Origin: Chitinophagaceae bacterium
Lineage (GTDB): Bacteria > Bacteroidota > Bacteroidia > Chitinophagales > Chitinophagaceae
Reading direction: 5' to 3'
Assembly (NCBI GenBank): GCA_024643625.1
Contig: JAHEMO010000005.1
Location: 1 to 41,475 of the forward strand
DNA: 41,475 nt
Shown: positions 1-41,475 of the stretch, piece by piece
Layout: every line of letters starts with the position of its first letter
Numbering within the stretch: the stretch's first letter is position 1
Position numbers and translations under genes: made by a program
Notes under the pieces: model-generated
Told to the model about the DNA's origin: nothing
The model's database searches: none
What the model saw: the letters and a program-made list of their open reading frames with translations, nothing else

Positions 1-131
1 ATAAGTTGGAGGATATTCTGACGCAAATAATGTCGCGGGAGTTCAGATTCATCGAAATCATTGGCGCCATTCTGGGTTTTTTGATTGGGGCGGTACAAGT
101 AGCCATCACCCTGCTTACGCTTCCGGGTTGA
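1..131 (+). CDS. C-terminal end of a probable DUF445-family membrane protein (partial)
   Basis: Only the last 42 codons are present (reading frame starts at base 3, stop TGA at 129-131). The visible peptide has an amphipathic start (KLEDILTQIMSREFRFIEII) followed by one hydrophobic helix (GAILGFLIGAVQVAITLLTL) that ends at the stop. A terminal FxFIExIGxxLGFLIGxxQ segment resembles the end of DUF445/YheB-type membrane proteins, whose function is unknown. The family call rests on this short tail alone, so it is tentative. That it is a real coding end is supported by the open frame and by a hairpin about 110 nt downstream. Confidence 0.5.
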   Translation, partial: KLEDILTQIMSREFRFIEIIGAILGFLIGAVQVAITLLTLPG

Positions 132-240
132 TATTTAACGATTTGCTGTATAAACCTGCCTGCAGCTAAAAAACGACTTCTGCAACAGTCAGCCAATAAG
201 GTACAACTACTTGATTTACTGATAATTACGCCACAAAAGA

Positions 241-263
241 AGCCCTACCCAGGGCTTTCTGTT
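241..263 (+). terminator. Probable rho-independent terminator after the partial upstream gene
   Basis: The arms AGCCCT (241-246) and AGGGCT (251-256) enclose a 4-nt loop, and a T-rich run (TTCTGTTT) follows. It lies about 110 nt downstream of the stop codon at 131. The stem is short, so efficiency is uncertain. Confidence 0.5.
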
Positions 264-349
264 TACACCTTTCTTATTGCCTCTGTGCGTTTAGCAAACT
301 TTAACGATGGTGGAACATGGGTCGAGGCTGTATAGGCGTCAAACATAAC

Positions 350-370
350 TGTCATCAAATTGTCATGACA
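350..370. promoter_or_regulatory. Palindrome TGTCATGACA with an upstream half-site, possible operator
   Basis: A perfect 10-bp palindrome TGTCATGACA lies at 361-370, and the half-site TGTCAT recurs at 350-355, 11 bp earlier on the same face. Both sit 30-50 bp upstream of the TonB-dependent receptor start at 400, where an operator could act. No regulator is encoded nearby and I see no convincing -7 box here, so this is only a candidate. Confidence 0.3.
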
Positions 371-399
371 TTTCAGTTTAGAACAATCACTAACTTTTT

Positions 400-3129
400 A
401 TGAAAATCAAATTCATCGTAACCGTCACACTCCTCCTCGTTTTTAATGCGCTTCAGGCACAGCCACCCATGCGTGGTGGCGCCGGCATGGGGCAAAGCGG
501 CCGGTTTTACGGCAAAATTGTGGACGAAGCCTCGGGCAAAGGTCTTGACGCTGCCACGGTAACATTGGTTTCAGCAGTATTCGACCGTGCCACCCGTACC
601 CGCAAAGACTCCATAGTAGGCGGCTTTTTGACCAATGCCAATGGTGACTTCTCCATAGAAAATGTACCTTTTATGGGCGATTACAGCCTGCAGGTATCTG
701 CAATCGGATTCAAAGGCTATAAGGAAAAGGTTTCTTTCCTCACCCCCGAAATGCAACAGAAATTGATGGCTGCTTTTGCCGAAATGGGCAAGCAACAGCA
801 AGGCAAAGACGCAAAGCCGGCACCCAACCCTATGGAAATAATTCGTAATGCAGTGGGTGGCGATATGAGCAAGATGGCAGCGCTTGCCGATAAAGATTTA
901 GGCAATATAAAAATGAAGGCAGATGCCAAAATGCTGGATAACGTTACCGTAACCGGCAGCAGACCAGCGATGACGCTTCAGGTAGACCGGCGCGTTTTTA
1001 ATGTAGATAAAACCCTTTCTGCCTCAGGATCTACTGCCATTGACATCATGCGGCAGATACCCAGTGTTAATGTAGATATAGACGGCAATGTAAAAGTGCG
1101 TAATGCCACCCCGGTGCTGTTTGTTGACGGGCGCCCCACTACGCTTACGCTGGAGCAAATTCCGGCCGACGATATTCAATCGGTAGAATTAATTACTAAC
1201 CCTTCTGCCAAATTTGATGCATCGGGCGGTAATGCAGCCATTTTGAATGTGCTGCTCAAGAAGAATAAGAAACCGGGCTACAATGGTACCATTCGTGCGG
1301 GTATTGATTCGCGGCTGGCACCCAATTTTGGTGGTGATATTGCTTTCCGGCAGGGTAAGATTAATGCCTTTGCTAACGCTAGCTTCAACGCCCGCAAAAC
1401 CTATAGCTGGTCCGATATCAATACCTACTATTATCCAAGCGGCAATACTCCCGGTTCAATTATCGATCAGGACATTAAGAATATAAGCACCGGATATTTT
1501 GGCTTTGGGCGGGCCGGATTTGATTTTCTGGCTGATAACAGAAACACTTTCACCTTCTCCGGCAGCTATGTACGCGGACAGTTTAATACCGACGAAACCA
1601 ACCGCATGCGCTACGATACTTTCTATAATCCTATCAAAAAAGAAACCGGTATTCGTGAAACCGATGCCGACAGATTTTTCCGCAACGCGGGTGTTTCAGT
1701 TGCTTATAAACATTTGTTTGCAAAGCCTGGCCAAGAACTTACAGCAGACGTGAACTGGAACGACGCCAGCAGCGGTGGCGAAAGCAATTTCAATAATCAG
1801 ATGTTCAATGCCGACCTATCGCCCAAGGACCGTCCCCTGATCCAAAAAACAACATCCGATGGTGGAAGCAATTTCCTTGTAGCCCAAACAGACTTTGCCA
1901 ACCCTATCAAAAAAGATTTGAAACTGGAAGCCGGCCTTCGTGGACAGGTAAGAACTTTTATTACTGATAACCTAAACTATATCTACGATTATAATTTGGG
2001 TGATTATGTGCTGCGCGAAAGCATAAGTGCCAATTATGAATTTACCGACAGGGTGTATGCCGCTTATACCACTATTACCGGCAAAGCCGGGAAACTGGGA
2101 TATAACGCCGGTCTTCGTGCAGAAAGCAGTAACTACGATGGCGAACTCAAATCGGCCGACTCGAGCTTTAGTGTAGACTTTCCTTTGTCGCTATTTCCAA
2201 GTGCGTTCCTGAGCTACGCTGTCAATGATAACAGCGATGTACAGTTCAACTATTCGCGCAGGGTACAACGTCCCAATTTCTTTCAGTTGATTCCCTTTAT
2301 CGACTACACCGATCCCCTGAATCTTAGTGTGGGCAATGCTGATCTTAGCCCTGAATTTACCAACAGTTTTGAAGCGAATTATACGCGCCGCTTTAATAAT
2401 AACCACAACATTTTAATATCAGGTTATTATAAGTACACCACCAACCTGCTCACCCGCTATCAATACAAAGGTCTTAATCCAGTAACCGGCGATAGTGCTA
2501 TTTACAATACATGGGTGAATGCCAACAGCAGTACGAGTTACGGTATAGAGTTTACCAGCACCAACAAATTGTCGAAGCGTTTTGACATGATTACCAATGC
2601 CAACTTTTACAACGCCAGCATTAACAGTGAAAATCTGGAACAGGATTTAAACAATAGTCAGTTTAGCTTTTTTGTAAAAGCGACAATGACCTACAAAATG
2701 GGTAAAAATAACGACTGGACATGGCAGCTAAATGGCGACTATCAATCTAAAACAGTGTTGCCGGTAGGTGGTTCCGGTGGCTTTGGCCGAGGCCCTTTTG
2801 GCGGCAATCAGGCAGCCGGTAGCAATGGTTTTGTAAATCCTAATTACGGCATCGACTTAAGCGTAAAGAAAGATATCATCAAAGCAAAAAATGCACCGGG
2901 CTACCGCGGTTCGCTTACGCTCAGTGTGAATGATGTGCTGCGCACCAGAATTTATGATGCCAGCACCAGCAGCGATTTCTTTGTTCAAAGTTTGCAGCGC
3001 CGCCGCGATCCGCAGATATTCCGTCTGCAATTCCAGTACCGATTCGGTAAAATGGATACCAGCCTTTTCCGCAGAAAGAATATGAAAGGCGAAATGGAAG
3101 GTATGCGTGAAGGCATGCAAGGCATGTAA
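400..3129 (+). CDS. TonB-dependent outer-membrane receptor with carboxypeptidase-regulatory N-terminal domain
   Basis: This 909-aa protein has a signal peptide (MKIKFIVTVTLLLVFNALQA). Residues about 33-110 form a CarboxypepD_reg-like domain (GKIVDEASGKGLDAATVTL, later GDFSIENV). A TonB plug follows at about 175-290 (LDNVTVTGSRP, VLFVDGRPTTLTLEQIPADD, SVELITNPSAKFDASGG), then a beta-barrel typical of the Bacteroidota 'outer membrane beta-barrel' receptors. These proteins import a ligand across the outer membrane using TonB energy; the substrate here is unknown. It is not a SusC: there is no SusD partner, and the gene stands alone between two terminators. The mature N-terminus (PPMRGGAGMGQ) and the extreme C-terminus (MKGEMEGMREGMQGM) are Met/Gly-rich, and a Gly-rich stretch lies near residues 790-810. 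The start is chosen for the signal peptide. Confidence 0.92.
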   Translation: MKIKFIVTVTLLLVFNALQAQPPMRGGAGMGQSGRFYGKIVDEASGKGLDAATVTLVSAVFDRATRTRKDSIVGGFLTNANGDFSIENVPFMGDYSLQVSAIGFKGYKEKVSFLTPEMQQKLMAAFAEMGKQQQGKDAKPAPNPMEIIRNAVGGDMSKMAALADKDLGNIKMKADAKMLDNVTVTGSRPAMTLQVDRRVFNVDKTLSASGSTAIDIMRQIPSVNVDIDGNVKVRNATPVLFVDGRPTTLTLEQIPADDIQSVELITNPSAKFDASGGNAAILNVLLKKNKKPGYNGTIRAGIDSRLAPNFGGDIAFRQGKINAFANASFNARKTYSWSDINTYYYPSGNTPGSIIDQDIKNISTGYFGFGRAGFDFLADNRNTFTFSGSYVRGQFNTDETNRMRYDTFYNPIKKETGIRETDADRFFRNAGVSVAYKHLFAKPGQELTADVNWNDASSGGESNFNNQMFNADLSPKDRPLIQKTTSDGGSNFLVAQTDFANPIKKDLKLEAGLRGQVRTFITDNLNYIYDYNLGDYVLRESISANYEFTDRVYAAYTTITGKAGKLGYNAGLRAESSNYDGELKSADSSFSVDFPLSLFPSAFLSYAVNDNSDVQFNYSRRVQRPNFFQLIPFIDYTDPLNLSVGNADLSPEFTNSFEANYTRRFNNNHNILISGYYKYTTNLLTRYQYKGLNPVTGDSAIYNTWVNANSSTSYGIEFTSTNKLSKRFDMITNANFYNASINSENLEQDLNNSQFSFFVKATMTYKMGKNNDWTWQLNGDYQSKTVLPVGGSGGFGRGPFGGNQAAGSNGFVNPNYGIDLSVKKDIIKAKNAPGYRGSLTLSVNDVLRTRIYDASTSSDFFVQSLQRRRDPQIFRLQFQYRFGKMDTSLFRRKNMKGEMEGMREGMQGM

Positions 3130-3150
3130 AAAGAATACATGATCCAACCA

Positions 3151-3181
3151 AAAACGCAGGCTTACAAACCTGCGTTTTTTT
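3151..3181. terminator. Bidirectional rho-independent terminator
   Basis: A perfect 10-bp stem (AAAACGCAGG at 3151-3160 and CCTGCGTTTT at 3169-3178) has an 8-nt loop and T runs on both strands. It separates the convergent receptor gene (stop 3129) and pcm (end 3186). Confidence 0.85.
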
Positions 3182-3185
3182 GTGC

Positions 3186-3857
3186 CTAATACATATTGCC
3201 GTTTTGCTTGCCCTCCAGCATGGGCACAAACCTAAAGTAGTCGAATAACTCTTCGCTAATACTGCCATCTGCATGCTTGGTAATGCGTTTCATTCTTTGG
3301 CCTTCGCCTTCATCAACCGGGATTACTAAGAATGCGCCGGGCTTCAACTGGTTAAGCAAGGGCTGTGGTACAAACGGAGCAGCTGCGGTTACCAAAATTT
3401 TATCAAAAGGCATATAGGCTGGCAAGCCCAGGAAACCATCACCATAAAAAAATTTGATATTAGGATACCGGGATGCCAGAGGAAAATGAGCCTTTCGATA
3501 TTCGAAAAGACCCTTCTGCCGCTCAATGGTATACACTTTTGCCTGCAAATGACCAAGCACTGCGGCCTGGTATGCACTACCGGTACCTATCTCCAAAATC
3601 TTATCGAAAGGTTTAACCTGCAGCAGTTCGGTTTGGTAGGCTACGGTGTAGGGCTGGCTTATGGTTTGCCCTTCGCCAATAGGAAAGGCGCGGTCTTCAT
3701 ACGCATATTTATCGAGCACGGAATCGAGAAAATAATGTCGCGGTATCGACAAAATGGCGTCCAGCACTTTTTCATCCCTGATGCCCTTTTGCCTGATAAT
3801 GTCCACCAACTTCTTGCGCATGCCTTTGTGCAGGGCCGTATCGTTCAAAATCCTCAT
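3186..3857 (-). CDS. pcm: Protein-L-isoaspartate O-methyltransferase
   Basis: This 223-aa enzyme uses S-adenosylmethionine to methylate isoaspartyl residues in damaged proteins so that they can be repaired to aspartate; it is cytosolic. Visible signatures are the SAM-binding motif I (ILEIGTGSAYQAAVLG, about residues 88-103), the N-terminal PRHYF and AFPIGEGQTISQP blocks that form the PIMT substrate cleft, and a C-terminal LVIPVDEG...Q block. Length matches the family (about 210-225 aa). It begins 16 bp downstream of the phosphohexomutase stop on the same strand, so the two are probably co-transcribed. The shared terminator at 3151-3181 ends the transcript. Confidence 0.95.
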   Translation of the reverse strand: MRILNDTALHKGMRKKLVDIIRQKGIRDEKVLDAILSIPRHYFLDSVLDKYAYEDRAFPIGEGQTISQPYTVAYQTELLQVKPFDKILEIGTGSAYQAAVLGHLQAKVYTIERQKGLFEYRKAHFPLASRYPNIKFFYGDGFLGLPAYMPFDKILVTAAAPFVPQPLLNQLKPGAFLVIPVDEGEGQRMKRITKHADGSISEELFDYFRFVPMLEGKQNGNMY

Positions 3858-3873
3858 GTTGATATTGCCTTGG

Positions 3874-5595
3874 CTACAAAGCCATGTCGGCTATTATGGC
3901 ATTTATGTAATCCATTAATTTTTGCTGTACAGCAGGGTAGTTTGCTGCACTATCCAGCGGTGCATTTACACTAAAATAAAACTTAATCTTGGGCTCTGTG
4001 CCGCTGGGGCGGGCACTTATTTTACTGCCATCTTCCAGTAAAAATTGTAGCACATTGCTTTTTGGTAAATCAATGGCGAAGGTTTCGCCACTATGCAAAT
4101 GCCTGCCCTGGCTTGCTTCATAATCAAGCAAAGTTTGAACAGGGGTTCCGCCCAGTTGCTGCGGTGGATTGCTGCGATATTTTTCCATCATAGCTGCAAT
4201 TTCCTTCTGTCCATCCATGCCTTTTTTGGTAATGCTTATCAGGTGTTCCTGAAAACAGCCATGCTGCACATACAAATCGAGCAATTTTTGGTAGAGGCTA
4301 CGGCCTTTGTCCTTTTCATATGCCGCCATTTCGCATAGGAGGGCTACGGCGCTTACCGCATCCTTATCGCGAACCTTATCACCTATCATAAGACCATAGC
4401 TTTCTTCACCGCCAATAACGTAATGTTCGCTGCCGGTTTTTTCTCTTATTAATTCGCTGATATACTTGAACCCGGTAAGCACATCGTAGCAGGCCACATT
4501 ATTGGCCGCCGCAAATCGGTTTATCATATCGCTGGTAACAATGGTTTTAATTACCATATCGTTTGGCTGCGCAATTCCCTTTGCCTTTCTGGCTTCAATT
4601 AGATAATTAAAAGCCAGCACAGCAGTTTGGTTGCCATTCATCAGTACCCAATTGCCATCAGTATCTTTTACCCCAATGCCTACCCGGTCGGCATCCGGAT
4701 CGGTGCCCAATAGTATATCGGCATCCAATTCCTTGGCAAGCTTCAATCCCAGGTTCATGGCATCTTTCTCCTCGGGGTTAGGACTGCGCACGGTAGGAAA
4801 GTCACCATCGGGATGCGCCTGTTCGGCCACGATATGCAGGTTGGTAAACCCAAAACTCTCCAATACCCTTGGAACCAGTTTTATGCCGCTGCCGTGTATG
4901 CTGGTGTATACAATTTTGAGGTTGTGCTGCCTGCTGCATACGTCGGGGTAAACGCTGAGGCTCTTCACCATTTCAGTATAAGCTTCGTCAAGCAACTCGC
5001 CAACGGGAATTATCAAATCTTCATTGCCTTCCCATTTTACATCTTCCGGACTCAGAATTTTCTCCACCTCGCCGATGACGTTTTTATCATGTGGCGGTAC
5101 CAATTGGGCTCCATCTTCCCAATAGGCTTTATAGCCGTTGTATTCTTTAGGGTTATGGCTTGCGGTGCACACTACTCCACCCTTGCAGCCCAAATGGCGT
5201 ATGGCAAAACTGAGCTCCGGCGTCGGGCGCAAATCATCGAACAAATAGGCTTTAATACCATTGGCGGCCATTACCTGCGCTACGGTTTCGGCAAAAAATC
5301 GACTGTTGTTGCGGCTATCATGTGCCACTGCTATTTTGATATCGTTGCCAAATGATTGCTTAAGATAGTTGGCATAACCCTGTGTAGCCATGCCAATAGT
5401 GTAGCGGTTCATACGGTTAGTACCAACTCCCATTATGCCACGCAAACCTCCGGTACCAAACTCCAGGTTGCGGTAAAAAGCATCTTCCAACTCCTTTGGA
5501 TCGCCCTGCTGCATGGCTTTTATGGCATTCTTGGTATTCTCGTCGTAATTGCCTTCAAGCCATTGGTTTATCTTAAGTACAGTAGCCTGCTCCAT
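3874..5595 (-). CDS. Phosphoglucomutase/phosphomannomutase (alpha-D-phosphohexomutase)
   Basis: This 573-aa cytosolic enzyme interconverts hexose 1- and 6-phosphates through a phosphoserine intermediate. All four family signatures are present in order: the catalytic serine loop TASHNPKEYNGYK (about residues 143-155), the Mg-binding DPDADR (about 299-304), the sugar-recognition GEESYG (about 393-398) and the C-terminal phosphate-binding RPSGTEPKIKFY (about 533-544). Length fits the long phospho-sugar mutase subgroup common in Bacteroidota. It is the first gene of a two-gene minus-strand unit with pcm and diverges from the DUF2279 gene. Glucose versus mannose specificity cannot be decided from sequence alone. 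Confidence 0.95.
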   Translation of the reverse strand: MEQATVLKINQWLEGNYDENTKNAIKAMQQGDPKELEDAFYRNLEFGTGGLRGIMGVGTNRMNRYTIGMATQGYANYLKQSFGNDIKIAVAHDSRNNSRFFAETVAQVMAANGIKAYLFDDLRPTPELSFAIRHLGCKGGVVCTASHNPKEYNGYKAYWEDGAQLVPPHDKNVIGEVEKILSPEDVKWEGNEDLIIPVGELLDEAYTEMVKSLSVYPDVCSRQHNLKIVYTSIHGSGIKLVPRVLESFGFTNLHIVAEQAHPDGDFPTVRSPNPEEKDAMNLGLKLAKELDADILLGTDPDADRVGIGVKDTDGNWVLMNGNQTAVLAFNYLIEARKAKGIAQPNDMVIKTIVTSDMINRFAAANNVACYDVLTGFKYISELIREKTGSEHYVIGGEESYGLMIGDKVRDKDAVSAVALLCEMAAYEKDKGRSLYQKLLDLYVQHGCFQEHLISITKKGMDGQKEIAAMMEKYRSNPPQQLGGTPVQTLLDYEASQGRHLHSGETFAIDLPKSNVLQFLLEDGSKISARPSGTEPKIKFYFSVNAPLDSAANYPAVQQKLMDYINAIIADMAL

Positions 5596-5684
5596 AGCGG
5601 TACAATTTTAGTTTATTGATGGGGCGGAAAGATAACAGGCTAATCCCAAACGGATAGCAGCAACTGTTAGCTATGCGTTGATTT

Positions 5685-5715
5685 TTTGTTGCCCTCAAAT
5701 TTTACCTGACTTTTG
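5685..5715 (+). promoter_or_regulatory. Candidate promoter that would yield a leaderless mRNA
   Basis: TTTG at 5685-5688, a 19-nt spacer, then GACTTTTG at 5708-5715 match the Bacteroidota -33/-7 pattern (TTTG, 19-21 nt, TAnnTTTG) with one mismatch in the -7 box. The ATG of the DUF2279 gene lies only 5 nt further on, so the message would start at or next to the start codon. The same GCCGGCATG junction occurs before dacB. Confidence 0.4.
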
Positions 5716-5720
5716 CCGGC

Positions 5721-6779
5721 ATGGCAGGTACACAGGCTGGCAAAAAAGTAATTCGGGTTTTTGGGGTCTGCTTAGGTCTTGCCGTTGCTCAAATTTCGGT
5801 GGCGCAATGGGGCGAAGCAACTGAAAAACTACAACCGAAATCAACGGTTGCAGCAGGCAGTTTTACCTTGTTTAATGGGCAATTGTCGGCAGACATGCCG
5901 AAATCATTTGCCTTACAAAACACGGACAGCAGCGTAGGCAATGGACGCAAATGGTTGATGGGAAGCCTGCATGTGGCGGCTTATACCGGCACGCTGATTG
6001 TATTAAATGAGGCATGGTATAAAGACTATCCTCGCTCCGACTTTCACACCTTTAACGACAGCCACGAGTGGCTGCAGGTAGATAAAGTAGGGCATGCCTG
6101 GAGTGCGTACCAATTGGGACGTGCAAGCGCTGCGTCGTGGCGATGGGCGGGTATGAACCCAAAACAGCAGGCCTGGCTGGGTGCGGCAAGTGGCTTTGCT
6201 TTTCTTACCACCATTGAAATATTAGATGGCTTTAGCGACGAATGGGGCTGGAGTTGGGGGGATATTGCGGCTAATATTGGTGGCAGCACTTTGTTTTTGG
6301 GCCAGCAGTTAGGCTGGGGTGAGCAGCGCATTTCCTTCAAATTCAGCTTTCACCGGCAGCAATACGAGGATGAACAACTCAATATGCGTTCGGATGAACT
6401 GTTTGGAAACTCATGGTATGAGCGAATGCTTAAAGATTATAACGGCCAAACTTATTGGCTCAGTGGCAACCTTCGGGCCTTTTTCCCCGATAGTAAAATA
6501 CCGGCCTGGTTGAATGTGGCCGTAGGTTATGGTGCTTCGGGCATGATGGGTGCTGAAAATAATATCTGGACAGACGAGGCGGATGGTACCCTATACGACC
6601 GAACCGATATACCCCGTCACCGGCAATGGTACCTGGCCCCCGATATTGATTTTACCCGCATAAAAACCAATAAGAAATGGTTGCGCACGGTATTCTTTAT
6701 TGCCAATGCTTTTAAGCTTCCTGCGCCGGCGCTCATGTACAGCAATGGAAAATTTGTGCTGCAGGGCTTTTATTTTTAG
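5721..6779 (+). CDS. DUF2279-family exported protein
   Basis: This 352-aa protein starts with a positively charged and then hydrophobic segment (KKVIRVFGVCLGLAVAQISV) that looks like a signal peptide ending at about residue 28. The core (about residues 85-200) has the features of DUF2279: LNEAWYKDYPRSDFHTFND, VDKVGHAWSAYQLGR, and EILDGFSDEWGWSWGDIAAN. This family is predicted to be membrane or outer-membrane associated, has no assigned reaction, and carries conserved His/Asp residues. The C-terminal half (NVAVGYGASGMMG, LAPDIDFTRIK) looks like beta-strands of an outer-membrane protein, which is my inference. It is transcribed alone, divergently from the phosphohexomutase. The ATG at 5721 is kept because the next Met lies past the signal peptide. 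Confidence 0.75.
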   Translation: MAGTQAGKKVIRVFGVCLGLAVAQISVAQWGEATEKLQPKSTVAAGSFTLFNGQLSADMPKSFALQNTDSSVGNGRKWLMGSLHVAAYTGTLIVLNEAWYKDYPRSDFHTFNDSHEWLQVDKVGHAWSAYQLGRASAASWRWAGMNPKQQAWLGAASGFAFLTTIEILDGFSDEWGWSWGDIAANIGGSTLFLGQQLGWGEQRISFKFSFHRQQYEDEQLNMRSDELFGNSWYERMLKDYNGQTYWLSGNLRAFFPDSKIPAWLNVAVGYGASGMMGAENNIWTDEADGTLYDRTDIPRHRQWYLAPDIDFTRIKTNKKWLRTVFFIANAFKLPAPALMYSNGKFVLQGFYF

Positions 6780-6882
6780 CCTTCGGCAAAGGCAGTTTTG
6801 CCAATTGATTTACATCATTTCATGTTTGTTTGCAGTATTGGCAATTTTTCATCAACTCTAATTGCCATTTAGTTTATCAGGA

Positions 6883-8313
6883 ATGGATATAGCGCTACAA
6901 AAGGAAGAATCGCTGCTGCTGCGAAAAATAGGCGAAGCAGCCGCATCATTAGGCATCCCTTGCTGGCTGGTGGGCGGCTTCGTACGCGACAAAATGCTGG
7001 ACCGGCCTTGTAAGGATATCGATATCGTATGCCTTGGCGATGGTATTGAATTGGCAAAGGCTGCAGCCGCCTTGTTGCTTAAAAACCCTAAGGTCAATTA
7101 CTTTAAAAATTTTGGTACTGCGCAGTTTACCATTAATGGCTGGGATATAGAGTTTGTGGGCGCCCGCAAAGAAAGTTACAGCCTCCATAGCCGAAAACCC
7201 GAGGTAAGTGCCGGCACATTGGAGGACGATCAGTTGCGCCGCGACTTTACCATAAATGCCATGGCCATTAGCCTGAATACCGCCGATTATGGCAAATTGC
7301 TCGATCCTTTCAATGGCATGAAGGACCTTAGGCATGGCATGCTTCGAACACCTCAGGAACCTGCGGCCACCTTTAGCGATGACCCGCTGCGCATGATGCG
7401 GGCCATACGATTCGCCAGCCAACTGGGCTTTCATATTCATGCCATGGCTTTTGCCGCTATTCAGCAGGAAAAGGAGCGCATCAAGATTGTTTCTATAGAA
7501 CGGATAACCGACGAGCTGAATAAAATTGTAATGAGCCCTGTACCCTCACGGGGTTTTGATTTGCTGTACAAGAGCGGTTTGCTGGATATTATTTTCCCCC
7601 AAATGACTGCCCTGGCGGGCGCTGAATATGTGGATGGCAAGGGACATAAAGACAACTTTTACCATACCCTGCAGGTGCTGGATAATATAAGTGAGCATAC
7701 CGATAATGTTTGGTTGCGCTGGGCAGCTATTTTGCATGATATAGCCAAACCTGCCACCAAGCGATTTGAAGAAGGGCATGGCTGGACCTTTCATGGCCAT
7801 GAAGTGGTGGGAGGCCGCATGGTGCCCAAAATATTTGCACAGCTAAAACTGCCGCTTGCCGAGCCTATGCGGTATGTGCGCAAGTTGGTAGAGTTGCATT
7901 TACGCCCTATATCGCTTACCAAAGAAAACATAACAGATTCTGCAGTGCGCAGGTTGTTGTTTGATGCCGGCGATCAATATGAAGACCTGATGACACTGTG
8001 CCGCGCCGATATCACCAGTAAAAACCCGTTTAAGGTTAAAAAGTATCTCGCCAATTTTGATTGGGTAGAAAAACGGGCAGAAGAGGTTGAGGGAAAAGAC
8101 AAAATGCGAAACTGGCAACCCCCCGTTGACGGCAATGAAATAATGTCATTGTTCAACCTGCGGCCCGGCAAAACAGTTGGTACTTTAAAAACAGCGTTAA
8201 GAGATGCCATATTGGATGGCGTAATTCCAAATGAGCGTGAAGCTTCGTTGCAATTTTTAACCGAAACAGCAAGCGGTATAGCTTCACCCGAAGGTCTGGC
8301 GGACAAAGCATAA
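6883..8313 (+). CDS. cca: CCA tRNA nucleotidyltransferase with C-terminal HD domain
   Basis: This 476-aa enzyme adds or repairs the 3'-CCA end of tRNAs from CTP and ATP. The N-terminal nucleotidyltransferase head has GGFVRDKMLDRPCKDIDIV, with the catalytic Asp pair DID. Then follow RRDFTINAMA and DDPLRMMRAIRFASQLGF of the neck and body region. An HD domain sits at about residues 275-310 (WAAILHDIAKP, FHGHEVVGG), as in bacterial enzymes with 2'-phosphatase or phosphodiesterase side activities. I chose ATG 6883 over the in-frame TTG at 6862, which would prefix seven residues not expected for the family. It is followed on the same strand by the pRiA4b-like gene and miaA. Confidence 0.93.
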   Translation: MDIALQKEESLLLRKIGEAAASLGIPCWLVGGFVRDKMLDRPCKDIDIVCLGDGIELAKAAAALLLKNPKVNYFKNFGTAQFTINGWDIEFVGARKESYSLHSRKPEVSAGTLEDDQLRRDFTINAMAISLNTADYGKLLDPFNGMKDLRHGMLRTPQEPAATFSDDPLRMMRAIRFASQLGFHIHAMAFAAIQQEKERIKIVSIERITDELNKIVMSPVPSRGFDLLYKSGLLDIIFPQMTALAGAEYVDGKGHKDNFYHTLQVLDNISEHTDNVWLRWAAILHDIAKPATKRFEEGHGWTFHGHEVVGGRMVPKIFAQLKLPLAEPMRYVRKLVELHLRPISLTKENITDSAVRRLLFDAGDQYEDLMTLCRADITSKNPFKVKKYLANFDWVEKRAEEVEGKDKMRNWQPPVDGNEIMSLFNLRPGKTVGTLKTALRDAILDGVIPNEREASLQFLTETASGIASPEGLADKA

Positions 8314-8382
8314 AACGAGAAACCCTTTTCTTTGTAACGGCCGATTGTAGCAACTGGCCGCCATCAAACACAAAACTTAGCA

Positions 8383-8964
8383 ATGGCTGAACTTAAATTC
8401 AGAATATACCTCGAGGAAGACGAAAGCGTATACCGCGATATCGCCATCCGCCACACCCAAAGCTTTAAGGATCTGTGCATGACTATTTTGCAATCCTTCG
8501 ACTTTGATAATAAGCATCAGGCAACTTTTTACCGCAGTAACGACAACTGGCAACGAGGACGCGCTATTTCGCTGCAAGCGTACGAAGATGTAACCTACAC
8601 AGTAGCGCCATTGCTGATGGAAGAAACCCGTGTAGCGGAAGAAGTAAAGTATACCAATCAGCGTTTCATTTTTATATACGACTTCATTAAAAACTGGACA
8701 TTTCTTGTTGAGCTGATTAACGTGAGTAAGGAGGAAAGCAGCAAACTTACCTACCCTGCTGTGGTACGCAAAGAAGGCATAGGCCCGCAGCAATACGGCA
8801 CCCGGGGCATGCTAGGCCCCAAGTTTCAGGAAATGGAAGAGAAATATGACCTTGCAAGCCGCGAAGGATTTGGCGTAGAGGGCGATGATGGAGACGGCGG
8901 GGGCGGCAGCGATGATGATGATGACAGCAACGAACTAATAGCCGATGAGGGCGATGATGAATAG
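8383..8964 (+). CDS. Plasmid pRiA4b ORF-3-like protein with acidic C-terminal tail
   Basis: This 193-aa protein begins FRIYLEEDESVYRDIAIRHT and continues SFKDLCMTILQSFDFDN and ATFYRSNDNWQRGRAISL, the pattern of the pRiA4b ORF-3 / 'IS1096 passenger TnpR' family (PF07929-like). The database name is historical; nothing here indicates a transposon. The last 25-30 residues are almost all Asp, Glu, Gly and Ser (EGDDGDGGGGSDDDDDSNEL), an intrinsically disordered acidic tail. The function is unknown. It lies 69 bp after the CCA-adding enzyme and 17 bp before miaA, so it probably shares a transcript with tRNA-processing enzymes. That makes an RNA- or protein-binding accessory role possible but unproven. 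Confidence 0.8.
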   Translation: MAELKFRIYLEEDESVYRDIAIRHTQSFKDLCMTILQSFDFDNKHQATFYRSNDNWQRGRAISLQAYEDVTYTVAPLLMEETRVAEEVKYTNQRFIFIYDFIKNWTFLVELINVSKEESSKLTYPAVVRKEGIGPQQYGTRGMLGPKFQEMEEKYDLASREGFGVEGDDGDGGGGSDDDDDSNELIADEGDDE

Positions 8965-8981
8965 GACTATTATCCGGCACC

Positions 8982-9896
8982 ATGAAAAAACCTCTTCTAG
9001 TGGTAATTGCCGGCCCAACTGCATCCGGAAAAACGCAATGCAGTATTGCCCTTGCACAGCATTTTAGTACTGAAATACTCAGTTTCGATAGCAGACAATG
9101 TTTTAAGGAATTATGCATAGGGGTAGCACGCCCCGATGAAGCGCAACTTGCCGCAGTGCCGCACCATTTTATTGCCAGCCATAGTATGCATGAACCTATG
9201 CACGCCGGGCTGTATGAGCAATTTGCATTGCAAAAGCTTACCGATCTTTTTACCCGGCATCGTTTGGTAATAGCTACAGGTGGTACAGGCTTGTACCTTA
9301 ATGCCATACTAGGCAGGTTGCACCCAATGCCCGATGTGGACGAAGCCATCAGAACTGAAGCAAGAAGTTCTTATCAGGAAAAGGGTATCGATTGGCTTGC
9401 GAATGAACTGAATATGCTCGACCCCCTATATGCGTCGTCAGGCGAGATGCAAAATCCGCATCGCATGCTTCGTGCGCTTGAAGTTATACGCAGCACGGGC
9501 AGGTCTATCCTATCGTTTAGACATGTGGCGAACGAAGCCAGAAATTTTGATGTGCTGATTTTTAGTATGTATGTACCAAAGCCGCAATTGCATGCTCAAA
9601 TTAATAGCCGCGTGGAACTTATGATGGCTAAAGGTTTGGAGCACGAAGCAAGAAGCCTTTATGCCTACCGCCATTTGCAAGCGTTGCAAACCGTAGGGTA
9701 CACAGAATTATTCGATCATTTTGAAAGTAAAATTTCACTTAAGGAAGCGCAGGAACAAATAAAGGTGCATACACGCCAATATGCCAAACGGCAGCTAACC
9801 TGGTTTCGCAAAATGGAAGAAGTCATTTGGCTGGAACCCCATGCAACATCTCAAATGGTGAACAGCATTGAGGCATTCGGTCTTTCAACCGGCTAA
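8982..9896 (+). CDS. miaA: tRNA dimethylallyltransferase
   Basis: This 304-aa enzyme transfers a dimethylallyl group to N6 of adenosine 37 in tRNAs that read codons starting with U. It has the P-loop IAGPTASGKTQCSIALAQ (about residues 9-26), the catalytic DSRQ (normally followed by Y or VY; here DSRQCF), the tRNA-contacting TGGTGLYLNAILG (about 100-112), and the C-terminal QTVGYTELFDHF and HTRQYAKRQLTWFRK blocks. Length is normal. It starts 17 bp after the pRiA4b-like gene, which implies co-transcription. Its stop is 17 bp from the convergent porin gene, with no clear terminator between them. Confidence 0.95.
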   Translation: MKKPLLVVIAGPTASGKTQCSIALAQHFSTEILSFDSRQCFKELCIGVARPDEAQLAAVPHHFIASHSMHEPMHAGLYEQFALQKLTDLFTRHRLVIATGGTGLYLNAILGRLHPMPDVDEAIRTEARSSYQEKGIDWLANELNMLDPLYASSGEMQNPHRMLRALEVIRSTGRSILSFRHVANEARNFDVLIFSMYVPKPQLHAQINSRVELMMAKGLEHEARSLYAYRHLQALQTVGYTELFDHFESKISLKEAQEQIKVHTRQYAKRQLTWFRKMEEVIWLEPHATSQMVNSIEAFGLSTG

Positions 9897-9913
9897 GCGC
9901 TTACATCATCCAG

Positions 9914-11497
9914 CTAAATTTTAAAGCCCAGGGTTACTACCACCTGTCCAAGGGTATTGCGTCCATCGGCAACCGGGCTTGCTTTATCCTGCAAAAGGTA
10001 CACAGGTTGCGTGCTCTTATAGATGCCATGTACATAAGTAGCATCAATAAACATACCTCCGTATCTGTATCCAAGACCACCACTCAGCAAGGTTCTCGTG
10101 TTCTTGAGAAAACTGTCTGCATAGGGACTACCGTAATGGGCAAAGCCAAGGCGTGCCATGAGGGTATTAAATTTCAATTCACCGCCAACTTTAAAATTGA
10201 ATGCGCCTTTGAAGCGGTCCTTAATAATGTCATTCACTTCGTCATAATAAGTCACATCATCAAAACTCTCCGTATCCATTGAACGGAAGCGGGTACTGCG
10301 GTAGTTGACAAATTCAATATCCGCAGTAATAAATCCCTTTTGCTGTTTGGCATCCTTCACTTCATTAAGTACATAGCTGAAACTACCCAGCAACCTGTAG
10401 GGTGTCTGAAGCCTGTAATCATATTCACCGGCAAGGCTGGTTCCTTTGAGTTCATCGCTTGTAATGGTGTTTACAGATGGCAAGTTCAGATTAGGATAAA
10501 CTCTCCTGATATAGTTTTCAGAATTGGTAGTCATGCTCGCTGATTGCTCGTCGCGCATAGAAGCCCATGTGGGTGTATGAAATGCAAAGCCCAGCCTCAG
10601 GCGTTGCACAGGCCGAAAAATGACGCCGGCTTTCAGGTTAAAACCAACACCCGTGGTTCGGTATTTTTCTACGAAATCAAAAGAACCAAAATCGTTGTCG
10701 TTGTTGCCTGATATATCTTCCTCCTGATATGTCTGATTCTTCTCGAAAAAATAAAATGGGATACCTGCACTTAAGCCAAAGTGTAATTTATCCATGCTGT
10801 TGGTACCGAAGCCTATGGCAAGTTCATTTGCCGTGCCGCGGGTTTCAATATTGTTAGTTTGCAACACACCTGCGCTACCAGGTCCCCCTACGGGCACCAG
10901 ACTTTGGTAGCCAATGAGCGTACCATTTTGTCCCGCAAGCGTGTCCACCAAAAAACTTCTGAAGGCAAGGCTTGACCCAAAGATGTAATTGTTATCGGCT
11001 GCATCAATACTGGCACGATCGCGGACCAATTGTTCTACATATTGCTCGCTCCACGAGGATTGAGTGTTTACACCATTGTAAGTAACCAGATTACGGTAGT
11101 TGGCTAAACTATTGATGGTAATGGCAAAGGCAGAGCCACGGCTGTTCCTTGTTCTGCTATTAACCCCGTGGCCAAACACAACACCGCTTGTACCATAGCC
11201 AATGCCGTTGCTTTTGCTTTTGTCTTCACTACCCAAATAATCATACTTATTGCTGATGAAATTAAAATTGGGTGATAGCACAACTTCCCTGTTTTTGAAC
11301 ATACCAAGTCCGGCAGGATTGATGTGCGATGCCGAAATATCGCCACCCAAAGAACCCATGGCACCGCCGATGGCCATGTTACGCGCTGTACCTCCCATTA
11401 ACGGAAATCCGTAGCGTAAGGCATCATCGGGCGTTTGTGCTTCTGCCGCAAGGGCAACCACAAATAATGTAGCCAGAGAAAGCAAATACTTATTCAT
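9914..11497 (-). CDS. OmpP1/FadL-family outer-membrane transport protein
   Basis: This 527-aa protein has a signal peptide (MNKYLLSLATLFVVALAAEA). The N-terminal block DALRYGFPLMGGTARNMAIG, then GSLGGDISASHINPAGLGMF, is characteristic of OmpP1/FadL/TodX barrels that move hydrophobic compounds across the outer membrane; in Bacteroidota such proteins are often labelled 'hemin receptor' without proof. The rest alternates aromatic and polar residues as expected for a beta-barrel, ending in a strand (LGQVVVTLGFKI). I start it at ATG 11497, because the upstream in-frame TTG at 11506 only adds MLL before the signal peptide. It is downstream of the lipoprotein gene but separated from it by a terminator. 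Confidence 0.82.
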   Translation of the reverse strand: MNKYLLSLATLFVVALAAEAQTPDDALRYGFPLMGGTARNMAIGGAMGSLGGDISASHINPAGLGMFKNREVVLSPNFNFISNKYDYLGSEDKSKSNGIGYGTSGVVFGHGVNSRTRNSRGSAFAITINSLANYRNLVTYNGVNTQSSWSEQYVEQLVRDRASIDAADNNYIFGSSLAFRSFLVDTLAGQNGTLIGYQSLVPVGGPGSAGVLQTNNIETRGTANELAIGFGTNSMDKLHFGLSAGIPFYFFEKNQTYQEEDISGNNDNDFGSFDFVEKYRTTGVGFNLKAGVIFRPVQRLRLGFAFHTPTWASMRDEQSASMTTNSENYIRRVYPNLNLPSVNTITSDELKGTSLAGEYDYRLQTPYRLLGSFSYVLNEVKDAKQQKGFITADIEFVNYRSTRFRSMDTESFDDVTYYDEVNDIIKDRFKGAFNFKVGGELKFNTLMARLGFAHYGSPYADSFLKNTRTLLSGGLGYRYGGMFIDATYVHGIYKSTQPVYLLQDKASPVADGRNTLGQVVVTLGFKI

Positions 11498-11550
11498 AAG
11501 CAACAATTATTAACTGTGCAGAATAGAAAATTGAAAAAAGTAAGGGGAAT

Positions 11551-11590
11551 AAAAAAAGTAGCCCGCTATTAGGCTGACTACCCTTTTTTT
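11551..11590 (-). terminator. Terminator after the low-complexity lipoprotein gene
   Basis: AGTAGCC and GGCTGACT pair with one bulged G around an 8-nt loop, flanked by A7 on one side and T7 on the other. It can therefore act on either strand. It lies directly after the lipoprotein stop at 11599, so on the minus strand it ends that transcript before the porin gene. Confidence 0.65.
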
Positions 11591-11598
11591 ATTGTGTT

Positions 11599-12390
11599 TT
11601 AATTGCCGCCGCGACTATTGGTTCTTCCGCTGCTGCTGCTTGATGAAGAACTTGAACTACCAGAGGTACGCGTACTTCCCGAAGAGGAGGAAGATGATGA
11701 TCCTTCAAAAGTACGGCTAGGCCTGCTCCAACTGCTGTTATTGTTGCTACCATTGTTTACCGACCTGTACGTATCGCCGGAATAACCGCTAAACCTGTTT
11801 CCTTTTTGATCGAAAACAGAATTGGTGTATCCGCGCTGGTATTGCGTATTGTAATAATTGCGCAGGTCTGCACGGCTGCTTGAGGTAACTGTATTGAGCG
11901 CAGAATTGGTAGGGAATTTATTTACAACTACTGGCAAAGTATTCCAGCAATATGGATTGTTCCATGAATTGTAAAATGAGTTCCAACCCCAGCTAAAGGG
12001 ATTGTTCCAGTACCATGAATTATTACCTGGCATCCACATCGAGCTACCATAATTCAGATTCCAGCGCAAGCTGTTGTTCATGCTCCAATTGTTGAACATA
12101 TAAGGATTGTTATAGCCAAAACGTGCATCGTAGCCATACCAATAATTTAGGTCATCAATTGAACTCCAACGATCGCTATCCCGCACTTTCATGCGCAAAT
12201 AGTTTTCTTCGGCAGCACCCCAATAACTTACATATTCATCTTCTGCATTTTGCTTTGCCTCTATAGCGCTGTTCTTTTCGTTGCCATAGCTGTAATAAAC
12301 ATCATCGGGCGTTTGGCTGGCTTTGAAAGCGGAACTGCAACCACCCAGCAAAAAAGCTGACGCAACAAGTAGAGAAAGATAATTTTTCAT
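11599..12390 (-). CDS. Asn/Trp/Tyr- and Ser-rich low-complexity lipoprotein, unknown function
   Basis: This 263-aa protein starts with a lipoprotein signal (MKNYLSLLVASAFLLGGC) with the lipidated Cys at 18. Residues about 85-150 are extraordinarily rich in Asn, Trp, Tyr, Ser and Gly (for example WMPGNNSWYWNNPFSWGWNS). A middle region contains NQRG/GYS-type polar sequence. The last about 45 residues are an almost pure Ser/Gly/Arg tail (EGSSSSSSSGSTRTSGSSSS). I do not recognise a domain; similar WN-rich lipoproteins are seen as hypothetical proteins in related genomes. The composition suggests an extended, surface-exposed or matrix-associated polymer-like protein, which is inference. It is transcribed alone and ended by the hairpin at 11551-11590. 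Confidence 0.8.
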   Translation of the reverse strand: MKNYLSLLVASAFLLGGCSSAFKASQTPDDVYYSYGNEKNSAIEAKQNAEDEYVSYWGAAEENYLRMKVRDSDRWSSIDDLNYWYGYDARFGYNNPYMFNNWSMNNSLRWNLNYGSSMWMPGNNSWYWNNPFSWGWNSFYNSWNNPYCWNTLPVVVNKFPTNSALNTVTSSSRADLRNYYNTQYQRGYTNSVFDQKGNRFSGYSGDTYRSVNNGSNNNSSWSRPSRTFEGSSSSSSSGSTRTSGSSSSSSSSSSGRTNSRGGN

Positions 12391-12489
12391 AGCTCCTACA
12401 ATTAGTTGAAGTAAAGATATTATTTACAATTGGTGCTAAAAGCTAATATTTTCTTTACAAAAAGCCAGTTGACTACCCATTTATGTTAA

Positions 12490-12521
12490 TTGGCACCTAA
12501 AAACCTAAGCCCTTATTTTCG
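12490..12521 (+). promoter_or_regulatory. Candidate promoter of proS
   Basis: TTG at 12490-12492, a 21-nt spacer and TATTTTCG at 12514-12521 match the Bacteroidota promoter pattern with a C in the -7 box. The leader would be about 52 nt and includes a small hairpin (CCCTGA 12528-12533 with TCAGGG 12544-12549) before the proS start. Confidence 0.4.
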
Positions 12522-12580
12522 CAGCCCCCCTGACCAATAGGAATCAGGGAAAATACTACAAACTGAAATTCAACAATTGT

Positions 12581-14059
12581 ATGGGAAAGGCCATAACACC
12601 CAGAGCGGAAGATTATTCGCAATGGTATAACGATCTTGTTTTGAAAGCCGGATTAGCGGATTATAGCGCTGTAAGGGGCTGTATGGTTATTAAGCCGTAC
12701 GGATTTGCCCTTTGGGAAAACATGCGTGATGTGCTGGATAAAATGTTTAAAGCAACAGGACATGTAAATGCCTACTTCCCGCTGTTTGTGCCCAAAAGCC
12801 TGTTTGAGGCCGAGGAGAAGAACGCAGAGGGATTTGCCAAAGAATGTGCGGTAGTTACCCATTACCGGCTAAAAGCCGACCCCCAAAACAAAGGCAAACT
12901 AATTGTAGATCCCGAAGCGCGTTTGGAAGAAGAATTGGTGGTACGGCCTACCAGTGAAGCCATCATCTGGAATACCTATAAAGACTGGATTCAGAGCTAT
13001 CGCGATTTGCCTATACTCATCAACCAATGGGCCAATGTGGTACGTTGGGAGATGCGCACCCGGCTCTTTTTGCGCACCGCTGAATTTTTGTGGCAGGAAG
13101 GCCACACCGCTCATGCCACAGAAGCGGAAGCAATGGCCGAAGCCCGCCAAATGCTTGAAGTGTATGCCGAATTTGTAGAAAATTATATGGCACTGCCGGT
13201 AATAAAGGGTAGCAAAACTGAAAATGAGCGATTTGCCGGTGCCGTCGAAACCTTTTGCATTGAAGCATTAATGCAGGATGGCAAAGCTTTGCAAGCAGGC
13301 ACTTCGCATTTTTTGGGGCAAAACTTCGCCAAAGCGTTCGATGTGAAATTTTCAGATAAAAACAATCAGCTCTCCCATGTTTGGGCCACAAGCTGGGGCG
13401 TAAGCACAAGACTGATTGGCGCTTTGGTGATGGCACATAGCGATGACGACGGACTGATACTGCCACCGCGCATTGCCCCTCTTCAGGTCGTTCTGGTACC
13501 CATATTTAAAGGTGTAGATCAGTTAGATGTTATCAGGTCTAGAATGGCTCCGGTGCTGGCAGAATTGCGTATGGCGGGAATTTCGGTGAAGTTTGATGAC
13601 AACGAAAACAACCGTCCCGGCTGGAAATTTGCTGAATACGAAATGCAGGGTGTGCCTGTGCGTGTAGCAGTTGGCAATCGCGATCTGGAAAATAATACCG
13701 TGGAGGTAGCCAGAAGAGACACAAAGGAGAAAATGACCGTAAGCATGGATGGATTGGCGATTTACATCAGTCAGTTGCTCAACGATATTCAGCAAAACCT
13801 GTACAAACGGGCCCTTGATTTCCGCAACGGCATGATAACCGAAGCCGATGATTGGGACAGTTTTGTAAATATTCTTGATACCAAGGGCGGTTTTGTTAGT
13901 GCCCGATATGATGGCAGCAGCGAAACCGAGGAAAAAATCAAAGACCTTACAAAGGCCACCATTCGGTGCATTCCGCTGGAAGCAGACAGCAGCAGCGGCC
14001 TTTGCGTACTTACCGGTAAACCGGCGGGCGGGCGGGTACTATTTGCAAGAGCATATTAA
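12581..14059 (+). CDS. proS: Prolyl-tRNA synthetase (short, archaeal/eukaryal-like ProS type)
   Basis: This 492-aa class II aminoacyl-tRNA synthetase attaches proline to tRNA-Pro. Motif 1 lies around [16 protein letters not shown]. Motif 2 is [20 protein letters not shown], with the ATP-binding arginine. Motif 3 includes [23 protein letters not shown]-type anticodon-binding domain follows ([10 protein letters not shown]...). The C-terminal extension carries two Cys ([14 protein letters not shown]) and ends in the family-typical terminal Tyr (LFARAY). There is no YbaK editing insertion, so this is the short ProS3 form rather than the long Escherichia-type enzyme; the short form is usual in Bacteroidota. 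It is transcribed alone, with its own candidate promoter. Confidence 0.96.
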
Positions 14060-14226
14060 TGCCGGTTCGTTTACCGTTATGCAAGTTTTATGGCGTTTGC
14101 TATGCCAGTGTCCTTTAGCCTTAAACCGATTGCTTGGTTTGGTTGAAATGCAACAATCACTACCTTGCTTCAAGCGCAAAAGCCATGCATAATTGTTGTT
14201 CTTCAGGTATTTTACACCTCGAACCT

Positions 14227-15273
14227 ATGAAATACTTCCCGTTAGTAATCACATTTTGGTTGGCAGCAGCATTGGCACCTGCTGCTTATGCACAAAGCAA
14301 TAAGGATACCCTGTTTTTTAAGGCAGGCAACCTTATGATTGGCGAAATAAAGTCGCTGGACAGAGGTGTGGTGACCATCGAAACAAATTACTCTGACAAA
14401 GATTTTGCGGTGGAATGGACCAAAGTGAAAAGCCTGCGATCATCCAGCCAGTTTTTAATTACGCTGTCCAACGGGCAACGCATCACGGGAACGTTATATG
14501 CGCAGGAACTTACCGACACCGTCCACATTATTGGTGTGAGTGGAAAAGTAACAACAGACCAGTCGTTTTATGTACCGGTGAGGCAAATTGTCTACTTAAA
14601 AGGCTTGAAGGAATCTTTTATCAGCAGGATGAGGGCATCTGTGGATGCAGGGCTTAATTTGACCAAAGCCAACAATCTCCGACAGTTTAATGCCAAAATA
14701 GCGCTTGGTTACACAGGCAACCACATGACATTCGATGCCTACGGTCAGGCGCTCACATCAATTCAGGATAGCGTGGAAAGAACCCAACGCCTTGATGGCG
14801 GTATCAGCTCCCAATATTTCCTGCCCAAAGATTGGTTTCTAAGCATGGGTATCAATTTTCTGGCCAATACCGAACAGGCTATAAAATTGCGTACAACAGG
14901 CAAGGTTGGCATTGGCAAATACGTCATGCACACTAATAGAAAGTATTGGAGCGCGGGCAGTGGTTTAAACATCAACAACGAGAACTTTTCTAACCAAACA
15001 TCATCAAGAAATAGTCTCGAATTTTTTGCCGCTTCGGAATTGAACTTATTTGATATAGGCGATCTTAATTTCCTTGCCAATGCATTTGTTTACCGCAGCC
15101 TTACAGAAAACAAAAGATGGCGTTCTGACATTAAGATTGATTTGAAATATGATCTGCCGCGTGATTTTTACATTAAGTTCGGAGGCACAGTAAACTATGA
15201 CAACCGGCCAGCCATCCCAGGCAATGAAACCGACTTTATTTTGACCTTTGGGGTGGGATGGGAATTAGATTAA
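14227..15273 (+). CDS. DUF481-family outer-membrane protein
   Basis: This 348-aa protein has a signal peptide (MKYFPLVITFWLAAALAPAA, cleavage near YAQ). An N-terminal beta-rich part follows (AGNLMIGEIKSLDRGVVTIE, then WTKVKSLRSSSQFLITLSNG). The C-terminal part (about 165-348) is a DUF481-like beta-barrel resembling YdiY-type salt-induced proteins, ending DFILTFGVGWELD. The reaction or ligand is unknown. I start it at ATG 14227 because the frame upstream of this Met lacks any signal-like character, whereas the signal peptide begins precisely here. It lies 167 bp after proS with no terminator seen between them. Confidence 0.75.
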   Translation: MKYFPLVITFWLAAALAPAAYAQSNKDTLFFKAGNLMIGEIKSLDRGVVTIETNYSDKDFAVEWTKVKSLRSSSQFLITLSNGQRITGTLYAQELTDTVHIIGVSGKVTTDQSFYVPVRQIVYLKGLKESFISRMRASVDAGLNLTKANNLRQFNAKIALGYTGNHMTFDAYGQALTSIQDSVERTQRLDGGISSQYFLPKDWFLSMGINFLANTEQAIKLRTTGKVGIGKYVMHTNRKYWSAGSGLNINNENFSNQTSSRNSLEFFAASELNLFDIGDLNFLANAFVYRSLTENKRWRSDIKIDLKYDLPRDFYIKFGGTVNYDNRPAIPGNETDFILTFGVGWELD

Positions 15274-15405
15274 CAAAAGTTACAAGAGGTACTATGGACA
15301 GACCTCCCCGGCAGCGCGCCTAACCGACCGGTCACGCTTCAAAATTTACAGTAAATACCTTTTGTTACCATTTACTGAAAATGAACAGCATTTTGCTGGG
15401 CGACA

Positions 15406-15435
15406 TTGTTTTGTTGAAATGGGCGGCTACCTTTG
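15406..15435 (+). promoter_or_regulatory. Consensus Bacteroidota promoter
   Basis: TTG at 15406-15408, a 19-nt spacer and TACCTTTG at 15428-15435 match the -33/-7 consensus exactly (TAnnTTTG). Transcription would start near 15442, about 27 nt before the ATG at 15469. An in-frame TTG inside this -7 box is therefore not the start codon. Confidence 0.7.
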
Positions 15436-15468
15436 ACCAGAATTTCTCTTACATTAAAAAAATTACTC

Positions 15469-15939
15469 ATGAAGAAAATTAGTCTAGCATTTACATTTTG
15501 TGTCCTTCTTCTTTCGGCCGGAGCACAATCGGAAAAGTCGGAAATGGATATGATCCGTGAAGTATTTGGTAAAGAGTGGAAAACGCTTTCGGGCGAAGCT
15601 CTTTCGCTGAATACGGCAGAAGCCGAGAAGTTTTGGCCCATTTGGGATCAATACCGTTCCGATCGCAAAAGTGTTTCGGATACGCGCATGGGACTTATAA
15701 AAAACTATGCTGACAATTATGAAAATATGACTGATGCAAAAGCTACAGAACTTGCAAAAGGCGTACTGAAAAACGAATCGGACCTGAACAAACTTAAAAG
15801 CAAATATTTCAAGAAAATGAGCAAGGCTGTATCGCCCATTCGTGCTGCCCAATTTCTGCAATTAGAAAATTATCTGGACAATCAGATAAAGGCTGCCGTT
15901 TCCGACGAATTGCCTTTTCTCCCACATCCGGTTAAATAA
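15469..15939 (+). CDS. Small secreted helical protein, unknown function
   Basis: This 156-aa protein has a signal peptide (MKKISLAFTFCVLLLSAGAQ). The mature part is hydrophilic and almost wholly helical, with a charged pattern around AEAEKFWPIWDQYRSDRKSV and a C-terminal RAAQFLQLENYLDNQIKAAV followed by a ...LPF motif. The EAxxFWPIWxxY and RFxQLENxxD patterns recur in a family of small periplasmic proteins of unknown role that look loosely like Spy/CpxP; I would not assign that function. A consensus promoter lies directly upstream and a terminator follows at 15958-15990. A fragment of a second copy of its C-terminus lies 290 bp downstream (16229-16370). Confidence 0.75.
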   Translation: MKKISLAFTFCVLLLSAGAQSEKSEMDMIREVFGKEWKTLSGEALSLNTAEAEKFWPIWDQYRSDRKSVSDTRMGLIKNYADNYENMTDAKATELAKGVLKNESDLNKLKSKYFKKMSKAVSPIRAAQFLQLENYLDNQIKAAVSDELPFLPHPVK

Positions 15940-15957
15940 CCCGAGCATATCATTTCT

Positions 15958-15990
15958 AAAAAAGCCTGACCAATTGGTCCGGCTTTTTTT
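15958..15990. terminator. Bidirectional terminator between the secreted protein and the thioredoxin relic
   Basis: A-run, GCC, GACCAATTGGTC palindrome, GGC, T8: the arms 15961-15972 and 15973-15985 pair with one mismatch. The T run on the plus strand ends the upstream gene. The complementary strand also has a T run and abuts the stop codon of the thioredoxin relic. Confidence 0.75.
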
Positions 15991-16245
15991 TATGCAAATT
16001 CCAATAGTTTATGTTGTAGCGACTTAGCATCTGCCATACCGGAATGTCGCCATACTATCCTTCCCTTTTTGAAAATAGCAAAAGTTGGAACGGCTTGTAT
16101 TTGAAGTTGCTGAGCAATTGCCGGGTTGCGGTCAATATCTATTTTCAACACTCTTTCCCTGCCTTGTACCGCCTTGCCTACCTGATGTATGGCTGGTGCC
16201 ATTGCCTTGTATGGTCCACACCATTCTGCAAAAAAATCGGCAAGG
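15990..16245 (-). pseudogene. Truncated thioredoxin relic lacking the N-terminus and the second active-site cysteine
   Basis: On the minus strand, 69 of 83 codons after an in-frame stop (16248-16250) read as thioredoxin, from DFFAEWCGPYKAMAPAIHQ to the C-terminus (RHSGMADAKSLQHKLLEFA). The first about 18 residues found in the intact copy at 26952-27248 are missing, there is no ATG before the active site, and the CGPC motif has become CGPY. The only available Met (16202) lies after the active site. A redox-active product is therefore not possible. The centre (16028-16155) is nearly identical to the intact gene while both flanks have diverged strongly. Confidence 0.9.
16028..16155. repeat. 128-bp near-identical direct repeat, copy 1 (in the thioredoxin relic)
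   Basis: These 128 bases match 26990-27117 with a single difference (T at the seventh base of CATACTATCC, C in the other copy). The 38 bases on one side match at only 21 positions and the 63 bases on the other at 43. Both copies have the same orientation and lie 10,962 bp apart. Confidence 0.95.
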
Positions 16246-16370
16246 CCTTATCACTTACCCGGGCAGATCAATTCATTCAATTGGAATCATATATCAACAG
16301 CCAGTTGAAAGCTGCAGTAGCTGATGCCCTCCCGTTTTGCCGGATCCTAAATAAAAAGATAAACCATTAA
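16229..16370 (+). pseudogene. 3' fragment of a paralogue of the secreted helical protein (15469-15939)
   Basis: Plus-strand translation gives KKIGKALSLTRADQFIQLES, then YINSQLKAAVADALPF, and a stop at 16368. This matches the C-terminus of the intact neighbour (KKMSKAVSPIRAAQFLQLEN, YLDNQIKAAVSDELPF) at 22 of 36 positions. Upstream of about 16229 the frame runs into antisense thioredoxin sequence, so the 5' three-quarters of the gene are gone. The two relics meet tail to head at a short shared A-rich stretch. Confidence 0.8.
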
Positions 16371-16801
16371 TACAGTTGCCTTGACGGAAAGTGATTTTGA
16401 TTCTGCAAGGCAACTTATTTGTCAGATCATTTGGTTATGTCCATCCCGACGAACTTACCATACTACATTCTGACATAACGACCACCAGATTAATTTGCGT
16501 ACCATCTACAAAATGGGCAAACAGGAAGACAAAATAGAAACCCATTTAAAAATTTATCAGCATTTCTATCCGTCAGCAGAAACCTAAATGCTAGATAAAA
16601 GCTAGCATCGCCACAATTAATGTCTGCCGGAACAATACCATTTTGACAAAAATTGATACTTTTTTATTAAAGAAACAATTTATTACTTATTGAGACCTTT
16701 TTGACTAGAGGAAAATTATTCCCCTTCGTAAATTTTGATAAGTTTCTCGAAATAATTGTGTATGCTTGTTGGGTATTTCTTAACAATCCATAATTGTTGC
16801 T
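16371..16801. other. AT-rich intergenic region upstream of the SusC gene
   Basis: I see no gene in these 431 bp. They hold a perfect 10-bp inverted repeat (AGTTGCCTTG 16374-16383, CAAGGCAACT 16406-16415), a 7-bp one (ATGCTAG 16588-16594, CTAGCAT 16602-16608), and a 6-bp one just before the SusC start (AACAAT 16782-16787, ATTGTT 16793-16798). TTTG at 16700-16703 and TAAATTTTG at 16729-16737 vaguely resemble promoter boxes, but the 25-nt spacing is too long. The region probably contains the promoter and any regulatory site of the SusCD cassette. No sigma/anti-sigma pair or response regulator is encoded nearby. Confidence 0.5.
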
Positions 16802-19800
16802 ATGCCAAATCTATTTCTGCGGATCGTCAGACGAATCTGTGTTCTGACCTTGCTGAGCTTATTTGCTCTTTTTTCGTTTGCCCAAAAAATTGTTACTGGT
16901 AAAGTAACCAACCCGGTTACCAAGGCGCCGATCCAGGGCGCAAGTGTTATGATTAAGGGCTCCAATAATGGAGCATCCACCGATGCTGATGGTAATTTTT
17001 CTGTCAGTGTTCCAAACAACGCAACGCTTGTTATTTCAGCCGTGGGCTATAAAACTCAGGAAGTTTCAGTAGGTAGCTTATCCAATATTTCCATTGCGCT
17101 CGAAGAAGGGGTGGAAAGGCTTGATGAAGTTGTGGTTACAGGATACACTACGCAAAGAAAAAGGGACATCACCGGAGCTGTATCCGTAGTTAATGCCAAT
17201 GACTTAAAATCCGTGCCTGCATCAAATGCCACTTCGCAGTTACAGGGCCGTGCATCTGGTGTTACTGTTGTAGAAAACGGGATACCCGGTGCGGCCTCCA
17301 CTGTAAGGATACGTGGTTTGGGATCGTTTAATAACAATAATCCGCTTTACGTAGTAGATGGTGTGCAAACAAGTAGCATCGCCTCTTTAAATCCCAACGA
17401 TATTGAAAGCATGCAAGTGCTGAAAGATGCTGCTTCTGCATCAATTTACGGCGTTAGAGGCTCAAACGGGGTAATTGTAATAACCACAAAAAGAGGCAAA
17501 TCAAGGGGAGTAAGCGTTTCCTATGATATGTTCTATGGCGTTCAGCAACCCGGAAAAGGCTTCAACCTGCTCAATGCCCAGGAGGAAGCCGAATTGCTCT
17601 TTCTTGCCAGGCGTAATAGTGGCTTGCCTACTTCTGGTTCAATTTATGGCAGCGGCACAAGTCCTGTTGTACCAGATTATATTTACTATAGCGGTGCGCC
17701 AAATAATGGTACGGCTATTACTTCTTCCAGCCCTGGCGTAGATCCCAGTAAATACAGCCTTGATTATGGCCGCCTCGGCGACCCCGGTTATTCCCCGTAC
17801 ATTATTGTACCATCAAGTCAGGGGACTGATTGGTTTGATGTGGTAACCAGAACCGCACCAATTCAGAGCCACAATATCAGCATCAATGGAATGAACGACA
17901 AAAGCCGCTACCTATTGAGTCTAAACTATTTTGACCAGCAGGCAATTACCCGCCACCAATTTTTCAAGCGATACACCGCCCGGGTAAACAGTGAATTCAC
18001 TGTAGCCAAGGGAATCAGGATTGGTGAAAATTTGCAGATAGGCTACGCAGATGCGAACGTTCCGGGTAATGCATCAACCGGAGACAACAACAACAACCAG
18101 GAGGCCAGCATCATTGCCCAAACCTTCCGGCCCATGAGTACCGTACCTGTGTACACCATAAATGGAAAGGATTTTGCCGGTACAGCCGGCGGCACCGGAT
18201 TGGGCACATTTGGTAATGCGAAGAACCCGCTTGCACTGCTCAGTCGCAATCAAAATAATCGAAACAGGGGAACTAACCTGTTTGGAAATGTGTTTGCCGA
18301 AGTAGATTTCCTGGGTCACTTCACTTTCCGCAGCAGCTTTGGTGGTGGACTTAACTATAACAACTATTTCAACTTCCCGTATGTAGAATACGAACATACC
18401 GAGAACAATGCCCGTACAACATACGATGAGGGTTTTATAAATACCTTTAGCTGGATTTGGACCAATCAAATTAATTATAAGCAGAATTTTGGTTCGCACA
18501 ACCTGAATGTTGTTATTGGTGAAGAAGCGCAGAAAGGAGGAGGTCGCCAGGTCATCGGCGCATCTACTGGCTATTACGCTTATAACTACCAGCCATTTAT
18601 CAATCTGAACAATGGTACCGTCCAAAACCTCGGTGGCAGTATCGCCTACACTCCGGTAACAACACTGTCCTATTTTGGCAAGGTGGATTACGATTTTCAG
18701 CGCAAGTATCTTGCTTCATTTACGGTTCGCCGCGATGGATCGTCCAAATTTCTTGACCCGAACAAATGGGGAACATTCCCGGCCTTCAGCCTTGGCTGGC
18801 GGATAATCGATGAATCGTTTATGCAAAATGTAAAGTTCATCAATGATCTGAAGATTCGTGGCGGATGGGGTAAAATGGGCAACGAGGCTGCTCTGAGTGC
18901 ATCCAATGCCTTTACCACTTTTGGCAGTAACCGCCAAAGTTCATGGTATGATGTTGCGGGTACACAAAACAGCCCCCAGGAAGGATTCTTTCTATCCTTT
19001 GTGGGCAACCCCCTGGGAACCTGGGAAAAAAGCATAAGTACAAATATTGGCTTTGATGCCACCTTTTTCAACAATACCACTGATATCGTGTTTGATTGGT
19101 ATAATCGTAAAACTGAAGGCTTATTGTATAATCCTGCTGGTCAGGGTATAGCGGGAGCTGTTGCGGCCAACAATCCTCCGTTCCGTAATGTGGGAAGTAT
19201 GAAGAATACAGGTATCGATATTTTGGTTACTAATCGCGCCAAGCTCAGTAAAGACTGGCGGTTAATTTCTACCCTCACATTTACCACTTACAATAACAAG
19301 ATTCTTGCAATAACAAACGACGGACAGTCATTCTTCGATTTTAATAGTCCGGCTAATGAGGCCAATCGTATTGGAGCAAATATCACCAGGAACTTCGTGG
19401 ACCAACCACTAAATACTTTTTATGGTTACCAGGTTGCCGGAATATTTCAGTCTGCCGCAGAGGTAAGCGGTGCGGCCACACAGGCAAATGCTGCTCCGGG
19501 ACGCTTCCGTTACGAGGATATTAATGGCGATAAAATTATTGATGCCAATGACAGGACAATAATCGGCGATCCAAACCCGGATTTCAGTTATGGCCTGAAC
19601 CTGGGGCTTGAGTTTAAGAATTTCGATCTGACTACATTCTTCTACGGCGTTCAGGGACGTGATCTTTTCAATTTCACCCGTTGGTGGACTGATTTCTCCG
19701 GAGGTTTTCCGGGCGGACGCAGCCAACGCTCCCTGTATGAAAGCTGGCTACCTGATGGCAGCCGTCCTAATGCCAAGACGCCGATACAGGAAACCAGTAA

Positions 19801-20077
19801 TGGCTTTAGCAGCGGAAGTGCTGTGAACTCCTATTATGTCGAAGATGGCTCCTATTTTAGGATGAGAAACCTGCAGATTGGATATAATTTTAGCCTTGAA
19901 AAATTGAAGATCTCCAATATCCGCGTATATCTGCAAGGTACCAACCTGTTTACCATAACCAAGTACACCGGACTTGATCCTGAAATTATCGTAAACGACG
20001 ATCGAGCAGCAGGCATCGATATCGGAGCCTACCCGATAGTTAAGCAATTCCTCATAGGAGCAAACGTCAAATTCTAA
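16802..20077 (+). CDS. SusC/RagA-family TonB-linked outer-membrane protein
   Basis: This 1091-aa protein is the barrel partner of the adjacent SusD. It has a signal peptide (hydrophobic RICVLTLLSLFALFSFAQ), a CarboxypepD_reg-like domain at about 30-110 (GKVTNPVTKAPIQGASVMIK, DADGNFSVSVP), and a TonB box/plug region (LDEVVVTGYTTQRKRDITGA, NPLYVVDGVQT, IESMQVLKDAASASIYGVRG) with the SusC-specific SASIYG signature. The long barrel ends in a beta-strand with terminal Phe (FLIGANVKF). SusC barrels import SusD-bound nutrients, often oligosaccharides or peptides, at TonB expense. No FecI/FecR pair or SusR/ECF regulator is visible next to it. The gene begins a plus-strand unit with SusD, the VCBS lipoprotein and the haloperoxidase. 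Confidence 0.95.
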   Translation: MPNLFLRIVRRICVLTLLSLFALFSFAQKIVTGKVTNPVTKAPIQGASVMIKGSNNGASTDADGNFSVSVPNNATLVISAVGYKTQEVSVGSLSNISIALEEGVERLDEVVVTGYTTQRKRDITGAVSVVNANDLKSVPASNATSQLQGRASGVTVVENGIPGAASTVRIRGLGSFNNNNPLYVVDGVQTSSIASLNPNDIESMQVLKDAASASIYGVRGSNGVIVITTKRGKSRGVSVSYDMFYGVQQPGKGFNLLNAQEEAELLFLARRNSGLPTSGSIYGSGTSPVVPDYIYYSGAPNNGTAITSSSPGVDPSKYSLDYGRLGDPGYSPYIIVPSSQGTDWFDVVTRTAPIQSHNISINGMNDKSRYLLSLNYFDQQAITRHQFFKRYTARVNSEFTVAKGIRIGENLQIGYADANVPGNASTGDNNNNQEASIIAQTFRPMSTVPVYTINGKDFAGTAGGTGLGTFGNAKNPLALLSRNQNNRNRGTNLFGNVFAEVDFLGHFTFRSSFGGGLNYNNYFNFPYVEYEHTENNARTTYDEGFINTFSWIWTNQINYKQNFGSHNLNVVIGEEAQKGGGRQVIGASTGYYAYNYQPFINLNNGTVQNLGGSIAYTPVTTLSYFGKVDYDFQRKYLASFTVRRDGSSKFLDPNKWGTFPAFSLGWRIIDESFMQNVKFINDLKIRGGWGKMGNEAALSASNAFTTFGSNRQSSWYDVAGTQNSPQEGFFLSFVGNPLGTWEKSISTNIGFDATFFNNTTDIVFDWYNRKTEGLLYNPAGQGIAGAVAANNPPFRNVGSMKNTGIDILVTNRAKLSKDWRLISTLTFTTYNNKILAITNDGQSFFDFNSPANEANRIGANITRNFVDQPLNTFYGYQVAGIFQSAAEVSGAATQANAAPGRFRYEDINGDKIIDANDRTIIGDPNPDFSYGLNLGLEFKNFDLTTFFYGVQGRDLFNFTRWWTDFSGGFPGGRSQRSLYESWLPDGSRPNAKTPIQETSNGFSSGSAVNSYYVEDGSYFRMRNLQIGYNFSLEKLKISNIRVYLQGTNLFTITKYTGLDPEIIVNDDRAAGIDIGAYPIVKQFLIGANVKF

Positions 20078-20112
20078 ACTGCGCAGATAAGCATTTAAAT
20101 AATAATAGAACT

Positions 20113-21825
20113 ATGAAAAACAAACCATCATTTATCACCCTTATAATCGTGGCAGCAATTGGGTTCCACGCATGCAATAAAGGGTTCCTAGACGTTAGTC
20201 CGGTTGGTGTATTAGATGAAGCAACGCTATCATCAGAAAAAGGCGTTGATAAACTTTTGATTTCCGCATATGCCATGCTCGATGGCCACGATGGCGGACT
20301 CAACCTCGGCGGCGAATGGGGATCAGGCGGTTCCAATTTCCTATATGGTGGAATTGGCGGTGGTGAAGCCAACAAGGGAAGCGATCCGGGTGACCAGGGT
20401 CCGAATATGACACCTGTCCAAAGGCATGAAGCCACCTCAACAAACGGCGCGCTAAATGATCGCTGGAAAGCAATTTACGAAGGTGTAAAACGAACCAATG
20501 TCGTTTTGCAGGTATTGGCCAAGGTGGATGGAATTACTGATGCTTCCAGAAGGAATTTGGAAGGTCAGGCACGGTTCTTGCGGGCCTGGTATCATTTCCA
20601 GGCAAAAATCACCTGGAATAAAGTGCCTTACCTCGACGAAAAAATTGATGCCGACCTCGCATCCGGTGCCATTGAAGGCGTGTCAAATGATGCCGATATC
20701 TGGCCTAACATTATTACCGATATTAAATTTGCCTATGACAATCTGCCCGAAATACAAAATGGTGTAGGGCGCGCCAATAAATGGAACGCAGGTGCATTGT
20801 ACGGCAAAATGCTTTTGTTTACCAAGGATTTTGCTACCGCTAAAACTGTACTTGCTGCTGTGGTGGCCAATGGCAAAAACCCAGTGGGGGTGAAATTTGG
20901 ATTGATGGATAATTATGATGACAATTTCAATCTCACCTTTGATAACAATAAAGAAAGCGTTTTTGCCTTCCAGGCTTCTTCGCAAGACAATGCCAGCGCA
21001 CGTAACAGCAATTGGGGCGATCTGCTGAACCTCCCTGCAACAGGCCCGGGCGGAGCTGGTTTTTATTGCCCAACGTATTATTTTACTAATCACTTTAAAA
21101 CCAATGCAAACGGGCTGCCCTTAGCTAATCCGCAAAACAATGTTGTGCTCGATCCGGCAGGTCAGGCCGGTCTTTCTCAATATAATGGCAATGTTGATAG
21201 CCGGCTGGATTGGACTGTAGGACGCAACCAGGTTCCGTACCTGGATTGGGGCACCTACTTAACCAGCTGGACCCGTGACCTTAGTGCAGGGCCTTTTGGT
21301 GCGAAGAAAACATGCATCAGGCAATCCCAGGTTGGTGAAACCCATGATGCCAGCATTTGGTTTGCGGCGGGTGGAGCTGCACTCAACCTTAACCTCATGC
21401 GATTTAGCGAAGTGTTATTGATGCTGGCAGAAGCTGAAATTGAATCTGGCAGTTTGCAAAATGCCTATACCCTCATCAACCAGGTGAGAACAAGAGCGGC
21501 TAACTCCCGCAAGGAGACCGTTCCTGCGGCCGTTGGTACCGTTAACGTAAAAGCTTATACCACACCATTCGCCAGTAAAGATGACGCCACCAAAGCGTTG
21601 AGATTAGAACGACTCCTGGAATTGGGCCTCGAAGGGCACCGCTTTTTTGACCTTGTTCGCTGGGGTATTAGTGGCACGGAAATGAATGCATATTATAACT
21701 ATGAAGCACCACTGCCATACCAGGTATTACTGAAGCCAAAGCCAACATTTGATCCAGCTAAAAACAATTATTACCCGATTCCCCAACAACAGATTGACTT
21801 GAGCAAGGGCTTTATCAAGCCATAA
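20113..21825 (+). CDS. SusD/RagB-family nutrient-binding outer-membrane lipoprotein
   Basis: This 570-aa protein starts with a lipoprotein signal (ITLIIVAAIGFHAC, lipidated Cys about 21) followed by NKGFLDVSPVG, the usual SusD N-terminus. TPR-like helices follow (NVVLQVLAKVDGITD, ARFLRAWYHFQ), and the C-terminal RagB signature is present: LMLAEAEIESGSLQNAYTLI and LERLLELGLEGHRFFDLVRW. SusD caps the SusC barrel from outside and binds the substrate. It lies 35 bp after SusC, certainly in one transcript. The ligand cannot be named: no glycoside hydrolase, peptidase or sulfatase is encoded beside the pair. Confidence 0.95.
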   Translation: MKNKPSFITLIIVAAIGFHACNKGFLDVSPVGVLDEATLSSEKGVDKLLISAYAMLDGHDGGLNLGGEWGSGGSNFLYGGIGGGEANKGSDPGDQGPNMTPVQRHEATSTNGALNDRWKAIYEGVKRTNVVLQVLAKVDGITDASRRNLEGQARFLRAWYHFQAKITWNKVPYLDEKIDADLASGAIEGVSNDADIWPNIITDIKFAYDNLPEIQNGVGRANKWNAGALYGKMLLFTKDFATAKTVLAAVVANGKNPVGVKFGLMDNYDDNFNLTFDNNKESVFAFQASSQDNASARNSNWGDLLNLPATGPGGAGFYCPTYYFTNHFKTNANGLPLANPQNNVVLDPAGQAGLSQYNGNVDSRLDWTVGRNQVPYLDWGTYLTSWTRDLSAGPFGAKKTCIRQSQVGETHDASIWFAAGGAALNLNLMRFSEVLLMLAEAEIESGSLQNAYTLINQVRTRAANSRKETVPAAVGTVNVKAYTTPFASKDDATKALRLERLLELGLEGHRFFDLVRWGISGTEMNAYYNYEAPLPYQVLLKPKPTFDPAKNNYYPIPQQQIDLSKGFIKP

Positions 21826-21859
21826 TTAAGTAATAACAAGGAGTTTACTCCACGCATAT

Positions 21860-21903
21860 AAATTAAGAAGGTAGAGCATCTGTTTGTTCTACCTTCTTAA
21901 TTT
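21860..21903 (+). terminator. Perfect 16-bp hairpin between SusD and the VCBS gene
   Basis: The arms 21860-21875 and 21888-21903 are perfectly complementary (AATTAAGAAGGTAG-type), with a 12-nt loop. The downstream arm ends in TTT with no long T run. It may be a partial terminator or an mRNA-stabilising hairpin that lowers expression of the downstream genes relative to SusCD. Confidence 0.55.
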
Positions 21904-21975
21904 GCGCAATATCCTATACGGCTTTTATAAATATTAATGCGGTTAATCATTATTATTACCGCGAGGAAAGTGAAT

Positions 21976-24900
21976 ATGACTATGCGAAGGATTTTTTTTT
22001 TCACGCTTTTCACAGCTGGCACATTTGCACTAGTAGGCTGCAATCGGCACAATGATAAATTTACACTTCTGGATGCCTCCGATACAGGTGCATCATTTGT
22101 CAATTCGGTAATTGAAAGCGATAGCATAAATATTTTCGATTTTGAAAATATCTATAATGGCGGAGGAGTGGGTATAGGCGATTTTAATGCTGATGGATTA
22201 CCTGACATATACTTCACAGGAAGCATGGTACCCAATAAATTATTCCTCAACCAGGGCGACCTAAAATTCAAAGACATAACCCAGGTGTCAGGTACCGATG
22301 GTGCAGGCAAATGGAGTCGTGGTGCCGCAGTAATCGACATCAATGGCGATAATTTGCAGGATATTTATGTTTGTACAACAGCCTACAGTGACCCCGAAAG
22401 ACGCCGTAATATTTTATATATTAATAAAGGCAACAACAAGGACGGAATTCCGGTATTCGAAGACCAGGCAAAAGCCTATGGGTTGGACGATACAACGCAT
22501 ACAACCATGGCCTACTTTTTTGATTATGATCGCGATGGTGACCTGGATGTTTACCTGGCAGTAAATCATATTGTTGAAAATGATTACCCTAATGTTTTTC
22601 AACCAAGAACAATAGATGGTACGCATCCGAGTTGCGGCCGACTTTATCGCAATGATTTTGATAGCCAGCGCCAGCATCCATTTTACACCGATGTATCAAA
22701 ACCAGCGGGTATTAAATACGAAGGTTATACGCACGCCGTAAATATTTTTGATGCTAACAATGATGGCTGGCCGGATATCATGGAAGCCAATGATTATATC
22801 AGCAATAATGTGCTTTATATCAACAACAAGGACGGAACTTTTACCGATAGCATCACCAGTTATTTTAAACATACCGCTGCCAATTCTATGGGGAGCGATG
22901 CTATCGATTTAAATAACGACGGACTTGATGATGTGATAGAAGTGGATATGGCGCCACAGGACAATTACCGAAAGAAAATGTTCATGCAGCCGGTTAATTA
23001 TACCACTTATATCAATTCTCAAATGTTCGATTACCAATTGCAATACATACGCAACATGGTGCAGGCCAATATGGGTAATACAGTTGGAGAAAACGACAGC
23101 ATTCAACATCCGGTATTTGCAGATATCGGCTATTTCAGCGGGGTAGCAGAAACCGATTGGAGTTGGTGCCCACTAATTGCTGATTTTGACCAGGATGGCT
23201 TGCGGGATATTTTGTTTACCAATGGATTTCCAAAGGACATAACTGATCATGACTTTTCTACATACCGCAAACAAGCGTACCAGCTCACTGCAAAAAAAGA
23301 AATGCTGGCGGAAATCCCTGAAGTGAAAATTCATAACTACGCCTATAAAAACAATGGCAACTTTAGTTTTGCCGATAAAACATTTGATTGGGGGTTTGAT
23401 GCACCAAGTTTTTCCAGCGGGGCAGCTTATGCTGACCTTGACAATGATGGCGACCTCGATATCATTATCAATAACATGAATGATCCTGCCTTCATTTATA
23501 GGAACAATAACAATGATGATATAAACAGCCACGCGGGATTTATTAGTTGCACTTTGGAAGGCAATAAGCAAAATAAAACAGGCATAGGTGCAAGAGTAAC
23601 TTTATATGCCAACGATATCATACAATCGATTACACAAAACCCTTACCGTGGATATATTAGTACAGTAACCACCATAATTCACTTTGGTACAAGCAACCGC
23701 AATGCTGATTCACTCGTAGTTGATTGGCCAGACGGTATGCGGCAAACTGTTATTGCACCGGCCAACAATTCTAATATTGTTTTGCGATATGCCGATGCAA
23801 AGCCAGTTACAGAACCGTCAGTTAGTGGTAGCCCGGTTAGCACGCCACTCTTTACCAATATAACAAGCGCCGCAGGCATACAATACAACCACTATCAGCG
23901 TGATTTTATTGATTTTAATATTCAAAAATTATTGCCGCATAAATTATCGGAATACAGTCCTGGCATGGCAGCAGGCGATATAAATGGCGATGGACTTGAT
24001 GACCTGGTTATAACAGCAGCACCAGGAAATGCACCTACGATACTAACACAAAACGCAAACGGAAAGTTTACGAGCAAGTTGCTGTACGACTCTGCCACAG
24101 CGGGTTATAAGCAGCAAGACGAGAGAGGCATTTTATTATTTGACGCAGATAATGACAGGGATCTTGATTTACTCATTACTTCCGGAGGCTACAGCTACCT
24201 GAGCAATGACAGTAGTTTTGCCGATATGTTCTTTATAAATGATGGAAAGGGAAATTTTATTGCCCGACACGATCTACTTCCTAAAAACAATACCAGCAAA
24301 TTGTGCATAAGGGCTTGTGATTATGATAAGGACGGGGACCTTGATTTGTTCATTTCCGGCAGAGTTCTGCCGCACTATTATCCAAAACCTGTAAGTAGTT
24401 TTATTTATCAAAACAATACAACCAATGGCCAGATAACCTTTGAAGATGTAACGGCAACAGTAGCGCCTGCACTTGGTAATATTGGCATGGTATGCGATGC
24501 GCTTTTTACGGATTATAACAATGATGGTTGGCCGGACCTGATGTTGGCAGGGGAACTAATGCCGCTTACAATATTGGATAATAACAAAGGGCAATTTGCG
24601 GTATCATCAGTAAAAGGTCTTAGCCAATTCAGCGGTTGGTGGAACTCGCTTATAGCCGACGATTTTGACTCGGATGGAGACGTGGATTATATAGCCGGAA
24701 ACCTTGGCACCAACTCTTACTTCCGAGGCAGTATCACACAACCAATGCATATTTATGCTGCCGATTATGACAGCAACGGGAGCTACGATGCCATACCATC
24801 CCTTTATTTTAAATCTACATTGGAGCTCAATGCAAAAATTGAAGAATACCCTGCTCACGGACGGGATGATATGGTAAAACAAGTACTATTTACCAGGGGT

Positions 24901-25560
24901 AAGTTCCCTACCTATAAATCATTTGCAACGGCAACAATGGACAGCCTTATACCTGCGCCATTGAGAGCCAAATCCCTTGTATTGAAAGCAAATACTTTTC
25001 AAAGTATGTACTTGCAAAATAATGGCTCCGAGGGTTTTACAATGAAACCATTGCCCGCAATGGCGCAATACAGCTCGCTAAACGGTATGCTTGCGGATGA
25101 TTTTAACCGGGATGGGTTAACTGATTTATTTGTTAATACAAATGACTACAGCGCCGACCCAAACACCGGGCGATATGATGCTTTAAACGGGCTGGTAATG
25201 TTGGGTGACGGCAAGGGCAATTTTTCGCCAATAAGTATGACCACAGCCGGTGTCACAATAAGCGGTAATGGCAAAAGTCTGGTGAAGCTCCGAAGTGCTA
25301 ATGGAAGCTACCTGGTTGCTGCCGCCCAAAATCGGGGACCGCTGCTATTATTTTCGTTGCATTACAAACCACGGCAAGTTACGGTAGAACCATATGATGC
25401 TTTTGCAATTGTTACAAATGCTGATGGCAGCAAGCATAAAATTGAATTGTACTACGGTATGTCATTTTTGTCCGCAGGCAGCAGGTTTATAACCTTACCG
25501 GAGGATGCTAAAGACTGTACTATTTATCAATATAATGGAAATAAAAGATACGTGCAGTAG
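21976..25560 (+). CDS. FG-GAP/VCBS-repeat lipoprotein with UnbV/ASPIC domain
   Basis: This 1194-aa protein starts with a lipoprotein signal (MRRIFFFTLFTAGTFALVGC). It carries about 14 calcium-loop blades of the DxNxDGxxD type, such as DFNADGLPDIYFTG, DYDRDGDLDVYLAVN, DLDNDGDLDIIINN, DYDKDGDLDLFISGR and DFDSDGDVDYIAGN. This is two sets of integrin-like beta-propeller repeats. Between them, at about residues 530-620, lies an ASPIC/UnbV segment (GIGARVTLYANDIIQSITQN, then HFGTSNRNADSLVVDWPDGM). Such proteins are extracellular or cell-surface and of unknown reaction. GAGGAAAG at 21962-21969 serves as a ribosome-binding site and selects ATG 21976 over the earlier in-frame Met. Base composition is more AT-rich than the housekeeping genes around it. 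Confidence 0.85.
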   Translation: MTMRRIFFFTLFTAGTFALVGCNRHNDKFTLLDASDTGASFVNSVIESDSINIFDFENIYNGGGVGIGDFNADGLPDIYFTGSMVPNKLFLNQGDLKFKDITQVSGTDGAGKWSRGAAVIDINGDNLQDIYVCTTAYSDPERRRNILYINKGNNKDGIPVFEDQAKAYGLDDTTHTTMAYFFDYDRDGDLDVYLAVNHIVENDYPNVFQPRTIDGTHPSCGRLYRNDFDSQRQHPFYTDVSKPAGIKYEGYTHAVNIFDANNDGWPDIMEANDYISNNVLYINNKDGTFTDSITSYFKHTAANSMGSDAIDLNNDGLDDVIEVDMAPQDNYRKKMFMQPVNYTTYINSQMFDYQLQYIRNMVQANMGNTVGENDSIQHPVFADIGYFSGVAETDWSWCPLIADFDQDGLRDILFTNGFPKDITDHDFSTYRKQAYQLTAKKEMLAEIPEVKIHNYAYKNNGNFSFADKTFDWGFDAPSFSSGAAYADLDNDGDLDIIINNMNDPAFIYRNNNNDDINSHAGFISCTLEGNKQNKTGIGARVTLYANDIIQSITQNPYRGYISTVTTIIHFGTSNRNADSLVVDWPDGMRQTVIAPANNSNIVLRYADAKPVTEPSVSGSPVSTPLFTNITSAAGIQYNHYQRDFIDFNIQKLLPHKLSEYSPGMAAGDINGDGLDDLVITAAPGNAPTILTQNANGKFTSKLLYDSATAGYKQQDERGILLFDADNDRDLDLLITSGGYSYLSNDSSFADMFFINDGKGNFIARHDLLPKNNTSKLCIRACDYDKDGDLDLFISGRVLPHYYPKPVSSFIYQNNTTNGQITFEDVTATVAPALGNIGMVCDALFTDYNNDGWPDLMLAGELMPLTILDNNKGQFAVSSVKGLSQFSGWWNSLIADDFDSDGDVDYIAGNLGTNSYFRGSITQPMHIYAADYDSNGSYDAIPSLYFKSTLELNAKIEEYPAHGRDDMVKQVLFTRGKFPTYKSFATATMDSLIPAPLRAKSLVLKANTFQSMYLQNNGSEGFTMKPLPAMAQYSSLNGMLADDFNRDGLTDLFVNTNDYSADPNTGRYDALNGLVMLGDGKGNFSPISMTTAGVTISGNGKSLVKLRSANGSYLVAAAQNRGPLLLFSLHYKPRQVTVEPYDAFAIVTNADGSKHKIELYYGMSFLSAGSRFITLPEDAKDCTIYQYNGNKRYVQ

Positions 25561-25597
25561 AGTGATGATGATGACTTGCACTTTAATAAAGATCAGG

Positions 25598-26920
25598 ATG
25601 AAAAGATTAGAATTGCTTTGTTTAATTGCTGCTCTGCTTTTTGGTAGCTGCAAGAATGCCGGCAACCCCACCGCACTGTCCAACGTAAATACAGTAGAAG
25701 CAATTCATCAAATTCAGGATGAACTGACACAAATAATTATCTATGACGTATTTACGCCTCCGGTTGCATCCCGTATATACACTTATAGCAGTCTGGCAGG
25801 TTATGAAGCCATCCGGTTTTTGGATACTTCGCGCCACTCGCTGGTAGCCCACATGAATTATTTTGGTCCGATGCCTGTGCCTGATAAAAACAAACAATAC
25901 GATTTCGGCCTGGCATATATAAAAGCATTTGCCACAGTGGCAGAAAAAGTGATTTTTAGTAAGGATACCATGCGTCAGTTTAGTACTTCGCTGATAGATA
26001 AATACAAAGCCCAACTAACGGAAACTGTTTTTGATGCTTCAATTGACTTTGGCCAGGCTGTAGCGGATAGTATTTGGATACGCGGCGCTAAAGATCATTA
26101 CCTCAGCAGCAGGGGTAAACCAAAATATCTTGGCAGTGATGCTCCCGGACAATGGCGCCCTACCCCACCCGACTATCTTGATGGCATAGAATTTTGCTGG
26201 AACGAAATAGATGCGCTTACACTTGATTCTGCGTCGCAATTTCTTCCGCCGCCGCCGCCTTCCTACACCATGGATAGCGGTTCAGTATTCTACAATATGG
26301 TAAGAGAGGTATATGATATTCAGCAAAACCTTACAGAAGAACAGCGCATCATTGCAAGATTCTGGGACGACAACCCTTTTGTGATTGAACACTCCGGGCA
26401 CATGATGTTTGGCAACAAAAAAATTACCCCGGGAGGCCATTGGATGGGCATTGCCGCTATTGCTTCAAGACAAACCGGGGCAGATGCTGTTAAAACGGCA
26501 CTTACTTACGCACTTACTGCTTCAGCATTGTTTGATGCTTTCATTTCAAGTTGGGATGCCAAGTACAAATGGAATTATATAAGGCCCATTACGGTAATTC
26601 ATGAATACTGGCAAAAGGACTGGAATCCCATGTTGCAAACGCCACCTTTTCCTGAATATACCAGCGGACACAGCACCATTACAGCCGCTGCTGCTACAGC
26701 ACTTACACATCTTTACGGACCGTCATTTGCCTTCAATGACACCAGCGAACTGCGGTATATTGGCATGCAAAGGCAATTTGAATCCTTCATACAAGCTTCC
26801 GACGAGTGTTCCGTGAGCAGGTTATATGGTGGCATACATTATAGGTTAAGTGTTGATGAAGGTGCTGTGGCAGGCAAACTTGTTGGTCAACATTTGATTA
26901 AAAGAGTCGGCTTGCATTGA
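25598..26920 (+). CDS. Vanadium-dependent haloperoxidase / PAP2-superfamily lipoprotein
   Basis: This 440-aa protein has a lipoprotein signal (MKRLELLCLIAALLFGSC). The three oxyanion-binding motifs of the PAP2/VHPO fold are all present near the C-terminus: KYKWNYIRP (K-x6-RP), YTSGHST (usually PSGH) and SRLYGGIHYRLSVD (SR-x5-H...D). These bind vanadate in haloperoxidases or phosphate in acid phosphatases. The long N-terminal helical domain with DEL...YDVFTPPVASRIY and the motif spacing fit the vanadium-haloperoxidase branch, but chemistry (halogenation versus phosphatase) cannot be told from sequence. ATG 25598 is chosen for the signal, 37 bp after the VCBS gene, so the two are co-transcribed. 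Confidence 0.85.
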   Translation: MKRLELLCLIAALLFGSCKNAGNPTALSNVNTVEAIHQIQDELTQIIIYDVFTPPVASRIYTYSSLAGYEAIRFLDTSRHSLVAHMNYFGPMPVPDKNKQYDFGLAYIKAFATVAEKVIFSKDTMRQFSTSLIDKYKAQLTETVFDASIDFGQAVADSIWIRGAKDHYLSSRGKPKYLGSDAPGQWRPTPPDYLDGIEFCWNEIDALTLDSASQFLPPPPPSYTMDSGSVFYNMVREVYDIQQNLTEEQRIIARFWDDNPFVIEHSGHMMFGNKKITPGGHWMGIAAIASRQTGADAVKTALTYALTASALFDAFISSWDAKYKWNYIRPITVIHEYWQKDWNPMLQTPPFPEYTSGHSTITAAAATALTHLYGPSFAFNDTSELRYIGMQRQFESFIQASDECSVSRLYGGIHYRLSVDEGAVAGKLVGQHLIKRVGLH

Positions 26921-26931
26921 GATGCGCTTTG

Positions 26932-26955
26932 AAAAAAACCTAAGCAGCAGCTTAA
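26932..26955 (-). terminator. Terminator of the chaperone-thioredoxin operon
   Basis: On the minus strand TAAGC, a TGCT loop, GCTTA and then T7 form a short hairpin overlapping the thioredoxin stop codon (26952-26954). It separates the operon from the convergent haloperoxidase gene. Confidence 0.6.
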
Positions 26956-27248
26956 ACAAAATTAAGCAGCGTATTTTTTAGACTTTTCCCATCTGCCATA
27001 CCGGAATGTCGCCATACTACCCTTCCCTTTTTGAAAATAGCAAAAGTTGGAACGGCTTGTATTTGAAGTTGCTGAGCAATTGCCGGGTTGCGGTCAATAT
27101 CTATTTTCAACACTCTTGCACGCCCCTGAACGGCCTTTCCCAACTGGGTTATGGCCGGAGCCATAGCCTTGCAGGGACCGCACCATTCTGCAAAAAAATC
27201 AACAAGCACAGGCTTATCGCCATTAATAATTTCAGTAAATTTTTCCAT
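26952..27248 (-). CDS. Thioredoxin (small, single-domain)
   Basis: This 98-aa protein has the complete thioredoxin fold: KPVLVDFFAEWCGPCKAMAP with the redox-active CGPC (residues 21-24), the DIDRNP loop, the conserved cis-proline region (QIQAVPTFAIFKKG) and the C-terminal helix. It reduces disulfides in the cytosol. Its start overlaps the stop of the DnaJ-like gene by one base (TGATG), so translation is probably coupled and it belongs to the Hsp20/DnaJ stress operon. It lacks a signal peptide. Its central 128 bp are shared almost perfectly with the relic at 15990-16245. Confidence 0.95.
   Translation of the reverse strand: MEKFTEIINGDKPVLVDFFAEWCGPCKAMAPAITQLGKAVQGRARVLKIDIDRNPAIAQQLQIQAVPTFAIFKKGRVVWRHSGMADGKSLKNTLLNFV
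26990..27117. repeat. 128-bp near-identical direct repeat, copy 2 (in intact thioredoxin)
   Basis: This is the partner of 16028-16155 with one mismatch in 128. It lies inside the thioredoxin coding region, from about codon 42 to codon 85. Identity falls sharply at both borders, which is what a gene-conversion tract looks like. Confidence 0.95.
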
Positions 27249-28153
27249 CAGGAATTATTTTTTAGTTCTTCAAAAAGTTGTTGCTGCCGCTCATTCAAAT
27301 GCTCCGGAATGGAAACATTTATGGTCAGGTATAAATCGCCAAATTCGCCTGAGACCGATTTGGGCATACCCTTTCCTTTCAACCGGATGGTGTGCCCGGA
27401 TTGGATGCCTGCCGGTATTTTGAGATTTACTTTTCCGGGCAGCGTTTCCACCGTTAAATGACCGCCAAGCACGGCGGTATACAAATCAATTTTTTCTGAT
27501 GCATACAAGTCATCGCCCTCCCGCTTATAGCGATGATGGGGGAGCACAGTGATTGATGCCATAAGGTCGCCTCGCCCATTGGCGCCAGCTGCACCTTTTC
27601 CTCTTGCCTTTAGTAGTTGGCCGGTGTACGCTCCGGGTTTAGTTGTCAAACGTATTTTTTCATCAGGCAACTCCACAATTCTGGTTGCACCGTGAAAGGC
27701 CTCTTCTAAAGTAATTGGTACTTCCGTTTTGTAATTCGCACCGCGGGAAGCCTTTTTTGATCCCTGATTGCTAAACCTGCCACCGAAAAACTGTTCGAAA
27801 AAGTCCGAGTGTCCACCAGCAGAAAACTTGCCGCCGCCACCAAAAAGATCATTCAAATTTCCGTCATAGTATTGATATCCCCCTTTAGCAAAATCATCGA
27901 AGTTGCTGCTATTACCCGCTTGCCTGTATTGTTTCCAATCCTCGCCAAGCGTGTCATACTTATTGCGCTTTTCCACATCGCTCAATACCTCATAGGCCTC
28001 GCTTACTTCCTTAAATTTCTCCTCCGCTTTTACATCACCGGAAGTCTTATCGGGATGATATTGCACGGCCAACTTGCGGTAAGCCTTTTTTATTTCGGCA
28101 GCCGAAGCATCGCGGGAAACGCCAAGTATCTTATAGTAATTTTTATAATCCAT
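27248..28153 (-). CDS. DnaJ/CbpA-type co-chaperone
   Basis: This 301-aa protein has an N-terminal J domain ([20 protein letters not shown], then [18 protein letters not shown] with the HPD tripeptide that triggers DnaK ATPase), a Gly/Phe-rich linker ([20 protein letters not shown]) and DnaJ C-terminal substrate-binding domains ([38 protein letters not shown]). It lacks the CxxCxGxG zinc-finger repeats of DnaJ proper, so it is of the CbpA class. I start it at ATG 28153, giving the canonical J-domain start; the longer frame upstream has no J-domain sequence. It is the middle gene of the Hsp20-DnaJ-thioredoxin unit and overlaps thioredoxin by one base. Confidence 0.93.
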
Positions 28154-28197
28154 ATTATTTAAAACGCATAGTTTGAATTTTATACACCGAATGCTAA

Positions 28198-28222
28198 ACG
28201 GGGGAAGCACTGCCTCCCCCGT
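28198..28222 (-). promoter_or_regulatory. GC-rich hairpin between Hsp20 and DnaJ genes
   Basis: ACGGGGGAAG (28198-28207) and CCTCCCCCGT (28213-28222) pair with one mismatch around a 5-nt loop. There is no T run after it on the minus strand, so it may attenuate rather than end transcription, or protect the 3' end of the Hsp20 message. Confidence 0.45.
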
Positions 28223-28245
28223 AAACGTAAGCGGTTAAGCATGGC

Positions 28246-28698
28246 CTAGTTAACTGAAATCATTTTTGCAGCCTTAGGCTTTGCTGCTTGTTTTTTGGGA
28301 AGAGTTATGTTTAAAATACCGTGATTGTAGTTCGCATCAATTTGCTCATCTTCAACATCTTCAACCGGCAGACGGAATGAACGACTGAACGAAGTGTAGT
28401 TAAATTCTTTGCGGGTATATTTTCCCTTTTCACCTGATTCCTTTTCTTCCCTACGCTCGCCATTAATGGTTAACACGCCATTTTCTAATTCGAGCTTAAA
28501 ATCTTCCTTTCTCAATCCCGGCGCCGCTACTTCAATAGCATAATCATTCTCTGTTTCTCTCACATTAACCGATGGTAATGTAGATCCAAGCGCGCTAAAG
28601 TTTTTATCGCTCCAATCAAACCAATCTTTGGTGAAAAAATCATCAAAAAAAGTTGTTGCCATCGGGAAGAGCGAATTTGATTTCATTAAAGTGCTCAT
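28246..28698 (-). CDS. Small heat-shock protein, Hsp20/alpha-crystallin family
   Basis: This 150-aa protein has an alpha-crystallin domain at about residues 48-140 (LPSVNVRETENDYAIEVAAP, GLRKEDFKLELENGVLTING) and the conserved C-terminal ILNITLPKK anchor. Its N-terminus is short and rich in Phe and Trp (FFDDFFTKDWFDW), which is typical. It holds unfolding proteins for refolding by DnaK/DnaJ. It is the first gene of the minus-strand stress operon; the DnaJ-like gene starts 92 bp downstream. A perfect AAGGAGG Shine-Dalgarno sits four bases before its ATG, unusual for Bacteroidota and consistent with a highly translated stress gene. Confidence 0.95.
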   Translation of the reverse strand: MSTLMKSNSLFPMATTFFDDFFTKDWFDWSDKNFSALGSTLPSVNVRETENDYAIEVAAPGLRKEDFKLELENGVLTINGERREEKESGEKGKYTRKEFNYTSFSRSFRLPVEDVEDEQIDANYNHGILNITLPKKQAAKPKAAKMISVN

Positions 28699-28702
28699 AA
28701 GG

Positions 28703-28709
28703 CCTCCTT
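28703..28709 (-). promoter_or_regulatory. Strong Shine-Dalgarno of the Hsp20 gene
   Basis: AAGGAGG on the minus strand lies four bases before the ATG at 28698. Most genes in this window show no such motif, so this is a notable exception and fixes the Hsp20 start. Confidence 0.7.
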
Positions 28710-28836
28710 TTTGTTGGTTAAAAAACTGGTTTACCTAGTATAAAATACAAACCTTATTCCATACCCTAAAACAAGCCATTTTAGCACTTTTAGCCGTCGA
28801 AAAAAGACGCAGTGTCAGGTTGAAAAGCAGACAAAA

Positions 28837-28854
28837 GCCACCCTGTCAGGTGGC
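28837..28854 (-). terminator. Probable terminator of the RDD gene
   Basis: On the minus strand GCCACC, TGACAG, GGTGGC and then TTTTGTCT form a six-pair hairpin with a T-rich tail, about 180 nt past the RDD stop at 29035. The rest of the 336-bp gap 28699-29034 holds the upstream region of the Hsp20 gene and one tiny ORF on the opposite strand; I recognise no other element in it. Confidence 0.5.
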
Positions 28855-28864
28855 TATCACAAGA

Positions 28865-28984
28865 ATGCAGTATTACATCGAAAAAATGAAAGGGAATCAG
28901 TTTACAACGCTAAGTTTCGAGTGGCCTAAACCGAATGAAAAACACAACCGCCTCAGCCCTAAATCGGTTTTAAAAAGCAAGTAA
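28865..28984 (+). CDS. Possible 39-aa small protein (uncertain)
   Basis: An ATG-initiated ORF on the plus strand encodes a basic, proline-containing peptide (MQYYIEKMKGNQFTTLSFEW, then PKPNEKHNRLSPKSVLKSK). There is no hydrophobic segment and no clear ribosome-binding site. It lies alone in the gap between two minus-strand genes. It could be a chance ORF. Confidence 0.2.
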   Translation: MQYYIEKMKGNQFTTLSFEWPKPNEKHNRLSPKSVLKSK

Positions 28985-29034
28985 AATGACAGGTACAACA
29001 GGACTCTTTTTGTCGCTAATTCATGCCCAATAAC

Positions 29035-29817
29035 CTACTCTCTTGTGGCCAGATAGTTATAATCGGCCAGCAATTTCTCCAAAAAGTCAATCACGTCATC
29101 GTCGTTGCTTATTTGCAGCACTTCCTTCACTTTGGCTGCTATTCTAAAGGCGGTGTCATATCTCCCCGATTTGCGGGTTTGTACAATCACGGATTTTATA
29201 GCATTGATATCACGGTCGCTCAGCATCATCACATTGGGAAACAGAACTTTATAATTACTCGGCATTATTTCCCTGAAAATAGTATCGTCAACTGAAAATC
29301 TCTGTCGCAGATTAACCACCGCAGTACCGGCAGCAAGATCGCCCAATCGTTGTCCTTTATTACTTACGGCTATCACCACAATCACTACCAAACCCACCAG
29401 CCCCGCCACCAACAACTGTGCAAACAATCCAAAATAAGAAATGCCCATACTACCAAATACAATCGGCCACTCCCATATCCTGAATATCCAGCGCATAAGG
29501 TATTGCCCTATGCCAGGTTCTCCACCCTCTATGCTCAACACCCTCAGGCCTGTGATCATTTTGCCAATGGTCTGGCCGTCAAAAATCACCTCCATTATAA
29601 GCGGATACAAAAGCATGGGTAGCGAAACCAATAACAAATCGATACCAAGGGGATAGTGTTGCGATTTAAATAGTTGTAAAATCAAAAAGCGTCCGGCATA
29701 GCCAAAGGCAATAACCACCGTGATATCAAGCACCCATGCCGCAATTCGCCTGGTAAGGGGGCTAGACTCAAAATCGAGATAAATATTATAGGGTGTGCGT
29801 ACAGATACAAACGACAT
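29035..29817 (-). CDS. RDD-family membrane protein
   Basis: This 260-aa protein has three to four hydrophobic segments (ITVVIAFGYAGRFLILQLF, LLLVSLPMLLYPLIMEVIF, FAQLLVAGLVGLVVIVVIAV). The RDD signature occurs in order: an N-terminal RRIAAWVLDITVV, GQTIGKMITGLRVL after the second helix, and GQRLGDLAAGTAVV after the last. A cytosolic C-terminal part of about 75 residues (SDRDINAIKSVIVQTRKSGR) follows, as in the RDD proteins of the MoxR-associated cluster. The function is unknown, possibly transport or envelope maintenance. It diverges from the SpoIIM gene with 127 bp between them. Confidence 0.88.
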   Translation of the reverse strand: MSFVSVRTPYNIYLDFESSPLTRRIAAWVLDITVVIAFGYAGRFLILQLFKSQHYPLGIDLLLVSLPMLLYPLIMEVIFDGQTIGKMITGLRVLSIEGGEPGIGQYLMRWIFRIWEWPIVFGSMGISYFGLFAQLLVAGLVGLVVIVVIAVSNKGQRLGDLAAGTAVVNLRQRFSVDDTIFREIMPSNYKVLFPNVMMLSDRDINAIKSVIVQTRKSGRYDTAFRIAAKVKEVLQISNDDDVIDFLEKLLADYNYLATRE

Positions 29818-29911
29818 ACCATCAATTAATATAGCAAGATACGGGAAAGGCCGATGTAATACCTCCGGCCGTAAGGCACACGACTTCGCAGGGATAAAAG
29901 GGGAATACCGC

Positions 29912-29919
29912 TATTTTTG
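29912..29919 (+). promoter_or_regulatory. -7 box of the SpoIIM-DUF4350 operon
   Basis: TATTTTTG matches TAnnTTTG exactly and lies 25 bp before the SpoIIM ATG. The -33 region is weak (TTCG near 29885), so a second factor may help. Confidence 0.5.
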
Positions 29920-29944
29920 AAAACAGCAAAAAAATAATCGCGGT

Positions 29945-30997
29945 ATGCGCGAAGCCTTATTTATCAAACGAAACGCTGATAAGTGGAAACAATATCAGCA
30001 TGAAAATACCGATAATCCGGATGAGCAGGCCGACAGGTTTATTACCCTGTTGGACGATCTTGCTTATAGTAAAACCTTTTATCCGCAAAGCAAAGTAACC
30101 CGATGGATTAACGGCATTGCAGTACATACCTACAACAAAATATACCAAAATCGAAAAGAGAAGTATGCAAGACTGAGAACATTTTGGGTTACGGAATTGC
30201 CGCTTACCATTCGCAAGTATCACCCGCAACTACTCTTCACTTTTGCCTTTTTTGCTTTATCTGTTTTTATTGGTGTCGTTTCATCCTCAACCGATCCTGC
30301 ATTTGTAAAAGGCATTTTAGGTGAAGAATATGTAGCCATGACAGAGGATAATATTGCTAATGGTGATCCCTTTGGTGTTTATAGGGATGATGATCGCTTT
30401 AGCATGTTTATGGCTATCGCTTTCAACAACATAAAAGTGGCTTTCCGCACATTTGCATACGGCATTTTTTTTGGCATTGGTAGCATATGGATACTGTTTT
30501 ACAACGGTATTATGGTGGGCGCTTTTGAGCAAATGTTTTTTGCCCGTGGCTTTGGGTGGCAAAGCATACTGGTAATATGGATACACGGCACCATCGAAAT
30601 TTTATCGATTGTAATTGCCGGTGCGGCAGGCATCATTTCGGCATCGGGCATACTATTCCCGGGTACCTTCACAAGGTTTCAGGCATTTAAGAAAGCCATT
30701 CGCGATGCATTGAAAATTATTTTGGCTCTGGTGCCATTATTTGTTATAGCCGCTTTGTTGGAGAGTTATGTTACCTATCTGATGAGCAATAATGTAGCAG
30801 GAAAAAAAGGCATTTACCTGCCCACATGGTTGGCAGCAGGCATACTTTTGCTTTCCCTGACCTTTATGGTATGGTATTTTGTCTGGTATCCCATTTTACT
30901 TGAAAAACAAAAGAAGAAACTAGAGGAAGACACCCCATTGCATCCGGATAATGCATTAGAAACTTTACTACTCTCCAATCCTGAACCGACACTATAG
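29945..30997 (+). CDS. SpoIIM-family integral membrane protein
   Basis: This 350-aa protein has a soluble N-terminal part (MREALFIKRNADKWKQYQHE) with DEQADRFITLLDDLAYSKTF, then about six hydrophobic segments, including LLFTFAFFALSVFIGVVSS, FAYGIFFGIGSIWILFYNG, VIWIHGTIEILSIVIAGAAG and LKIILALVPLFVIAALLES. The GxWxHGTxEI motif is diagnostic of the stage II sporulation protein M superfamily (here IWIHGTIEILSI). In non-sporulating bacteria these proteins are of unknown function and occur with RDD, MoxR and DUF58 genes. Its stop is one base before the next gene's ATG, so the three genes 29945-32935 form one operon. Confidence 0.9.
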   Translation: MREALFIKRNADKWKQYQHENTDNPDEQADRFITLLDDLAYSKTFYPQSKVTRWINGIAVHTYNKIYQNRKEKYARLRTFWVTELPLTIRKYHPQLLFTFAFFALSVFIGVVSSSTDPAFVKGILGEEYVAMTEDNIANGDPFGVYRDDDRFSMFMAIAFNNIKVAFRTFAYGIFFGIGSIWILFYNGIMVGAFEQMFFARGFGWQSILVIWIHGTIEILSIVIAGAAGIISASGILFPGTFTRFQAFKKAIRDALKIILALVPLFVIAALLESYVTYLMSNNVAGKKGIYLPTWLAAGILLLSLTFMVWYFVWYPILLEKQKKKLEEDTPLHPDNALETLLLSNPEPTL

Positions 30998-30998
30998 C

Positions 30999-31724
30999 AT
31001 GCGGCACATTATTATTGGCCTATTATTATTTTTATGCACCCTGCCTATGTGCGCGATGGCGCAACATCCTGATAGTACTAATACGGCTAATGATGAATCA
31101 TATTTTGAAGATGACATTCCCTTGCAACAACCCACCCAACTGAGGCAGTGGGAGGCGGACAGCATTGCAGCCATAAGAAAGCACGAGGGGTATGGGTATA
31201 TGCCATGGCTCGATAGCTTGATAAGGTCCCGTAAAGCAGACGAAATACCTGTTGCCAAAACAGAAAAGACCGGAAATCTAATTGCCGGGTTTATCAGGCT
31301 TCTGCTCATACTAGGCATTGTTGCCATAATTGTTTGGTTGCTCTCCTATTTTGTATTCGGCAAGCGCAACATCTTTCGCAACAGCAAGCAATATGAAAAC
31401 CTGATAAACGATGAAACAAATACTGCCGAAGAACCAACGGATATAAGCAGTTTGGAAAAAGCTATTAAACAAGGCCAGTACCGGCGCGCAACCAGAATCT
31501 TATTCTTACTTACGCTGCGGCACTTGCAAAGCAATGGATATATACATCCGGCTCCACATAAAACCAATTATCAGTACCATCGAGAAATTTCAGATATTCA
31601 TTTGCAACAGGAATTTGGCAATCTGTTGTTATACTACGAATACATTTGGTTTGGCCATTTTGAACCAACGCCGGCACAGTTCGCCATCATTCATAAACAA
31701 TATCAAGCATTTTTAACACGATGA
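30999..31724 (+). CDS. DUF4129-like single-pass membrane protein
   Basis: This 241-aa protein has a signal peptide (MRHIIIGLLLFLCTLPMCAM), an acidic periplasmic stretch, one transmembrane helix at about residues 91-113 (IAGFIRLLLILGIVAIIVWL) and a cytosolic C-terminus with KAIKQGQYRRATRILFLLTL and LLYYEYIWFGHFEPTPAQF, the pattern of DUF4129 tails that follow SpoIIM in Bacteroidota. The function is unknown; the position between SpoIIM and DUF4350 genes argues for one membrane complex. The start lies one base after the upstream stop, and its own stop overlaps the next start by four bases (ATGA). Confidence 0.7.
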   Translation: MRHIIIGLLLFLCTLPMCAMAQHPDSTNTANDESYFEDDIPLQQPTQLRQWEADSIAAIRKHEGYGYMPWLDSLIRSRKADEIPVAKTEKTGNLIAGFIRLLLILGIVAIIVWLLSYFVFGKRNIFRNSKQYENLINDETNTAEEPTDISSLEKAIKQGQYRRATRILFLLTLRHLQSNGYIHPAPHKTNYQYHREISDIHLQQEFGNLLLYYEYIWFGHFEPTPAQFAIIHKQYQAFLTR

Positions 31725-32935
31725 AATTGTTGCTTTTAGCAATGTTGGGGATGATTATGCTGATGGGATGTGGCGACGCCAACAATCCACAGGTAAATGA
31801 AACCTATACCCTGCGGGCAGAGGACGATAATCCATTTGGTGCATCGGCTTTCTACAGGCTGCTGAAACAACAATACCCTTATGAACTAGAATCCTATAAT
31901 CTTCCCTTTGCACGATGGTACAAAGACGATTATGCAAGCGATAATGAACTCCCAACAGGTATCACCTACTGCATTATAAGTCCACGCATTATGGTTTGGG
32001 AGGATGATGCATCGGTAATGAAACTATTTGTAGAGAATGGCAATACGTTGGTGATTGCCTCAGACTATTTTTCAGCCGAACTACAGGCTGCTTTTGGCTT
32101 TAAGCACACAGATGAAAACGAAATGTCTCCAACGCGTTTCCCATTTGAGGAACACAAGCCCGGCAACACTTTTATGAAAGTTGGCGATGGTGATAGCGTA
32201 TTGTTCAGAAATTACAGTTACTTCTACACATCTATGCACAATACGTTAGTACCACTGCATAATGAGCAAAAAGATACTATTGGCCTGAATGAAATATTGG
32301 AACCCGATGTATTGCAGTTCAAGTGGGGAAGAGGAAAAGTAATTGTAGTTACTAACACCAGATCCTTGAGTAATTATTTTCTGCTTAGTGGCAATAATAT
32401 AAGCTTTGCCCAATGGCTGATCAGCTACTTCCCATATGATATAAATCGAATGGTTTGGGACAAATTCTATGCTTCCAATCCTTATCGGAATCCACCCAAC
32501 AAATCAATATTTGAGGCCTTTCTGAAAAATGAAGCCTTACGCTGGGCCTTTTGGATTACCCTATCAGGCGCACTGCTATGGCTGATATTGAGTTTGCGCA
32601 GAAAACAACGCATACAGGAAGAACAGTCACCCAATATAAATGACAGCATTGCTTTTTCCGACACCATAGCAAACCTCTATTACAACCGACACGATAATAA
32701 AAACATCGCCTTGAAAATGGTTAATCATTTTGTAGATGCCATACGACAGCGATATTTCATTCCCGGACCAATACTGGATAATAATTTTGCTACTACAATT
32801 GCTGCAAAAACAGGTGCCGACATTACTATCACAGAATCGCTTTACCAGCAAATAAGAAGTGTACAGGAATCATATACCATCAGCGACCAGCAACTGATGC
32901 AACTCCATTTTACTATCCGGAATATACTTAAATAG
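31721..32935 (+). CDS. DUF4350-like membrane-anchored lipoprotein
   Basis: This 404-aa protein starts with a lipoprotein-like signal (MKLLLLAMLGMIMLMGC). The central region (NPFGASAFYRLLKQQYPYEL, RIMVWEDDASVMKLFVENGN, TLVIASDYF) resembles DUF4350 domains, a GATase1-like fold without obvious catalytic residues. A transmembrane helix lies at about residues 276-291 (LRWAFWITLSGALLWLILSL) and is followed by a cytosolic tail of about 110 residues. It is the last gene of the operon. In other Bacteroidota the MoxR ATPase and DUF58 genes follow; here a minus-strand gene lies 19 bp beyond the stop, with no terminator visible. Confidence 0.75.
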   Translation: MKLLLLAMLGMIMLMGCGDANNPQVNETYTLRAEDDNPFGASAFYRLLKQQYPYELESYNLPFARWYKDDYASDNELPTGITYCIISPRIMVWEDDASVMKLFVENGNTLVIASDYFSAELQAAFGFKHTDENEMSPTRFPFEEHKPGNTFMKVGDGDSVLFRNYSYFYTSMHNTLVPLHNEQKDTIGLNEILEPDVLQFKWGRGKVIVVTNTRSLSNYFLLSGNNISFAQWLISYFPYDINRMVWDKFYASNPYRNPPNKSIFEAFLKNEALRWAFWITLSGALLWLILSLRRKQRIQEEQSPNINDSIAFSDTIANLYYNRHDNKNIALKMVNHFVDAIRQRYFIPGPILDNNFATTIAAKTGADITITESLYQQIRSVQESYTISDQQLMQLHFTIRNILK

Positions 32936-32954
32936 CCTGCGATAACGGCGGTCA

Positions 32955-33686
32955 CTATACTGATGGGCCCGCGGGTTCATTGCTAATGTATCGGGCTAGC
33001 GAGCGCTTGGCAATAGGTAATAAGGTTTCCTGCAAGGGCATGCTGATGCGAGAAGCAATACAATACACTGCCGGAACACTAAGCATAGCAGACTGTTTTA
33101 CCAATTCATGCTTAATAGATTCGGGCGATACCGTCCAACTGATTCGCCAGCTTGATACATATTGTGTAGCCAGAGAACGGTAAGTTTCGTTGTGCCGGTC
33201 GAACCTGCTAATACGGTACTTGTAAGCATGTGCATCTGTAGTATTTCCGTCACGTAATAAAAAATAACCTTCTGTATTGTCCGCAGGAATTAGTCCAACG
33301 GGCTCTATCTCCAAATGACTCTCTACCATTTCATAAATGATAGTGCCGTCTTCAATGGTATTGCGAAAGTTTTTAATGGCGTACCCAATAATATCTTCCA
33401 TTTCCTGCATCACGTCATCATCATCAATCATGTGTTGGTACAAAGCTGTAATCCGCTGCATATCAATACCGGAAAGCCTTTTGGGAAATTGTTGCTGCAG
33501 AAATGACTTATTCCGCTTGAACTGCATGAGATTGTTATAATGAAAAATAAGATCAGCCAGGGGCGGGTATAGTTTGTTTTCGTCGAACAATTGATTCACC
33601 TGCTGCAAATAGGCCAGCAGGGTATATTTCTTAGATTCAAAATCTACATACCCTTCGGCAAACCAGGTTTCAGATAACTGTTTCAT
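32955..33686 (-). CDS. Conserved hypothetical protein, about 243 aa
   Basis: I do not recognise a named domain. The protein begins MKQLSETWFAEGYVDFESKK and has no signal peptide or membrane segment, so it should be cytosolic. It is helical and rich in acidic residues around 95-105 (HMIDDDDVMQEMEDIIG). The C-terminal two thirds contain LARYISNEPAG and SWRISWTVSPESIKHELVKQ. The overall pattern fits a lineage-specific Bacteroidota hypothetical family. It is transcribed alone and converges with the DUF4350 gene 19 bp away. Its upstream 211 bp precede the lipoprotein gene at 33898 on the other strand. Confidence 0.75.
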   Translation of the reverse strand: MKQLSETWFAEGYVDFESKKYTLLAYLQQVNQLFDENKLYPPLADLIFHYNNLMQFKRNKSFLQQQFPKRLSGIDMQRITALYQHMIDDDDVMQEMEDIIGYAIKNFRNTIEDGTIIYEMVESHLEIEPVGLIPADNTEGYFLLRDGNTTDAHAYKYRISRFDRHNETYRSLATQYVSSWRISWTVSPESIKHELVKQSAMLSVPAVYCIASRISMPLQETLLPIAKRSLARYISNEPAGPSV

Positions 33687-33897
33687 AACGATGTTTTAGG
33701 ATGATTAGCTATCGTAAATTAATAAAACTTACTGAACAGCGCTTTTTTCCAGCTAACAAGGGTCAAATTTTGTTGCCAAAATTTTCGTCACAGATTGAGG
33801 GCATTCCGTCACATAATATTATCAAGCATAAAGAGTTATGCAAACTTTGACCGTAGATACCAATCCGATCATCAAAAAATCAATTAAAAAATTTGCT

Positions 33898-34578
33898 ATG
33901 AACAAACTCAAGTTTCCTATCGCCTTATTAAGCCTTTTTGCATTGCTGCTAATTTCCTGCGAAAAAACAGCATTGGTGCCAACGGAAAAAGAAACTATTG
34001 CCAACTCAGCCCGGTATCGAAAGGCATTGGGCCAGGCCATCAAAAGCATTGCCGAAAAAGAATTGCAGGACGCAGCGTCTGTGCGCTCAGGCAGCAGCGA
34101 TAATGGCAATGGCGCCGAGTTTATCATCCCTTTTTCAACCAGCGAAGGATTTGGTGCCGGCCGGCTTATTTTTGAACCCTTCAGCTTAGAACTTGTGGAG
34201 TTCAGTACTGAACTTGGCGCTAAGGACTTTACCAGAAAAAATCCGGATGGTACGGTTACCATGCACATCAATTCCAAAAAAGCGGATGCATTTTATACTA
34301 AGAATCTTTTTGGCACGGATCCGGCACTTACAGGATCGAATGCTACACTAATGGTCAATTACACTGGTGTTGTAGTTGACGAACCATTATTTGACGACGA
34401 GTGGAATATCATCGGTTATGTGCAGCGTCTTCGGGTTTCGGACGACAGAAATGCAATATCAGTTTTAGGCATGGGAAACGTGAGAGATGAAGAAAATGGA
34501 GGACCATCCTATTTTCTTCAATTTAAAGCCACAGACCAACCGGGTGATGGCCGCAGGGCTGTATGGACATTAAGATAG
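33898..34578 (+). CDS. Lipoprotein of unknown function
   Basis: This 226-aa protein starts with a lipoprotein signal (MNKLKFPIALLSLFALLLIS, then C). Mature residues start EKTALVPTEKETIANSARYR. The following region contains FIIPFSTSEGFGAGRLIFEP and MVNYTGVVVDEPLFDDEWN, a soluble, mostly beta-strand-looking protein. I cannot assign a family. The ATG at 33898 is preferred over an in-frame ATG at 33838 because only the former begins with the signal. A strong terminator (34596-34629) follows directly. Confidence 0.7.
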   Translation: MNKLKFPIALLSLFALLLISCEKTALVPTEKETIANSARYRKALGQAIKSIAEKELQDAASVRSGSSDNGNGAEFIIPFSTSEGFGAGRLIFEPFSLELVEFSTELGAKDFTRKNPDGTVTMHINSKKADAFYTKNLFGTDPALTGSNATLMVNYTGVVVDEPLFDDEWNIIGYVQRLRVSDDRNAISVLGMGNVRDEENGGPSYFLQFKATDQPGDGRRAVWTLR

Positions 34579-34595
34579 TAACCCCAAACACTTCA

Positions 34596-34629
34596 AAAAA
34601 CCTTCCTTCATGATAAGGAGGGTTTTTTT
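34596..34629 (+). terminator. Rho-independent terminator after the lipoprotein gene
   Basis: AAAACCTTCCTT and AAGGAGGGTTTT pair with one G-U position around CATGAT, followed by T7. It lies 17 bp after the stop at 34578. Confidence 0.8.
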
Positions 34630-34719
34630 GTTTAAAGATTGCCACACTACCCTTAGCGTGGTGTGCATAGCAATTGTATTGATTGGACTGTTAAAGCACC
34701 AACACAAGTACAGCGACAA

Positions 34720-34748
34720 CAAAAGCCCCGCTTTATAAGAGCGGGGCT
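34720..34748 (-). terminator. Rho-independent terminator of the E2 gene
   Basis: A perfect 9-bp GC-rich stem (AGCCCCGCT / AGCGGGGCT) with a 7-nt loop, followed on the minus strand by TTTTGTTG, sits 29 bp past the E2 stop at 34777. Confidence 0.8.
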
Positions 34749-34776
34749 AATAAGGTATGCTGATACCGGACCGTGA

Positions 34777-36102
34777 TTAGATGCCGCGGGAAGGATCAAA
34801 ATTTTCCAGCGATTTCGCAACTGCATTCAGGAAAGTGGAACCTAACGCTCCATCAATAATGCGATGGTCGTAACTAAGACTGATATACATCATATGGCGG
34901 ATGGCGATGCTATCGCCCTGCTCAGTTTCTACTACTACGGGTCGCTTTTTAATGGCACCCACAGCCATAATGGCCACCTGCGGCTGACTGATAATAGGTG
35001 TGCCCATTATGCTGCCAAAAGTACCGACGTTGGTGAGCGTAAATGTTCCATCAGCGGTATCCTCGGGTCGTAATTTTCCCTGCCTGGCTGCATTAGCTAA
35101 GTGATTAACGCGTTTGGTAAGGCCGGTTAGGTTTAGCTGATCGGCATATTTTATAACAGGCACTATCAGGTTACCCGTGGGTAGCGCTGTGGCCATGCCG
35201 ATATTGATATCCTTCTTGATGATAATTCTATCGCCATCCACACTGCTGTTAAGCATGGGATATTTCTTTATGCATTGTACAACCGCTTCCACAAACAAAG
35301 GCGTGAAGGTGATTTTCTCGCCTTCGCGTTGCTCAAATTCCTTTTTCACTTTGTTGCGCCACAGCACCAAATTGGTAACATCAGCCTCGGCAAAGCTCGT
35401 GACATGAGCACTGGTATGCTTACTGTCCACCATATGTTTGGCAATAAGCTTGCGCATGCGGTCCATTTCTATAATCTCCACATTGCCACTGCCACCGCCA
35501 AAGCTTTGTATGGCAGGCACTTGTACCGCTGCCGAAACCACAGCCGGCGTCGCAGCTACTGTTTCCGTTTGTGGCGTGGTTGGTGCCGAAACCACACCTT
35601 GTTGCCTATCGGCAATATATTGTAGTATGTCCTTCTTGCTTACCCTGCCGTCCTGACCCGAGCCGGGCATTTTTTCCAGTTCGGCCATGCCCACCCCTTC
35701 TTCCTGTGCTATTTTGAGTACGAGGGGCGAATAAAACCGCACATTGCCCGCTTTAAGTTCCTGTGGCGGTGGCGAAGTGGGTTGATAGGGAATTACTTCA
35801 GGCTTTTCAGCAGGAGCAGGGGCAACAACGGGTTCAGGCGCAGACGGTGCTACTGCTGCGGCACCGGTAGCAATACGCGCAATCACCGCGCCCACAGGAA
35901 CTACGTCATTCTCCTGGAATAAAATCTCGCTGATGGTGCCCGCCGCCGTGCTGGGTACCTCACTATCCACTTTATCGGTAGCAATATCCAACACTGCTTC
36001 ATCCTGCTCCACCTTATCACCTGGCTTTTTGTGCCAGCGTAAAACGGTAGCTTCCATAATGCTTTCACCCATTTTGGGCATCACCAAATCCACTATCGAC
36101 AT
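34777..36102 (-). CDS. Dihydrolipoamide acyltransferase (E2) of a 2-oxo acid dehydrogenase complex
   Basis: This 441-aa protein has an N-terminal lipoyl domain (residues 1-78; the lipoylated Lys is in DIATDKVDSEVPS), an Ala/Pro-rich hinge (APSAPEPVVAPAPAEKPEV), a peripheral-subunit-binding domain at about 122-160 (FYSPLVLKIAQEEGVGMAEL, GQDGRVSKKDILQYI), a second hinge, and the catalytic acyltransferase domain with the DHRIIDG motif (His and Asp catalytic). It moves acyl groups from E1 to CoA. E1 and E3 are not in this window, so acetyl, succinyl or branched-chain specificity is open; the single lipoyl domain and SIVDLVMPKMGESIMEATVL start fit a branched-chain or oxoglutarate-type E2. It follows cinA by 91 bp on the same strand. 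Confidence 0.93.
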   Translation of the reverse strand: MSIVDLVMPKMGESIMEATVLRWHKKPGDKVEQDEAVLDIATDKVDSEVPSTAAGTISEILFQENDVVPVGAVIARIATGAAAVAPSAPEPVVAPAPAEKPEVIPYQPTSPPPQELKAGNVRFYSPLVLKIAQEEGVGMAELEKMPGSGQDGRVSKKDILQYIADRQQGVVSAPTTPQTETVAATPAVVSAAVQVPAIQSFGGGSGNVEIIEMDRMRKLIAKHMVDSKHTSAHVTSFAEADVTNLVLWRNKVKKEFEQREGEKITFTPLFVEAVVQCIKKYPMLNSSVDGDRIIIKKDINIGMATALPTGNLIVPVIKYADQLNLTGLTKRVNHLANAARQGKLRPEDTADGTFTLTNVGTFGSIMGTPIISQPQVAIMAVGAIKKRPVVVETEQGDSIAIRHMMYISLSYDHRIIDGALGSTFLNAVAKSLENFDPSRGI

Positions 36103-36155
36103 TGTAATTCTTTTAGGTCCGTTAATGCAATCGTTAGCTGCCGGGGCAGCCGCGG

Positions 36156-36163
36156 CAAAAGTA
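36156..36163 (-). promoter_or_regulatory. Candidate -7 box for the E2 gene
   Basis: TACTTTTG on the minus strand equals TAnnTTTG and lies 53 bp before the E2 start. I see no TTG at the -33 distance, so it may be weak. A 6-bp palindrome GCTGCC-GG-GGCAGC lies at 36137-36150, between it and the gene. Confidence 0.4.
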
Positions 36164-36170
36164 AGGAAAT

Positions 36171-36191
36171 GCTTCCCTCGCCGGGGAAGGC
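36171..36191 (-). terminator. Possible weak terminator after cinA
   Basis: CTTCCC (36172-36177) and GGGAAG (36184-36189) form a six-pair hairpin immediately after the cinA stop. The minus-strand tail ATTTCCTT is only partly T-rich, so read-through into the E2 gene is likely. Confidence 0.35.
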
Positions 36192-36193
36192 GT

Positions 36194-37456
36194 CTACTGT
36201 CGGAGCATGAAGAGTCGTAAAAGATTAAAAGCGTAGTTAGCCGTCAGTTCAATATTTCGATGCCGGTCAAACCGGAATCTCATCTGTTGTGCCTCAATTT
36301 TATGGGCATTACCCACCGCTATCCAAACGGTGCCAACAGGCTTTTCGTCGCTGCCGCCGCCGGGCCCCATAATACCACTCACTGCCATGGCATAACGGCT
36401 GCCAAATTTCAGCAGGCAGCCTTCCACCATATCCCGCACTACCGCCTCACTAACGGCACCCTGCTGTTCGATGGTTTCTATAGGCACTCCCAGTACACTA
36501 TGCTTGGCCGCATTGCTGTACACTACCGCGCTACCCATAAATACCGACGAGCTTCCCGGTATCTGCGTAACCAAATGCGCCATGTAGCCTCCCGTGCAAC
36601 TTTCAGCCATAGCGAGGGTTTCACCTCGCTCCGCCAGCAATCTCAGAACCACCTGATGCAATTGTTCATCGCGGTCAGTCACCAGCAAATCGAAAACTTC
36701 TTGTTTTAGCTTCTCAAATTGCTGGTCCAGTTCCTCCTCAACAATAACCCGATCTGTACCTATACCGGTAAGCCTCAATCGCACCATACCATAGCTGGGC
36801 AAATAAGCCAGCCTGATGTGCTTTGGCAGGGCGTTCTCGAAAGCTTGTATGCGCTCGGCTACGTAGCTCTCTCCTTGCCCGGCGGTGAGCAGTGTACGGT
36901 GTTCTACCACGCCAAGGTTTTCATTTTGGCGCAGCCTTGGCAATACTGCCTGCCGCATTATCTCCTTCATTTCGTGCGGCACACCAGGCATACTGATAAC
37001 CATTGTTCCGTTTTTTTGGAACAACATGCCGGGTGCCGTACCCGCAGGATTATGCAGCACCTCGCACACATCGGGCACTTCCGCCTGCTTCAGGTTGCGC
37101 TCCAGCATAGGGCGGGGCTTACCACCTCTGTCGCTATTAATGCGTTCAAATATGGCGCGTACATGCGCCAGTACCTGATCATTAACGATCAGCTTGCCAC
37201 CAAAATATTGGCAGAGCAGCGGCTTGGTTATATCGTCGGCGGTGGGGCCAAGTCCACCGGTTATCAGCACCAGTTCGGCACTTTCAATGGCATTATCCAA
37301 TGCTTGCCATATGGCTTGCCAGTCATCACCCACACTTACACGGCGGGTTACAGCAATGCCCAGCGCATTCAGTTCGCGGGCAAGCCAGGCACTGTTGGTG
37401 TCTATCACCTGCCCTATCAAAAGTTCGTCGCCAATGGTAATAATGATGCAATTCAT
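36194..37456 (-). CDS. cinA: CinA-family protein (competence/damage-inducible, NMN amidohydrolase type)
   Basis: This 420-aa protein combines two domains. The N-terminal molybdopterin-binding-like (MoCF/COG1058) domain has IIITIGDELLIGQVIDTNSA and ELVLITGGLGPTADDITKPL. The C-terminal CinA amidohydrolase domain (about residues 260-420) has TLAMAESCTGGYMAHLVTQI, AVVYSNAAKHSVLGVP and VSGIMGPGGGSDEKPVGTVW. CinA homologues hydrolyse ADP-ribose-type pyrophosphates and deamidate nicotinamide mononucleotide in NAD salvage; the competence link is species-specific. Length is usual for the family. It lies 91 bp upstream of the E2 gene, both on the minus strand. Confidence 0.95.
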   Translation of the reverse strand: MNCIIITIGDELLIGQVIDTNSAWLARELNALGIAVTRRVSVGDDWQAIWQALDNAIESAELVLITGGLGPTADDITKPLLCQYFGGKLIVNDQVLAHVRAIFERINSDRGGKPRPMLERNLKQAEVPDVCEVLHNPAGTAPGMLFQKNGTMVISMPGVPHEMKEIMRQAVLPRLRQNENLGVVEHRTLLTAGQGESYVAERIQAFENALPKHIRLAYLPSYGMVRLRLTGIGTDRVIVEEELDQQFEKLKQEVFDLLVTDRDEQLHQVVLRLLAERGETLAMAESCTGGYMAHLVTQIPGSSSVFMGSAVVYSNAAKHSVLGVPIETIEQQGAVSEAVVRDMVEGCLLKFGSRYAMAVSGIMGPGGGSDEKPVGTVWIAVGNAHKIEAQQMRFRFDRHRNIELTANYAFNLLRLFMLRQ

Positions 37457-37600
37457 AAGTAAAAGGTCAGCAAGATTATAGAAATTAATTGAGCCTTTAC
37501 CGACAAATAATCATCTACGGAAGAACAATATATAAATTGATTTATAATATTGATTATTAGCACATTATAATATTTACAATAACTCTTAAGGCGATAAATT

Positions 37601-37632
37601 TTGTAGAGGTTTACCCAATCCCTGTATCTTGC
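37601..37632 (+). promoter_or_regulatory. Candidate promoter of dacB giving a leaderless or very short leader
   Basis: TTG at 37601-37603 (within TTTTG), a 21-nt spacer, and TATCTTGC at 37625-37632 resemble the Bacteroidota promoter, with a shortened -7 T run. The dacB ATG follows 4 nt later, so transcription would begin close to the start codon. Confidence 0.45.
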
Positions 37633-37636
37633 CGGC

Positions 37637-39034
37637 ATGCGATACCTATGGCTTTCCCTACTGCTGATAACGAGCTCAGGCTGGGCTCAGCCCTCCCAAA
37701 AAATTGCTGCTGCATGGACCCGGATGCTGCAAAACGAGCAGCTAAGTTTTGCCTCGGCAGGTATTTGTGTCATGGATTTGCGTACAGGAGAAATACTGTT
37801 TGCTGACAATCACCGAACAGGACTTGCGCCCGCCAGCACGACTAAGGTGCTTACCAGCATTGCAGCGTTTGATGCCCTCGGGGCAGCCTATCAATACAAA
37901 ACCAATATTTATATCCAGGGAAAAATAAACGCCGGCATTTTGGATGGCGACCTGATAATAGACGGCACAGGAGATCCAAGCCTTGGCAGTTGGCGCTATG
38001 CTTCTACCAAGAATAACAGGCAGTTACAGCAAATTGCTGCAGCACTTACGAGTGCAGGCATCAGGCAAATAAACGGCAACCTCGTAGTGCGGAATACCGG
38101 TTTCGATAATAATCCTGTTCCACCATACTGGCCATGGGCCGACATCGGCAATTATTACGGGGCAGGTATCTGGCCGCTCAACTGGAACGAAAATCAATAT
38201 GACCTTTATTTTAAGACGGGCAGCAGACCTGGCCAGCCTACGAGCATTGCCGGCCAAAAGCCAGCTGACTTGCCCATTACCACTTTTTGGAATCAGGCCA
38301 ATACCGGCCCGGCAGGATTTGGCGACCAAAGTGTTATCTACACAGCACCCTATAGCAAAATGGCATTCATTCAGGGTAGCCTGCAAGCCAATGAAACCCG
38401 GTTTGCCGTATCGGGTGCAGTGCCTGATGGGGAAAGGTTTATGCTGATGAATTTGCAAAGCCACTTGAAAAGCCAGGGTATTAGCTGTTTGGGCAAGATA
38501 GTCACTGCAAGTGATTTGAATATTTCCGGAAGCAATCCGCCGGAAATCACAGATAATCAGCTATTTACAACAATTACTTCGCCAACTTTGGATACGCTGG
38601 TTTATTGGTTTATGAAGAAGAGTATCAACCTCTATGGTGAAGCTTTTGCCCGGACAATTGGGAAGGAAAAGGGCAAGACCGGCAGCACCGAAGCAGGATT
38701 GGAATGGATGGAAAAGCATTTCAAGGCAGCTGGCATCGACCCGAGAGGCATGCATCTGACCGATGGTAGCGGACTCTCGCCCACCAACCGCATTGCGCCG
38801 CTAACCTTGTGCGAGGCATTACGATACGCCAAAACAAGGCCATGGTTTGCAGCATACCTCGCTGCGTTTCCGGAGTATAATGGCATGACGCTGAAAAGCG
38901 GCACCATACACCGGGTGAAATGCTTTGCGGGATACCAAGGCAATTACGCGGTGGCCATAATGGTGAACAATTACAATGGCAGCAGCAGCGGGTTGGTTAG
39001 CCAATTGTACGCTGTGCTGAACACGTTGAAATAG
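37637..39034 (+). CDS. dacB: D-alanyl-D-alanine carboxypeptidase/endopeptidase, PBP4 type (S13)
   Basis: This 465-aa periplasmic enzyme trims or cuts peptidoglycan cross-links. It has a signal peptide (MRYLWLSLLLITSSGWA, then Q). The catalytic SxxK tetrad is in LAPASTTKVLTSIAAFDALG (serine about residue 69). The SxN-type motif is in DGSGLSPTNRIAP (about 375). The third box is KSGT in MTLKSGTIHRVKCFAGY (about 417), a KTG variant typical of PBP4. The long insertion between SxxK and SxN, about 305 residues, is the hallmark of the S13 family. It stands alone; its convergent neighbour is ssb, with the terminator at 39038-39067 between them. Confidence 0.94.
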   Translation: MRYLWLSLLLITSSGWAQPSQKIAAAWTRMLQNEQLSFASAGICVMDLRTGEILFADNHRTGLAPASTTKVLTSIAAFDALGAAYQYKTNIYIQGKINAGILDGDLIIDGTGDPSLGSWRYASTKNNRQLQQIAAALTSAGIRQINGNLVVRNTGFDNNPVPPYWPWADIGNYYGAGIWPLNWNENQYDLYFKTGSRPGQPTSIAGQKPADLPITTFWNQANTGPAGFGDQSVIYTAPYSKMAFIQGSLQANETRFAVSGAVPDGERFMLMNLQSHLKSQGISCLGKIVTASDLNISGSNPPEITDNQLFTTITSPTLDTLVYWFMKKSINLYGEAFARTIGKEKGKTGSTEAGLEWMEKHFKAAGIDPRGMHLTDGSGLSPTNRIAPLTLCEALRYAKTRPWFAAYLAAFPEYNGMTLKSGTIHRVKCFAGYQGNYAVAIMVNNYNGSSSGLVSQLYAVLNTLK

Positions 39035-39037
39035 GCA

Positions 39038-39067
39038 TGAAAAATCCGCCGATGGTTGCGGCGGATT
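39038..39067 (-). terminator. Terminator of ssb
   Basis: A perfect 9-bp stem (AATCCGCCG / CGGCGGATT) with a 7-nt loop is followed on the minus strand by TTTTC. It lies 34 bp past the ssb stop; the plus strand lacks a T run. Confidence 0.7.
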
Positions 39068-39100
39068 ACATGACTTGCTTAAGCCTATGCATCGAAAATC

Positions 39101-39532
39101 CTAAAAAGGAAGATCATCAGCAACTTCGCTATCCGCAGTGCCCGATGCGACACCGGGCGCAGGGGAAGTTTCCGTGCGGCTCTGACCACTACTTTCATGG
39201 CTATCGCCACCGCCATCTGCACCGCCAATCAAATGAACCTGCGTTACCCTCAGGCTGAGCACTGTACCACTTGTGCCATCGGCACGGGTAAAGGAGCGCA
39301 CATCGGGCGTTCCTTCCACATAAATCTGTTTGCCCTTTTTAAGGTATTGTGCCACTGCGGTTCGGTCTGTCCAATAACTGCAATCAAGCCAGGTGGTTCT
39401 TTCCTGCTGATTGCCGCCGCTATCGCGATATCGTTCGGTATGGGCTACACTAAAATTAATAACGTTTCTGCCATTTACCTGTTTCAACAGGGCGTCGCGT
39501 CCAAGGTTTCCAATTGCCTGCAATCTGATCAT
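39101..39532 (-). CDS. ssb: Single-stranded DNA-binding protein
   Basis: This 143-aa protein has an OB-fold (MIRLQAIGNLGRDALLKQVN, VINFSVAHTERYRDSG, TTWLDCSYWTDRTAVAQYL, KKGKQIYVEGTPDVRSF). A Gly/Ser-rich linker leads to the acidic C-terminal tip ADDLPF, which recruits replication and repair partners. It coats single-stranded DNA in replication and recombination. Because many Bacteroidota carry several ssb paralogues, this may or may not be the essential one. It is transcribed divergently from the retropepsin-like gene with 134 bp between starts. Confidence 0.94.
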   Translation of the reverse strand: MIRLQAIGNLGRDALLKQVNGRNVINFSVAHTERYRDSGGNQQERTTWLDCSYWTDRTAVAQYLKKGKQIYVEGTPDVRSFTRADGTSGTVLSLRVTQVHLIGGADGGGDSHESSGQSRTETSPAPGVASGTADSEVADDLPF

Positions 39533-39666
39533 GTTTCTGTTGCTTTTTTTAAGAAGGTTGAAAATACGATGGATGAAGGGGAAAAAAAAGTTTGCCGACA
39601 GAGCTGTTGACAGTTTCGTGTAACGAGTCTGCTAATGAAATTAAACGCTTTGTGCTTTTACCATGC

Positions 39667-40200
39667 ATGAGCAACGATTACGTGAAGTCCCGGCGTAAAA
39701 AAACTCTACAAAATATTGAATGGCTTGCACGCCCCTGTAGTTTGCCGCCTGAGGAGATTAACCCCATGTCAACCAACCCGGTAAGCAATTTGCTTGACCA
39801 CGGCCCCCTGCTTGAAGGCGAAATATTTGCCGATGAAGCGGTGTTCCTTAGTGTAAAGAATGAATTGGCTGCACTACCTGTAGCCAATGTGCGGCTTTTA
39901 GTGGATACCGGCAGTAATATTTCGGGGCTTGATAGCCGAATAATAGACAAACTTGGATTGAAGCCCTATGATAGTAAAGCTGAGGTAAATGGCGTGGGAG
40001 GCCTGCACCTGATTCAACGTTTTCGGTGTATTCTTTTCACTAATATTTTCGGACAAAAAGGATTGCCAATAGATGTAGTTGAGGGCGACTTTAGCCATAG
40101 CGCATACCACGGTGTTATTGGCCGCGATGTGCTTCAATTTTGCAAACTCGTGTACAACGGGCCTAAAAACAGCTTCAATATTGTGGCGCAGGATTTTTGA
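39667..40200 (+). CDS. Retropepsin-like aspartic protease-fold protein
   Basis: This protein has a retroviral-type aspartic protease motif (LLVDTGSNISGLDSRIIDKL: D-T-G-S), followed by a flap-like segment (VNGVGGLHLIQRF) and a C-terminal ILE/GRD-type motif (YHGVIGRDVLQFCKL), as in bacterial single-domain retropepsin homologues. One domain only is present, so a homodimer would be needed for catalysis. There is no signal peptide. The start is uncertain: ATG 39667 (177 aa) keeps a basic N-terminal stretch, while ATG 39766 (144 aa) starts closer to the fold (MSTNPVSNLLDHGPLLEGE). Function is unknown; cytosolic proteolysis is inferred. Confidence 0.75.
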   Translation: MSNDYVKSRRKKTLQNIEWLARPCSLPPEEINPMSTNPVSNLLDHGPLLEGEIFADEAVFLSVKNELAALPVANVRLLVDTGSNISGLDSRIIDKLGLKPYDSKAEVNGVGGLHLIQRFRCILFTNIFGQKGLPIDVVEGDFSHSAYHGVIGRDVLQFCKLVYNGPKNSFNIVAQDF

Positions 40201-40277
40201 TGGTCTCCTCTGCTGCAAGGCATAATTGCATTAGTAGTACGGCTGTTTCCATTTCAGACATTTATTAGGCTGAGGGG

Positions 40278-40308
40278 TTTGCTGCTAATTTGGAGCGGAT
40301 TATATTCG
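40278..40308 (+). promoter_or_regulatory. Candidate promoter of the phosphatase gene
   Basis: TTTG at 40278-40281, a 19-nt spacer and TATATTCG at 40301-40308 fit the Bacteroidota pattern (C in place of the third T, as in the proS promoter). Transcription would begin near 40315, which supports ATG 40335 and excludes the TTG at 40290 as start. Confidence 0.5.
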
Positions 40309-40334
40309 TACCATCACCATTGCTACTAATAGTT

Positions 40335-41459
40335 ATGCAAATTACATGGCTACCTATTCTTTCGCTATTGCTTGCTTACTTTAGTAATGCGCCTATGAGT
40401 TATACAAGTTCCGAAAATGTAAATACAGTGGACGGTCCTTATGTAATGTATGCCGGCGATACCATGCTGGTACATTACATTGATAGCAATGAGGCTGGAA
40501 AAGCGTTGCGAACAAGCGTATACCATGCCCAAAACCCCCGGCCTGCAGAGATTGTGGTTGGCACCGACGAGCCCGGCAAAACATTTACCGTGAAACTCCG
40601 GGAAAAACATAAGCCGGAAAAAGCAGAATATGGCAGGTCATCCAAAATGCTGGTGCTAAGCGATATTGAAGGCAACTTCAGGGCTTTCAGACAATTGCTG
40701 CAAGCAGCGGGTGTAATAGATGCTGATTTCAAATGGACATTCGGCGATGGCGACCTGGTAATTATTGGCGATATGGTAGACCGGGGCGATATGGTGACCG
40801 AAGTGCTTTGGTTGATTTATGCGCTTGAAGAGCAGGCCGAGGCAGCAAAAGGAAAGGTGCATTATATACTTGGCAATCACGAACTCATGAACATGACCGG
40901 CGATGTTCGCTATGTGCATCCGCGTTATTTGCAAAATGCACAACTTGTCGGAACAGACTACATGCAAATGGTAGGACTAAACAGCGAGTTTGGCCGCTGG
41001 TTTTCATCTAAAAATATTGTAGAGCGCATTGGCAATATGCTATTTGTGCATGGCGGCATATCGCCGGACATGACAAGAATGGCGATGCCGCTTAATGAAA
41101 TCAATAATATCACGAGGCCATGGTATGCCGATTCCACCTACTCCTTTACCGACCCAAGACTCCATATCATTTTAGGCGACGGAGGACCTATGTGGTATCG
41201 CGGGTATTACTATGGCGCAAATCAGGATAACATCAAGCAGATTGATTCCACGCTGCAATTGTATCAGGTAAAACATATAGTAACCGGTCATACCATTATT
41301 GATACGGTGATAGTATCAGCCCATGGCGGCAGATTGATAGATACCGACGTTCACCACTCACGCGGGCACAGCGAGGCTTTGCTTGTAGAAAAGCGCGACA
41401 TGGTACGGATAAACAGCCGCGGCGAAAGGCTGCCATTGCAGGCCCATCCCAAGCTATAA
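40335..41459 (+). CDS. Exported calcineurin-like metallophosphoesterase
   Basis: This 374-aa protein has a hydrophobic N-terminal segment (MQITWLPILSLLLAYFSNAP), probably a signal peptide or anchor. The phosphoesterase core has all metal-binding blocks: VLSDIEGNFRAF (D-x-E in place of the usual DxH), GDMVDRGDMV (GDxxDRG), YILGNHELMNM (GNHE), LFVHGGISPDM and a later TGHT (HIVTGHTIID). The GDxVDRG plus GNHE pattern is that of PPP-type and Shewanella-like phosphatases. The DxE substitution at the first metal ligand pair may alter metal use. Substrate unknown; an exported location suggests phosphate scavenging or envelope turnover. Its stop at 41459 is 16 bases before the window end. Confidence 0.88.
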   Translation: MQITWLPILSLLLAYFSNAPMSYTSSENVNTVDGPYVMYAGDTMLVHYIDSNEAGKALRTSVYHAQNPRPAEIVVGTDEPGKTFTVKLREKHKPEKAEYGRSSKMLVLSDIEGNFRAFRQLLQAAGVIDADFKWTFGDGDLVIIGDMVDRGDMVTEVLWLIYALEEQAEAAKGKVHYILGNHELMNMTGDVRYVHPRYLQNAQLVGTDYMQMVGLNSEFGRWFSSKNIVERIGNMLFVHGGISPDMTRMAMPLNEINNITRPWYADSTYSFTDPRLHIILGDGGPMWYRGYYYGANQDNIKQIDSTLQLYQVKHIVTGHTIIDTVIVSAHGGRLIDTDVHHSRGHSEALLVEKRDMVRINSRGERLPLQAHPKL

Positions 41460-41475
41460 CCATCCTCAGTTTGCA

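Follow-up and report, generated by a model that had tools for sequence, protein, structure and literature searches.

An accessory island from a little-studied genome, with relatives among the Bacteroidota, appears to hold two old copies of a thioredoxin gene, and the patch of about 128 bp in which they are nearly identical was probably produced by recent ectopic gene conversion, possibly with a crossover. The right copy (B) is intact. The left copy (A) has lost its start and a catalytic cysteine and is fused, probably by way of a deletion, to the 3' end of a second copy of g168, a gene for 168 amino acids. The locus is a fresh instance of a known process, the ectopic recombination tract. It was found in the window, the whole stretch of 41,475 nucleotides that was analyzed, which is contig 72 of a 3.63 Mb genome assembled in 394 contigs and 90.4% complete. 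Comparisons used one genome per species, and the species itself is represented by one genome. The island and its neighbors are listed in Table 1; nine island proteins were scanned against Pfam at a cut-off of E 0.001.

Table 1. Genes, repeats and borders of the island in window coordinates
Feature	Position	Strand	Basis or remark
ProRS, left border gene	12581-14059		synteny with congeners
Accessory island	14060-29034		ProRS-RDD synteny; borders are gene ends, no mapped junction
DUF481 protein, left end of island	14134-15273	+	Pfam
Intact g168, 168 aa	15433-15939	+	ORF list; no Pfam match at E 0.001
Relic thioredoxin A, codons 15-98 and matching stop	15990-16244	-	alignment with intact gene
Homogenized tract	16028-16155		127/128 identical to 26990-27117
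3' remnant of second, diverged g168 copy, fused to relic A	16230-16354	+	sequence comparison with g168
SusC-like outer-membrane transporter (Plug, CarboxypepD_reg)	16802-20077	+	Pfam; SusC label from SusD partner
SusD-like lipoprotein	20113-21825	+	Pfam
FG-GAP / UnbV_ASPIC repeat protein (UnbV)	21937-25560	+	Pfam
PAP2-superfamily protein	25505-26920	+	Pfam
Intact thioredoxin B, third in Hsp20-DnaJ-Trx	26952-27248	-	Pfam PF00085, E 3.7e-27
Tract partner within intact thioredoxin gene	26990-27117		alignment
DnaJ (J domain and DnaJ_C)	27248-28210	-	Pfam
Hsp20 / alpha-crystallin chaperone	28246-28698	-	Pfam
RDD gene, right border gene	29035-29817		synteny with congeners

The thioredoxin pair is the sole repeat family that a repeat finder (seed 14, minimum length 30) reports in the window. 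It forms a direct repeat of 255 bases, 15990-16244 matching 26952-27206 in the same orientation at an offset of 10,962 bases. Within the tract only one position differs (16058/27020) and an exact run of 97 bases is shared (16059-16155). Outside it, identity drops to 21/38 on the left (15990-16027) and to 67/89 on the right (16156-16244), 43/63 of the latter at 16156-16218. Homology ends leftward at a common stop codon (15990-15992), beyond which 12/50 positions agree, and rightward at a fusion point near 16230-16245, with 10/42 identical beyond 16244. A preliminary description of this DNA had given the same identity counts (127/128, 21/38 and 43/63) and had placed direct repeats about 11 kb apart; both are reproduced here.

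The step is sharpest at silent sites. Over the 30-codon flank, A and B differ by 15 silent and 7 replacement changes (pN 0.10), over the 42 tract codons by one replacement and no silent change in 28.2 sites, and over the 12-codon tail by 6.5 silent and 10.5 replacement changes, the high pN of 0.38 marking the tail as weakly constrained. On the recomputed alignment pS is accordingly 0.75, 0 and 0.765 in flank, tract and tail: next to the tract the silent sites approach saturation, inside it they are unchanged, and the transition is abrupt. Selection on the protein is ruled out as the source of the identical patch, as silent sites are affected too. Similarly, the fall of silent divergence from near saturation to zero leads us to reject uniform divergence after a young duplication, in agreement with the earlier view that the step is conversion-like. 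The flank of the relic gathered most of its changes while the gene still functioned, given a pN of 0.10 against a pS of 0.75. In 200,000 shuffles of the 85 aligned codon columns, no run with at most one mismatch extended to 128 bases (0/200,000; the longest was 107 bases), and an exact run of 97 bases or more arose once (1/200,000). Bounded identity, a step at silent sites and a run length beyond chance, three features expected of a conversion tract, are all present at this locus. Recombination between the copies is the only process considered that fits the step, whereas uniform divergence and protein constraint do not.

Relic A lacks codons 1-14 and reads WCGPY where B reads WCGPC, such that the catalytic cysteine is gone. 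From 16244 onward its frame is uninterrupted until a stop that coincides with the one of the intact gene. The g168 remnant fused to it shares 55% amino-acid identity with residues 124-163 of g168 and is frameshifted near its end. The relic is thus what is left of two oppositely oriented genes, a thioredoxin and a second g168, the latter a diverged copy and no recent duplicate. Viewed base by base, about 16 bases at 16230-16245 are compatible with both parents, as expected for a deletion over short shared sequence. The left copy may once have had a DnaJ and an Hsp20 of its own, as the right copy has. Searches of 16245-16801 recovered no trace of a second DnaJ or Hsp20: when the stretch was translated in six frames and compared with 235 foreign loci, and when the proteins of the window were compared with it, the only matches below E 0.1 were to g168.

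The preliminary description regarded the two thioredoxin copies as brackets around a cassette. That picture does not survive comparison with congeners. The distance between ProRS and the RDD gene, taken by ORF ends, was readable in four of nine congeners and measures 1629 bp in G002 and G006, 73 bp in G003 and 1277 bp in G009; the stretches from G001, G004, G005, G007 and G008 did not contain both genes. Because the two genes are 73-1629 bp apart in these four, the island is estimated to span approximately 14060-29034, or about 15 kb. None of the four gaps contained a match at E 1e-6 to thioredoxin, DnaJ, Hsp20, SusC/D, UnbV, PAP2, DUF481 or g168, and relatives of g168 and DUF481 are present elsewhere in some congeners. 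The repeats are therefore internal by ProRS-RDD synteny, which also rules out the relic as an edge of the accessory DNA; the copies, at 15990 and 26952, would both sit inside the island and away from its borders. The statement that the DNA between the repeats is accessory stands for what is mainly a four-gene module plus relic DNA; it falls short in that DUF481, g168, Hsp20-DnaJ-Trx and both thioredoxins belong to the island as well. All four readable congeners lack the whole island at this site, an arrangement that differs from the predicted deletion product discussed below, in which a single repeat copy would persist.

The ProRS-RDD gap is a variable spot in its own right, 73 bp long in G003 and 1.3-1.6 kb in G002, G006 and G009. 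The three longer gaps hold a long ORF (392 aa in G002 and G006, 365 aa in G009) whose start overlaps ProRS and which, from a reading of the translation, looks acyltransferase-like in G002 and G009. Another locus (L085) carries ProRS and a thioredoxin on one contig, yet the two are 6.4 kb apart, the thioredoxin lies on the ProRS strand, unlike in the window, and it is 54% identical; this candidate was set aside.

In gene content, the island joins two modules that occur separately elsewhere in the family, namely SusC-SusD-UnbV-PAP2 and Hsp20-DnaJ-Trx. The former was surveyed in seven long stretches of DNA that surround the nearest relatives of PAP2. Its four genes occur in the same order in four of them (L230, L231, L234 and L235), with 2.3 kb separating UnbV from PAP2 in L231. 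The order is also kept in L236, where SusC and SusD are matched only in part and 2.9 kb precede PAP2, and two stretches (L232, L233) end inside UnbV. The closest module among the seven, in G080, shows identities of 64, 66, 57 and 58% for SusC, SusD, UnbV and PAP2, respectively. No thioredoxin match at E 1e-5 was found in any of the seven stretches. In the window, the ORF list has the UnbV and PAP2 frames overlapping by 56 bases (25505-25560). Foreign PAP2 matches begin at residue 19-40 in 18 of the 19 best loci and at 61 in the remaining one, so the true PAP2 start may lie later. The label haloperoxidase for this gene comes from the preliminary description; Pfam assigns it to the PAP2 superfamily.

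The second module places thioredoxin B directly behind DnaJ, its first base being the last base of the DnaJ frame (27248; ORF list). The best DnaJ match in the nine other congeners reaches E 4.9e-30, several of these genomes being incomplete, down to 61%. Of 147 genomes of the family, the window's own among them, 81 carry a DnaJ of this type at E 1e-50 or better. Among the 29 best foreign DnaJ loci, from 80 other genomes with a match, a thioredoxin lies within the 1.5-kb flank in eight and Hsp20 in five, and all three genes are together at L174, L183 and L184. At the DNA level, a search of Hsp20-DnaJ-Trx against 394 family genomes (own included) gave four best foreign matches of 69-77% over 180-347 bases, with shorter conserved stretches of up to 92% over 65 bases; two first-look candidates were scored per genome, which leaves room for a recent source.

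In a tree of 35 thioredoxins (98 columns, 8 of 32 inner branches strongly supported), A and B group (90/98) with their DnaJ-linked counterparts in G091 and G095, which represent two further genera of the family, apart from five congener thioredoxins; the placement of A is partly due to the tract. The divergence of the pair is on a par with that of these relatives, A and B being identical at 68/90 positions of the 30-codon flank and the G091 and G095 orthologs also at 68/90. Within the tract, A and B are equally far from both outgroups (84 and 83 of 126), and the comparison singles out neither copy as the donor. DnaJ-linked thioredoxins do not form one group, requiring five changes, of which at least one is forced by strongly supported branches, and those of L183 and L184 lie across the root as drawn. 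Because they are scattered in the tree, thioredoxin and DnaJ may have become linked in more than one event.

Four congeners carry a thioredoxin about 8 kb downstream of SpoIIM (L155, L156, L157 and L161). The SpoIIM-side thioredoxin has no close match in the window's genome, the best hit of the G003 query being island copy B at 47%. At 90.4% completeness the gene may have been missed; the island thioredoxin may also have replaced it. In the one-contig genome G009, the match to the SpoIIM-like gene (G009:C1:2879808-2880777) breaks into three segments with shifts of frame, and the gene may be a pseudogene or contain sequencing errors.

How did the pair acquire its patch? In the history that we favor, two old thioredoxin copies would have co-resided in the island until homologous recombination, presumably of the RecA type, recently copied the patch between them, perhaps with a crossover. 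The left copy has also lost its start and catalytic cysteine, and a deletion over the 16 or so bases compatible with both parents would have joined it to the end of the second g168. The order of these events is our reconstruction. The main rival is a Campbell-type entry by single crossover, in which a resident thioredoxin would have recombined with a circle that carried part of a diverged thioredoxin gene together with the g168 remnant and SusC-SusD-UnbV-PAP2. The resident gene would now be split into the tail of A and the head of B, and the tract would mark the crossover with its repaired heteroduplex. Such an entry would explain by a single event why direct repeats lie on either side of a module, and the four-gene module does occur elsewhere in the family with no match to thioredoxin. 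Moreover, a resident gene rebuilt in silico from A tail, tract and B head is a complete 98-codon thioredoxin beside DnaJ. The outgroups lean slightly in the same direction: against G091 and G095, the tail of A matches at 19/36 and 19/36 and that of B at 13/36 and 16/36, while the head of B matches at 61/90 and 60/90 and that of A at 57/90 and 56/90, although these differences amount to a few bases and the head of A may have drifted as a relic. Truncation of the relic would still require a separate event, no integrase or plasmid gene was recognized among the nine island proteins scanned, and we know of no free circular form of the module. Taken together, Campbell-type entry seems unlikely.

An artefact of assembly or polishing, with reads of one copy used for the other, has to be weighed for so fragmented an assembly (394 contigs), and the exact run of 97 bases is comparable in length to short reads and k-mers. 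The contig nonetheless passes through both copies, the tract retains one mismatch and the flanks are probably too different for easy cross-mapping; even a misjoin at the shared run would require that the run be real. We regard an artefact as highly improbable. A young partial duplication, in which a piece of gene B was copied to the left site, is what the tract taken alone would look like. In-frame homology nevertheless continues at a lower level on both sides of it and ends at the matching stop, and a fresh insertion would not sit inside the rest of an old thioredoxin gene, for which reason this origin is rejected as scarcely credible.

Conversion between the two old copies also carries a prediction. 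Recombination performed in silico within the 97-base run removed 10,962 bp, comprising SusC, SusD, UnbV, PAP2 and the g168 remnant, and left an intact 98-codon hybrid thioredoxin that takes its tail from the relic and follows DnaJ in frame. The one-step deletion proposed earlier is thus permitted by the direct repeats and its product is tidy in silico, and a further exchange in the tract is predicted to delete these 10,962 bp. A strain without the 11-kb segment would carry exactly one such hybrid, ending in the relic's tail. Should strains of this kind turn up, a pair of thioredoxin fragments would be enough to render a SusCD-type uptake module optional; should there be none, this would be an ordinary case of known processes. 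A bolder idea, which we consider a long shot, is that the relic serves as a recombination handle, with repeated exchange keeping the tract identical while the module could leave, and a circle re-enter, through ordinary homologous recombination, in effect a recombinase-free swap site built from a broken gene of housekeeping type. The module would then be optional while the stress genes always retain a complete thioredoxin gene. The locus is in any case a clean example of a recombination tract, its silent step occurring within a few bases.

The excerpts available from the literature on gene conversion and its tract lengths, on repeat-mediated deletion and on stress loci contain no description of this locus, and they offer several parallels. 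The tufA/tufB genes and rRNA operons are, according to those excerpts, paralogs that are locally more alike than their age allows, silent sites included (PMC6053082, PMC8022953). The A/B pair resembles them in being locally too alike for its age, also at silent sites, and differs in that the patch is short, the genes are a small pair and one of them survives as a truncated relic. For an E. coli genomic island, the portion available describes a deletion between short repeats in direct orientation (PMC5426353); the repeats here share the same orientation and lie inside the island, and their deletion product is a prediction. Another relevant system is the transmissible locus of stress tolerance (tLST), characterized in the available part of its description by a dna-hsp20-clpG core, occurrence in Proteobacteria and, generally, flanking mobile elements (PMC8290217). 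Neither a Clp protein at E 0.001, and hence no tLST core, nor a transposase was found among the nine island proteins scanned with Pfam. As in tLST, where accessory Hsp20 and thioredoxin genes travel with other protein-quality genes by the same partial account (PMC8290217), chaperone and thioredoxin genes keep company here; unlike in tLST, the set is Hsp20-DnaJ-Trx and its host a genome with Bacteroidota relatives.
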